64,000 bases of DNA from Aurantiochytrium sp. KH105 (taxonomy: Eukaryota; Sar; Bigyra; Thraustochytrida; Thraustochytriidae): assembly GCA_003116975.1 (NCBI GenBank), contig BGKB01000188.1, positions 1-64,000 of the forward strand, in the 5' to 3' direction. Below are positions 1 to 64,000 of this stretch, one piece after another. The first letter of the stretch is position 1. Each line of letters opens with the position of its first letter. The translations under genes were made by a program, and so were the position numbers. The notes below the pieces were generated by a model. It searched no databases. It saw only the letters and a program-made list of their open reading frames with translations, and was not told the origin of the DNA.

Positions 1-2682
1 TGTCCGCAGCAGATTCGTGCCATCGTTTTCAAGCGACGGATGCTGCGCTCGCAGAGCGCGCAGAGTATCTTCGCTTGAGTCTTCCTGCACTGAGGAGGTA
101 TCTGAAGGGCAGACGCGATAGAGAAAGTTGATTCTGTTCTGCCTCTCCGCGAGCGAATCGGACTCGACAAACATAATGAGTACGGCACGCACGCGCTCCT
201 TTAGAATTGAGGGTTGAGGGACTTTACGCGGTATCTCGCTTCGCAGCTTACGCGTCATCTGACAAAAGTCGCCCCTTGGCGTCTTCTCACGTAGTAAACT
301 TTGATCAGGAACGAACAGAGCATCGCTCATCGCGCGTATGAAGAGCTTGCGTAAAATGTGCGACTTTTCTACTTGCATCATTGGTTCCCACCTTGCCAGC
401 CAGTGGAACGCATCGAGCTTGACAGGCGTTCCTTTCCAGATACTCTGAAGAGAGTTCCGCTCTGAGCAACACTTGTCCGAATAGATGACCGACGGGCGAT
501 ATTCTGGATCAAACGTTTCGCGCATGCTTTTGAACGAACGAAGTGCGCGATAGGTCTCTCTTCCCAAATTTTCTCCATCACGAAGACCTTGATAAAAGCA
601 TGCTTGGTTGTGTTCATTGACAACGGTCAGGAGAGCGCGAAATGGCTGGATGCGTTCAGAGAGCTTGTTTTCATTCCGGAGCTCCACAGACACCTTTCTC
701 GCAACGTTGAATGTACAATCGATTCGCAGGACCCTCGCTGGCACACTGACAATCTCACGAAGCTTGGGCCGCGCTTCGTCCTCGTACAACTCAAACTGAA
801 TGGCGTTCATGAATGACCTGCTGAAGCGTAAACCGTTGTACCCGTCGGGATCTGTGTAGGGCCCAAAGTGCGGAGGGCCCATTGGTTGATCGGCCTTCTC
901 TGTACGTATCCGTGAGTCAGTCGCTTCGTTCACCTCCTTGCCTTGCCTACTTTGCTCTTCAAGAGCTATCTTTGCCTCGTTCCGTTGTTTGCGCAACGCT
1001 CTTTCTCGAAGCAAATCTCGAACTTCTTGTACTGTCATTCCTTGCATGTTCTTCTGCCAATAAGTTTCCACTGCCTTTCGAATCGATCTCATGCGGTCTC
1101 TGTAGTGGTTGCACATGATAGGCTGTTGCCCCCTTGCTTTCTTCTTCGTTGAAGCATTCGATTCTTTCGTTTTATGCCTCTTGACTAAGGAAGCGACATT
1201 GTTCTTCATCCAGTCAAGACTGGCTGCGCCAATGAAGTCATCAGTCCACTGCTCGAGAATCTCGACTGCATGTATTGGGCGGATGGTATTTTCGCCATTC
1301 TCATCAGTCCCGCAAGACACAACAACCGCCTTCACCTTCTTCCTTTCCTCTTTTCTTTTGGAGCAAATCGTTTTCCATGCCTCTAGGTTGATCATCTTCT
1401 CGGCTTCTTGTTCTCTATGCTGTAGCCAATATGATGCAGACTCAAGTTCCATCTTCTTTGCCCTGCTCGTTGACGAGGCAAAGAGGCCTGGAACTGTGGC
1501 TCGGTTGGAAATGCTGTTGGAGGCGCGAGGTAAAGCGGTTGCAACCCAGTGCAAAAGATATGCTTCCCGAACGCGTTCGTACTCGCGCACGTGTGCCCCG
1601 AGGAGCAAATCAAACGCAGATTGCGCGTTTGTCACCCATAGTGGGTGGATGAACTGCGCCACGGCACGTTCGATTGCCAATCTTCGTCGCAAAATGATCG
1701 AGAAGCGAAGCCGGGTCAACTCCGGGCACTGCTTCAAGAACCTCTCGCCGGTGTTCCGGAAAGAGGAATTGCAACCGGCGGCAGGACAGCGGTACTCACG
1801 CCCAAGAAGAAGCCATGTGGAGGAGAAGGAGATGACTTCCCGAACTTCATCAAAGGGAACCCATGTGCCCTTGGCGCGACTGACGCTTCGCCCGCACTTG
1901 GGGCAAACGATGCTTCGTCCTTGCATTTCCTCAAACATCTTCCACGGCCACCACAGGCCGACTGCTCGGGTCATGAATCGGCCTTTCTCTGGTTGACCCC
2001 CGCGTCTTGATGGCCAAAAAACCCAGGAGCGGTCGTTGTTTGTGCAGAAACGTTGAAGAGCCTTCTCATCGCGCATCGCCTCCACCTCCTCTATGCAAGC
2101 CTCCATGAAGTCCCGTTCGGAAGGACGGACGCGCTTCAAACGAGAAGTCTTATCATCATTTTCGGCAATCTCCGCATCGCCGTCTTGTTCATGCTCCCCA
2201 AAGGCCTCCGCAAAGACGTCAGGCGTCACGAAGTCGTCCATGATGCAAGATTGCTGCTTGTGCTGCTTGCACGCAACGCAACCACCAACGGGAAAAAGTC
2301 TTGTATCTACACACGGGAAGGAATCCACTACTAGGATCCATTTCGTAAGTGACAAACTAAAACAAGAATATGAACGCCAGTGTATAGGTGGGGGAACTAT
2401 TCGAAAGAAATCACAGTGCGACCAGTCGAAGCTCAGTCACATGATTCACTCTAAACTTGTAGCATATTCTCCCACATTCGACTGTGTATAGGTCGCGATT
2501 ATTGAGTCGTCAAGTGGCTTAACTTTACCACAGCCATCAATTTCCATTTTTTTGGAAGAAATAGAGCAAAAAGACATATTAAATGTGTCCCTTTCGGCGC
2601 CATTTAAAGACTGACCACAGCCGACACAAGCCGTCTGCGACGGCATCTTCTCACATGGAAAACTTGCAGGCGTCCCTCTCAT
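1..2682 (-). CDS. DUF6729 / RNase H-fold transposon-like protein, partial (runs off left edge)
   Basis: The minus strand is open without a stop from 2436 to base 1, more than 800 codons, and continues beyond the window. A same-frame exon with ATG at 2682 precedes it across a probable 93-bp intron (2449-2357). Exon 1 has a CxxC pair (CVGCG). Exon 2 has a second cysteine cluster (CVACK). It then shows the layout I associate with DUF6729 proteins of fungi and other eukaryotes: a WWPW segment, then CPKCG and CPAAGC zinc-binding pairs. Further on (about 360-720) are RIDCTFN, IYSDKCCSERN and DAFHW, which fit the acidic-residue strands of an RNase H/DDE-type fold. This is probably a transposon-derived gene of the Zisupton/KDZ-like sort. 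The family assignment is from remembered motifs. If the intron is wrong, the two TGA codons at 2446 and 2437 would make it a broken copy. Confidence 0.72.
2357..2449 (-). other. Probable spliceosomal intron in the DUF6729-type gene
   Basis: Read on the minus strand, a GTGAAT donor at 2449 and a pyrimidine-rich TTCTTGTTTTAG acceptor ending at 2357 bracket 93 bp. The interval contains both in-frame stop codons, and its removal joins the two open exons in frame (phase 2, giving an Asp codon). A later acceptor-like CCTAG near 2330 is an alternative. It is one of only two intron candidates I can see in the window. Confidence 0.55.
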
Positions 2683-3615
2683 TCTCTTCCCTTTCTTTTT
2701 CCCTTTACTAAAAAAAGTCGCCTCGCCATGGGGGGCAACAAAATATGAACCACTGTCGTGGAACTTTGTTAGTTGGCGATTTGTCTAGCTTTTGCGTTAG
2801 CACTTCCGTGCAAATCCTCCCAAAGCACGCCTTTAGCAGCCGAGTCACATAGGCCTAGCATCACTCTTTCAAAGCATGTCTTCATCAATTGACATGTGAG
2901 TCACACGGTCTTTATGCGCGTGGTCTGTCTTTCGTCAAGACATGCTCACGGAGCGCGTGAAGAACTGCTGCATGCATTTGTTATTGCTATCTGCCTTGGA
3001 GTTCCAAACCTGAGTGGAGATCCCTCCCACCTAGAAGTTTGGGTGTCACATTTTCTTGTGGAACACAGCGCTTAGTGGACCTGGTGGGACGGGGTGGGTT
3101 GAGGGACCGGGGAAAAAAAAGAAGCGGATGATCCGTTAAGGCGGCGCCGCGCGCATTGCAGGGCATCCGGAGCCAGCGTCCGGGCCGCCGATTCCGCAGC
3201 TGCAGCCAAGCAGGCTATCTTTGCGCCTTATGTGTCGAACAGTAAAGAACATCGAGCAGGACCGTAGTTCTGGCAGAGATGCGGACGGTCGTTCGTCTGG
3301 TGATCTTGAGAAATGCAAAAGTCCGTTGACGGACATTCCTGACAGATTCAGCAACACCCCCTTTGCACCGCGTTGCACTGCGCTGCGTTGTGCTGCACGC
3401 TAAAAGTCTAATCTCTTTTTTTTTTCCGATTTTGTTTTGTCCTGGACCCGTTGTGTTTACGATAGAGCCGAAGGACAAGAAATCATGGCGAAGAACAAAG
3501 ATGAAGCAGTTCCGAAACGAAGATCAAGATAAGACTCAGCACGCGGCAGACTCTGAACGATTCGACGAGTTGGAGGAGACAGTAAAGAAGCAAGCAAGAA
3601 AATAAGAAAGCAAAC
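2683..3615. other. Gene-free interval between the transposon-like gene and the secreted-protein gene
   Basis: Short overlapping frames only; none has convincing composition. The stretch next to 2683 should hold the promoter of the minus-strand gene and, if it is a mobile element, one terminal repeat. I could not identify a terminal inverted repeat because the other end is outside the window. A poly-A run lies near 3113-3121 and a T-rich run near 3415-3426, shortly before the plus-strand gene. Confidence 0.4.
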
Positions 3616-4470
3616 ATGAAGGTTTTTGGTCTTGTTCTTCTGGCCGTTTCGGCCACCACCGTCTCGGCGCGCACGAGTCTCAATGTTCCCACCGTGAATG
3701 TGCAATATCTCCAAAGACACCTTGGAGCTAGCGTCAACATCGAACTGACAACCGAGCAGATCATCTCCCTCTACGAACAGAGTTTTCTCGGTCGCTGCCT
3801 CGAGGCCTATGGACTCAATGAATACGTTGTTTGTGAGCTCCAACGCATTCCAGAAAACTACACCGCTTATATGGAGCTGTTGTCCGAGAACGACGCCAGC
3901 CTCGCTCCGGAAATGGGCGCAGTGCGTATGGAGAATATTACTGAACACTACAATGTCAGTGACATGACCGTCGACACGTGCACCGAGGCTTTTGTTGGCT
4001 ACGACGCCCTCCAGTGCGTCTTTTATCTTAGCACGGAGACCTTGCAAGCCTTTGGACTTGGCCTTCAAGCCAACTTTTCGGGTGTCGACGAGTGCAGCGA
4101 TCTTGCCGAGTTTATGGCTGCCTCCATGGATGGAGAGTCTGGGCTCAATATGACGGAAGCGTGTGCGGAGCAAAGCATGCAAGACGAGAGTATGGGCAGC
4201 AGTACTCGTCGCTTTCTTCAGGAAACTGGCGAGGACGGAGAGGATGAAGACTTGTACGACGGAGAGTCTGACGAGAAGTCCAGTGCAGACGACAGCACGG
4301 GGCTTACAGAGGAAGATATGGTGAGTGCTGAGCTCGAAGAGTTTTTTGCGATCGCCGACAAGTGCGACGAAGTTGCACCCAATACCGTGACGCGCCCACC
4401 GAGCAGCGCATCGCTTGCCTTGCCGTCGCTCGCCGCTGTGGTCGCGCTTCTTTCCCTCTTTCTCTTTTGA
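3616..4470 (+). CDS. Secreted, probably GPI-anchored cell-surface protein of unknown function
   Basis: 284 residues. The first about 18 residues form a classic signal peptide (MKVFGLVLLAVSATTVSA). The last about 20 are purely hydrophobic after a small-residue, Pro-rich stretch (PPSSASLALPSLAAVVALL), with no charged tail, which is the usual layout of a GPI-attachment signal. Between them are regularly spaced cysteines and at least five N-glycosylation sequons (NYT, NIT, NVS, NFS, NMT). A very acidic segment follows at about 205-250. I recognise no catalytic motif or named family. The start is fixed by the signal peptide. It most likely sits on the outer surface or in the secretory pathway. Confidence 0.8.
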   Translation: MKVFGLVLLAVSATTVSARTSLNVPTVNVQYLQRHLGASVNIELTTEQIISLYEQSFLGRCLEAYGLNEYVVCELQRIPENYTAYMELLSENDASLAPEMGAVRMENITEHYNVSDMTVDTCTEAFVGYDALQCVFYLSTETLQAFGLGLQANFSGVDECSDLAEFMAASMDGESGLNMTEACAEQSMQDESMGSSTRRFLQETGEDGEDEDLYDGESDEKSSADDSTGLTEEDMVSAELEEFFAIADKCDEVAPNTVTRPPSSASLALPSLAAVVALLSLFLF

Positions 4471-5293
4471 GAATGCATGGGTTGACATGAGGGCATTGCC
4501 GTGCAGGTTCTTTGTTGTCTTCAGTGACGCCAGCAAAGTGAAACGTTGCACATCCACAGCACTGCACGCATGAGAACGAATGCCAAGAAAGAAATTTGAG
4601 ACTTTTACAAGCAAACAAACTTGAAGGAACGATTTTTCGTTGTTGCTTGCCGCGTGCCAGTGATTATTGGTTGATTGATGAATAATGATAACGCCGACGA
4701 TGGTAAATGCTACGTTGTCTGCCTGATGACCGGCCATGACGCGCGCTTAGCCTTTTTTGGGGCGAGCTGCACCCGCCGCGTGCGCTCCTTGTAGGCCGGC
4801 CTGTCATCACCGTTGTCAAGAATCAGACTGTGGCAGACAGACCCTCGTCATCCTCATGGCGGCCACACAGTGAACGACTGAGTGATTGACTGACCGGGCC
4901 AACCAGCCAGCCAGTCAATCAATCAGCCACAGACAGGCAAGCTTTAAGTTAAAAAAAAAAGCAACCATGGCAAGTCAAGTCCGGCCAAAGCAAGGCAAAG
5001 GAAGGCCAGCCAACTTGAAGGCAAAAGCAGGCAAGGAACGAGCTGAGCGCAGGGCCAGCCAGCCAGCCAGGCCAGCCAGCCAGCCACTCACAGAGCTCGA
5101 TCGGGTCGGCACGGACGCAAGGCGAGCGGCGAGTGGCGAGCGGGGGACGCGCAGCACCACCTGCAGCAGCGGCGGCGGCAGTGGCAGTGGCAAGGGCAGA
5201 GCAAAGTCCGAGACTTCGCTGCGACGTGCAGTCGAGTCGAGCAGGAGCAGCAGGAGCAGGAGCAGAAGCTAGCTAGCTAGCTAGATCAACAGC
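4471..5293. other. Intergenic leader with CAGC/CCAG tetranucleotide repeats
   Basis: No believable gene. From about 4895 to 5095 the plus strand is full of imperfect CCAGCCAG/CAATCAAT repeats, then purine-rich GGAGCAGCAGGAGCAG and a GCTAGCTAGCTAGCTAG run just before the RPAC1 start. Similar 4-bp repeat tracts lie upstream of several other genes here, so this is read as promoter/5' leader of the RPAC1 gene. A frame over 4886-5272 codes only for repeat-derived low-complexity sequence. Confidence 0.5.
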
Positions 5294-6236
5294 ATGTTTC
5301 GCGTGGACGACGATGCGCCGCACCGGCTGTTCGGACGCCACGAGCAAGAGTTCAAGGGTCTCGACGAGGTGCGCGTGGACTTCGTGCCGCCCTTTGATGA
5401 AGACGAACTCGTAGCGGAGGAGGAAAAGAAATTGCGTGTCCGCTTCGAACTCCGCAACACTGACCCGGCCATCGCCAATGCCTTGCGACGCATCATGATT
5501 GCCGAGGTTGAGACGGTGGCCGTGGACCAAATCGGTATGATGCAAAATACGTCGATCATTCCCGATGAGGTTCTTGTGCACCGTGTGGCCATGGTACCGT
5601 TAGCCGTCGACCCGCGTCACGTTCGCAAGGGCGAAGCTCTGTTTTTTGAGCTCACCATCACCTGCAAGGGCAAGCCGCAAAATGTCTACTCGCGGGATCT
5701 TCTCTTCCAGCCCGACGAGAGCCAGACCGCAGCATTTCCGGACCAGAAGGAATACTGGTCCAAGTTCAACCCGCGGCCCGTGCACAGCGACATCTTGCTC
5801 GCCAAATTGCTGCCCGGCCAGCAAATTCATTTGCGTGCAGTCTGCACTGTCGGCAAGGGGCAGGACCACGCAAAGTGGTCCCCCGTCGCCACCGCTACGT
5901 ATCGTATTATGCCCAAGGTGGACGTAAACACGGCCCGCGCAAACGGCGAGCTCGCTCAGGCAATCAAGCAGGCTTGCCCTCGCGACGTTTTTGATATTGA
6001 GGACTCGGGTGCGCTCGTCGCGACAGACCCACGCCGGTGCACCATGTGTCGCGAATGCGTGCGCCTCGACGAGTTCAAGGGCTGCGTGGAGCTTTACCGC
6101 GTCTCGGACCACTTTATCTTTTCCGTAGAAAGCGTCGGCTCCTTGCCTCCTCTCGAGATTGTTCGTCGCGCCATCCTTGTCCTCAAGGCCAAGGCTGTCG
6201 CCTGGAAGCGCCATCTTCATTCCCTCCAGGCCACCT

Positions 6237-6241
<5 letters not shown>
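5294..6241 (+). CDS. RPC40: DNA-directed RNA polymerases I and III subunit RPAC1 (AC40)
   Basis: 315 residues, close to the usual RPAC1 length. RPAC1 pairs with AC19 to form the alpha-like assembly platform shared by RNA polymerases I and III in the nucleus and nucleolus. The alpha-family dimerisation signature is present near residues 50-80 (FELRNTDPAIANALRRIMIAE). The inserted domain follows. A cysteine cluster CTMCREC lies at about 247-254, like the ferredoxin-like cysteines of the archaeal Rpo3/RPB3 family, followed by a second dimerisation part at the C-terminus. The ATG at 5294 is in good context, and upstream sequence is repeat. The stop codon TGA at 6239 is the first part of a GA microsatellite. 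Confidence 0.93.

Positions 6242-6285
<44 letters not shown>
6240..6285 (+). repeat. (GA)n microsatellite overlapping the RPAC1 stop codon
   Basis: About 23 perfect GA dinucleotides begin inside the TGA stop codon of RPAC1 and continue into AAAGAAAG. They are in the 3' UTR of that gene. Confidence 0.95.
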
Positions 6286-6289
<4 letters not shown>

Positions 6290-7652
6290 AAGAATGAATG
6301 GAATGTCTGGCCATCTTTGCACCGGCAAGGTCAAAGACGCCACGCGCACCGCACGCATGTCTTGACTCAAAGACCATCGCGATGTTTTCCAGAAAGACTC
6401 CGGTGAGGCCGGCCATAAATGCCCATGTTCATACGTTCGTGACGCGCGCTCTTGCGTGCGTTCGGATCTATGCGTCTGACCGAGATATTTCCTCACCGCT
6501 TTGGCATTGTTTCGCGAGACAAGGCAGAGCGAGCGTCCTTTCCATCCTATCAAGACGGTCTGTTGTATGTCTGTGTTACAGCATTCATTGCATTCGTTCG
6601 AGCTGTCTTTGTTCTGTCTTTGCAAGAACAGAGACGTATCTAGCCACTAGATAGATCTACCTACGCCTTGCTCGTCGCCCACCGCATCTCCTGGACGTGC
6701 TTGACGGCTCACAGTCAACCAGCCAGCCAGCCAGCCAGCCAGCCCTCTTTGCAGACTCGCAGTATCTCGTCAACCTTGCCAGTCATGTCCACTAGTCACA
6801 TTTGATTCGTACATCGATCAACATCTTACACGCATTCAGAAAGAAATCCTTTTTCTAGCCCTTGTGAAGGTTATCTCATCCCCTCTCTCTCTATCTATCA
6901 GCAGTGGCCACAGGCGTTGCGGAGGCACGACGCGTCATTCTCTGCTGCGGTCGATGAACGGACGATCTCTTGAAGTCCCTGGCTTGTTGATTGGCCTCCT
7001 TTTTTTCATGATAGCGAGCGCAAGCTCGCTCTCCACCTCATTTGTCTGATATGACGCACAAAAAGCACTTTAGCCAGAGACATTTTGTTGATTAAAGATG
7101 AAATGACTTGATTAGATCAGATTTGTCTGCCGTCACTTTCGATTCGCGCACAGAAAGTGTTGCGCCCCTGAGGCCGATTCAGTCATCAATTAATCTGTCG
7201 GTCCTTTGTCTGTCTCTCTCTACACGTGCGTGCAATAGACTGAAGTAAATATCGCGTATTTGACCACGCCAAATTAGCGAAGTCAAGATGCCGGGTTGTA
7301 TGCACTTAGAAGAAGCCAGAAAGAAAGCACCATTCATTTTCAGAGAAGAAAACAAGGAAAAAAGAGAATATGTCATGTACAATCGATGGGCCTTGAATCC
7401 GATCCGGCCATGGCTTTGAAAGAAAGGGGAAAAAGAAACTCGAGGCGACATGTACTTCCATTTCACCTGCAGTATGTAACACATGTCTGCAAATGAAAAA
7501 GACGTCAGTACCAGCAAGTTGAGCCTGAATGTCCGTCCGCCTTGAAAGGAAGATCTCGTGAGTTTGACGATAGAAGTTCTACAACTTCAGCAAACACGCA
7601 ATGCGACGGGGAATGAAAGAGCGATGGGGAGCGAGATATTATATTGCCGGAC

Positions 7653-7679
7653 TGAATGAATGAATGAATGAATGAATGA
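7653..7679 (+). repeat. (TGAA)n tetranucleotide microsatellite
   Basis: Nearly seven perfect tandem TGAA units in gene-free sequence. Confidence 0.9.
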
Positions 7680-8040
7680 TGACGTGGGTGGGATTCTTCA
7701 TGGCTATCTCCATCCATACCTGTCAGCTTCGTGAATGTATTTTCGAGGCTTGATTCACCATAAATTTTCAAGAAATTTTAACTGATCATAATATAGGCTA
7801 TTGATGGGCTTTTTTCCGTTGTCGGGATGTTCGCAACGGGCGATCGATACCTGATTGAATTGATTGATTGAATTGGCCGGGTTTATCGCACGCGCACGTG
7901 AGCCGAAGACTCCCGCACACTAGGTATAAAAAAAAGGATAAAGAGATCAAAACGTGTCCAGGTATAGGAAAAATCTCCCCGCGTATAGATGCTGATCTAT
8001 TCCTTGTCTATTCATGCGCACATCTATGCATTCTGTGAAC

Positions 8041-8420
8041 TTTAATAATTTATTGCGCTTTATATTCCTCTGCGCATTCTGACAAGTAAAAAAATTAAAG
8101 CTAATTATTTATACTTATTATATACGAAATATACAGTTTGTGAATAATTTGATTAAATTAAAATATAAATTGTCTTTCATGCACTATATTTTATAAAATA
8201 TGTACAATTTTTATATAGTTGTGATAATTTGCTAATAATATAAGTCGCATTTATCAAAAATATTTGAAATCTGTGAGAATGCGATTGAGATTCAGGAGCG
8301 TATTTAAAATTAAAAAAAAGAAATGAAATAAAATAAGTCATGCTATCTATACAATAACCAAATAAACCGGAGAATGTAAAGCGAATAGGGCGTAATATAG
8401 GAAGGAAAGCAAAGGCTCCC
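8041..8420. other. AT-rich island in GC-rich DNA
   Basis: About 380 bp made almost entirely of A and T, with TATATA, TTATTTATAC and AAATTAAAAA runs, flanked on both sides by much more GC-rich DNA. No gene or tRNA signature is visible. It could be an origin-like or scaffold-attachment element, a decayed insertion, or a transcription terminator region; sequence alone does not decide. Confidence 0.6.
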
Positions 8421-9352
8421 ATTGATTTCTTACAGCCCGAGCCAGAGTGAGATATCTGATTCGATCCGGTGGATAAGATAAATCTTTCTTTCCACTTTCG
8501 TCATGAACAATCAATCAGCTCTGTTTGGGAAAGAAAAGTTCATCTGTGTGACCTACCTACCAACGCATGTATTTTTGTGAGCGCTAGCACCACCATCACA
8601 ATAATCAGTCGTGACAGGAAGCCCTTGCAGAGCTCCTACATGTGATTCACTCATTCATCCTATTTATTTTTCTTCAATCAGCAAGACCTTTTTACGTTTC
8701 CTCTTCCTAATTATTTGAAATACTCTCTCTCCCTCTTCCAGGGATCCTTCAGTGTCTCTTTCTTGCAGATAATCATGTCCAAATCAATTTTAAACCATCG
8801 TCAGATGCTGGCCGTGTGTGCGTGCAGGCGTGCGTGCCACCCACCATCTTCTGCCTGAATTAGCGACTTTTTTGCTCGCAGTTTCACTCGCTACATGACT
8901 ATCGTCAATCAGTCAGTCAGTCACTCAACCCACTTCGCTTGCTCGATTCGGACGCGCCGCCTGTCCCGCTCGCTTGCAATTCGCATTCGTGCATTGAGAA
9001 CCGGGCACCCCACTCCCATATTGTCGTCGTCTTCGTTCGGAGAATGTGCGGCTCTCCCTCTCTCTCCGTCTCTCTCTCTCTCTATCTCTCTAATTGATCT
9101 CTCATGCGCAGAAGAAGCAGCAGCAGCAGGCAGCAGGCAGCAAGCAGTCTTGCAAAGGCAACCTTTGCACGCACGCAAGCAAGCAAGCAAGCGCACGTAC
9201 AGGCAGGCTGCCTAGGCAGACAGGCAAGCACACGAGCGCACGAGCACACGGCACACGAGCACGCACGGTCGTCCGCGTGTGTCCACGCACGCACGCAGCT
9301 CATCGAAAAGAAAGAAAAGGCAGCCCAGCCGTCGTCGTCTGTGGTCGCAGCC

Positions 9353-12300
9353 ATGAGCGGGCCGCGCGTGGCGTACCAAGGGGAGCCTGGCGCGTACAGC
9401 GAGCAGGCGGCCTTGGAGCTGCTTGGATCGTCAATCCAGACGCAAGGTCTGACGTCCTTTGACGCCGTCTTCGAAGCCGTCTCAAAGGGAGATGCAGACT
9501 TTGCCGTGGTGCCCATCGAGAACTCGCTCGGCGGCAGTATCCATGCCAACTATGACTTGCAGCTTCGAAACAAGTTCTTCTCGGTGGCAGAGCACAACTT
9601 TCGTGTGAGACATTCACTCATGGTGCTTCCGGGAGTGACCATGGACCAGATCCGCAAGGTCATGAGCCACCCCCAGGCACTTGCACAGTGCGATGGCTTT
9701 CTGCGCAGTCACGGGCTCAAGGGCGAGTCGAGCTATGACACGGCGGGCAGCGCCAAGATCATTGCCACCGAGAACCTGCACGACTGCGCAGCGATCGCGT
9801 CGACGCTTGCTGCAGATCGCTACGGCTTGGAGCTGCTGGACTCCGGCATCGAGGATGACGAGGACAACTACACCCGTTTTCTGCTCTTATCCAAGCGTTG
9901 GCTTCCGCTGCCTCCGCGCCCGATGCACTCCGCCCCATCGTACCCTTGGAAAACCTCCCTCGTGTTCTCGCTCGTCAACTACCCGGGGGTGTTGGTGCGA
10001 GCGCTCTCCGCGTTCAGCTTTCGCGATATTAGTTTGACCAAGCTTGAGTCACGCCCGGACAAGCTCCGTCTGCAAGGACTCGAAGTCGTCGTTGAGGGCA
10101 AGGCTGACGAACAACTCATTCCTTCCGAGGACCGTGAGCTCCTGGAGCGTCTCCGATCCGCCGGAGCTGATGTGACCGGGCCTTCGGATGCTCACGCTAG
10201 CGGATCCGGGGCGACTGATGTCCAAGGTCTGGGTGGCGCAGTCGAGGGAGATGGAAAGTTTCAATTCATCTTTTATGTCGACTGCATTGGGTCACTGTCG
10301 GATGCCAAGGTTCAGAACGCGATTCGCCACGTCTCTGAGCTGGCGCGCTACCTTCGCGTGCTCGGTTCGTACCCCAAGGACGCCGTGCTGACCGACTATG
10401 TTGCAGAGGCTGTCGGCGTCCCTGCCGGCACGACCATGACTGCGCACCGGAGCGCGACGCCTCCTCTCCGTGAGGCAGCGGTCGGATCTTCGAGCTCTTC
10501 CGTTGTCTCGAACGCGAGCGCCTCAATGTCGGGTGCCAACAAGCGACTCAAGATTGGTATTCTTGGGTTTGGCAATTTTGGCCAGTTTCTCGCCAAAACC
10601 TTTGCGCGTCATCACTCTGTATTCGGATGCTCGCGCGCCGACTACTCTGCCGAGGCCAAGGAGATTGGCGCCACGTACTGTACTTCGGTAGAAGACATGT
10701 TCCGCGCCGCGCAAGGTCTTGACTGCTTGGTCATTTCCGTCTCAATCCTTTCCTTTGAAAAAGTTGTGCGACTCATCCCGAGCCACCTACTCAAGGGCGT
10801 CCTCGTTGTGGACGTGCTGTCGGTCAAGACCCTACCCAAAAATGTCTTGCAGGTCTTGCTTCCCGAGGACGCTGATATTCTGTGCACGCACCCGATGTTC
10901 GGCCCCGAATCGGGCAAGTACTCGTGGCGCGGCTTGCCTCTCGTGTACGAAAAGGTGCGCGTAAACGGCAGCACCTCTCGTGGCCTGGTGCAGGCGGATC
11001 GCCGGTGTGAGATTTTCTTGGACATCTTTCGCCGCGCCGGGTGCCGGATGGTCGACATGTCATGCGAGATGCACGACGAGGCTGCTGCAGGAAGCCAATT
11101 CGTCACTCATTTTACAGGTCGTATGCTGGCAGAGTTGCAGCTCCGATCGACGCCGATCAATACCAAGGGTTTTGAGACCCTGCTCTCCTTGGTGGACAAC
11201 ACTTGCAAGGACTCATTCGATTTGTTCAGCGCGCTGTACAAGTGCAATCCGAACTCTTCGGCGCAGCTCGAGGGACTGGAGAACGCAATGCACCACATCA
11301 TGGACCAACTCCGCAACCAGCCCACGACGGAGGATGCTTCTGGTGCCGCTGCGAAAACGCGTCTCAGCCGCTTTGTGGGGCGCATTCAGCCATCCAAGAC
11401 CTCGGAGACGCACGCATTGGCACTCGAGCTTCAGCGTCAGGGGCGCGACATCGTCACGACGCTTACCGTGGGCGAGCCCGACTTTGACCCGCCGCAGCCC
11501 GTCCTCGACGCCGTTGTTGAGGCCGCAAAGACGGGCAAAACGCGCTACACTCCGGTTGGGGGCTGGTATGAGCTCAAGGAGGCCATCTGCAACGACTATG
11601 CTCGACGCAAGGGCGTGCAATACGAAGCAGGCAAGCACGTGCTCATCACGCATGGCGGAAAGCAGGCTCTCTTTTGTGCCATCATGGGTCTTTGTGACGC
11701 CGGCGACGAGGTGGTTGTGCCTGCGCCTTACTGGGTGTCGTACCCCGAGATTGTCCGTCTTAGCGGGGCCAAGCCCATCATTGTTGATCGTCAGCCGTCC
11801 AAGGACTACATTCTATCGCCCGAGGAACTTCGGGCGGCTCTCTCACCGCGGACGCGCATCCTCATTCTCTGCAACCCATGCAACCCAACGGGGTGCACGT
11901 ACACGGAAGCGGAGCTCGAAGGTCTTGCCGCCGTTCTTCGCGAGCCCCAGTTTCGCCACGTGCTCGTGCTCAGCGATGAGATTTATGAACGGCTCACGTA
12001 CGACGGTCTGGAGCACAAATCGTTTGCCTCGATCCCCGGCATGTTCGAGCGCACCATGATCGTCAATGGTTTTTCCAAGGGCTATGCCATGACTGGCTTT
12101 CGTCTGGCGTACCTGGCATCCCCGGACGAGCGCATCATGTCGGCTGCGCTCAAGCTGCAGTCGCAGCTTAACTCCTGCGCATCGTCAATTTCTCAATTTG
12201 CGGGCATTGCTGCACTCACTCAGGTCCCTGATGAGATGCTTGTGCCTCTGTATGATCAGCTCCGTGTTAAGCGCGATAGCATCGTCTCGGCGCTCCGTGA

Positions 12301-12592
12301 CATCCCGCATGTCGTCTGCCCTGTTCCGCGTGGTGCTTTCTATGTTTTCCCGGACGTGTCTTACTACCTGTCCAAGGGCTTCAAGTCCAAGAGCGGTCGT
12401 ACCATCTCGTCTGCCACAGACTTGTGCAGCTACCTTATCCAAGACCATGGCCTCGCTCTGCCTCCGGGCGATGCCTTTGGCGCTGCCTATGGAGTTCGTT
12501 TTTCGTACGCAGCAGCACAGAGCGAGATCGACAAGGCGGTGACGCGCTTCAGGGCGGGTCTCGAGGAGCTTCTGGCAGAGCAGTCCCAGTAA
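9353..12592 (+). CDS. Trifunctional arogenate-pathway fusion: arogenate/prephenate dehydratase-ACT, arogenate dehydrogenase, prephenate-type aminotransferase
   Basis: 1,079 residues in one frame. Residues 4-190: dehydratase domain close to plant arogenate dehydratases (SHPQALAQC; catalytic T174-R175-F176). About 200-350: ACT regulatory domain with GVLV and the Phe-binding ESRP motif at 232-235. About 397-655: Rossmann GILGFGNFG and the plant arogenate dehydrogenase motifs HPMFGPESG, AAGSQF and STPINTKG. About 668-1079: class I aminotransferase of the Ib/prephenate type with NPCNPTG and PLP lysine K909 in FSKGYAMTGF. Together these could turn prephenate into arogenate and then Phe and Tyr, with Phe feedback through the ACT domain. 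Start chosen at 9353 because the dehydratase fold begins there and the 83 upstream codons are repeats. Substrate choice (arogenate versus prephenate) is inferred. Confidence 0.92.
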   Translation: MSGPRVAYQGEPGAYSEQAALELLGSSIQTQGLTSFDAVFEAVSKGDADFAVVPIENSLGGSIHANYDLQLRNKFFSVAEHNFRVRHSLMVLPGVTMDQIRKVMSHPQALAQCDGFLRSHGLKGESSYDTAGSAKIIATENLHDCAAIASTLAADRYGLELLDSGIEDDEDNYTRFLLLSKRWLPLPPRPMHSAPSYPWKTSLVFSLVNYPGVLVRALSAFSFRDISLTKLESRPDKLRLQGLEVVVEGKADEQLIPSEDRELLERLRSAGADVTGPSDAHASGSGATDVQGLGGAVEGDGKFQFIFYVDCIGSLSDAKVQNAIRHVSELARYLRVLGSYPKDAVLTDYVAEAVGVPAGTTMTAHRSATPPLREAAVGSSSSSVVSNASASMSGANKRLKIGILGFGNFGQFLAKTFARHHSVFGCSRADYSAEAKEIGATYCTSVEDMFRAAQGLDCLVISVSILSFEKVVRLIPSHLLKGVLVVDVLSVKTLPKNVLQVLLPEDADILCTHPMFGPESGKYSWRGLPLVYEKVRVNGSTSRGLVQADRRCEIFLDIFRRAGCRMVDMSCEMHDEAAAGSQFVTHFTGRMLAELQLRSTPINTKGFETLLSLVDNTCKDSFDLFSALYKCNPNSSAQLEGLENAMHHIMDQLRNQPTTEDASGAAAKTRLSRFVGRIQPSKTSETHALALELQRQGRDIVTTLTVGEPDFDPPQPVLDAVVEAAKTGKTRYTPVGGWYELKEAICNDYARRKGVQYEAGKHVLITHGGKQALFCAIMGLCDAGDEVVVPAPYWVSYPEIVRLSGAKPIIVDRQPSKDYILSPEELRAALSPRTRILILCNPCNPTGCTYTEAELEGLAAVLREPQFRHVLVLSDEIYERLTYDGLEHKSFASIPGMFERTMIVNGFSKGYAMTGFRLAYLASPDERIMSAALKLQSQLNSCASSISQFAGIAALTQVPDEMLVPLYDQLRVKRDSIVSALRDIPHVVCPVPRGAFYVFPDVSYYLSKGFKSKSGRTISSATDLCSYLIQDHGLALPPGDAFGAAYGVRFSYAAAQSEIDKAVTRFRAGLEELLAEQSQ

Positions 12593-12807
12593 AATGTGAC
12601 AAGTGTCCATTTTCCTTGCTTGAGGGTGTCTATCGCTCACTCATATGCATGCGCATGCATCTTTTGGCCAAGAACTCTTATTTTCAATATCATTTCTCCA
12701 ATTTTAGTATTCCAGAGTTTGTAAAGCAGTTTGGCGCGTGAGGAGAAAGAGCGAAACAGGTTGACTCGCTGAAAAACCAAAAACAAAAGGTAAGAATATA
12801 CAAGGGT

Positions 12808-13473
12808 TCACAAAAAGGGCTCGTTAAATGTGGCGTAGAGTCTTCGTAATTTTTTGTCGCCGATGCCTTGACAGAGGGACATCTCCTCCATGGATGCGCT
12901 CATAATGTTGCGCAAGGATCCAAAGTTCGTGGAGAGCACCTTGACATCGGTGCGGTTGACGGAGCGAATGACAGTAAGTGCATCCTCGAGTTTAGGCATG
13001 TAGCCAGATTCGACTCTCTCCTGGATGGCTTTGGGCGCTTTGCGCTCGTAAAGCTTAAAGGTCTCGAGGTAGCGCGCACATTCTTGCTGGCTCCAGCAGA
13101 GAATAACAGTGAACTCGTTTGCAGACGCCAGCGAGGTCAGCATCATCAAAGGGGTCTGGCAGTTCTGAATGTCGACCACGCAAAAGACAAGGCGCAACTT
13201 GAAGTCGCGCTTGAGCTCAGAGATGCGTGAATACAAATAGTCAGGATGCAACAGATGGTATCGCATGCTCAGGTACAAGGCGCACGTGGACTCTCCCAGG
13301 ATAAAGTCTGGAGTCATGTCGACAAACTTCCACGGCACGTTTTCAATCAGATCCAGCACCGGATTCTTCTTTTGTCGCAGCCCCACCAGGATGGACGCCG
13401 AGGCCGCACCCGAGGTCGAAGCGGTCCCAGCTGCTGACGGCCCAGCGGCTGCAGAGCTCGTGGAGGCCGCCAT
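12808..13473 (-). CDS. ERCC1: DNA excision repair protein ERCC1 / Rad10
   Basis: 221 residues from ATG 13473. ERCC1 is the non-catalytic partner of XPF/Rad1 and positions the nuclease 5' of lesions in nucleotide excision repair and crosslink repair. After an Ala/Ser-rich N-terminus come the central-domain motifs NPVLDLIENVPW and DFILGESTCALYLSMRYH, then the tandem helix-hairpin-helix at the C-terminus (LCQGIGDKKLRRLYATF) that binds XPF. The protein ends just after the HhH, as in the family. The frame stays open upstream to 14460, but only through repeat-rich sequence overlapping the divergent transporter gene, so that extension is rejected. It is convergent with the arogenate fusion gene, 215 bp away. 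Confidence 0.93.
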   Translation of the reverse strand: MAASTSSAAAGPSAAGTASTSGAASASILVGLRQKKNPVLDLIENVPWKFVDMTPDFILGESTCALYLSMRYHLLHPDYLYSRISELKRDFKLRLVFCVVDIQNCQTPLMMLTSLASANEFTVILCWSQQECARYLETFKLYERKAPKAIQERVESGYMPKLEDALTVIRSVNRTDVKVLSTNFGSLRNIMSASMEEMSLCQGIGDKKLRRLYATFNEPFL

Positions 13474-13861
13474 CTTGCTTGCTTGCCTGCTTGCCTGCTC
13501 GCTCGCTCGCTCTCCCGCTCGCTCTCGCACGGCCGCGCGAGCGTGGTACCGGCACTGCAGCACCGCGGGCTGGCCGACAGGAGCGCAGACCGGCCCGGGC
13601 TCGGCTTGTCTGGCTGGGCCTGTCGGAGGCTCTCGCTTCTTTCTCTGCCCCGCGACCGGCGAATCACAGCCCCTCGGGCCCGTCGCCTGCCTGGCCGGCC
13701 CACTCGGAGAATGAATGCCACGAGAGGGAACCTCGAGTGGCCCTGGAAGGCTAACTTGGCTCGTAGCTTGGTCGGTCGAGGAAAGAGAGTCTTGCTGGTC
13801 TCGCTCCAAGTCGGTCTGGTCTAGCTCGCTCCTGTCTCTTCTCTCCGGCGCGTCAACTCGA

Positions 13862-13895
<34 letters not shown>

Positions 13896-13959
13896 CGAGG
13901 GAGGCCAGCCGCGCCGCGCCGCGCCGGCCGCACGGAGGAGACAGTCTCCGAACAGGCGC
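13474..13959. other. Divergent promoter region between ERCC1 and the SLC35-like transporter
   Basis: Shared upstream region of two divergent genes. It holds CTTGCTTG, CTCGCTCG and a perfect AGGC tandem run at 13862-13894. No TATA box is evident. Confidence 0.5.
13862..13894 (+). repeat. (AGGC)n tetranucleotide repeat in a divergent promoter
   Basis: About eight perfect AGGC units, the cleanest of the 4-bp tracts found near gene starts in this window. Confidence 0.95.
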
Positions 13960-15642
13960 TTGGAGAGGCGCGCACGCGCTGGCGGGGGCCGAGGGGGCGA
14001 CGCCGGCGGCATGCGGGGCGTTGCGGCCTCGCTGCGCGCGGCGGCGAGGCGCTGGGACGCGACGTGGCGCGGGACGGCGTCTGCTGCCGGGCCGAGCTTG
14101 GACCAAGGCAACGGGCACCTTGGTCTTTCGAAAGCCGGGGGCCGCGGTGGCAGCGGCGGCGGCGACCTCGAACGGCACGCGGAGACCAGGCAGCAAGCAC
14201 AGCAAAAGCAGAGCCCAGGGCATGAACGGCCAGATGTCAAAGCGGATGCGGCGGGGCAAAGATGGGCCTTTTGGGTGCTCGCCACGCAAATCGTCGGGCT
14301 CTACTTGCTGCAGGCCATCTTCGCAGAAGACATTAGCCTGACTATGAACAGCGCGAACGTGAACGTGAGCTGGTTCATGAGCCTGCTTAATACGGGCAGC
14401 CAGCTTTTGCTGGCGAGCATCTCGCTTTCGCAGCAGCAGCAACAGCGATTTGGCGCGCACGCCGCCGGACCAAGATCAAAAGGCGCGTTTCGAGGCGCAA
14501 GTCTGTTGCAGCGATACCGCTGGGAGTACTTTGCGTGCAGCCTGACTGCGGTGCTCTTCCAGGTGTGCAACAATCATGCAACATTTTATGTCGCCTTTAA
14601 CACAGTCCAGCTCTTCAAGGCTTCGAAAATCGCCTTTGTCATGGCAGGTAGCACGTTGTTACTCCGTCGCAGGTACTCGCTGCGCGCGGTCATTTATTGC
14701 ATGTTGCTCGTCGTGGGCCTGTACATATTGTCTCAGGCGGACCTCCGCCACGACGCTGGCGATGAAAGCGACAGTAGTGATAGCAGCGGCAGCAGCGCAA
14801 GCTTAATGAAAGACGTTGCCAGTGGTGGGGGAGCTGTCGCTCCACTTCCGGAAACCTTGCCATCAAAGGCGCGCACTTTGGGGAAACCAGGATCCGTCGC
14901 AGGAAGGCTCTGGGGGTTTTCTGTCATGTTCGTTGCGATGGTATGCATTGGGGCGCACGCCATCGTGCAAGAGGCTGTTCTGCAGGGCAAGGCGTTGAAT
15001 AGTCCTGGAGGCGTGCATGTGCGCAAGCTTTTGAAAGGACTTGGCAAGACGGTTTTAAAAGTCTTGCGCTGTCCAATGCGCATCCACGAGACAAGTGCTG
15101 CTTCCTTGCTGCCGCAAGAGCGAAGCCGGGAGCATGGTGCGGAAGACGCTGCCCTTCGCGCGCGCGACGAGCTCATTATCTTCACCAATGGTATAACGCT
15201 TGGAATTCTGGGAATTGGGGTCATTGCAAGTGGCGATCTACGCAAGGGGTTGACCTTTTTTGCGCATGCACCGCGACGTCTGCTCTTGGAGGAGGTCTTT
15301 ATTCTTTTGATCACATCGGTGGGGCAACGCTGCGTACTGCGCATGGCTCAGTCGTTTGGATCGACGAGTGCCACAATTGTCGTCACGGTGCGCAAGTGCA
15401 TTACGTTTGCAATAAGCGTGCTTGTTTTTCCGAAACCGTTCACGTCGGCCCATGGAGCGGCGCTTGCACTCATCACCGTCTCTGCATGTTGCCTGCAGCT
15501 CCGTCTATTGCACGATGAGGCGCAAGCGAAGGTTCGAGCAAGTAGCAAGAAGACGTTGAATTCTGCGCCATTGGACTCGAGGGTTCTATCGGAGCAGGAG
15601 AAGAGAGTGAATATCCGAGCCTCGAGGGCTTTTGCAGTCTAA
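13960..15642 (+). CDS. SLC35B/UAA-type nucleotide-sugar (or PAPS) transporter
   Basis: 560 residues from the first ATG; the ATG at 14011 (543 residues) is equally possible because the first about 90 residues are Gly/Arg-rich. Hydrophobic segments alternate with loops: WAFWVLATQIVGLYLL, YFACSLTAVLFQVC, AVIYCMLLVVGLYIL, FSVMFVAMVCIGAHAIV, FTNGITLGILGIGVIA, VFILLITSVGQRCVL, CITFAISVLVFP and AALALITVSACCLQL. The order, the LFKASKIAFVMAGS segment and the C-terminal TIVVTVRKCITFAISVLVF signature match the UAA/SLC35B family, Golgi/ER antiporters for UDP-sugars or PAPS. It has two long hydrophilic insertions, one Ser/Asp-rich, that are unusual for the family. Substrate cannot be told from sequence. 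Confidence 0.8.
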   Translation: MERRARAGGGRGGDAGGMRGVAASLRAAARRWDATWRGTASAAGPSLDQGNGHLGLSKAGGRGGSGGGDLERHAETRQQAQQKQSPGHERPDVKADAAGQRWAFWVLATQIVGLYLLQAIFAEDISLTMNSANVNVSWFMSLLNTGSQLLLASISLSQQQQQRFGAHAAGPRSKGAFRGASLLQRYRWEYFACSLTAVLFQVCNNHATFYVAFNTVQLFKASKIAFVMAGSTLLLRRRYSLRAVIYCMLLVVGLYILSQADLRHDAGDESDSSDSSGSSASLMKDVASGGGAVAPLPETLPSKARTLGKPGSVAGRLWGFSVMFVAMVCIGAHAIVQEAVLQGKALNSPGGVHVRKLLKGLGKTVLKVLRCPMRIHETSAASLLPQERSREHGAEDAALRARDELIIFTNGITLGILGIGVIASGDLRKGLTFFAHAPRRLLLEEVFILLITSVGQRCVLRMAQSFGSTSATIVVTVRKCITFAISVLVFPKPFTSAHGAALALITVSACCLQLRLLHDEAQAKVRASSKKTLNSAPLDSRVLSEQEKRVNIRASRAFAV

Positions 15643-16170
15643 GTTTCCTGAGCTTCGCTCTCTGCACACGAACCGACGCTGGCGCATGTTGGTTAGAAGT
15701 TCCTTCTTCTCGCCCACATCGCAGGTTAGCTTTCTTACAGTACTTATCTGCTGCAGGTTGCTCTTGGAAAAGGTGCGGAATATGGACGCTTGGCATTGTT
15801 GGGTGCCGTTTTTTTTGTTCCCTCGTTCCCACTGACGGTATTGCTAATGTACATGCAGACTCTGCCATAGAATCGTAAATCATGGAATGATTGAAAATTA
15901 AAGTCAAATCTGTGTCTATGTAAAGAAATGGCGGGAAACCAGCGAGACGCAATTTCGACAAGAAGAGTCTCTGAAAATCGACAATTCTTTCGCTCCATCT
16001 TGTGGCGTTGCTCCCGCCCAACGGCATCAACATTAACATTAACAATGACGAGCAGCAAAGAAAAGGACCAGTGACTTTCGAACGAACTAGATGCTTCTTG
16101 GTCGGTCCCGTTGTCTGCACTCCAAGAAGTGATTCGATTCTTGTGGGGAATTCGCCATTCGATGGATGAA
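15643..16170. other. Convergent 3' intergenic region
   Basis: Lies between the 3' ends of the transporter and the halohydrin-dehalogenase-like gene. No coding signal on either strand; short frames that overlap its ends are shadows of those genes. Confidence 0.5.
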
Positions 16171-16911
16171 TCAAGCCCATCCACCTGCAAAAGGCATAAT
16201 TTGGCCCGTAATGTAGTCGGCCTTGGATGAAGCTAAAAAGGCGATAAGGTCGGCAGGCTCGTGCGGCTTGGCAAGCCGCCCAAGCGGGATTGGTTTTGTG
16301 ATCTTTGCAAGAATCTCCGGATCGTCTCGGAGCCGTTTGGGAAAGTACGTTTCGCTTTCGACAAAGTTGGGACAAACCGCGTTGACGCAAATATTGTCAG
16401 GACCAACTTCTTTTGCGAGAGTAAGAGCCATGGCGTTGGTGGCGCCGCGGGCAATGGCATACGATGCGTAGTTGGGCAGTCCATGAAAGGGGGTGGCACT
16501 CGTGACGAAGATGATTTTGCCGCGCTTGCGTTCGCGCATGGCGGGGAGCAGCTTGGCGGTGAGTTCAAAGGGAAAGACGGTGAGCGCGTCGAGGGTCTGA
16601 ACAAACTCCTCGCGCGGGATATCGTGGAACTTGCGCCGTACGGCGGGGTACGCGGTGTTGTTCACGAGGATGTCCACGTCGAATTGGACAGCTTCTGCAA
16701 TCTTGCCAACGTCCTGGTGCGAGATGAACTCAAGTCTGTCTTCGCTTACGTCGAGGCCGTCCACAAAGGCGCTGCGCTCGCCCTCGTCGGCGAACCTGGC
16801 ATCCTGGCAGAAGAGCTTGCTCGCCGGCAGGCTCTGCAGCAAGGCGCTCGTGGTAGCCTTGCCAAGAAACTCGGTGGCATGCGTGACGAGTACGCGCGCT
16901 GGCGCCGGCAT
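16171..16911 (-). CDS. Halohydrin dehalogenase-like SDR-fold protein
   Basis: 246 residues from ATG 16911, the usual size of halohydrin dehalogenases. Those enzymes use the short-chain dehydrogenase fold without NAD(P): they turn halohydrins into epoxides and open epoxides with anions such as halide, azide or nitrite. Both diagnostic signatures are exact. The T-x4-F-x-G nucleophile-site motif (T10, F15, G17) replaces the Gly-rich cofactor motif. The triad S-x12-Y-x3-R (S138, Y151, R155) has Arg where dehydrogenases have Lys. The segment IIFVTSATPF and the C-terminal DYITGQ...AGGWA also resemble the bacterial enzymes. A frame extends upstream to 17025, but only through GGCT repeats coding for Gln-Pro-Ala-Ser. 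Enzyme activity is inferred; a non-catalytic or reductase role is not excluded. Confidence 0.82.
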   Translation of the reverse strand: MPAPARVLVTHATEFLGKATTSALLQSLPASKLFCQDARFADEGERSAFVDGLDVSEDRLEFISHQDVGKIAEAVQFDVDILVNNTAYPAVRRKFHDIPREEFVQTLDALTVFPFELTAKLLPAMRERKRGKIIFVTSATPFHGLPNYASYAIARGATNAMALTLAKEVGPDNICVNAVCPNFVESETYFPKRLRDDPEILAKITKPIPLGRLAKPHEPADLIAFLASSKADYITGQIMPFAGGWA

Positions 16912-16931
16912 GGCGGCGGTGTGTTGAGCAG

Positions 16932-16932
16932 C

Positions 16933-16970
<38 letters not shown>
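16932..16970 (-). repeat. (GGCT)n tetranucleotide repeat just upstream of the dehalogenase-like start
   Basis: Nine near-perfect GGCT units on the plus strand, ending about 20 bp upstream of the ATG of the minus-strand gene. Read through in the gene's frame they would encode Gln-Pro-Ala-Ser repeats. Confidence 0.9.
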
Positions 16971-17287
16971 GCGGCTGGAGCGAGGGCTGGCTCGCCGGGT
17001 GGCCTTCGACTGGCAGAGAGGCCAACGTGAAGATGGATAGTTACAGATAGATAGCACTCGACGAGGAGCCCGGCGACGTCGACGTCGCGCGGGGGCGAGG
17101 GGCGGACGCACACACCTCCCACAGCTCGCAGAGACTGTGGAGGCACCGGTGCAAATCCCGTTGGATTGGCAGCCGCCAGTGGTGGCCGCTGCCGCTGACA
17201 ATGGCAATGGCCACGGTGAAAATGAGGGCGGGCGAGGAGGGCGCGACTGGTAGCAGCAGCAGCAGCTGCTGCAGCTGCAGCTGCAGC

Positions 17288-17400
17288 AGACCGATCGATC
17301 GAGATCGATCGGTCTGTCAGTCGATCGATCGGGCGGTCTGTCAGTCGATCGGTCGATCTGTAGATCGATCGGTCGATCGACTGGTCTATCAGTCTGCACT
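17288..17400 (+). repeat. Imperfect CGAT/GGTCTGTCAG-type array
   Basis: Alternating CGATCGATCG and CGGTCTGTCAGT blocks repeat three to four times with small changes. The GATC blocks are self-complementary, so each could form a short hairpin. Confidence 0.75.
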
Positions 17401-18464
17401 GTCTGTAGCCAAATGGAATCATTCGGACAGTGCCAGGCGCAAAGAAGAAAGCCGAAGCAGTGTAGTATCTTGTGCCAGCGACCACAACACAAGCAAACAA
17501 TCCAGAGCCCCGGGCCGCTGCAGCTGCGGGCGTCCCAACCCCGATCGATCTATATCTATCCATCAGCGCAGCCTCATCACAAACAATCGCAACGAGAAGA
17601 CGCCCGCTGGCCGCTCTGCAGCTGACAGGGAGGAATGCGACCCAAGCAACTTGAAAGTTGTTCACCGTGCGCGCGAAGTCCGCGCAGTACTACTTTGCGA
17701 TCTTCATCACGAAAACGTAGAAGAATTTCCTCTGCAGATTCTGAGGCAATCAATGCCAGACCGGACCGCCAAGACACGGCCACCTTGCCAAGCATGCCGA
17801 GCATGTCAAGCATGCCAAGCATGCCAAGCACGCAACGCATCTTGTACTGGCGTCCGTCACGCGTAGACCCGGTCACTCGGACCGACAGCTGCAGCGCTCG
17901 ATCGTCTCGACGTTAGCAGCAGCTCCAAAGCAAGCCAGTCTCCGCTATCATGGTCACGCGCTCAGCCAGTGCAGCTGGCAGCTACCACCACTGGCAGCGG
18001 GCTCTGACGTCGCTCCGTGCGGCTGCGGCGAGGCTACGTGCGATCCTGCCGACGGCAAGATTAGATATAGATATAGATCGTCGACCACGACGACTCGGAT
18101 CCGAGCCTCTCGCCCCTCTCCCTCCCTCTCTCTGTCTCTCGTCCTCTCTGCGCACTGGCACGTTTCCGTCGCTGTCGCGGGCCCAACGGGCGGTACGGGA
18201 CGGCACGGCACGGCACGCGACGCGACGCGAGGCGACGCGACGCGACGCGAACAGCCGCGACAGCCGCGACGTGATCGAACCGAGGCTGCGGAGCCGCTCT
18301 CTCTTGCGCCGCTCTCTGCACTCTTGCCCTCTGCGCTCTGCGCATTCCGCGCCGGCCGCCGTCTTTGGGTGACAGCGCGCTCAGCGTCGCGCGCAGAGCG
18401 TCGCGCCGCAGTGGCCGCGTGTGCGGGCGCTGTGCAGAGAGAGAGCGCCGTGCTGTGCAGCTTG

Positions 18465-18552
18465 CTGGGCTGGCTGGGCTTTGCTGGGCTGGCTGGGCTT
18501 TGCTGGGCCGGGTTTTGCCTGGTTGCTGGCTGGGCTGGGCTGGGCTGCGTGC
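18465..18552 (+). repeat. GGGCTGGCTGGGCTTTGCT tandem repeat
   Basis: A 19-bp unit is repeated twice and followed by shortened GGGCTGGGCTGGGCT copies, in non-coding sequence. Confidence 0.75.
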
Positions 18553-19042
18553 CACCCCCGCCTCGGCAGCGGCCAGTGGCGGGTCTCGGTCGAGCGCTGC
18601 TTTGAGCCGAGGCTCTGCGGCGCGAGTGCGACTTGCCTCGTTGTGCTGGTTGTGTGGCTGACGACGGAGACATTTCCCCTGGCTGGCTGCTGGCTGCACT
18701 GGCCGCCGTTAGGTCTCACTGTCAGACTCTGACTCCCGACTCTGTCTGACTGTTACTTTCCTCCACCATGATGGCCAGGAGCACTCAACAGCAACTGGCT
18801 GCTCTGCCTTGCATCGTAGACCGGAGAAGCTGGCGAGGAAGCCCGACGGCCGGTTTGAGCGCAATGGCAAGTGCAGCGAGGTGATTGGCCATGGTGGCCG
18901 GTCAATCAATCGCCAATCGGCCAATCAAATCAATCAACCAGTCAATCAAACCAATCATTCACAGTCAATCAATCCATCAATCATCAATTCCAACATCACT
19001 CACTCTCTGGCCAACTTCTAGCAGTTTGGGCTAGCAAGGCGG

Positions 19043-19050
19043 TATAAATA
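19043..19050 (+). promoter_or_regulatory. TATA-box candidate
   Basis: TATAAATA in a GC-rich setting, on the same strand as the BNIP3-like gene but about 1.4 kb upstream of its ATG. If real it implies a very long 5' leader or a leader intron. No gene starts closer. Confidence 0.4.
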
Positions 19051-19904
19051 AGGCGACCTACCGGCTAGCTACTAGCTCTCTCGCCGGCACTGCAGAAGGA
19101 AGGAACAAATTCAAATCGGCGACGCTGGCCGTCTCCGCCCCGCCGCGTCCTCCTTCGCGCGCCTTCTGCCCGCCTGGCCTTCTTCTGCGTGCCTTCTGCG
19201 CGGCCCGCCCCTCGGTCGCGGACGCGCGCCCCCCGCCGCGCAGGATTCTCGCTCGCCAGCTAGGCAGACAGCCCCCCGTTAGGAGCGCGTGACCGAAGAA
19301 GTTTCGCCGCACGTGGTCATCTGATTCGGTCTCTGCTCCTGCCAGGACCGTTCCCCCCGCCTGTTCTGCGCTCGAACCTGGGCTCGCCCGTGCCCGTGCC
19401 CGTGCCCGCGCCTGTGCCTACGCTCGCGCTTGCGCCTGTGCCTTCGCTTGCGCCTGCGCCCGCGCCAGCCGCCTTCGTCTCGCGTGCGACCGCGGCAGCG
19501 CGCAAGCCTTGTTGGGCAGTGACAGCGAGCGTCTCGTTCCTACACAAGCCAAGCCTCCCGCGCCTGTCTGTCTGTCTTTCTCGCTCTGGCTCTGTCTGCC
19601 CGCCTGCCCTCGCGCCCGCCTTCTGAGCCGCCTCGCGCGCAGCAGCAGGCCGCGAGCCTCCGCGCGCCGCCGCGTCGCCGCCCGCGCGCGCCTCCGTTGC
19701 CCGCCCTCCTTCCTTCCTCCTCTCCCTCCCTCGCGCTCAGGACTTCTCCTCGCGCGCGCCTCCTCGCCTCCTCCTCCCTCCCTCCCTCCCTCCCTGCTTC
19801 CTCCCTTCCTCTGCCTGCTCTCCCGCCCGCCCCCTCCTCACAGGCAGACCAAGACCGCGGCCCGCGCGCGACAGACAGACAGACAGTCAGACAGCCAGGC
19901 AAAC

Positions 19905-19960
19905 ATACATACATACATACATACAGACAGACAGACAGACATACAGACAGACATACAGAC
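19905..19960 (+). repeat. (ACAT)n/(ACAG)n compound microsatellite
   Basis: Runs of ACAT, then ACAG/ACAT alternation, preceded by another GACA run at about 19870-19888. Confidence 0.9.
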
Positions 19961-20453
19961 TGGCACCACACCTCACCTCGCCTCTCGTCGCGCGGGGACT
20001 GACAGTTGCCTGTCGGTCAGCCCGGCCGCCGTCTGTCGCTGTCGCTGGTGCGCGCTCTCGCGTGAAGAGCACAGCAGAGCAGTCGCAGTCGGTTAAACCA
20101 GCAACGAAGAGCAGCAAGAAGAGCAAGCAACCAACCCCCCGGACGCGCGCTTCTTCGCCCGTCTCGCCCCAGGAACCGGAACAGGTCTGCCTGCTCTCAG
20201 CAGCCGGCCAGCCGGCTCGCGCGCTCGGGCGAGGTCCCAGCGGCCCGGCGGCCGGAACTCACTGTCAACGCGCGCGCGCGTCGAGCGAGGCCCGCCGGAC
20301 GGTTGCAGCTCCGGCTCCGGCTTCGGCTTCGGTCAGCCCTCCTCATCCGGTTCGCGGTTCCGTCAAGGCGGAGTAGAGAGAAAGAAGGGGAGTAGAAAGA
20401 TAGACAGGAGGAGCGTCACGCCCTGGGCACCCAACGGCAATCGAACGAAAACC

Positions 20454-21644
20454 ATGAGCAAGCAAACAAAGATGTCCCAGCACGAGGACGACCTCGACGT
20501 GGGCTTCGTTGCGGTAGCCGCGGCGGCAGCAGCAGCAGCAGCGGCGGCAGCGAGGGCGAATCCAAGTGCTGAAACCTGGCAAACCGCGGCCGACGCCGAA
20601 GCCAACACCGACGTGGACAACAACTTTGCCCAGAGGTCGCTCACCCCCGCGCAGATCCACGACATTATTCACGCACAGAGCTTTGGAGACTTTGGTGGTC
20701 CCATCCCGCGCGATCACAGTCGGGCAAGCATGGGCGCACGTACAACTGATTCATGGATCGTCCTCGACGAAACAGGAGGACCTTTTTCGCGAGCCTCCTC
20801 TCGAGCCAGCGAGCACGAACTCAGTGACTTCTCCGAGGGATATGCGCACGAAATGTTGCCCATCCGTCGCACGCCAGACGCCGCCACCGCCGCCCGCCAC
20901 TTTGATCAGCAAGATGCTGCCGCCTATTTCGATTCCCTCGCCCAAGCGGAGGCTTCGCTCGGCATGGCATTGCACCGCGAACGTGCTCTTGGTCGTTTCG
21001 GTTCGCCGTGCTCTGTTGCCACCGACGTTTCCGTCTCTCACGAGGACGAACTCAACGCTGCTGCTGCAGCGGCGGCCGTCTCACGTAGTCTCGGATTTGC
21101 CGAGCACCCACCACCGTTTTTGGGCGTCACCGTCCCAGAGTCCATGATGCCTCTCTCGCCGCGAGGGGCCGACTCCGTCCAGCCATCTGCTGCACCGTCC
21201 GGGCCACGCTCAGGGTCTGCTGCAGCCTGTACTTCGACCCACTCGCCTCGAGGTGCTCACTCCGCATGCTGGGTGCAGACCCAATCGCATACGAACCGCA
21301 GATATGTTCGCTCACGTGGTTCTGACGATGAAACCCTATCTTCCTCGGGATCGCGAAGGTGCTTTGACTTTCGCTGCGAATCTTCTAGTATCGTGTCCTC
21401 GCCCCACTTTCAGCGCGGCGAAAAGTCCGACAGAGGCGAACGAAGGAGACAGCGCAGAGAATGTCGCGCCAAGCTTGGCGAGGTCGTGCCCGAGTCTGCG
21501 ATTTGGATCGGGTGGCTCTCCCTCTCGCGCGTTCTCGAGTTCCTTTCTGCGCCTCTCTTCGTGTCCCACGTCTGCGTCCTCACCTTTGGCGTGGTCGTCG
21601 GCCGTTCGACGCTTGCCAGTCGCGCGCTCATGTATATAATCTGA
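20454..21644 (+). CDS. Tail-anchored protein with BNIP3-like transmembrane segment and LIR-type motif
   Basis: 396 residues (or 390 from the second ATG at 20472). The N-terminus has a polyalanine tract, then a largely disordered Ser/Ala/Asp-rich body. Two islands stand out. D-S-W101-I-V-L104-D-E fits the W-x-x-L Atg8/LC3-interacting motif with Ser before it and acid after it, as in BNIP3/NIX (SWVEL). The only transmembrane segment is at the C-terminus and has S371-H372, G379, G383 and R384; the spacing SH-x6-G-x3-G-R equals that of the BNIP3 membrane helix. BNIP3-type proteins are outer-mitochondrial-membrane mitophagy receptors. Overall similarity outside these islands is not visible, so the homology is a hypothesis. 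Codon usage supports a real gene throughout. Confidence 0.65.
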   Translation: MSKQTKMSQHEDDLDVGFVAVAAAAAAAAAAAARANPSAETWQTAADAEANTDVDNNFAQRSLTPAQIHDIIHAQSFGDFGGPIPRDHSRASMGARTTDSWIVLDETGGPFSRASSRASEHELSDFSEGYAHEMLPIRRTPDAATAARHFDQQDAAAYFDSLAQAEASLGMALHRERALGRFGSPCSVATDVSVSHEDELNAAAAAAAVSRSLGFAEHPPPFLGVTVPESMMPLSPRGADSVQPSAAPSGPRSGSAAACTSTHSPRGAHSACWVQTQSHTNRRYVRSRGSDDETLSSSGSRRCFDFRCESSSIVSSPHFQRGEKSDRGERRRQRRECRAKLGEVVPESAIWIGWLSLSRVLEFLSAPLFVSHVCVLTFGVVVGRSTLASRALMYII

Positions 21645-22430
21645 AGACCCACCCTCGCGTTCCAGCGCAGCGGTCACTTTCCTTCTTTCTGGCGACTTCT
21701 TTGCCCAGGCACAACGCTACACCTCTGTCGCGTTGTCGCTCTGCCTGTACACATTGTATCAATCAAATCATTATCGCACATATAATAAGAAACACCAAGT
21801 CTCTCACGTGGTCGTTGTCGTGACCGTGGCAATATCTGCCTCACGGAGACTTGACATCCTTGGCGTACCTGACTCGCAAATGCAAATGCAGTAGCCTGGG
21901 CAACCTTGAAAACGGCGTCGCGAGCGCCGAGGAACATGTGCTCGCCGGATGTTCAGTTCCAGGATTCTCCGGAATGAACTTGTGCAACTACTCCTATACC
22001 ACAGGAGCGTGCCTCGACAAGAAGCGCTCGTCGGAATCGTTTCGTTTGCTTTATGTGTTATGGAACGGGAAATTACAAGAAATGAAGCCTTGTGGCTCGC
22101 CAGAGCCGAGAGCAACGTGAGATTTGACAGGCTAGATTACGTTAATTTTTTATTTTAATGGCACAAGAGCATACTTACTCAATAGCCATAGAATCTTTGA
22201 TACAATTGAAGGTGCCCGCGCGGGCAATATACATTCGAGTGATAGTGATCTTTCTAGAAATTACCCGACTTCTAAACTTGATACAGATTTGAGATTAATT
22301 TCGTTAAAGGTCCCTCGTTTCGACGTAATGCTGCACGTTCAATTCAGTCGGCTCGTGCATCCAGGAAAACAGAGGAAAAGCTGTGCAGACGAAAATGTCT
22401 CCTTTTTCTCTTTCTTTTTCTTTTTTCAAT
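21645..22430. other. Intergenic region, no confident gene
   Basis: Sequence becomes AT-richer after about 22120. A plus frame 21851-22120 and minus frames between 21674 and 22115 are open but unconvincing. On the minus strand a stretch ending in CAG|GTACGC near 21876 looks like an exon-donor junction, but no partner exon was found. Confidence 0.35.
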
Positions 22431-22852
22431 TCAATGCCAGTCGATGAGCCCGTCCTCATCGATTGCTTCCTGCGTAAGCCTTTCCATCGTATCAAGTGTA
22501 CTCCGGAGTGGTCCACGGTCAAGTTTGAGCTTGTGAAGGCTCTGTTTAACAGTCGTGTCCAGCACTTCGATCTCCGATTTGAGATCCCTAGACCACGAGG
22601 CTGCATTTCCAGAAAAACATCATGCATTTCAGCTAGCTTCTACTGAGCATATACGAGGCTGACACTCGTCCCGCGCTCCCGTGCAAGGAATAAGAACTCG
22701 TCAAAGTTTTCTGGCTTGATATCCTCCGAAAACTCAATTTTCATACCCGCGACTTCGCATTGAAATGTATGGCCCCAAATCATTTTGATTTGCTTGTTTC
22801 GGATTGCCTCCGCATAATTTTTATAAAAAGTTCGATCCGGGGTTCTCTTTCG
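22431..22852 (-). pseudogene. Remnant or intron-containing fragment of an unrecognised minus-strand gene
   Basis: Two adjacent minus-strand segments read as natural protein in different frames. The first, from 22852 to about 22665, includes TFYKNYAEAIRNKQIKMIWG and EFSEDIKPENFDEFLFLARE. The second, from about 22600 to the stop at 22431, includes DLKSEIEVLDTTVKQSLHKL and DTMERLTQEAIDEDGLIDWH and looks like a coiled coil. A short intron (GTGTCA to AAATGCAG, about 65 bp) could join them. No start codon or upstream exon is found in frame, so this is either a decayed gene or the 3' end of one whose first exons I cannot see. Not recognised. Confidence 0.4.
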
Positions 22853-23288
22853 CTACTAATGTCCATACTGGCGCAAAACTTCATAAATAACCCCCTATCT
22901 CCTTATCGAGGGACCAACGAGGTGGGGCAGGCCGCGAGGGCCAGCGGATTCTCCACTTGAAGGCGCGCGGTCTTACTTGCAATCGCCCAAACTAAAGTGG
23001 AGCGTTTGTGGGCCCAAGTGGGGAATCGCCGAGGCGGTGCTCCTAGCCAGCCAAGCCGCCAGTCAAAGGGCGCAGCACCAGCAGCAGGTCTCTCGACTCA
23101 AGCCAAACTCGAGTGAACTCGACGCGCCGCTCCCGCTCGGAAGCGGCAGACGCACCGCCAAAGAGACACAGAGAGGCGCACGTGTTTCCCCAACGCTCCT
23201 GCACGAGAGCTTCTCGTGGGCTGACGCGACGCGCTCGTCATCGTCGTCGCCGTCCTCCTCGACGTCGAAAACAAACACACAAGCAAGC
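22853..23288. other. Leader of the GRWD1 gene
   Basis: A frame open from 22977 joins the GRWD1 frame, but this part is not conserved in composition and lacks WD features. It is read as 5' leader, with a pyrimidine-purine transition near 22900. Confidence 0.45.
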
Positions 23289-24944
23289 ATGAGCTCACGA
23301 GCCAACAAGCGACGCGGCGGCCCCGATCGCGAGGGCGAGGAGCAAAGCAAGGCGACGCGGGACAGCAACAGCAACCAGGCGCCTGGCGCGCTGCGTAGCG
23401 ACGCCGAAGGAGATCTCGTCTTTGAGGATGACTTCGAGGACGAGGTCGAGGAAGAGGACGAGGAGCTCGAAAACGAGGACGCTGGGGACGGCGATGACAT
23501 GGAGGATGAGGACCAGGCCGGAGCAGCGGCCCAAAATAAGCAGCAAAAGCAACAGCAACAGCAACAACGTCTCTTCCGCTCCGACGTCGACCATCTGGGT
23601 GAAGACGAAGAGCTCGAGCACGACAACTCCGCATACATTTTGCTGCACAAGCTCAACATGGAGTGGCCCTGTTTGAGCTTCGACTTTCTCAAGGATGGTC
23701 TCGGCGCTGATCGTATCAAACTCCCTGCCTCCATGCTCATGGTGGCCGGAACGCAGGCCGACGAAACCCGAAACAACCGTCTGGTGCTCATGAAACTTAG
23801 CGATATGCACCGCACCCGCAAGGACCGCGCTGACGGCGACGCGGACGACGATGACGATGACGACGATGACGACGACGACGACCTCGACGACGACCCCGTC
23901 ATCAACTCTCGCTTTATCAAGCACCCAGGCGCGGTGAACCGCGTTCGCTCGATGCCCCAGCATCCTAACATCGTGGCAACCTGGTCCGATGCCGGCCGCG
24001 TGTATATGTGGGACCTGGCCCCCGAGCTTCGGGCCATGCGCACGACCGTGCCCGGCATGGACAAAAACGCTGGTCTGGCCAAGGCGAACGCACCTCCCAC
24101 TGCCCACGGTGCAATCTTTGCCTTCAAGGGTCACAAGGACGAGGGTTATGCGCTCGATTGGTCGCTCGCACACGAGGGCCGCATGGCAAGCGGCGACTGC
24201 TACCGAGACATTTTCCTCTGGCAGGTCCAAGCCGACGGAAGCTGTGTCGTCGATTCGACGCCTCTTCCGGGTCACACGGGCTCCGTAGAGGACCTGCAGT
24301 GGAGCCCTGTCGAACCAACGGTGCTCGCCTCTGGGTCCGTCGACTTGAGCGTGCGCATTTGGGATATTCGCGAGCGCAAGCGTGCCATGATTTCCCTCAC
24401 AGAGGCTCACACCCAGGACGTCAACGTGCTCTCCTGGAACAAACGTGTGCCGTACTTGCTTGCCTCCGGATCGGACGATGGCTCTTTCAAGGTCTGGGAT
24501 CTCCGCATGCTCAAGCCCAGCGGCGCCGGTGGCGCAGGGTCCAAGCCCGAACCAGTCGGCTTCTTTCAGTGGCACAAGGCGCCCATCACCTCGCTCGAGT
24601 GGCACCCGCACGACGAGACTGTTATTGCGGCCGCAGGCGCAGATAATCAAGTCTCTGTGTGGGACTTTAGTCTCGAGGAGGATCCCGAGCAGGCCAGCAG
24701 CGCCGCCAAGCTCCAGGGCGAGGTCCTCGCGGCTGACGGTTCCAAGCTCGACATTCCGCCACAGCTTCTCTTCCTGCACCAGGGCCAGACGGATCCCAAG
24801 GAGGTGCACTTTCATCCGCAAATCCCTGGTCTCATTGGATCCACAGCGTACGATGGTTTCCATGCCTTTATTTGCGAGCCGCTCGATCCCAAGGGCATCT
24901 TCAACAAGTACCTTGTCGACGACTCTGCCAAGACCAAGGCATGA
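23289..24944 (+). CDS. GRWD1: Glutamate-rich WD-repeat ribosome assembly protein (GRWD1 / Rrb1)
   Basis: 551 residues from ATG 23289. Rrb1/GRWD1 is the dedicated chaperone of ribosomal protein L3 (uL3) in 60S assembly and acts in nucleus and nucleolus. The N-terminus has a long acidic block (about 38-75). It is followed by the family's CAF1C/H4-binding-like segment (HDNSAYILLHKLNMEWPCLSFD), a polyaspartate insertion at about 183-202, and WD repeats including HKDEGYALDWS, GHTGSVEDLQWSP, SVRIWDIR, DGSFKVWDLR and ITSLEWHPHDETVIAAAG. The chosen ATG follows a CAAGCAAGC leader and starts a basic segment. The related RBAP46/48 proteins lack the acidic blocks. Confidence 0.93.
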   Translation: MSSRANKRRGGPDREGEEQSKATRDSNSNQAPGALRSDAEGDLVFEDDFEDEVEEEDEELENEDAGDGDDMEDEDQAGAAAQNKQQKQQQQQQRLFRSDVDHLGEDEELEHDNSAYILLHKLNMEWPCLSFDFLKDGLGADRIKLPASMLMVAGTQADETRNNRLVLMKLSDMHRTRKDRADGDADDDDDDDDDDDDDLDDDPVINSRFIKHPGAVNRVRSMPQHPNIVATWSDAGRVYMWDLAPELRAMRTTVPGMDKNAGLAKANAPPTAHGAIFAFKGHKDEGYALDWSLAHEGRMASGDCYRDIFLWQVQADGSCVVDSTPLPGHTGSVEDLQWSPVEPTVLASGSVDLSVRIWDIRERKRAMISLTEAHTQDVNVLSWNKRVPYLLASGSDDGSFKVWDLRMLKPSGAGGAGSKPEPVGFFQWHKAPITSLEWHPHDETVIAAAGADNQVSVWDFSLEEDPEQASSAAKLQGEVLAADGSKLDIPPQLLFLHQGQTDPKEVHFHPQIPGLIGSTAYDGFHAFICEPLDPKGIFNKYLVDDSAKTKA

Positions 24945-26141
24945 TTGATTTTATCTTTTTCTGAGCCTATCTTCGATCGATCGATCGATCAAGCACGCAG
25001 CGCAGCGAGCTTCGTCAGATCCCAATAAACGTGGGTCAGAGCCGCGACGAGCCAGCAACCCAGTCCAGCTGCGCTGATGGGCTGGCTGTACTCGGTGAGT
25101 TGATCGGTCCATACACATGCACTCGCCATCCCTCCATGAGGCCTTTAGCTTGGCTGTCTCTCGCCACTGTCAATTTCGCCTGTGATGAGTCGAACAGGTC
25201 AAATAGGCCTACACTTGCACATCCATCCGCTAATCCACTAAAAATTTTCAATTCTAAAAAGAAGCCAAGCAAATCCATTCACCATAGCTACCGCTGGATC
25301 TATAATCCTGCAGCTCTGCTGCTACTGCTGCTGCTGCTGTGACCACCCCGCGCTCTTGGAAGAGTCAAATAAGTTTCATCGCTGCCCCTTACTGTCGGGC
25401 CGGTCGATCTCCATGAGAACAATTTCGATTGATCTCGCGTGATCCTTTTTGGCCACTGCTGGCTACAGCTCTCTCCTGCTGCGCCTCGTGAGCCGCCAAA
25501 GCACTTCTCCGATCAGAGCCCCGCCGTCGCAGCCGCGGCGCCGCGAAGGTGGGCCCCGCAGTGTCCTTTGCCCGCCTGCACGTGTCCATTCTGGCCCTGC
25601 TGAGCTCAACTACTAGCGTGACTACGACTAGTATAGCTAGGCCTAGCTGCTGCCGAGGCAGGTGCCGCGCCGCGCACACCCCCTCGGAGTCCCCCTTCCT
25701 TTCCCTGCCTGCAGCAGCTGCAGCACATGTGCACACGCGCCAAAAGCACGCACGCGCGCGCGCACGCACGCACGCACGCACGCAGCTGCACTGCAGGTCC
25801 CGCCGACGGCCATGGTGGATGGATTGCTGTGAAGTCTGGAGTTGATTTGATGGACGGATCGTGTGCCGGATGGATTGGTTTGATTGCCTGTATTGACATG
25901 AGCCCTCTTTCTCCCTCGCAAGCAAGCGGCGCCCAGACAAACAAACAGACGAGGAGACCAAGAATCAAGCAGAGAGCAGAGCAGAGCAGAGCAGAGCAGA
26001 GCAGAGCAGCAAGCAGTCCACTCGCGGAGGTCCAGGCGCGCGCGACCAGGCCCTCGGCGCGGCGCGGAGGATCCCGGCGGGCGCGGCGCGGCGCGGCGAG
26101 GCAGGCGAGGGCGCAGGCGCAGGCGCAGGCGCGGGCGAGGC
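24945..26141. other. Intergenic leader region with CGAT, CTGCTG, GCAC and GCAGA repeats
   Basis: No credible gene. Contains (CGAT)n at 24975-24990, CTGCTGCTGCTG near 25317-25340, ACGCACGC at about 25750-25785 and AGAGCAGAGCAG at 25971-26010. The last part is the leader of the kinase-phosphatase gene. Confidence 0.5.
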
Positions 26142-29100
26142 ATGAACCCATTGCGGCTCTTCGGCGCGCGCGGGCCCAAGCGCGACAAGGCGTCGCCGAC
26201 GGGCGCGAGCGCGGGACGCTGGCCTCGCCGACAGCAGCAGCAGCAGCAGCAGCAGCAGCCGCCGCCGCCGCGCGAGGAGGAGGACTACGAAGACCTCGAC
26301 GACGACCTCGACCGCGACGAGCGCCGGGACGAGGAGGACCGCCGCAAGCGCAAGAAGCGGCAGCAGCAGCAGCAGCAGCAGCAACAGGAACAGGAACGAG
26401 GCAAGATGCGGCTCGGCAAGGCGGACGACTACGAGTCGGACGACGGCAGCGACGAAGAGAGCGACCTCGAGGAGGTGAGCAGCAGCGGCCGCGGCACGGG
26501 GGAGAGCAGCGACGACGACGACGATGACCTCGTAGACATTGACGAGGACGAGGAGTTCTTTGCGAGCGCAACCAAGGACGGCCAGTTGACCTCAGCCCAG
26601 CTCGAGGCAGAGCGCAAAGAGATCGTCCGGACCAACTTCGAGGTCCTCTGCGCAGTGCCCTTCTTCGCGCGCTTCCCCGAAGAGCATCAGCGCCAGCTCT
26701 TCCAAGAGCTTCGCGTTGAGCACTACGAAGACGATGACCGTATCGTGACCCAGGGCGAAATGGGCGACCGCATGTACATCATCGTCGACGGAGAAGCCGT
26801 CGTGTGGCGCGACGACGTCGGCGAAATTACCCATCTCTACACGCATGACTTCTTTGGCGAGCAGGCACTCATCTTCAGCCAGGTGCGTAACTCCAACGTC
26901 TCCGCCGTCGGCAAAACCACCGTCATGTACCTCTCCAAGGATGCCTTCGACAAGTACGAAAACATCCGCGTTTTCATGGTCGTGCAGAAAATCCCGCTCC
27001 TCGCAAGACTGCGCCCTGACATGCAACGCAAGATCGTGGCCCGCCTCACGCCTCTTCCCTTTGAAAAGGGCGACTTCGTCGTCACGCAGGGAGAGGTCGG
27101 CGACGCCTTTTACATGATCGCAAAAGGATCCGCCGAAGTCGTCGAAAACGGCGAGGTCACGACGCATCTTTACGAGGGCCACAACTTTGGCCAAATGGCC
27201 CTCATGAGCGGCGCTCCGCGTCTCGCCAGTGTGCGCGCATCCGAACAGCTCATCTGTTTTGAGCTCAAGGCCAAAGACTTCCAGGCTCTCATGGAGGAGG
27301 ACTCGGAGTTCAGTCAGCTTTTGCAGACCGACACCAAGGTCATCCGTCGTCGTCGATCGAAGCGCGGCGCGGCGCGAAACAAGACGCGCAATCCCTCGGT
27401 AGACTCAGGTAACTCCCGCCGCCTCTCCTTTGAGAGCGGCAATCGCTCCCTCGGTCACATCATGTCCTCCAGCAAGCTCATCGACGAAACCAGCGTCGTC
27501 AACTCGAGCCGCAAGGGCGGACACCGTGTCATTAACGGATTCGTGCTGCGCCGCGAGATTGGGCGCGGCACCTTTGGCCGCGTGCGTCTCTGCATCCACC
27601 AAAAGACAGGCGAGGAATACGCCATCAAGATCATCGACAAGTCCAAAATCAAAGACAACGTCAGCGTCCACACGCCTGGACTCGACGAAATGCGTCAAGA
27701 GGTCGCCATCATGAAGCGCCTTCGCCACCCCAACATTGTCAACCTGGTCGCCGTCATTGACGACCCCGCTGATGATCATCTCTACATTGTGACCGAATAC
27801 TGCGAGAACGGCGCGCTCATGGACGGCCTCGACAACAACGAACCACTCAAAGAAAACGTCGCGCGCGAGCGGTTCCGAGACCTTCTCCTCGGTCTGCACT
27901 ACCTGCACGCCCAAGGTGTCATTCATCGGGACATCAAACCAGCAAACCTTCTTCTCACAAAGGACAACATTGTCAAGATCGCTGACTTTGGCGCCGCTCG
28001 CATGATCACTGGTGGCACAAAGTGGATCTCTGGCGTCACTGGCACGCCCGCCTTCATGGCCCCCGAGCTCCTCGTCGAGGACCACGACGAGTACGATGGC
28101 CCAGCCGTCGATCTGTGGTCGTGCGGCGCAACGCTCTTTATGATGGTCACCGGCGTGCCCCCCTGGATGTCCGACGATGAGATCAAACTTGCGAAAAAGG
28201 TGAAAAACGACGAACTCCACTTTCCGAGCGACTGGAATCAGCGCAACTACTCGCCTCATCTCAAGAACCTGATTCAGCGCCTCCTTTCCAAGGACCCTCT
28301 TACGCGCCCCAACCTCGAGGAGGTCATGGACCACGAGTGGGTCACAGAAGAAGGCTCTGAGATGCTCTTGCCTCTCGCGCGGGAGCTCCTCGCCGAGGCG
28401 GAGGAAGCAGAGGGTGACGACAATTCAGGCCGGCCCAGCAACTTTCTCGCAAGCTTCGACGGCGGCGCCGGACCTTCCACCTCCAAAGAGGAACGGGAAG
28501 CAGCCATCGACCGCCTTCACTCTCGCGGCAGCAGCAGCTTTGCACTCCACAATTTCTCCCCGAGCTCGAGCATGTCCGCGCCACGCAGCGATATCATGGA
28601 TCCCGACGAAACGGACATTGCCCCAAGGGGGGACGTCGACCTCGATGCCTTGCTCAAGCAGGATGTCGATTTGATGGTGGACGGCGACATTGACCTCAAT
28701 TCTGACGATGAAAGCGAGTACTCTCAGCAGACCAACAAGTACGACATTGGCCGCATGAATGACAAGCACAACGATGGAGATAAACCTTCGTCCACCGCCG
28801 AAGCCAAGGGTGATGCCAACGAGGAAGATGAGGACGGCCCGCCTTTGGGTATCCCGCTCTTTTCCGCGCCGCTCCCCGATGCCATCCGCGGCGGGAAAAA
28901 GGTCGCGTGGGCAAACGTTCGTTACTCTTCAAGCAAGGAACAAAACAATCGTGCCCGCATGGAAGATTGCATCTCCATCTGCTCCAAGCTCAGCAAGTCG
29001 GGTGGCGACTCCTGGTTCTCCTCGTCTTCGTCCAAGCACGAAGCTTTGTTTTACGCTGCGGTATTTGACGGCCATGGCGGCGTGCTCGTCTCGGAGCTAC

Positions 29101-29900
29101 TCAAGGAGTCGCTGCACCGGACCATTGCGAATCAACCTGGCTTCCCGGAGAACCTCGATTCTGCCATCCTGACGGGCTGTCTCGAATTCGATCGCGCCAT
29201 GTTGCACAAGGCCGCGTCGGCGATCGTCGCGCAACGTCTAAAGATCAGCAACGGCGAAGCGCGTCAGTCGCTCCTCCGCACAAAGGGTGATCGCGCCGAT
29301 GCTTCGTCAGCTGTTGACGAGTATCGTAAAACCGGATCCACCGCACTTTTGGCCTTCGTGTCGCATGACAAGGCCACAGCGGAGCGGTTGCTCACCGTCG
29401 CGTGGATCGGTGATACGCGCGCTGTGCTCTGCCGCGACGGCAAGGCCGTGCAGCTCTCCGATGACCACAAGGCGTCGCGCGAAGACGAAAAGGCTCGTAT
29501 TCGTGCGGCAGGAGGTACCGTTAATCGTAAAGGCCAAGTCGACGGCTCGCTCGCGGTGTCTCGAGCGTTTGGCGACATCATGCACAAGGGCCATGAAATT
29601 GAACGCCTTGCCGACATGACACCCACAGGTCCTTCCCCAGAGGACGATGAGCTCCTCTCGAAGGGAATCGTCATTGCCAAGCCTGATATCATTTCGGAGC
29701 CCATTGTTGCGACCGATCGCTTCCTCATCCTTGCGACAGACGGTCTCTGGGATACTGTGTCGAATGAAGAGGCTGTAAAGATTGTCTCTCACTCGCTCTC
29801 AGAAAAGAACGATATCCAGGTCGCCGCCGATGCACTCGTAAAGCATGCTCTCGTCCACTCCGTGGACAATATCTCCGTTGTCCTGGTTTCTTTTGACTAG
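26142..29900 (+). CDS. Cyclic-nucleotide-binding protein kinase fused to PP2C phosphatase
   Basis: 1,252 residues. Residues 1-165 are disordered (Gln, Arg, Asp/Glu-rich). Two cyclic-nucleotide-binding domains follow. The first (about 172-275) has the phosphate-binding cassette FGEQALIFSQVR. The second (about 283-400) has FGQMALMSGAPR, with Gln for the conserved Glu. A Ser/Thr kinase spans about 465-735: GRGTFGRV, AIKIIDK, HRDIKPANLLL, ADFGAAR, GTPAFMAPELL; its type is closest to CaMKK/LKB1-like kinases. After an acidic linker, a PP2C domain (about 919-1252) has MED, FDGHGG, GSLAVSRAFGD, ATDGLWD and DNISVVLV metal-site motifs. All catalytic residues are present, so both opposing activities look intact under cyclic-nucleotide control. 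Plants have a protein with the same three modules in another order. Confidence 0.92.
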   Translation: MNPLRLFGARGPKRDKASPTGASAGRWPRRQQQQQQQQQPPPPREEEDYEDLDDDLDRDERRDEEDRRKRKKRQQQQQQQQQEQERGKMRLGKADDYESDDGSDEESDLEEVSSSGRGTGESSDDDDDDLVDIDEDEEFFASATKDGQLTSAQLEAERKEIVRTNFEVLCAVPFFARFPEEHQRQLFQELRVEHYEDDDRIVTQGEMGDRMYIIVDGEAVVWRDDVGEITHLYTHDFFGEQALIFSQVRNSNVSAVGKTTVMYLSKDAFDKYENIRVFMVVQKIPLLARLRPDMQRKIVARLTPLPFEKGDFVVTQGEVGDAFYMIAKGSAEVVENGEVTTHLYEGHNFGQMALMSGAPRLASVRASEQLICFELKAKDFQALMEEDSEFSQLLQTDTKVIRRRRSKRGAARNKTRNPSVDSGNSRRLSFESGNRSLGHIMSSSKLIDETSVVNSSRKGGHRVINGFVLRREIGRGTFGRVRLCIHQKTGEEYAIKIIDKSKIKDNVSVHTPGLDEMRQEVAIMKRLRHPNIVNLVAVIDDPADDHLYIVTEYCENGALMDGLDNNEPLKENVARERFRDLLLGLHYLHAQGVIHRDIKPANLLLTKDNIVKIADFGAARMITGGTKWISGVTGTPAFMAPELLVEDHDEYDGPAVDLWSCGATLFMMVTGVPPWMSDDEIKLAKKVKNDELHFPSDWNQRNYSPHLKNLIQRLLSKDPLTRPNLEEVMDHEWVTEEGSEMLLPLARELLAEAEEAEGDDNSGRPSNFLASFDGGAGPSTSKEEREAAIDRLHSRGSSSFALHNFSPSSSMSAPRSDIMDPDETDIAPRGDVDLDALLKQDVDLMVDGDIDLNSDDESEYSQQTNKYDIGRMNDKHNDGDKPSSTAEAKGDANEEDEDGPPLGIPLFSAPLPDAIRGGKKVAWANVRYSSSKEQNNRARMEDCISICSKLSKSGGDSWFSSSSSKHEALFYAAVFDGHGGVLVSELLKESLHRTIANQPGFPENLDSAILTGCLEFDRAMLHKAASAIVAQRLKISNGEARQSLLRTKGDRADASSAVDEYRKTGSTALLAFVSHDKATAERLLTVAWIGDTRAVLCRDGKAVQLSDDHKASREDEKARIRAAGGTVNRKGQVDGSLAVSRAFGDIMHKGHEIERLADMTPTGPSPEDDELLSKGIVIAKPDIISEPIVATDRFLILATDGLWDTVSNEEAVKIVSHSLSEKNDIQVAADALVKHALVHSVDNISVVLVSFD

Positions 29901-30296
29901 ACAGACAGCCAGGGTCGAGTCTGGGCCAACGATTTCTTGCACGCTCACCACCACCACAAGCGGCACCAAGCGACAGCACCTTTGCGAACGGCACGAAGAA
30001 TCGTGAGCATTGCACGCGTGCACGAACACATACACACACACACAAAGAAAAGGACCACACACTCACGCAAGTAAAGAGGGAAGAAACCGGCAAAAAGCAG
30101 CGTGTAATGTAATGAAGCGGGTGTGTGCTGCCTTCTTGTCTCCCTCTTTCGCCGTTCATCTAAATATTATAAGAAGAAATTAAGAGCATCCAAATAGTAA
30201 AAGCAGCATGATTCGCTTCATGATTTACTCTCTCATTTGTTTCGATGATTTTCTACAATTGCCAATCAGATTCAAGGTCACGCGCCCATACCGAAT
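29901..30296. other. Convergent 3' region between kinase-phosphatase and HECT ligase genes
   Basis: No coding signal. Contains a CA-rich run (30028-30043) and becomes AT-rich at 30160-30260, as expected for polyadenylation regions of two converging genes. Confidence 0.45.
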
Positions 30297-33200
30297 TTAA
30301 AGCCATCCCTCCGCCGAGCGCTGGAGAAAATCGCCGTCCATGAGCGAGCACTCAAAGGCCAGAAGGAGCTTCTTCCGAAGTGTTTCCTTGTCCGAATACT
30401 TGGGCAGTGACATTTGCCAAAAGCAAGTCTGACTCGTCGGAAGAAACTTGTCAGGTTCTTCCGCGGCCTTTCCGCTAGGCGCAGTGATCTTGAAAGAGCT
30501 CTGCATGTCTGCTGTCGATGCAGGCATGCGTGAACGAGCCCACGAGAATCGTAAAAACTCCGTGCGCTCCTCGCTTGACATCTCCTCGAGGACCTCCCAA
30601 AACCATTTGACGTGCTCATCCGATGGCGAGACGCCCTCGTACTCTGTGCAAGTCTTCAGCTGGCCTACATCAAGCTCCTTGCGCCCGCAAAGAAGAGTCT
30701 CCAGCTCGCTCTCGGTAAAGAGCGCAAAGATCTCCACTGGGACCACCGCGCTCAGTCCAGCGCGAAATGCTTCGAGCTGCTCACGCGCCTCGTGCAGACG
30801 CGTCTCTTGGGCTAGTTCCACGTAACGACTTGCATTTTCAAACGTCAGAGGAGTCTTCGAGCCACCCGGAACAACGGGCACAATTGACCCGTCCGACAAC
30901 GACACCTCGAGAAATCGTTCAACGCCAAGCACGTCAGAGAGCGACGTCGCATCATCGGGTGGGCCCTCCGCGACCAGCTTGCTGATCATGCGCATCGAGT
31001 TCGTAAAAACCTTATCCACTTCCTCGAGCGCCCCAAATCCCACGTCGAGCTGAGCGAGACGACGCCAATACGCCGACGGCAAGTCGAGACCCATTTGCAG
31101 GCCATGCCGAGCGGCCATGCCCACAAGCTTGCCCAAAAACACAAACCGCTTCAGATTCTTCTCCGAAGGGGAGAAGCAGTACTTGTCTCGACCAAGGTCA
31201 CCGCTATTTGTCGCGCGGTTGGGGCTCGGCACCAAAAGGGGCAGGAGACAAGCATTGCGCGCGTCTGCCCACTCCGTGTCATTTTGCAGCTCGTCCACGG
31301 CTTGTTCAAAGACCGCGCGGTACGGGCCGCCATAGTCCTTCACGCCTTCTCCCAAAAACTTCACCTTGAAAGCCCGTCGTTGCCCACCATGGCCCTTGCC
31401 AACATAGGCACGTCGTAGGCTGTGCGAAGACCACTTTGCGACTTCTACAAAGAGTTGCCCAAAGACCGACGCTTGCAATCGCTTGTCGGCGCTGTCGATT
31501 GTCACGAGCTTGGGCGGCGCGGCACGAATCCGATTTACATTCACATTGCGTATCTGCGGGGGATCATCGTATTCGTCTGAAGCGAGCGGCGTTGGCGTCG
31601 TTGTTGCCGCTAGGACTTGGTCAAAAAAGGTCTTTTTGGTCCACGTAAAGAGCAATTGCCTGTATCGCCGCAGCGACGCACCCAGCGGACCTTCCAGATC
31701 CACCTGCGGGAGCACGCGCTTCGCCATGCAATTCCACAGCCGGAGCAAGGCAATTCTTGCAACTACTGATATCGATGTTCGATGTGGGAGAACTCCACTA
31801 AAGTCCCAGGGCTCGGCATTTAAGGGGTCCACACCCAACACATTGCACCGCTCATTCACTTGTTGCACAAGCAGGCCATCTTCCTGAGTTGTCCAACCCG
31901 CGAGATGCGCAGCAAAGGCCTCAGCAGTGTCAATGACAGGTAGAGCTTCGCTGTGGCGCGCTGCCACAGCTTCTGGGGCCTCCTCGTCCGGAACTTGGTG
32001 CAGGATTTCGAGAAGACCCAGCTCTTCGGGGTCCCAATACCAGGCGTGAGAGGCACCTTCCTCCATACCTTCGTGACCACCACCAGACTGCGACTCTACG
32101 CGATACCATATACGACCATTGTACACTCCCAAAACGCATGCTTCCTCTGAGGCCTCAAGGTCCCGGCCGCAGCTTTGCAGTACACGGACCCGGTCTCCCG
32201 CACGAAGGCCACGCCGCCCGTTCTCGAGTTGTACGTGATTCCCGCTTGCACGCTCGCACGCCGCAGCGGAAATGTCAACCTCCACGAACTGCCCCTTTGC
32301 GCGACACTGGTACCGACGGAGCCGGTGCTGCGACCAGCGTTGGTAATGAGCCCACGCGCGGTCTAACATCCCACCAGGAAGGAGCGACGTTTCGGCTCCG
32401 TCTCCAGCCTGCCAAAAATCGCGAAGTAGCGCGGACACAGTCTGTATGTCGCGCAATGCTTGGTCAGGACATCGCCGCGGAACGTTGAAGTGCTTGTGCA
32501 AGATGCGAACCTTGTTCCCACGGGAGCGCCTGAGCCCGATGACCGGGTATAGAGTCAATGCAGACGCGCGATCTGCACGCGCGTCCGCCTTGCCCTCAAT
32601 TTGCGACGCTCCAAACGCAATGCCTAGGTCCTTCATCGTGTGCTGACCATACTTGATCCCGTCCATGAAAAATGACAGTTGCCCTTGGTCCATGTCCAGA
32701 CATACACCAACCGTGTCACCGGCGCCGTAGAACTCGCCATAGATTTGTTCGTTGCCTTGAGGCTGAGATGCATGCGTTTCCAACGTGGCGCGGAAGTTCA
32801 CATAGCCGTACGCAGCCGGTGAGCGATCCCAGCGTCGAAGAAACGCCATCTGCGTGCCCGCTGGATACACGCCCGGGGGCCGCTCAGACACGCCCACAAA
32901 CACTGAGCCATATTCGTGCGAGGCTTGCTCGATTTTAACCTCCCAATAGTGTACACCGCCGCTGAAACCGACCGTTCCGAGGACAAGGCCCCGAGACTCC
33001 ATATCAAACGAGCTCAGCGTCACCAGCTCGTCGTTCTCGCTCAAAAGCATGGACGACCCCTTGACATCCGCATCAAGACGAAATAATTCATGCGCGGCGA
33101 CCTCGATTGTGCCGTGCACGACAAGAGGCTCCAATTCAGACGCTTTGGAGCTTTCGCTGGGTTCGAGCAATCCCTCTTCAGCCCCGGGATCTTTTGAGTC

Positions 33201-36200
33201 TTTGCAATCGCCACTAAGCACGGAACTCGACTCGTCCACATGAAGCTCTACCGATGTCTGCTCCTTGGAAGAGCAGAACTCGGACACAAGCGCGCTGGTC
33301 GGTGCGCTCTTCGCAAGATCGTCCTCGACTTCTTGTTGTTCTTGACGGGCCCGGACGACAAATCCTCGCACGCCTTCAGAAACTCCCGCGGACTTGAGCA
33401 CCTCATGCACCGTCCAGAGCCGCGTGGCTTGAACCGTCGCACTGACTTTGCCGCCAAGAATAACCTCGATTGGTTGGAGGTACTCGGCCTCGAGTGCAGT
33501 GTTGGCCTCATCCGTATACTCGCTGTCTTGACTATAACTCGTTGAGCTGATGGCGCTCGATGCTCGGTGCTCGCGGCGAGCTCCATTCCCCGAAGCTCGG
33601 CCTGACTGCTGCGAGGATGATGACGTCGAGGCTTCATGCTGACGCCCAAACGCCTGCGCAGCACGTCGGCTGAGACGGCGAATGTCAGCGCTGTCCGCTC
33701 CTCCTCCGCCGCCACCCATGAGAGGCCGCAACAGGGCTTCAAGCAAGTCCGAGTCGCCGAGATCCTCAAGAGAAGAAATATCAACAGCAATCGCCTGCTC
33801 CGCTTCGCCCCGTTGAATGAAGACCCGCTGGACGCCACTTGCGCCTCCGGCCCCACCTTCACCACCCAAGCCCCCGTGGCCACGACCACTTCGCGAGCTC
33901 TCCGAGCTTGAGGACGGCGAGGACCGAGCGTCCTTTTCAATCTGCTCGAGTTCTTCGCAATCTCTCTTGCGCGCCTCCAGATCGTTCACTTCCGGCGGTA
34001 CCATCATCTCAGGGATACGTACCGAGAATGTCCCGGTCAAACGTCGCGATGCTTCGTCTTCTCGCAAAACATACTCCGTGCCTGGGCGCCACGCTGCGGA
34101 TCCAAAACGGGACTCCCAGCCTCTACATGGCGACCCACGAAGTAGCTTCGTTTCGACAAGGCGCAGAACCCCCTTTTCTGGCCGGCTCACTTCCACATGC
34201 ACGGCTGCATGGAAAACCGGCAAGAGCAATGTTCCAGCGTTCTGATCCTCCATCAGCCACAATTGCGCCCCTAGACGAAGCCGTTCGCCCAAAGTAGCTT
34301 GATTATCGTGAATGCTTCGCGATGAGTGTACGACGTGAAAAGCACGCTTCTTACGCGATGCTTCCGCCTCCGCTTTATCCTCAGCTTCTTGCAGCGCGTT
34401 CAGATCAAGCCTTGCAAATTTGTTCTCGTCCGAATCGAACCGAAGAGGAACTACCCTCCATTCGCCACTGACCAGGTCGACGGGCTCATAGCGCTTCAGA
34501 AGGCTGTCGTCCATGAGGCTGCCGCCGTCCGCATCGTCACCCTCTCGACCATCGTCTTCGTCTTCGTCTTCGTCTTCCACTTCTTCTTCTCCTTCGTCCT
34601 TGTCATCGTCTTCTTCTTCGTCGTCGTCGTCGTCGTCCTCTTCGTCGTCGTCGTCGTCGTCTTCTTCATCCTCGTCATGGTGATCGTCAGCATCAACTTC
34701 GCCGTTCTCGTCAACATCGCCGTCTACGTTCTCTCCACCCTCGAGCGATACTTTGGGAGAGTTCTGAGCACCACTATCTCTTTGCGCGTTATGGTCTGAC
34801 GCGTCACCTGCAGAGTCTGCCGCAGCCAATCCGCCTTCCGCCTCGGCTTCTCCGACATTCTCGTCGGTAACGTCCTCCACAGTAGTAGTAGCAGATGGTT
34901 TCGTCTTTGCATCTTTTGCCACGACAGACGGACGCCAACGAACCACGATCCGGCTGTCTTCGAGTCCAACCACGAAACCAATCGACCCAACGCCTCCATC
35001 TTCGTCCCCGCCTTCCCACGCCGGACCTCTCACGACGAGATCCCCAATATGAATGCTCCGAAGCGCCAAAGCTAGCAAGTCTGCGCCAAGGTCTCCGGAA
35101 CTCGCTTTGTTGCGATCGTTTCCGCCAACTTCTGAGCTGGCAAATTTGATTGGATACTGCAACAGGGACCCCGAGAACGAGTCAGGGCGTGGACCAATGA
35201 GGTCATCGGCATCTCGAATAGCGTAACTCGCAATATCCTGAGCGGCAAGCTCGATTGCGTCATCGAGCGTACATAGTTCCACAAACGACTGCACCAGACG
35301 ACTGTGCACGGGAGAAGTCACGCCATCGCGGTCCAAGAATCGACGTGAGAGCTCGCGCAGGCGATCAAAGGGGACGATCGACACCAACTCGGCAGCTTCG
35401 ACGCCCCCCACTTCACTGAGCATTTGGCACAGCTTGTCCACCGCCAGACGTTTAAGCGAGACGCCTGGAGAGCGCAGCGACAGTGTCCAAGCAGCGAACA
35501 AACTACGCACGATACGCGAGTCCCGCGAGGTTGCCCCGAGCAAAAAGTCAGTGTACCAGAGAGCCAGCTTTACCGACGGAAGCTCTGCAATCACAACGTC
35601 ACTGAGCCGCATGTCTTCTGCATTAGGTCCTCGAACAATTCGTTCGGCCCCGCCAGCCCTCGCCGCACAAACGCGGGCAGCATTGCGCAGGAGGTCAGGA
35701 AGGTCGAAGCGTTTTGCCTCTGCAAAGACTCGCGAAAGGGCCATATTGTCATCCCATTGGACGGACCCAAATGCTCGCATCGACGCCCTGCCCAACTCAG
35801 CACCAACGGCGTCAATCAATGAATCTACGATGCTTGTTGTAGCAAGAATCGTCTTCAGAGCAACTTGGAAGGAGGAGAGAATGGCCCCGGTTTGCATGAC
35901 CAGACCGGCCTGGGAGAGCGGGAGAACATCGCTCGCGACAAGCTTGAGAAGCTGCGTAAAGAGTCCTGATCTCCTCGGACCCGACGCAAGAGATGCAGCA
36001 AATTGCTCCTGCAGGTCTGTACCAAAACAAGACCAACGCTCAAGGAGCATCACGATGGAATGGCGCGCATACAAGCAGACAAGAGATCTGCTGGCCACCA
36101 AAATTGTTGCCATCACCGTTTGCAAGGGAGCGTCGTGAAGCTTGGCCAGGGCCTTGGGCGTGTCTGCGACCACCTCGTGCAAAGGAGCGGCAGAAAGTGC

Positions 36201-39200
36201 CTCGAGGTCGGTGGCCTCCGTGAGATCCTCGTCCAACTTCCCCGGAGTACCCGACGACTGCCCGGCGCGCTTGGCTCCAGTGTTTTCGCGAGAGGCCCGG
36301 CTCGCGTCTGGCAAATTCATTCGCGTACGCGCTCGTCCGTGCCGAGAGCCGAGACCGTGCACACGGTAGTGGGAGCGACCCGAGCCACTATGGCTCGATT
36401 GAGATCCCGCGGCATTCACGCTTGCCCCTGATGACTCTGATGCAAAGTAACGCTCCTTGATGGCCCGCGCATTAAAGGCGGGCACTTCCTCCTCGAGACA
36501 GTCCTCGACAAGATGGTCGTGGAAATGCTTGGCCACTTCAGGCGCGTGCGCGTCTTCGTGCCAGAGATAGTATCGTGCGTTGCATTCGCGATCGAGCACT
36601 GCAGCTGCAACCGGACGCCACGAGCCTTCAGGAAAGCTCTCCACGGGAGGCCCAAACTTAAAGGGCTTTTGTCCAAAGTTGAACTGGAGTTTTTCGGTCC
36701 GGTTCAGTGAGACAGCCGGGGTCAAGCCTCTCAAGTAGTCTCTTCCCTCGGAAAGCCCGCTCACCATGAGACCCATACCGTTCTCGTAGTCTCCATCGAG
36801 ACCGAACCACATATCACCCTTGTCGAGGTCCACGGCCACGCAAACAACTTGATTCTTGGCCCACGCGCGGCCCCATGGTTTGCTCTTGGCATGCCATGCG
36901 AACTGCCTGTATCCATCAAAAGACCATGAGTGCCCGTCGTCACCAACGCCGTCGCCATCGCCAGCGTTGCCCGTGAATCCTGCGTCCGCCCAACCAATCT
37001 GCATGCAATTGTCCGTAAAGATGGTCACCTCATAGTACCACAGACCTTTGCGCAACAGCACATCGCGCGCACAAACGCTGGGGAAACCGTTTGCGCTCGT
37101 CTTGACTTCGACCGTCAGATCTGGGGAGATGGCGACCACGTCCATGCCACTTGTGGCGGAGAGCCCTCCCGTGCCAGGAGGCAAAGAAATCAGCGGCTCT
37201 GCGTGCTCTTGCTGAGCATCCTTTTGCGCATCATCCCCATGAGGAGACTCTGTAGCGTCCTTGGACTCGTCGGCATTGGTCTCGCCTTCGTTGCCTCCAG
37301 ACTGCTCTTGCTCGTCTTCGTCCTGCATGGTGAGCTCATCACCGTGGCTAAGAATCCAGGTGAGCGCATTGTCAAAGTTCTCGCCAACTGCATCGATTGC
37401 GCGCACGCAGTAGCGTTCGGGAAAGCCCATCTCTATAAGTTTCTCGACAATGACAGCCCGCCGCGTCGAGGCAGCCTGATTCCCAGCAGCCTCGCGACCC
37501 CCGCCAGAGCCCCTGGCGGACGATGCTCCAGCGACCTCTAGGTTCCGACGCCGCTGACGCTCCGCAGCTTCAACGAGAACATCAATGTCACTATTGTGTT
37601 CGATGCAAAAGTCGATGGCAGCTTCGACGTCGTTACTGCAGCGCTCAAGCGCAATTTGACACACTTCCTTGGGAAAACCCATTCCAAGCTCCATCATTGT
37701 ACGAAGCTCTGGACTGATTTCCTCCTCGTCATCAGACTCCGAGTGACTCGCCTTGTCGCCACCGGCATCCGGACCTTTCGCTTCGTCTGCGCCTGCGTCG
37801 CTCTCCGCAGTTTTTTGCAGAAGCGCATGGTCTTCTCGGATTTCGTTGAACCGCAACAAGGCATGGCGCCACCACGACTCGACCTTGGCCAAATCGCGGA
37901 TGCCAGAAGTTGGCGTGAACTCTGTGGCAACCTCGAGAAGTTTTTCCAAAAGCTCGCTGGAGGCAACCTGGTCAGCTCCAAGCGCAACGAGGCTCTTGAA
38001 GACGGAAGCGCGCAGCATGGCATGCTGGACCGCGTGATTGGACCGCTCATAGTTCGTCTGCGATACGACATCGAGCGAAGCAGCTTGATCGCCATCGTCT
38101 TCATTCTCGTCTTTCGAGTCCGATGCTCCGGCCTTTGCTTCCTTTATTGTTACGCCCTCCTCGGACTCGCCTTTGATTGAAGCCGGCGACGAATGTCTCG
38201 AGGGAAGATTCGCGGGCTCTTCGGCAGTTAATTCCTGAAGTGCAGACTTGTAGACGCTCAGCAACGGGGCGGACAGCTCCGTGGAGACTTGCACCTCTGC
38301 AACGGGGACCAAGAGCTCCGTGTCCAGACTTGCCGACATGAGACGGATCGTGTCCTTCACTTGGCCTGCAGGGACCCCTGTTTCGAGCCGCGGCGCAGTG
38401 TAGGCCTCAGCTCCCTGATTCACCGTTGCCGCAGCTGCTGCGACGGCTGCGGCAGCAGCAGCTGGTTCGTGAAGTAGGATCTGCGCCGTTTCATGTCTGG
38501 GACCTTTGAGAGCCGCAAGAACAGCAGCTTTCTGACTGAGAGCCTTGATCTCCTCATAGTTGTTTTCATCTACGCGCGTGAGCCATGCAGGGGAGAACTG
38601 TACTTTGCCACAAACACGCAAGGGGTCGAACAGACCACCAAGAACGCACACAGCAGCCCAGCGTTCGCGAGGTGGTGATCCTTTGCCCAGCATGCCAACA
38701 AGAGTGTCTTGCACATGGTTCACCCAAGGCGAGGTTTTGTCATTGATGAGCGTCCGCAAAAGAGAGACAGTGTCCGACGCACGCCCCACCCGCATCGCAT
38801 ACGAAGAAACGGCATCACTTACGAGAAGAGCTTCGCTTTCTGCCTCCGCACCAGGTTCACAGCACAAGGTTTCTGGGTGGGCAGCTTGGACCAGAGCCAT
38901 GAGGCGACTGATAGGATCAACGTTGGCGACAAGCTCTTTAACGAGCGAAGTCTGGCGAATGGTTGGGAGAAGACGCGCGAGCAAACGAATCGTGCGATGC
39001 TGAACCCGAGGTGAAGGAGAGCGCGAGGCTTGCAAAAGGATGTCGACGCGGTCTGCGGAAGAGAGAAAAGGAATGCAGGTCCTAATTCCATTCACCGTGA
39101 TCGTAAAGAGGAGCATGATGACCTGGTACGCGTATTCCTCCTCGGCAGTTGACTCAAGCGCGGTCTCGAGCTCTGTAAAAAGCATCTCAAAGACGGACTT

Positions 39201-40487
39201 CCCCAGCGTGTCGGCGCCCACGGGCCGAGTGTGCGTTTTCAGGTTGTTGAGCAGAGATGCAGTGGGGCTGCGAAGGCTGAAACTCGTCGAGTCATCATCA
39301 GCATAAACGCCTCCCCGGGACGAGACGATCTGCGAGGCCAGGCGATGGACAATGATAAGCGTGGCCTTGATGATTCGATGTTGCGCTTGCAGGCGCAGCG
39401 AGTTCGGCTCACCTTCGACCGCTTCGTCGTCCAAGGCTGAGATGGCGGCCCGCGCAGAGGTAAGGACTTGATGGAAGATGCGAAAGATTCCAATTCGGGA
39501 GAGGAACTGATGATCATGAAACGAGAGCACCAGGTTCCAAGCGTTAATGATTCCGAGCTGCAGCGCAGCATCCTCGCCCATTGCAGCGCGTTCAAGGTCG
39601 GCGGCAAGTGTAGAGTACAGATGTTCAAAGGAAGCTCGGACTGTGTTTTGGAGCTCCTTTCCACACCCACGCGTGTCTGTGGATTGCATGCCTTCTGCGG
39701 TGGACGGAGGGGCGGAAGAGTTGTTTTTGCGAAGTTCTGACTCGCCGGTCGCTCCGGTTGCGATGGAAGTTGTACCCCCTGTTGACAATGGGGTTGTAGA
39801 ACTGTCTGCAAAATCGAGAGGTGACATTTCTGGAGCGCGCACCTGATCCGAGGTAGACCCGGCGTTGTTCGGAGATGCGCCCGCTGACGGGCTTGTCCCC
39901 GTACCTACGCCTGATCTTGTCGCGGCGGAGAGATGAATTGCCCCGCGCGTGGCACCACTAATCATCGAGGAGGACGACGCCAATATGGCGGGAGTCTTTC
40001 CATCCTGCATGGCTGACCCAATCCACTCGAGGACACCCTGCCGTGTCGCAGGTGGCACGGTAATCTCGGACGCACCAAAGACATGCTGAAAGCTGATTGT
40101 CTTGGTCCGATGCTTGGAGAAGAACAACGAAAACAAATTGAGCCCGGCGGCTCGCTGGGTGGCGCGCCATGACGCAGTCAACATAGACTCGTGCAAACGG
40201 GAGACAGAGAACCCGCCTTTGATAAAGTTGATGACGGCATCCAGCGCCTGAGGATGACTTCGGAAGGACGCTGACTTGCGTGTTACGAACTTGGCGACCC
40301 GTTTCCACTGGTCCAAAATGTCAATGAGTGAGACAGAAGCAGGTTGCTCGGCCACAATCTGATCGACAAATGAAGAAGTGATCAAGCTTGACAACGAAAT
40401 GTGCTTGGTGGCGTCTGCTGCACCTGAATCTGTTTCAACACCAAGCGGACTCGAGCTGCCCAATTGCTCGGCGTCTACCGGCTTCGC

Positions 40488-40518
<31 letters not shown>

Positions 40519-43500
40519 ATCTGCTGCTGCTGCTGCTGCATTCCTACAGGAAAGTCGAGAAAGGGCACGGCGCTGGGACGCACAGAGAGAAGAAAGCGAG
40601 CTTTCGTCATAATCCCCTCAGCAAGGACGCCATACGTTGAACCGCTCTGCTGTTTCGAGCGGATGGCCCATTCAACGATGCGTTGCGCGGCACGCCAAAC
40701 GCCAGTCAGCATCCGAGAGGGTTGAACTCCATCTACATCCTTGTCTTGAGTCCAGTTGTCTGTTTGCTGCATCCATGCATAGAGCAAACGAGCCTCCTGA
40801 AGAACACCAGTGTGCATGAGCATAGCGGCAACCGTGGCAATGCGCGCGGCCCGCATAGCGTGCCCACCAACGCTAATGAAGGCACTTTTGCCTGCGAAGC
40901 GAAGCATCCACTGATCAAGCCGGTCAATTGCATACTCCTGGCCCTGTTCAGAGCTCGTCTCATCTTGATGAAGAACAAAAGCTTGCAAAAAGGCAATGTC
41001 TTTCTCATCGTCGAGACCCCAGCCACACTCTATTTGGGCACCAGACGCAGGTGACTCTGGATCTCCGCTCTTTGGGGAAGTCGACTCTTCCACACTTCCT
41101 ACATTCCTATGGCCAGAAAGCATGAGTAGTGCAGGTCCCTCCTCGACACGAGTGCTTTGCTGACGGAGGAAGTCGTCAAGTGCGAGCGAGGAGAATCCAC
41201 CCTCGAGAAGACGAGACCGCAAAAGACGATGGATCTCTTTCTCACTCGCAGCGGATGGGGACGAACGGGACGCGCTCGCACCGGCGCCTACAGTCGCATT
41301 GTCGTCACTCTCATCTCCAGAGCGATTGTGAGGAACACTCCCGTGATCCTGCGCGTCAGCGTCGTCCGTATCTCCGGCATCCTCGTCCATTTCCTCCTCG
41401 TCGTCCTCGTCGTCCTCGTCATCTTCGCCATCGTGATTCCCCAGAACATCATCTGCAGCTGGCGTTGGTGTACCGGCAGCACTGCGAAGTGCGCTTACGC
41501 CTGCAGAGTCGCTCGCGCCGAGAGCATCAAAAGAACGTCCGCGGAGCACAATTGATGCCATTTTGCCAAGGAGCAATCCAAGAATCTGCTGCCAAACACT
41601 TGAGTCGAGCGCAGGAACCGATTGCAGATTTTCGGGAGACGCGGAAGAATCATCGCTCTTGGTCAGATATGCGAAACAAATGCCCGAGACTGCAGGATTG
41701 CGTTTCTCAGCATAATGGCCGACCATCGCGCGCCCTCCTGGCATGACGCGCATCAAATAGGTAGAAGAAACCGCGCCTGCGGAGTGGAACTTGCTCGATG
41801 CAGAAGTCGACGACGATGATGATGACTCGTGATGATGGGTGAAATCGATGCGACGACCCGTGCGGTACCCTGAAATGGTCGGACCTGACGGGTCAGCAGC
41901 CGAAAGAGCACCTGACTCAGGATCCTCCTTGAAAGTCACCTCCAGCGTCTTGCTCAGAGGCTCATGCATGCAAAATGACCACTTCCCGTCTGCCCTTGGA
42001 TGACGAGGTGGCGCGGGAGCGCTAGACTGGTCCGCAAGGAGAGAGAGACCGATTTTGATAATCTCGAGGGCAATAGGAATTGAGATTCCATGCTGAGGCC
42101 AGAGAATAAGCGTTGCAATGAGTGGCTCGAGGAGACCGCATCGAACGTGAGATGGTTGCCTCACTAGCTCACGCATATACTCGGTGGACGGAAGCGCGAG
42201 CTCGTCTCTCAATAGACGATCGTTGACACGATTCATCCGAGCAGCCATTGACGGCAGTGGAAGCATCATTCCGAAATGCTCACCAACGCTAACGTCGCGA
42301 ATAAGATCCGCAGTTCCAGATGCGTCCGCCTGCTGTGTCGCGTTTTCCACCAAGGTGACAGCGTCTCCACGCTGATACAGCGCAACGGCTGGATAAAGTC
42401 CTTCATTGCAAAAATCGGCAAGACCGCGAAAAGCCACGCCCCAATCGGATTTTCCGCTGCATTGATATGACAGAGTACCTTCTTCTGTGTCGAGAGTTAG
42501 AGTGATGACATCGCCTGTGCGAAAACCAGTTCCATAAGAGCGATACTTGGATCGATTGTGCCAGAGAACCTTTGTGCCAATGAGACCCCACCCATTTCGA
42601 TCACCGCCGAGGTACGTGCTCGTGTTTGCACTCTGCGTTGCAACGCCAATGAAAACGTGCCCTTTCTCGCAGCGGTCCAAGGAAACGCTCCACTGATGGA
42701 TGCGACGCTCTTTAGTTAGTGGATGTTGCGCAAGCGCCGTTCCCCAATCCTTGTCGGCCTTTTGTGTCGCAGTGCGATCGTTGTTGCTCAGTTCAATCGA
42801 CTCGGCACAGCGTGCCTCTTGCAAAGCAAGCTTGACTTCGACACGGGCACTGGGGCCATCGCCTGCACCCCCAATATCCCCATAAAGCTGATAGAGATGG
42901 TCCTGCATCATGCGCAGGAGCTCCTTTTGAAAGCGACCTGCGGTGAAGTGGATGGTAGAGGGTTCCGGAGAAGGTGGCGGCGGGGGTGTTGCCGGCTCCG
43001 CTGAAAGAGACATGGCCAGAGCTTGCTGCAGCATGGCCTCCTCGTCATCGAGGTCTGCGAAAATGTTCTCTTCCATTTCTGCCTGCACCTCCACCTCTTG
43101 TGTGTTATCATCATGGGCGCCAGAAGCGATCGCGGACTCGAAACCTGGTTTGTCTCGGGATGCGAGTTTTCCAATTGTAGTCTCCGAGTCGGAAGGGTAG
43201 CTCGGAAACGCGATTTCGGCACGATCGCTGTCTGCGATAGAGCTTAATAAGGCACGCACGATATCCATGTCAACCACTGCAAGCGATGGCTGTGCCAGCT
43301 GCGCACAGAGGCACTCAAGCAGTAAGGGGTTTTCCGACGGCGGTGATTTCAACATTTCGAAAAGCACTTGGCGTCGAGAACTCTGCGTCGGATAAAAAAA
43401 GGTCACAGCAAAAGCCCAGCAAAGGGTTGCTTGATTGACGGCGGCAGCAACGGCAGTTGATGCTGCTGGTGCTCCTTCGTGAGCGGGCGAGCTTGACGAG

Positions 43501-44804
43501 CTTGGCGACCATGACGCTTGTGCGATCTGGACAACAACGTCGCGAAGCCTCGATACAAAGTCGGACGTCGTGCCTTGCGAGGTCGCGTTGACAACGTGAC
43601 CTAGACCAACGGATGCTGGAGCGATGCGCTTGAGTCCAAGGTGGTAAAAGTTGGCCGTTAAAATGGCGAGACAGCGGCGCTGGACGATAGCTTTCGCTGG
43701 CTGTTTTAGCAAGCCAAAAGAGGAGCCAGCATGAAGTCTGCAAAGAAGCGCATGGACGAGAAGAAAGGTGAGAGGATGCGCGTGAATGCTTCGCTTCCCT
43801 TGCCTTCCCTTTGAGGCGATAAAGTCCTGCGCAAGGAGGCCGAAATGTTCCAAGAGCAGGGATGCGGCCATCGAGGTGTCAACATCGTGTACCACAAGGC
43901 CACAAACGTCGAGAGTGTCGACGCGAACACCGCCAGACTTCTCGGCGAAGAGCACAAGCGCGACAATGAGCACAGACTGAATCGGCTGTAAATCGAGTGC
44001 GGCACGATCAACGAGGGTGCGAACGTCATCACCGCTCAAAGGTTCAGCTGCGTCAGCAGCAGAGTGTCCGTTGGGAGATACAAGGGAGAGAAGCGCCGCA
44101 ACGCGGTTCGACTTCCATTGTTTCGCGTCATCGGACTTGGACTTTGCATTTTCGTCCGCGTCAACGCTGGCACTGGTGCTAGAGGCAGCAGCCCCGGAGT
44201 CGCTGGAGCTGACCGTCGTGTCTTGACTTGCAGCCTTGGAGGCCTCGCCAACATCCGCCTCTGATGACATGCTGCTACTGCTGCTTGCTGCTGGCTCCTC
44301 AGCAATAGGATGTCCAAGCAGAAAGTCGTGGTTCATCAGTGCGCTTTGCAGGAGGACATCTTGGCTGCATTCGATCAAGAGACGGTGAAAGACGCGTGCG
44401 TCTTGGTAAGCAAGGCGAGGATCTTTCTCGGCCGCGGCAGCTGCGGCAGCAGCTGCGGCCGCGGTTGCATCATTGCCAGGATCGTTATCCTCGCTGGCAT
44501 CGTCATCGGCGCCAGACTTGGTGCCTCGTCGCTTTTTCCTTCGATGATTTCTCTTGATCTTGTCGAACTCGCGCTCGAGCCGGTTCTCAAGCGCTACCTC
44601 GCTCTGAAGCGGAGCCCTAGGCTTTGGGTATTGGACAAGCTCGAGTAAGGTGTCGACAAGTGAGCGACGTTCGCCTTTTTCTCTCCAAATATCCGCGCTG
44701 ATCATATAGACAAGGTCATCACGCGTGAGGTTGTTGAGCTTGTCTGCACATAGCTCGTTAAGGCTTTGTGCGCGCTTGGTCCGCTTCGTCTCGCGAGAGA
44801 GCAT
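30297..44804 (-). CDS. Giant HECT-type E3 ubiquitin ligase with SPRY and UBA domains
   Basis: 4,835 residues in one uninterrupted frame of 14.5 kb. Order: SPRY domain at about 700-800 (GHVFIGVAT, YLGGDRNGWG), polyGln at about 1420-1440, helical/armadillo-like middle, two UBA domains (about 2360-2405, LGMGFPKEVCQIALERC; about 2445-2490, MGFPERYCVRAID), a second SPRY (about 2555-2700), very acidic stretch (about 3375-3420), third SPRY (about 3930-4070, GVHYWEVKI), and the C-terminal HECT domain (about 4460-4835) with catalytic C4794 in LPTSQTCFWQM. It should transfer ubiquitin from E2 to substrates chosen by the SPRY/helical parts. The size and SPRY content recall HERC1/HECTD4-class ligases, but I see no RCC1 repeats, so I do not assign an orthologue. 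Confidence 0.93.
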
Positions 44805-46145
44805 TTTTGTTCGAAATCCTTTCGCTCCTCAGGAGAAAAAAGATATAATTTGTTGTCGACGGAGAGAGCCGCCTGACACTCGCTTGTGGCCGACCTCCCC
44901 GCTGTTCTCAATCTCGATGGGCGCAGATTGAAGACCGACCGCGAGGGGACTCAAGGTGAGGTGGCAGATGATCTTCGTCTGCGCAGGCAATGCAAAGCCT
45001 GTTGTCTTTATTACCTTTGGTGTCCAGGGGCGGCGGGCAGTTCGAGCGCCAGGGGCGCAAAAATATCTGCCTGCCTGCTTCTCCTCGAGCGTCTGTCTCG
45101 CTCGGAAACTCTCTCGCGCGGTGAACCAGCACGCGCGACGCCTCTCTGCGCGCGAGCCCCGGCGCCCTGCCTCGGCCTCTCCGCCTGCCTGCCCGCCTGC
45201 CTGCCAGCGCCGGCGCGAGGGCTGCGCGGGGCCCCGCGCTGGTCTCGCGTGTCTTGCCGTTTGCGCCTCTCGCGGGGGCTCTTGCTTTTCTTTCTCGCCT
45301 GGGCCGATCGATCTCCGGCGCCGCGAGTGCCTCGCTCGCGGGGACGTTGCGCCGCGGCCCGACGCACGAGCCGCCCCCGCGCCGCGCCGCGCCTCCGCCC
45401 GGGCTGCCCGCTGCCGCGCTGCCTCGCTGCCTGCGCCCGGCCAGATGGATGCCCGTTTGCCGCGGCTTCCTCGCGCAATGCGGACCGCCTGAGTCGCCAG
45501 GTCGCTGTCGCGCGCAAGCTCGCTCGCGGCGCAGCTCTGCGCGTTGACAGCGAATGCACCGCACCGCTTCTCCTCTTTTTCTTCTTTCTTTGTTTCTTTG
45601 TTTCGTCGTTGCTTCTTTTTCTTTCTTTTTTGACTGCCTTTCCTTTTTTGTTTCAAGTTGTTTGTTTCTTTCGTTTGTTTCTTTCGTTTTGTTTTCGTTT
45701 GTTTCGTTGTTTCTTTGTCTCGTTGTTGTTTACTTCTTTTCCTCGACATTCTCCTGCTTATACTTCTCCTCCCTCTCCTAAGAATCCTTTTGCTGCTCCG
45801 TCTGCCTGCCTGGAGCTGCCTGCCTGCCCTGTCTGCCGCCACCGCTGCTCACCTTTCCTTCCCTTCCCCTCCTTCGCTTTTCCCCTTCGCTTTACCTCAT
45901 GGCCCGTCGAACATTCGTATCCGAAACCGACCGTTTCGTAACGGGTAGTTACGCTTCGATGATGACTTACTTTGTAGTACTACTGTCTCAGAGGCATGAC
46001 GATGATCTTGCAGAATCCGTCTGCAGGGCTCAGCCTACGAGGCCGAGAGAGCTGGCTCAGAACCGTCTTTCCACACCAATACGATCCGCGACAAAGCCGA
46101 CGAGCGCTCTCGGCGGAGCTTTTGTTGCGCGCGTCTAAAAGAAAG
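44805..46145. other. Divergent promoter region with long pyrimidine tract
   Basis: Lies between the HECT ligase start and the gene at 46146. The HECT-proximal part is GC-rich with CTGCCTGCC repeats. From about 45550 to 45780 the plus strand is almost free of A, dominated by TTTC/TTTG units. Open frames on both strands (for example 44886-45941) reflect this biased composition and are not genes. Confidence 0.5.
45550..45780 (+). repeat. A-poor TTTC/TTTG polypyrimidine-like tract
   Basis: About 230 nt built from TTTC, TTTG and TTCG units with very few A residues on the plus strand. Such strand asymmetry can form triplex or other non-B DNA or act as a poly(dT)-type promoter element. Confidence 0.8.
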
Positions 46146-46958
46146 ATGGCGGCGCGGCGCGTTGTCTTGGCGCTCGCGTGCGCCGGCATGCTGTCGGCGG
46201 TGTTTTGGGAGAGTTTCGAGGCCTTTCTGGTATGGAGCGTAGCACGCGTCCACGGGCACGCTCACGGCCCAGGTCACGCTGGCTACGGCAGCTTTGAGGC
46301 CTGCCCGGTGGTTGGTGTTGGTAGTAGTTCCAAGGCAAAGAAAAGCGCAGTTGATGTCCGCAGCCTTCTCTTGCAGGCCCTCGATCTCGAAGCGCTGCCA
46401 AAGGAGCACCATGTACAAAGAGAAAATCTTCACCAACACCTCGAGAAGATTGCTGTCGAAGAACTCAACTTTTACGATGGAAAAAACCCTGCACGCACAT
46501 CGCTGGTTGGAGTGGGAGACTTCGTTTTTGATGTCTCCTCGACCAAGATGCCTCTACAGTCGCTGCTCGGCCGCGACATCTCTCAGCAGCTTCCTGGCGA
46601 AGAGGTGGCGCAATGGGAATCAGCTTTTCTGACCAAATTTCCAGTGCTGGCAACCTTGGAAGAGTCAAGCAAAGCTACACCATCAACGTCGGGGACGGAC
46701 CCGTCCCAGACCGTGTGTGAGGGTACGCGGCTATTTTCAACTTCAGAAGTCGAAGACCTTGATCAAGTTCGTCAGGGTACCCTGTTGACCAAACTCAACG
46801 ATGGACGCGTTATTGATTTGTCAGAGGCCACCTGGCTGTATGGAGAGAACGGGGCGCGCTACGCTCTCGAGCCTCATAAGGACTGTGCGCAATTGTATCC
46901 GTGCTTGGGCTATTGCTGTCGTGATGAAGACAATGAGTCGACTGATGAGACAGACTAG
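46146..46958 (+). CDS. Secretory/membrane-anchored protein, possible cytochrome b5-like (MAPR) segment
   Basis: 270 residues from ATG 46146. The N-terminus is basic then hydrophobic (MAARRVVLALACAGMLSAVF), a signal peptide or anchor, followed by a His-rich patch. In the middle, VGVGDFVFDVSS...LLGRDISQQL resembles the start and the GRDxS motif of membrane-associated progesterone receptor/cytochrome b5-like domains, but the haem ligands are not recognisable. The C-terminus has a small Cys cluster (LYPCLGYCC) and an acidic tail. The frame is open back to 45996 without support. I treat it as a protein of unknown function with a weak MAPR resemblance. Confidence 0.65.
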   Translation: MAARRVVLALACAGMLSAVFWESFEAFLVWSVARVHGHAHGPGHAGYGSFEACPVVGVGSSSKAKKSAVDVRSLLLQALDLEALPKEHHVQRENLHQHLEKIAVEELNFYDGKNPARTSLVGVGDFVFDVSSTKMPLQSLLGRDISQQLPGEEVAQWESAFLTKFPVLATLEESSKATPSTSGTDPSQTVCEGTRLFSTSEVEDLDQVRQGTLLTKLNDGRVIDLSEATWLYGENGARYALEPHKDCAQLYPCLGYCCRDEDNESTDETD

Positions 46959-47305
46959 GCCTAAGCCATGACTTTTTAGCAGTGTGGTATTCAAGAGCAA
47001 AGGATGCATGCATGAATTTTCTATTTATAAAGAAAAGTGTAAGTTAGGCCAACTATGAATACGGAGCCCCTTGAGCATAAATTAAAGAGTAGCAGTTCAC
47101 GGCTTGCGGCTAAATCAGGTGAGATCGTAAGAGGATGGGGGGCGCTTCAAAGTGTATTTTGAAAAGTTCAAATCGTAAGAGAGAGAGAGAATGACCTCTG
47201 GAATGCGGAAGCAATCTCCATGCGATGTGGGATTGCGGGCAAAGAGGTCAGATTGTGAACCGGCAGGGAGTCTATCATCACCCGGCCCCTCTGACTTGCG
47301 CATAC
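46959..47305. other. Convergent 3' region
   Basis: Short AT-rich 3' sequences of two converging genes; a GA run lies near 47179-47192. Nothing else is seen. Confidence 0.4.
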
Positions 47306-48622
47306 TCAAAAGGAACGCGGCAAACCAAGGACCTTCTCCGCAAGGTTAGTGAGGATGAGGTTGGAGCTGATGGGCGCAGTGCGATAGAGACGCGACTCGC
47401 GCCACTTTCGCTCAATGTCGTACTCGGACGCAAAGGCAAAGCCTCCGTACACCTGCATGCAGGCTTCACCCGCAGCCCAGGCAGCCTCCGAGGCGAGGTA
47501 CTTAGCCATGTTGGCTTGAGGCCCGCACGGCTCACCCGCGACATAGAGTGCAGAAGCGGCTTTGACCATGAGCGAGGCTGCCTCGAGGCTGGCGTAAGCC
47601 TGAGCAAGCGGAAACTGAATGCCTTGATTTTCACCAATCTTGCGACCAAAGACCGAACGCTCGTTGGCATAGGTCGTGGCACGATCGAGGAAAAAGCGAC
47701 CATCGCCGAGACACTCCGAGGCAATAAGGATACGCTCCGCGTTCATTGATGATAGAATATAACGAAACCCCTGGCCTTCTTCTCCAACTAGACTGTCGGC
47801 AGGAATCTTGACGTTATCAAAGAAAATTTGCGTGGTGTTGTGATTGATCATGGTCTCGATCGGCTGAATCTCAAGACCGCCGTCTGCCTTGGCGCGGTGC
47901 ATGTCGACCAAAAAGGTGCTGAGGCAGTCGCGGCGCGGTGTTCCGTCGGACGGGGAACCCGTCCGAGCCAACAAAAGCATCAGGTCGCTGTGCTCAGCTC
48001 GACTCTGCCAGAGCTTTGTGCCATTGACAAGGTATGAACCATCATCTTGGCGGCGCGCTGTTGTCTGAAGACTAAGTGTATCGGTCCCCGAGTTTGGCTC
48101 GGAGACGCCAAAGGTTTGCAAGCGAAGCTCTCCCGTCGCAATCTTTGGCAGGTACTCGCGCTTTTGCTCCTCGGACCCATGGCGTAGTACGGTGCCCATG
48201 GTGTACATTTGGGCATGAGCGGCGCCTCCATTGCAACCGCTCCGATGGATCTCCTCCATGACAATGCAGGCTTCCTCGAGACCCAGACCGCTGCCGCCGT
48301 ACTCCTCGGGAATGAGCAGCGAGAGGTAGCCGCTACTTGTCAATTCTTCGACAAACGCGGTGGGGTACGCGCGTTCGCGATCACATTCGCGCCAGTAAGA
48401 GCCTGGAAAACGTGCGCAAAGAGCGCGGACAGACTCGCGCAAATCTTCATGGAGCGCATTCTTGCTTTCGCGGGCGCGTACTTCTAGCTTGGACGCCACA
48501 CCGTTGTCAGAGCTCGCGCTCGAACTCAAGGCTCGGTACGTGCGAGGCGATCTCGGCGCAGCCCGCTGCAGGGCCGACCGCAGTTGTCGGAGTTGAAGCA
48601 TCGTCGTGGTCGCCCACTCCAA
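47306..48622 (-). CDS. Mitochondrial acyl-CoA dehydrogenase family protein
   Basis: 438 residues, or 431 from the second Met (48601). The N-terminus MLQLRQLRSALQRAAPRSPR is Arg/Ser-rich and without acid, as in a mitochondrial presequence. Acyl-CoA dehydrogenase motifs follow: IPEEYGGSGLGL, FGVSEPNSGTD (FAD/substrate loop), NGTKLWQSRAEHSDLMLLLA, GRKIGENQGIQFPLA and YGGFAFASEYDIERKWRESR. The C-terminal region has TAPISSNLIL instead of the usual YEGT, so the catalytic Glu of medium-chain enzymes is absent there. A Glu in NAERILIA occupies the alternative helix position used by isovaleryl-CoA and long-chain dehydrogenases. Probable role is alpha,beta-desaturation of a branched or uncommon acyl-CoA with electrons passed to ETF. 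Confidence 0.9.
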   Translation of the reverse strand: MEWATTTMLQLRQLRSALQRAAPRSPRTYRALSSSASSDNGVASKLEVRARESKNALHEDLRESVRALCARFPGSYWRECDRERAYPTAFVEELTSSGYLSLLIPEEYGGSGLGLEEACIVMEEIHRSGCNGGAAHAQMYTMGTVLRHGSEEQKREYLPKIATGELRLQTFGVSEPNSGTDTLSLQTTARRQDDGSYLVNGTKLWQSRAEHSDLMLLLARTGSPSDGTPRRDCLSTFLVDMHRAKADGGLEIQPIETMINHNTTQIFFDNVKIPADSLVGEEGQGFRYILSSMNAERILIASECLGDGRFFLDRATTYANERSVFGRKIGENQGIQFPLAQAYASLEAASLMVKAASALYVAGEPCGPQANMAKYLASEAAWAAGEACMQVYGGFAFASEYDIERKWRESRLYRTAPISSNLILTNLAEKVLGLPRSF

Positions 48623-49252
48623 AGTTCTATCCTCTCCTCACCTGCCCTGCCCTGTCCTGTCCTTTGAGCGTTTGCAACCTCTTGTTTGCACACGACAAGC
48701 TTGCTTCCGGATTCAAGTTCTGCCGACTGTTGACGCCCGCTGCCGCAACCTCTTCTCCGCGTTGTCGCGAGTGGGCTCCGTTTCGTTTTTCCTATCTTTT
48801 GCCGTAGCGGCGGACAAAGGTCCTTCATAGGCCAACTACGTGCTTGAAATAAACATAATAATGGTGATCCTCGGCAAAAACAACAACAACAACAGCTTGA
48901 ACCGCCTTGCACGCGGGCAGGCGCGCTCGAACTCTGCGTCGCGGCGCCAAAGGCTTGCATCCGCATCTGCCGTCGCTGTATGAAGGATGCCATTGGGCTG
49001 GGCTCACTTTTTCCTCTTTTTTTTTTTTATCCGTTTTCGCTTCCGTGACCGCCCGGCGACTGTTCTTTCGGGACGTGACCTCCTGGAGCTTTGATCCATG
49101 ACGCAAGGATGCTATGATTGACACTGGACAGGCACCAGAGAGCGCCCGCAAGCTAGAGCTGCGTTCGAGTTCAAAGGTAAACAAATTGAGCCAGTGTTCA
49201 TACATCGCTAACCTTTTCCTTGGTTTGCTGCAGCAGCAACCACTTTCCAGAA
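48623..49252. other. Divergent intergenic region
   Basis: Lies between the acyl-CoA dehydrogenase start and the unknown gene at 49253. It holds AAC repeats (48876-48895) and a T-rich run at 49018-49029. No gene is seen. Confidence 0.4.
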
Positions 49253-50335
49253 ATGCCCAAACGTGAGAAGGACGATCTACGCGTCCACATCCTTGCCGAG
49301 GCAGGTGCACTTGAGCGTCAGGGCCATCCATCCTGGCCACAACGGGAAAGCTTTATAGCACAGACTCAGCGCGCCAAGTCTGTCGAAGAACTTGTCGAAT
49401 GTGCAAGGCAGCTTGAAGAAGCTGCCTTTGACTGGTGGACACCCGCACTTGACTCCGGATGCCCGTGCTGCGACAAACGCACGATCGAGCCAAGCTTGTC
49501 TGTGCCACAGATGCTTAGCAAACTTCGAGACTTTATTTGGGAATATGCAGAATTTGCTCAGCTCGAGGAAAGGACTGACCCGAACTACGATCTCGAAGAA
49601 CAAATCGGGGCCCTCGTGTGGGCCCGATTTCATGAGGTTGATTTGGATAACTCGGGCTTTGGCTATTGCTCTTTAACGGCAAGCTGCGCAGAGGAACCGC
49701 ATTACATGGCATGGAAACGATCCCACCGCGAAACGTGCCAGGCTTGCCGGCCTCGTCACGTTGGAGAGCCGCTAGGGGACGGCGACTTTGCTCGATTGTC
49801 ACGCCTGAGATTCGCCGAGGGACTTTCGCAAGTGCTTGGACTTCGCATGCCCTGGATCTCGCTTCGATCTCTCGTCGATGAGCTTTCACGAGGCGATGCG
49901 CACGGGAGGATTGCCTTTGAGAACTTTGTAGTCCTGGCTGTTCGAAGCAAGAAACCTCGTGAGAGACAACTTGTGGCCCTCTCGTTGCGACGCCTTGCCG
50001 TGCCGTTCTGGTCCGCTCTCGAGCGCGAGGGCGCGCAGACACTTTGCAACGAAACAGCGACACTTTCTCGCGCTAAATTTCTGACTTTTTGCAAAGAAAT
50101 CGGAGCGCCTACGCTGGATCGAGAAAGTCTCGAGGCAATCTTTGGGGATGTTGGATACAGCGACGGCACTGTTTTACGCGTGCAGGCGTTCTGGCGCGAC
50201 ATTGCTCTGCTCAATATCGCTCGTCTTACGAAGCGACTTCCGAAAAACGCATCGGGGCCTGCAGCGAAACTCTTGCGTGCGCGTATTGCGTTCGCAACAC
50301 GCTTCGTGAATCATCTTAATGCAGAATCCTTATAA
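49253..50335 (+). CDS. Unknown protein with one EF-hand-like loop and Cys pairs
   Basis: 360 residues from ATG 49253 (371 from an upstream ATG at 49220 in a Cys-rich context). I do not recognise a family. Features: CPCCDKRT near residue 78 and CQACRPRH near 166, possibly a split zinc site. A DLDNSGFGY segment near 139 matches the first half of an EF-hand calcium loop, but the flanking helices are not convincing. Otherwise mixed alpha-helical, without signal peptide or membrane span. Composition and codon use match neighbouring real genes. The tRNA gene starts 39 bp after its stop. Confidence 0.75.
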   Translation: MPKREKDDLRVHILAEAGALERQGHPSWPQRESFIAQTQRAKSVEELVECARQLEEAAFDWWTPALDSGCPCCDKRTIEPSLSVPQMLSKLRDFIWEYAEFAQLEERTDPNYDLEEQIGALVWARFHEVDLDNSGFGYCSLTASCAEEPHYMAWKRSHRETCQACRPRHVGEPLGDGDFARLSRLRFAEGLSQVLGLRMPWISLRSLVDELSRGDAHGRIAFENFVVLAVRSKKPRERQLVALSLRRLAVPFWSALEREGAQTLCNETATLSRAKFLTFCKEIGAPTLDRESLEAIFGDVGYSDGTVLRVQAFWRDIALLNIARLTKRLPKNASGPAAKLLRARIAFATRFVNHLNAESL

Positions 50336-50374
50336 ACAAGGTATTGGCCAGGTTGTGTGCGTCTTCGTGAGGCT

Positions 50375-50447
50375 GCACCCGTAGTACAGTGGTAGTTACG
50401 TCGCACTTGTAATGCGAAGGTCACGAGTTCAATTCTCGTCGGGTGCA
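50375..50447 (+). tRNA. tRNA-Thr (anticodon UGU)
   Basis: 73-nt cloverleaf. Acceptor stem GCACCCG/CGGGTGC with A discriminator, D loop with GG, anticodon stem TCGCA/TGCGA around loop CTTGTAA (anticodon TGT, Thr), and T stem ACGAG/CTCGT with TTCAATT loop. No intron. The A box TAGTACAGTGG and B box GAGTTCAATTC are internal pol III promoter elements. CCA is not encoded, as in eukaryotes. Confidence 0.95.
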
Positions 50448-50464
50448 ATGCCGTTTAAAAATTC

Positions 50465-50472
50465 TTTTTTTT
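50465..50472 (+). terminator. RNA polymerase III terminator for tRNA-Thr
   Basis: A run of eight T residues 17 bp downstream of the tRNA 3' end, the standard pol III stop signal; a second T run follows at about 50490. Confidence 0.85.
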
Positions 50473-50788
50473 GGGCTTACCCCTTTTCTTTTTTTTTACC
50501 CCTTTTCCGGTGGGGTCGCGTGTTGGAGGTGACGTGGCATCGTGTGCGAAAGGAGCGTGCATTGATGATCAGCACAACAGCCGAGACACGAACAGACCCC
50601 AATCGTACGGCGAGACCGCGACGCGTGGGAGTAACGGGACGCGTTGGACACTAGACCGAGAGCGCGAACTCTTTTAGTCTTCGTCGCGTGCACCAGCGTT
50701 CCTTAAGGTCTACTATCTTTCGACCAAAGTCTCGGTCGCTGTCGTTGCGGATCGGCTAACTGTGAGACGAGCACCGATCGCCAAGACC
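50473..50788. other. Short leader upstream of the membrane-protein gene
   Basis: Contains no gene; presumed promoter/5' leader of the membrane-protein gene. Confidence 0.4.
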
Positions 50789-52024
50789 ATGGCGTCCCTT
50801 GCTCGTGAAGAGGACTTTGTGACGCTGGTGCTTCTCTCGGACTGGATGTGGGCATTCTCGTTTCTGTCCCTGGTCACCTACGTCAAGACACGCACAATGG
50901 CCGATGCCGACAGCCCATATGTGCCCCTGCCCCGAGTTTTCTTGGCGTTTGCTCTTCTCAACAGTCTTCTTCAGATTGCAGGAATCATGTACCCAGGAGC
51001 GCCGATTGTGGGCGAGATCGTCCAACTCGTCGAGCGCGCGCCGGCGCGAGCGTCGAAAGAACCTTTTCAGGTGGGCCTGCTGGTACTCAACAACGTGCCC
51101 GGAAGCTTTCAGCTCATGCTCTCCATGTGCATGCTCATCTTGAATCTTAGCTTCGTGGTTGCCGAGGTGTTTGCGATGATAACGAGTCTTTCGAGCAACA
51201 GCGTGCGATCGGAGACCGTCGCCACGGAGAAGAAGGTTGCCAAAAAGGCCAAGACCAAGTCGAAGGCAGATTCCAAGAACGAGAAGGCGGAAGAGCCTGT
51301 TCCGAGCAAGGAGGCGACTCCTTCCATTGTCTGCGCTGAGCCTGCCTCCGGCTCGAGCAAGACGATCCTTGCTATCATTGGTGCGATCGGTGTTGCTCTC
51401 ACTGCGTACGGATGCGCGACGTCTCCAGCGCTGAGCACAGTTGGATCCGTGACGGATGTCTTCAAGAGCTTGCCAAAATTTGTTCCGAACAGCTTTGGCC
51501 TTTTCGCTTTGCTGGAGACACTTGCACTCGTTGCCCACCCGGAGGTCCTCTTTATCAAGGTCGACGGCAAGCTCCGCGCTACCTCAGCTGCGCACGCAGT
51601 GATGATTCGCATTCTCGCTTTGGTTGTTGTGCTCGGCGCGACTTCCCTTCGCATCGTCCCTGACCCGGAGGCTTTCTTGGCGCAGCAAGCGCCCGAGGTT
51701 CAAATGCACTTTCTCGTACAGCTGTTGCACTTTTTGGTGGCCACGCTCTTCCTTTTGCCGCTCTACGTGGATGCCCATCCAACCGTGACCATGGTGTTTT
51801 TCCTTTACATTGCCGCGGTCTTTGTCTGCGTGATCAACCCCAAGATTCTTGCCAATTACAATCTCGAGAAGAGGGATATTTACATCAAGATCACGGCCCT
51901 TCTCTCTTGTGGAATGGCGATTGTGCTCAACAGTTCGTATTCGGCTGTATGTATCGCCTTGGTTTCAGCATTGCTCATCAATTTGCATCGCAACGAGCTC
52001 GTGGAACACCAGCCTCAATTCTAA
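50789..52024 (+). CDS. Multipass membrane protein of unknown function
   Basis: 411 residues from ATG 50789 (CCATGG context); an in-frame ATG at 50762 adds nine residues. About eight hydrophobic helices are visible: VTLVLLSDWMWAFSFLSLV, VFLAFALLNSLLQIAGI, QLMLSMCMLILNLSFVVAEV, TILAIIGAIGVALTAYG, FGLFALLETLALV, ILALVVVLGATSL, FLVQLLHFLVATLFLLPLYV, TMVFFLYIAAVFVCVI and a last pair. Between the third and fourth lies a Lys/Glu-rich cytosolic loop (KKVAKKAKTKSKAD). There is no signal peptide and no transporter or channel signature I recognise. Confidence 0.8.
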   Translation: MASLAREEDFVTLVLLSDWMWAFSFLSLVTYVKTRTMADADSPYVPLPRVFLAFALLNSLLQIAGIMYPGAPIVGEIVQLVERAPARASKEPFQVGLLVLNNVPGSFQLMLSMCMLILNLSFVVAEVFAMITSLSSNSVRSETVATEKKVAKKAKTKSKADSKNEKAEEPVPSKEATPSIVCAEPASGSSKTILAIIGAIGVALTAYGCATSPALSTVGSVTDVFKSLPKFVPNSFGLFALLETLALVAHPEVLFIKVDGKLRATSAAHAVMIRILALVVVLGATSLRIVPDPEAFLAQQAPEVQMHFLVQLLHFLVATLFLLPLYVDAHPTVTMVFFLYIAAVFVCVINPKILANYNLEKRDIYIKITALLSCGMAIVLNSSYSAVCIALVSALLINLHRNELVEHQPQF

Positions 52025-52505
52025 AAAAGAAATATTTCGATAGCTAAGACACAAAGGAAAGATATAGGATGAGACACAAAGCGATGTGAGTGCAGGAATG
52101 TCTGGCGTCAATGTACTCGTGAACAGCAAGGGTATGAGCAGTAAGTGACCTTGAAGCAGCCGGTGCCCGAATTACGCGCACGATCACCTCGCGATCTCTC
52201 TGCGCCTTCTCAAGCCACGGTTGAAGCGCACGGCGTCGTACATCTTCCTTGCAGTAAAAACGAAAAGAGGAGAGCAAAATCCATCTTCTCGCCGCCAAGC
52301 TTTGGTGCATCCATGGCGACAAAATCCTTCTCGTGGGACCGAGATTCAAGTCGGACTCTGGGGTGGCAATCTGCTTCAAGTGACATTTTGATAGTCTCCT
52401 TTTGCCAAACATTATATTACGGAATTCCTGTCCTCTTTTCTGCTCAAGGGACCATGTATAAGTTGTCAATTCGTAGTCCCCGCCAGCAAGCTAAGTCAAT
52501 TTAGT
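52025..52505. other. Convergent 3' intergenic region
   Basis: Lies between the membrane-protein and TKL kinase stops. Open frames over it are short and on both strands; no gene is supported. Confidence 0.45.
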
Positions 52506-53717
52506 CTACGGCGCCTCGGCCTCTCGAGCCTGTGCTTCGCTCTTGTTGCTTTCGTTTGACGCCAGCGTCGCACGCGAGGCGTCCAGATCCGGCGAAGCTG
52601 CGGACTTGAGCAAGCCCTGTTCCGCCTCGCTCTTTTTGATTTCCAAAAGCCTTTCTAAGATCTCCCCAAATGAAGGCCGGAGCTCCGAATCATGCTGCCA
52701 GCACTCTTCAATGAGAGCTGCAATGGGTTCTGGGCAAAATTTGGGAATTCGAGGTCGTAGACCCTCGTTCGCAACCTTGATGGCCACTTCGAGGCCAGGT
52801 AGTCCACTGTACGGCTCCTCACGAGTGATGAGCTCCCATAGAATGATGGCGTAGCTGAAAACGTCAGCCTTATTATTGTACTCCTCCCCAAGAATCACCT
52901 CTGGCGCAGTCCAGTAGGGCGTTCCACATGCAGTGAGCCCCTCCTCCTTGACGTTCATGTGTTTGGAGAGACCAAAATCGCAAATCTTGACATTGTACGC
53001 CTCGTCAATGAGCAGATTACGAGGCTTCAAGTCGCGCTGAATGATGGAACACCGCTGGTGAAGGTACTTCATTCCTCGAGCAATATCGGTGGCAAAGTGA
53101 TGCAGCATGGAGAAATCGACCTTTTCGCTCTCATTCTTCAAAAAGTCGTGCATGCTGCCTCGTTCGAGAAACTCGAGAACAAGTGCAAGATTGTCTTCGC
53201 TGAGGCACGCGCCATAGAAAATAACAATGTTTGGGTGGTGGAGCTTGGACATCATAAAGGCCTCGTCGATAAAGCTTTGGCGCAGCAGCTCGGAAATGCC
53301 TTCGTGAGGAATTTTCACTGCGACCGTCATGTCCATCCACTGGCCCTTCCACACGGCCCCGGATGTTCCATAGGCAACCCTTTCTTGAAGTTTGATTTCG
53401 GGAAATCGAATTTCCCAAGGCAGCTTTTGCCGCTGCGGCTCGTTCAGAGCCGCGATGTTGCCCCCCTTTTTCAGAGACTCTGCTGTCTCAAGGCTGTTTC
53501 TGCTCATGGCATCTGTCATACCCTGTTGCCGAAGCATCGCTTTGTCCAGATCACGCACGAGCCTCAGTCTGCGGCGTTGTTTGACGATGAATAGAAGACC
53601 AAGCGCGATGCTGAGCGCCAGAACAGCTGCCGTGGCCGCGAAGATCGACTGCTCCACAATGCAAGAGCTTTCTTCACAGCCGACCTCCGCTGCCGACGGT
53701 GGCGAGGTGGACGCCAT
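52506..53717 (-). CDS. Single-pass membrane TKL-type protein kinase with QRD catalytic loop
   Basis: 403 residues. A short N-terminal ectodomain (about 22 residues), one transmembrane helix (about 24-46, IFAATAAVLALSIALGLLFIV), a basic stop-transfer (KQRRRLR), a juxtamembrane segment, then a kinase domain from about 107. Motifs: Gly loop AYGTSGAVWKG, VAVKIP lysine, catalytic loop IIQRDLKPRNLL, CDFGLS, GTPYWTAPEV, DVFSYAIILWEL and RPSF. This is the Tyr-kinase-like group common in stramenopiles. The catalytic loop has Gln in place of the HRD histidine; Asp, Lys and Asn are kept, so activity is likely retained. The ectodomain is too short to bind a large ligand. Confidence 0.92.
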   Translation of the reverse strand: MASTSPPSAAEVGCEESSCIVEQSIFAATAAVLALSIALGLLFIVKQRRRLRLVRDLDKAMLRQQGMTDAMSRNSLETAESLKKGGNIAALNEPQRQKLPWEIRFPEIKLQERVAYGTSGAVWKGQWMDMTVAVKIPHEGISELLRQSFIDEAFMMSKLHHPNIVIFYGACLSEDNLALVLEFLERGSMHDFLKNESEKVDFSMLHHFATDIARGMKYLHQRCSIIQRDLKPRNLLIDEAYNVKICDFGLSKHMNVKEEGLTACGTPYWTAPEVILGEEYNNKADVFSYAIILWELITREEPYSGLPGLEVAIKVANEGLRPRIPKFCPEPIAALIEECWQHDSELRPSFGEILERLLEIKKSEAEQGLLKSAASPDLDASRATLASNESNKSEAQAREAEAP

Positions 53718-54262
53718 CCTGTCGACGGTGCGCTCGACCCAGCTCGTGCCCTGAATCGGGCACTGTGCTGTCGGCGCCTTCTTTCTCCCTCTTTCACCTT
53801 CCTTTCCCTCTTTTTACATTCGCATGAACGACGACTGACTGACTGCGCGCGAGCTTGCAATGCCCCTCCTTACAAGGGCTGACGCACCGCCTTGCACTAA
53901 CCTGCCTGCACTGTACTGCTCTGAACTGCACTGCGCCGCTCTATCAGTCGGCCACTTTGGCTGGCGAAACACCTACTCGGCAGGAAAAATTCCTCCCTTC
54001 CTCCCTTCCTCCCTTCCTTTCTTCTCGCCCACCCCCCCTTTCCCTCCAAAAGTGCTCCGCATGCTATCACGAGGCAGCTCTTGTGTTGAGCTGCGCAATT
54101 TGACCACTTCGACAGCATCGCCCTGCATAAAGCCGTTGGAACGGATCTTTCGGCGAGCAGTAAACTCTGGGAATGTCCCAAGAATGAATTTGAAAGATTT
54201 TTCCGTACTAGCAGCGATTCATTGACTGCCGCAGCTGCTGATGCGCTGCTTGCCAATGAGAT
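53718..54262. other. Divergent intergenic region
   Basis: CTTCCCTCCTTCC repeats at about 53995-54020. No gene is seen. Confidence 0.4.
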
Positions 54263-55207
54263 TTGAGGGGGCTACAGCTAGCGTTAATTACTCTGTTCCG
54301 TCCGAAGTGCTCTGTCCACAGAGCTCTGCCTCGAGCCCTCACCGGCGTTGATGCGCCAATCTTTGCGACCTTGCTCATGAGCGGGCTAAGAGCGCGAGGC
54401 GATGCGGGTCACTGGCGAGGCGGACACGCGCACGCAAGTAACGCGACGGGCTTCATCAGCGCCAAACAGCAAACCTGGGAACATGACAACCTGCTCAAGT
54501 CCCATTATAGAAACCTTGCCAATGTGAAGAGTACTCTTGTCACAAAATCGCCGGGAAAAGGTTCGCCAACACGAAGAAAGACTCGGCTGCCTCCTCTCAG
54601 CGAGCCTCTTGCTCGTGAGAGCGCACGGGTCGAAGACTCACGTGCCCATCGTATCGCTCGCCGGCAAAAATCTATTACGTATGCGCGCCGTCTGCGCGAG
54701 GATAAAGAGGCAGCTTTGCGGCGGCAAAGACGACGCGATGTTCTGGCGCAGCGCGGTCGTGACCGTCTTCAGGCCCGACAAAAGAACCAGGGGGGGGTGG
54801 CTTCTGAAGGGAAAGTTGCTTTTGCGAAAGCAGCTACTCGCAGAGACATGCACGAGCGCTCTCATCAGAAAATGTCGCCATCTGCAGGGCCTGATTCTGT
54901 ATCGTCAGGACTTACTTCGCCTTCAACAAATGCAACCGAGGAGCCCTCACTCCCGGTTCTTACGCCCTCGATAAATGCAACCGAGGAGCCCTCACTCCCG
55001 ATTCTTACTGTGAGCAACAGCAACAGCAATGGCAACAGCGCGGAGTGTTTGGGGTTTCCTGCTGTTCCACGCACTCGAGAAAGAAGTGCGGCAAGTTCGC
55101 AATGGGGAATGCGGGAGACAAGTTCGCGCTCCGAATTGCACACGGCGTCTGACTCGGATAGTGCAAGTCGAGCGTCAAGCCCATGTATTGACCTGAGCCT
55201 ATGGTGA
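54263..55207 (+). CDS. Unknown basic, low-complexity protein with internal 15-residue duplication
   Basis: 314 residues from ATG 54263; the ATG at 54377 (276 residues, starting MSGLRARG) may be the true start, since the first 38 residues look unlike the rest. A short conserved-looking helix HDNLLKSHYRNLANVKSTL is followed by a very basic coiled region (about 120-180, RRQKS, RRQRRRDVLAQRGRDRLQARQ). After that comes a Ser/Thr-rich tail containing two copies of NATEEPSLPxLTPS. The basic coiled part suggests a cytoskeletal or nucleic-acid-associated protein, but there is no family match. Confidence is moderate that it is expressed. Confidence 0.6.
   Translation: MRGLQLALITLFRPKCSVHRALPRALTGVDAPIFATLLMSGLRARGDAGHWRGGHAHASNATGFISAKQQTWEHDNLLKSHYRNLANVKSTLVTKSPGKGSPTRRKTRLPPLSEPLARESARVEDSRAHRIARRQKSITYARRLREDKEAALRRQRRRDVLAQRGRDRLQARQKNQGGVASEGKVAFAKAATRRDMHERSHQKMSPSAGPDSVSSGLTSPSTNATEEPSLPVLTPSINATEEPSLPILTVSNSNSNGNSAECLGFPAVPRTRERSAASSQWGMRETSSRSELHTASDSDSASRASSPCIDLSLW
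54928..55017 (+). repeat. 45-bp in-frame tandem duplication
   Basis: Two copies offset by 45 bp (first starting at 54928, second at 54973), nearly identical, inside the unknown basic protein gene and encoding 15 residues each. Confidence 0.9.
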
Positions 55208-55513
55208 GTGTAAGCTCAGCTCGAGCGGTGTGTATATCATGAACAACAGAATTATTGTGACGTTTTTTGGTTCGCAGTGTTGAGAGCTTGACAACAAAAC
55301 ATGTGCGCGAGTCTTGCTACGCTTCGATGGGATCAAAATAAGAAAAAAGCAAGCATAAGCCAAGGGCCATAAAGACATCAGACAAGGGGCGGAGACGAAG
55401 AAGCGCAAAATAAATCTGATTTGGTCCGCTACCCAGCTGACTGGCGGGCTGACCGACACTTGATAAAAGATGAGTTTCGCTCGCCCGTAGACTCCATTGC
55501 CATTGCAAGCCAC
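55208..55513. other. Convergent 3' region
   Basis: Lies between the unknown basic protein and the sulfhydrylase; AT-richer, no gene. Confidence 0.4.
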
Positions 55514-57457
<1,944 letters not shown>

Positions 57458-57962
57458 TTAGCAGCAGAGGCGGGGGATGACGACATCGAGATCGCCGTCC
57501 TCTTCGTCGAGGATCGCGAGGAGGTCCTGATCCGCATGGAATCCCATCTCGGCCAAGGCGCGAAGCTGTTCGTCCCACTTGCGCACGACGGTGATGTCGA
57601 TCCACAGACGGTGGCCAAAGCGCTGACCGCCGCTCATGAGACGCCAGTAGCCAACGTAGCGACCACTTTCAGCGGGAGCCACGAGCTCGACGCTGAGATC
57701 AGCAGCGGACTGCTCGCGAAGCTGCGCCACGGGGACGCCCTCGTCGGGACCTTCCATGCGGCTTCCCCCCACGCAAACGAGACGCACGTCATCGGGCCAA
57801 GCCTGGTCCGCGGACGGGTTCGCGATACGCCAAGTCTTGACGAAGCGTTTGCCCGCAGGCAAAACCGTGCCGTCGGGAACGCTCATATCGGCGAGAAACT
57901 TGGCAAGGGGACGAGCCGCAGACGGCAGAGGCGAAAGAGGCGGGTATGCAAGAGAGATAGCT

Positions 57963-57993
<31 letters not shown>

Positions 57994-58342
57994 CTTGTAC
58001 TTGTTCCGCCTGGGGTTCTTGCTGCGGCATTTGCTGCGTTTCCACCTTGGGCTCATCCTCCTGCGGCATTTGCTCGGGCTGAACCTGCTGTACGTCGGCA
58101 GCATTCTGCGACGAAGCGCCGCCAATGGCAAGAGATTGCGCATACTGGTGATCAGAGCACACGAGACAAATGTCCCAGTTGCACTGGCGACAGCCATACA
58201 TGGGCTGCCCAAAGCCGGGCGACTCCTCGCAGATGTCGCAAGTGTACCCGATCGAAGCGCAGAAACGCTGCAGCGGATGGGATCCAGAGGGGCACATAAG
58301 CTTGGCCTCGTTCTCCGAGGCTTGCTTGTCTTCCTTTTCCTT

Positions 58343-58387
<45 letters not shown>

Positions 58388-59734
58388 AAGACGGCGGAAA
58401 AGGCCGCCCATATGATTGTGGCGACGGCGGCCACGACCACGGCAGCGATGAGCACTGGACGCGCCCGTGGCACCGCCGCTGGAAGAGCCATCTTCGCGCA
58501 GAACCACAACAAGCTCGCGAGGGGCCTTCTTGGGCTCAGTGATCTTGAGAAAGGGGCCATGCTTCTCCTCAAAGTCCCCGGTGCCCTCGCACGTTGAGCA
58601 CAGATCAAAGTCTTCAGTAATGGCGCTCTTCCAGCGAATGCCAACGATGCAACCGTTCGAGCGATGCCCATTGTCAGCCGAGGCCTTTTGCTTCTCGAGA
58701 GTATTGCAGCCATCGCACACGATGTGGCGGTGAAGGACCCCGATGGGAGGGGTCTTCTCCTGCGCCTGTACAGCAGCATCCGCCTGCGGAGCAGGCTCCT
58801 TGCTGTTATCTTGCGCTGCGAGAACGGGGGCAACGGTAGCGGAAGCGACCTTTTGGTCATGCGTGCGCACAGTGCTTACGAGCTTGGCGAACGCAGCCGG
58901 TGTGATCGCTGCAAGCTCAGGGGCGCGGTACGTCAAGTCTGCCAGGCCCATGAGAAGGTCCGCAAGATTGTCAACGACGCCTTTCTCGAACGAGCCGGCC
59001 GAGGCACCGGCCGTGATAGCGTCGCACAAGACGGGAAGGCTCAGAAACGATTGAACTGCCTCAACCACGTGCCGCTTCGAGGCAAGGTCCATGAGAGCGT
59101 TCATGAGTTCCGCGTCGACCTCGCTGGACGGGTCGACAGAGAGCTCGGCAAGACGAGCAAGCATCGCCAGAACGTTCTTGATGGCCATGTCCGAGACGGC
59201 GTCCATGGCAAAGGCATCCTTCGCCTCATTGGCGTCGATGTCGACACTGGCGCCGGCAAGGGCTTCAGCGTCGATGGGATGGGAGTACGACTCCTCCGAG
59301 AAAGAGATGGAAAGCGAGTCCTCCTCGACTGGAAGCGGAGCAGCGACTTCCTCCACCGAGGCAGATTCCACTTGAGCAGGTTGTTCCGCTTCGCGACCCT
59401 GTTCGGATTCGCGCACCGCGGCACTGCATTCGTTGTCTTGCAGCTTGTTCTCGCCTTCCTCTTCGCACGCTGAGGCAGAGGCAGACTCATACTCACCCTC
59501 GGCGCCCTCCTCGGTGGCGTTGGTCTTGACAATCGCTTCGGCCTCGAAATCTCCTTGGTTCGCGGCGTCTTGCTCCTGTGTACCCTTGACACTCTCCGAA
59601 TCGGCCTCGACCATGAAGAAGCCGTCCTCGCCATCGGACGCCGTGCTCGCTGCCGAGCTCATCGCACGCGAGCGGTTGTCCTCCTCGCCCTGGACGCCGG
59701 CCTCGCTCTTGACGTCCGCGGAACTCGCCATCAT
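57458..59734 (-). CDS. NBR1-like selective-autophagy receptor (ZZ zinc fingers, NBR1 domain, UBA)
   Basis: 758 residues from the paired ATGs at 59734. Domain order: acidic N-terminus with a candidate LIR motif (D-G-F39-F-M-V42-E), a helical region at about 150-290, a ZZ-type zinc finger (HIVCDGCNT ... LCSTCEG), a polyGln block, a second ZZ-type finger (YTCDICEES ... CLVCSDH), another polyGln block, the NBR1 'four-tryptophan' domain (about 610-710, VPDGTVLPAGKRFVKTWRI, AWPDDVRLVC, GRYVGYWRL), and a C-terminal UBA-like helix set (LRALAEMGFHADQDLL). NBR1/Joka2 proteins carry ubiquitylated cargo to autophagosomes. An N-terminal PB1 domain is not visible. The frame extends to 60199 only through repeat-rich leader. 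Confidence 0.88.
58341..58387 (+). repeat. CAG/CTG trinucleotide tract (polyGln in the NBR1-like protein)
   Basis: About 15 CTG units on the plus strand, encoding Gln on the minus strand; a second shorter tract lies at 57963-57992. Confidence 0.9.
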
Positions 59735-60962
59735 TTTCCTCCTCTTTATCGATATGCACCTGGAACAAAGGAGTGGAGAACGTCTCAAAGTCGCCGCCGT
59801 CGATGGCTTTGTCTGCTTCTTAGAACAGTCTCTCTCTTTTCTCTTGCACCACTCTCCGAGCCTTGCTGCTGCTGCTGCTGCTGCTCCTGCTGCCGCTCTC
59901 CTCGGGCCCTGCTCTTCCTGCCTGCGCCAAGGAAGAGCGCCTCGACGCCTCGACGCGCAAGACGCACGAGCTCGCGACCTCGACCGCGCTCCACCGACGC
60001 GCCTTGCGCGTGGGAGCTGCTGCTCGGGGTCTGCGGGCTGCGCGTCTGCGCGCGGGGGCGGAGGCGGGCTGGGGGAGCGGCGCGCCTGCGCGTGCGGCCG
60101 GGCGGGCTGGGGCGGCGGCGGCGAGTCTCGGATCGGGTCTGCTGCGCCTTTCCGCCTGCCTCCTCCTCGCTTGCAGGTTCTCGTCTCGGTCTCACTCACT
60201 ACTTCGGATGACCAGAAAAAGAGACACTTGCGCGCGGCGCTCGAAGTGAACCTTTGCCCCGCGCAAAGGGCATATCGCGCGCCTGCCCGCGTAAGGCCGG
60301 ACGAGGAACCTCCCTGGAACCGGCGCGGTACGCTACTGTGGGAGAGTGGCGGAGGATCGATCAGGATTTTGTCTCACAAGAAGGGCAGGGTATCACTGGG
60401 CGGATCTAGGTTGAGAGAGTGCGCAGTGGAGCGAGGGGGCTGATCGGCACCTCTCCCTATGGGACACGTTGTTGTGAAAGGGGATACTATGAGCAAAGAA
60501 CTTTCCGCGCCCTCCTGACGCCAAATTTCCACTGGGGCAAAAAGAAAGCCGCAACGGGGTTTTTAGTGTCTTTCCGGATCGGAGAGAAGAGTTCTTATCT
60601 AAACCCCCGGAGAACTTTTGCCCGCAGACAAATTTTAAAGATGGATACTCGGTCTAGGGGTCATTTCAAGAAGTCCAAGCAGAAGAACGCAGCCTCTTGC
60701 TAATTTCGAGTTGTGGCGGCCGCCGTTCTCTTATCGTTCTTTTGTATGTGCGCGCTCTTGAGTTTCGGACAAGATCGCTGTCTAAAACCGGGGACGGGAG
60801 TGTCCGAAACTAAGAAAGTCACGAAGGCTCCGAGCCGCCGCTCTTGTAGGTGCGCTCGCAGACAGCCAAACGACAACGACCTTCGTAGATCCACGAACGC
60901 GGAGAGAGCGACTGCGTACGGGCTTGCGTGCAGACACGCAAGGAAGGAGCCAGAAGCACACG
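59735..60962. other. Divergent 1.2-kb intergenic region
   Basis: The NBR1-side half is GC-rich leader with CTGCTG and CGCCTCGACG repeats. From about 60250 to 60710 the base composition is more even. A 94-codon plus frame (60419-60703) lies there, but it has no recognisable motif and is not called. The MINDY side is the leader of that gene. Confidence 0.45.
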
Positions 60963-62501
60963 ATGGCGGACCAACTGCAGAGTATGACGGGCATGTCGGC
61001 CGAGGAGGCACAGGGGTTCCTCGACATGGCCGGCGGCGACGTTGAGGGCGCCGTGAACCTATACTTTTCGATGATGGGCGACGGCGGTGGCGGCGGAGGC
61101 GGAGGTGCGGCGGGCCAGAGTGGAGGCGCATCGGGTCCGGAGTATCTACGCGATTTCGAGCTCACCCAGGTGCTTTTTGGTGGGGAAAAGCCTGCAGAAG
61201 CATGGACGCAACAAGCACTCGACTGGTACGAGAACGGCGTGGGCATTACTCAAGTTAAAAACGGCCCATGCGGAGTCCTCGCTGCCCTGGAAGCCCTGGT
61301 CGTTGCAAGCAGACTTGAGCGCGGCAGCGCCGTGCTCGATCCCAAAGAGCCCGTGAGCGACGAAGAGTACGCCCACATTGTGTCAACCGTCATTGCTCGC
61401 TGCACAGAATCTTCTGGAAAGAGCGAGGCCACAATGTGCTTGTGGCGTGCCGGCGCCAAACACGAGTCCATGGATACGAAAAGTGTCAAGCTCGATCAGG
61501 TCGAGACATTTGTTTATGACCACATGGAGGACTACGCAAGTAAAGGATTTCTGGAGGTGCTCCTCTGCAGCTGCGTGCTCTCGCACGGCGTGGAACAAAC
61601 GCAACAGGAGGTTCTCATGGGCGGTGGCGAGCTTCCGCTCATTGTAGGCCCGAATCAGCTTTGTACAAGCGAGCTCCTTTTGCTCTTGCTTGCCGGACGC
61701 TGCGTTGGCAACGTTGGAGCCTATGCTCTTGGAGGTGGCAAGGTCGATCTCGAAGTTCCGTCGGGCGTCGGTCTACTCAGCTTTAGCGAGCTGGAAAGCG
61801 GCATTCCTGTGCACGACCAGCTCAAGAAACCGGCGCAACCTGTTTGGGTTTTGCACGGCGGAGACCACTTTACGGTGCTCTTCAGCGAGACGCCTCTGGA
61901 CGCGTACAAGCCGCCTCTGGAGTTGTGGCAATTTAACGGTCTCCCTCCGGCGGGTCCGCGCATGGCGCATATTACGATTCGCGGAGACAAGGAGGCCGAG
62001 CCTGCGCCGGAACAGCATCAGGAGGCTTACTTTAAGCCTGCTGTCGGCGAAATTGAGGATATTGTGCAGGCTCACCCGGATGACAAGGCGGCTAAGCCGG
62101 AAGAATGGCAGGAGTGGCGATTTGAAGCAGTACTTGCTGTCGACGATCCTTCTGTCAAGGGCCCGGATCGGCCGGCCAGCATGCCTGCCCCGATTATTTT
62201 TACCTTGAGCTCGGAGAATGAACCTGCGACCGGTGAGCCGTGGCGATGTGCCTCCTGCTACAGAACGCGCTTTGAGACCATGTGCTTTGGGCAGAACGAG
62301 GCTGGCACGACGGTGTGTCAGTCCTGTGGACAGTCTCGTGCAGATGCTGGGTACTCGCTCTGGCTTCATTTTGACGAGCTTCCGCTTGAGTGGCAGCGCA
62401 AGATGAACAGACGGCATGCCCCCAAGCTCGTGTCGCTGCTTCAGACAAAGTGGCCAGACTGCACCGTGGAGTGTAATGAGGGCAAGATGCCAAGCGCATA
62501 A
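60963..62501 (+). CDS. MINDY-3/4 family deubiquitinase with N-terminal UBA-like domain
   Basis: 512 residues from ATG 60963. The first about 40 residues form a UBA-like three-helix unit (MTGMSAEEAQGFLDMAGGDVEGAVNLYF), followed by a polyglycine linker. The catalytic domain of the MINDY (FAM188/DUF4205) fold follows, with Cys in NGPCGVLAALEA and His in GGDHFTVLF; MINDY enzymes trim Lys48-linked ubiquitin chains. Near the C-terminus, WRCASCYRTRF...VCQSCGQSR is a four-Cys zinc ribbon. Overall closest to MINDY-3. The frame is open to 60924, but the chosen ATG (CGATGG) begins the UBA helix directly. Confidence 0.9.
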   Translation: MADQLQSMTGMSAEEAQGFLDMAGGDVEGAVNLYFSMMGDGGGGGGGGAAGQSGGASGPEYLRDFELTQVLFGGEKPAEAWTQQALDWYENGVGITQVKNGPCGVLAALEALVVASRLERGSAVLDPKEPVSDEEYAHIVSTVIARCTESSGKSEATMCLWRAGAKHESMDTKSVKLDQVETFVYDHMEDYASKGFLEVLLCSCVLSHGVEQTQQEVLMGGGELPLIVGPNQLCTSELLLLLLAGRCVGNVGAYALGGGKVDLEVPSGVGLLSFSELESGIPVHDQLKKPAQPVWVLHGGDHFTVLFSETPLDAYKPPLELWQFNGLPPAGPRMAHITIRGDKEAEPAPEQHQEAYFKPAVGEIEDIVQAHPDDKAAKPEEWQEWRFEAVLAVDDPSVKGPDRPASMPAPIIFTLSSENEPATGEPWRCASCYRTRFETMCFGQNEAGTTVCQSCGQSRADAGYSLWLHFDELPLEWQRKMNRRHAPKLVSLLQTKWPDCTVECNEGKMPSA

Positions 62502-62525
62502 GTTTGTTTCAAAGAAAACGAAGAC

Positions 62526-62558
<33 letters not shown>

Positions 62559-63183
62559 AGTTTCCGATTATTTTCTCTTGCCTACTCCTAATTTGTAGTT
62601 GGGTTTCCGGGCCAACACCCACCTTGACACCGCAAAGCTTTACAGGCGTTTTCAAACATCTACGTAAAGGTTAGCGCAAGGTCGATCACTTGCTCGAGCA
62701 CAAATGCAAGCACATAGTTTTAGGTATACACGTTGGATCTATAAGAACTTCTTTGACAAGATCAATGTGAAGGCAAGTAAGCCACACGACTCTTTTCCTT
62801 CGCGTAGAGTGTTGCATATAACTTGCTTGCTTGTTCCATTCATGACATGATACGTTAACGAAAAGACCCCGCCGATAGGATGTAACAGTACGTGTTGCAG
62901 AATGCAAAAATGATTTTGACCTTTTTAAAATTTCCCTTTCCTTCTTCGCGTTCGGATTTCGAGGAGAAGAGCGGATAAGCGATAATGTCGGGTAGCATCA
63001 GCAGCGACAGGGACAATGACCCATGGCTTCGGTGAACCATACTAACCGGAAGCGGTCTATCAAGACACGTCTCATGTTGGGAGACGGCCAAGTAGACACA
63101 GCCAATTCCGTGTACCAGCACACCAAAAAAGCATAGATTTGCATCATATCCTCACAAGCTGAAGCCCCAGCACTTGTGCTCGC
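62502..63183. other. Convergent 3' intergenic region
   Basis: Starts with a GAA-rich run (62521-62560) right after the MINDY stop. Two converging 3' UTRs, no gene seen. Confidence 0.45.

Positions 63184-64000
<817 letters not shown>

Follow-up and report, generated by a model that had tools for sequence, protein, structure and literature searches.

An intact halohydrin dehalogenase-like gene in the nuclear genome of a protist

The gene and its eukaryotic setting

The window, a stretch of 64,000 nucleotides on contig C188 of a 76.0-Mb assembly of 367 contigs, contains an intact gene for a protein that resembles halohydrin dehalogenases (HHDHs). The features of the locus are compiled in Table 1. 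Translation yielded the 246 residues given in the earlier note, followed by a stop codon. The start codon is the ATG within GCCGCCATGCC, and in the window allele the in-frame stretch that extends upstream as far as position 17025 is devoid of an ATG. By eye, neither an N-terminal targeting extension nor a peroxisomal signal at the C-terminus (GGWA) was apparent, which makes a cytosolic location of the predicted protein likely. Tetranucleotide repeats of the CAGC type were found at 4900-5084, 6716-6743 and 16934-16969, far more than expected by chance (19 overlapping matches across the window versus 0.99 expected), and this repeat may perhaps serve as a leader element in this genome.

Table 1. 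Coordinates of the gene and of its features in the window
Feature	Positions	Strand	Basis
HHDH-like coding sequence, 246 aa, intact	16171..16911	-	translation, PDB match, alignment, profile
CAGC-type tetranucleotide repeat, presumed 5' leader, directly upstream of the HHDH ATG	16934..16969	-	repeat count
Motif 1, T10-H-A-T-E-F15-L-G17, nucleophile-pocket motif replacing TGxxxGxG	16861..16884	-	translation, published motif, alignment
Motif 2, S138-x12-Y151-x3-R155, catalytic triad with Arg for Lys	16447..16500	-	translation, published motif, alignment
Presumed halide-binding loop P181-N-F-V-E-S-E-T-Y-F-P191	16339..16371	-	aligned with HheC P175-N-Y-L ... F-Y-P188
T86 codon; Asp (HheC D80) in 40/40 A/C-type rows	16654..16656	-	alignment

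The gene is flanked on one side by a Rad10/ERCC1 frame and a UAA-transporter frame, and on the other side by WD40, kinase-PP2C and HECT-ligase frames, so that the eukaryotic neighbourhood described in the earlier note, including ERCC1 and a transporter, is right. A second copy, 98% identical, is present in the same setting on contig C13. Because SDR matches in this genome occur as pairs with nearly equal scores on different contigs, both haplotypes appear to have been assembled, and the HHDH gene occupies one locus per haplotype. The alignment of the gene and its flanks between C188 and C13 comprised 3330 columns with 91.6% identity and 116 gap positions, and both frames are 741 bases long. 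Within the frame, comparison of the two alleles gave 14 synonymous and 4 non-synonymous exchanges (A3P, I133V, P141A and E199K), which corresponds to a pN/pS of 0.09, and the gene is most likely kept by purifying selection. Its GC3 of 0.687 is similar to the values of three neighbours (0.695, 0.687 and 0.654), for which the frame ends used include leader stretches.

Bacterial contamination of the assembly had been named in the earlier note as a possible objection. The nearest relatives that were found are indeed bacterial, but the chance of contamination is next to nil, because a syntenic allele exists on a second contig; in addition, eukaryotic genes lie on both sides within one contig, and the low pN/pS and the GC3 like that of the neighbours point in the same direction. 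It is also quite improbable that a bacterial gene persists here merely as an inactive or moonlighting remnant. The long branch of the protein and its threonine at residue 86 (both described below) would be compatible with a remnant, but the gene is intact in two haplotypes, its pN/pS is low, and the length of the frame is equal in both despite the gap positions in the surrounding alignment.

Elsewhere in the window, a frame of 1162 aa (9104-12592, plus strand) combines prephenate dehydratase, a prephenate-dehydrogenase-like domain and a class I/II aminotransferase, and is apparently a fusion of the Phe/Tyr pathway. A frame of 1252 aa (26142-29900, plus strand) contains cyclic-nucleotide-binding stretches, a protein kinase and a PP2C phosphatase, and an uninterrupted frame of 4835 aa (30297-44804, minus strand) encodes a HECT ubiquitin ligase that also contains three SPRY stretches as well as UBA-like domains. 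The open frames of ERCC1/Rad10 (minus strand) and the UAA transporter (plus strand), together spanning 12808-15642, overlap at their 5' ends (13960-14460); the overlap probably consists of leaders and is not coding.

Motifs, pocket residues and family placement

According to passages of a 2016 review of HHDHs (PMC4989007), two motifs characterize the family, T-X4-F/Y-X-G and S-X12-Y-X3-R. Both are present in the window protein at the residues named in the earlier note (T10, F15, G17 and S138, Y151, R155). The glycine-rich NAD(P) motif is not intact, as THATEFLG is found where SDRs have TGxxxGxG, and the classical SDR signature, TGxxxGxG together with YxxxK, is absent. An alignment of 73 rows was used for comparison, which comprised, besides the window pair, 40 A/C-type, 8 B/D-type and 23 classical SDR rows. 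Of the motif residues, S, Y, R and G were conserved in all 40 A/C-type rows, the first residue of motif 1 was T in 38 and S in 2 of them, and residue 15 was always aromatic (F in 35, W in 3, Y in 2). The position of Arg155 was occupied by Lys in 23 of 23 classical SDR rows. In the loop, Asn182 and an F or Y at residue 190 were present in every one of the 40 A/C-type rows, Y189 in 39 and Pro181 in 32, whereas residue 182 was Gly in 19 of the 23 SDR rows. The window loop has PN in place of PG. For HheC, passages of PMC11976700 describe that the halide is contacted by F12, and that the L178 backbone and the P175 carbonyl are involved in the binding of nucleophile and substrate; the aligned counterparts in the window protein are F15, V184 and P181.

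The motif 1 pattern by itself is weak evidence, because the window protein contains a further, fortuitous match at TSATPFHG, the site at which the pattern match of one relative (L054) is located as well. In four other relatives (L055, L058, L059 and L071) the strict motif 1 was absent by pattern. The co-occurrence of the HHDH residues, judged from the aligned sequences, is not a matter of chance, given their conservation in the 40 A/C-type rows and the Lys in place of Arg155 in all 23 SDR rows. The segment SATPF, which the earlier note had regarded as typical of the family, is indeed present at residues 138-142 of the window allele and in HheC. However, it does not define the family, because the second allele has SATAF and Thr at residue 140 occurs in just 4 of the 40 A/C-type relatives.

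One feature of the A/C-type group is missing from the window protein. Residue 86 is Thr, whereas every one of the 40 A/C-type rows has Asp at the corresponding position (D80 in HheC), an observation of our own and not a published criterion. Of the 8 B/D-type rows, 7 have Leu and 1 has Phe at this position, and 19 of the 23 SDR rows have Ala. Residue 86 follows strand 4 and lies in the loop that adjoins the active site of SDR folds, and therefore the exchange of Asp for Thr may alter the activity or the nucleophile preference. A literature search for the role of Asp80 in HheC returned nothing. The window protein also has inserts at residues 28-29 and 52-55, the exact place of which depends on the alignment.

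The profile search and the phylogeny proposed in the earlier note both supported its assignment to the HHDHs. On a profile of A/C-type HHDHs, which was built without the window pair, the window protein scored 294 bits, compared with 168 bits on an SDR profile and 154 bits on a B/D-type HHDH profile. HheA and HheC, which were included in building the A/C profile, reached 298 and 304 bits, and the best of the 23 SDR rows reached 144.5 bits. Plain pairwise scores separated the groups less well (at least 105.8 bits for A/C types, at most 96.1 bits for classical SDRs, and 97-109 bits for D-type HHDHs). Pfam yielded two generic SDR families only, and all 25 NCBIfam matches listed, out of 200, name SDR families, each below its cut-off. 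Among solved structures, the best match was 6a41 (E 7.8e-48), followed by seven chains named halohydrin dehalogenase. An AlphaFold model based on 9 sequences showed an SDR fold (mean pLDDT 80, pTM 0.82) and was weak at the loops of the active site (pLDDT 61, residues 141-150) and of the halide site (pLDDT 64, residues 181-190). Foldseek with this model again placed 6a41 at rank 1 and halohydrin dehalogenase entries at ranks 2-8, and rank 9 was already an SDR. Among the 50 VIA-align rows listed, the Z scores ranged from 24.7 to 25.8 and HHDHs were interspersed with SDRs; fold scores obtained with a predicted model cannot distinguish the two.

In a tree of the 73 rows, the HHDH rows and the window pair formed a branch of 50 with a support of 100/99. 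Of the 51 alphaproteobacterial matches, this tree drew on the best 30 plus L045, a second copy in genome G002. Nine redundant loci (L001, L037-L044) were omitted, as were eleven SDR loci similar to one another, mostly from SAR324, the viral locus L076, and four rows that were too short (L007, L008, L027 and L086). In a tree of the 50 HHDH rows, for which the program warned of long branches, above all that of L045, the window pair was located on the A/C side of the split between A/C and B/D types (100/99). With 1.04 and 1.29 changes per column, the branch of the window protein is long. The nearest sister of the protein differed between the trees, namely L015 with 91/38 in the 73-row tree and L049/L050 with 83/43 in the 50-row tree. 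AU tests rejected a nesting of the window protein with 21 SDRs (p 0.034) and with three SDRs (p 2.6e-5). A grouping of the SDRs and the window protein versus all HHDHs, which includes a stem position, was not rejected (p 0.43), and neither was a position outside the A/C group (p 0.51). Membership therefore rests on motifs, pocket, profile and tree together, and on this sequence evidence it is well supported that the protein belongs to the HHDH family.

A classical SDR is ruled out by the AU tests of nesting, the motif residues in the alignment and the profile scores. If the protein were an NAD(P)-dependent SDR and its resemblance to HHDHs convergent, this would agree with the SDR names given by Pfam and, below the cut-offs, by NCBIfam, and the AU test permits the stem position; but with the glycine-rich motif absent, Arg in place of Lys, PN in place of PG in the loop, and with the profile scores and the tree, convergence is highly improbable.

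Bacterial relatives and origin of the gene

The closest known structure, 6a41, is a protein of 244 residues entitled 'Dehalogenation enzyme' with 38% identity to the window protein (Foldseek). Together with the nearly identical alphaproteobacterial proteins L073 and L074, it has both motifs and belongs to the A/C-type group, like the window protein, which differs by T86 in place of Asp, by its two inserts and by being encoded by a nuclear eukaryotic gene. L073 and L074 adjoin 6a41 in the 73-row tree (end branches of 0.004-0.013), and thus their alphaproteobacterial family already has a solved structure; a literature search for a paper describing 6a41 found none. HheC (1pwx, 5kwe; about 32% identity, Foldseek) has the motifs, most residues of the halide loop and an identical SATPF segment in common with the window protein, but its C-terminal extension with Trp249, described in section 4 of PMC4989007, is absent from the latter. 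HheA (1zmo, 4z9f) has the motifs, the THA that opens motif 1 and the TYFP after the loop, as in the window protein. A plasmid copy of HheA (L077), 33% identical to the window protein, adjoins a gene annotated as epoxide hydrolase.

A pattern scan of genome contigs revealed eight alphaproteobacterial loci (L009-L016, from Minwuiaceae, Rhodospirillaceae and others) with 46-51% identity, and the other 20 loci had at most 34%. T10, F15, G17, S138, Y151 and R155 are invariant in the eight proteins, and each of them carries Asp at the position of T86 in the window protein. Matches were also counted in groups of genomes, and these counts are lower bounds because the best candidates alone were scored per genome. 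In the Alphaproteobacteria (the class of L015), matches at E<=1e-30 were found in at least 45 of 385 genomes; the best identity was 53% over the full length, and 54% over a part in L054. Matches at this threshold were found in 0 of 369 genomes of the Gammaproteobacteria (the class of L025) and in 0 of 396 genomes of the Actinomycetota (the phylum of L034), and a laxer threshold of E<=1e-26 yielded 5 and 3 genomes, respectively. Of these eight weak matches, four (L081-L084) grouped with HheD2, three (L085, L087 and L088) are classical SDRs, and one (L086) is a broken HHDH-like frame with an internal stop, which was searched with the piece after the stop.

Because the close relatives (46-53% identity) were solely alphaproteobacterial among the genomes sampled, an old transfer of an HHDH gene into the protist lineage, as suggested in the earlier note, is most likely; it fits the long branch, the host-like GC3 and the purifying selection. 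An alphaproteobacterial donor is the likeliest reading, albeit not proven, since the AU tests rejected neither the stem position nor a position outside the A/C group. Plasmid transfer was unsupported, as plasmids gave a single record at E<=1e-25, which is 33% identical. Viral transfer was likewise unsupported, as the one relative on a viral contig is 26% identical and carries the SDR nucleotide motif. Ten neighbouring proteins at three of the eight alphaproteobacterial loci (L009, L010 and L015) were scanned with Pfam, which revealed neither a dehalogenation operon nor a family common to all three; the sole hydrolase was a generic alpha/beta hydrolase at L010.

Proposed function and significance

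Taken together, the gene is probably a functional nuclear HHDH of the A/C type, which the lineage of this protist would have acquired long ago from an alphaproteobacterium. For catalysis, halide specificity, substrate and pathway, as for donor and age, we infer rather than observe, and the mechanism of HheC, as outlined in section 4 of PMC4989007, served as the template for our proposal. By analogy, Ser138 would bind the hydroxyl of the substrate, the proton of which would be taken by Tyr151, activated by Arg155. The substrate oxygen would then displace the vicinal halide, closing the epoxide, and the halide would exit into a pocket lined by T10, F15, G17 and the P181-V184 loop, presumably at the site where SDRs hold the nicotinamide cofactor. 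In the reverse reaction, small anions would open epoxides. The epoxide product could be passed on to epoxide hydrolases of the EHN type encoded in the same genome. Matches to the EHN family, which is also matched by 1 of 14 control genomes, were found at six places on other contigs, apparently three allele pairs, and no epoxide hydrolase was found among the window genes scanned. The role as a dehalogenase or in epoxide conversion is thus suggested by analogy, and the change from Asp to Thr at residue 86 calls for caution.

Alternatively, the protein might be a descendant of HHDHs that has retained the fold and the cofactor-less pocket, and the chemistry of which has changed via Thr86, e.g. to epoxide opening with a non-halide anion. 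Thr86 in place of the Asp of all 40 A/C-type rows, the long branch combined with a low pN/pS between the alleles, and passages of the 2016 review that allow other physiological roles (PMC4989007) would be in accord with this. However, the protein has retained the six residues of the motifs as well as those of the halide loop, and Asp is also absent from all 8 B/D-type rows and thus not needed in the HHDH family at large, so that we regard a changed chemistry as rather unlikely. In a bolder reading, which we regard as less likely than not, the gene might represent a naturalised nuclear HHDH lineage in a labyrinthulomycete-like protist, in which Thr86, found in none of the 40 A/C-type relatives, has retuned the enzyme to a physiological substrate or nucleophile unknown from bacterial HHDHs, in cooperation with unlinked epoxide hydrolases.

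The gene adds a member to an established family, and it does so in a host of an unexpected kind. The first known HHDHs are bacterial, and their natural role is doubtful even in bacteria: according to PMC4989007, just two of the HHDH genes known in 2016 shared an operon with an epoxide hydrolase gene, and other functions were considered not excludable. A search of the open-licence PMC literature for a eukaryotic HHDH, judged by titles and the beginnings of abstracts, found none, and we do not claim that the present gene is the first in a eukaryote. A gene under selection with one locus per haplotype would permit a knock-out test of the role of an HHDH, provided that the host or a related organism is amenable to cultivation and transformation, as thraustochytrids are. 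The window protein is also a natural pocket-loop variant of an enzyme family that is used industrially.

Elsewhere in the genome, stretches resembling the PUFA synthase PfaA were observed on several contigs, the best with 930 bits (E 1.4e-278; family cut-off 1010). Weaker matches of this kind mean little, because 11 of 14 control genomes likewise gave matches below the cut-off. According to the abstract of PMC11951076, synthases of this type produce the PUFAs of thraustochytrids. Taken with the gene content, the PfaA-like stretches suggest that the host is a labyrinthulomycete, probably thraustochytrid-like, which lends indirect support to the marine protist of the earlier note. The PfaA-like matches are distributed over separate contigs, with profile positions 6-1035 on C72 and C155 and positions 1759-2567 on C61 and C290, which reflects either a divided gene or a break of the assembly in the ACP repeats.
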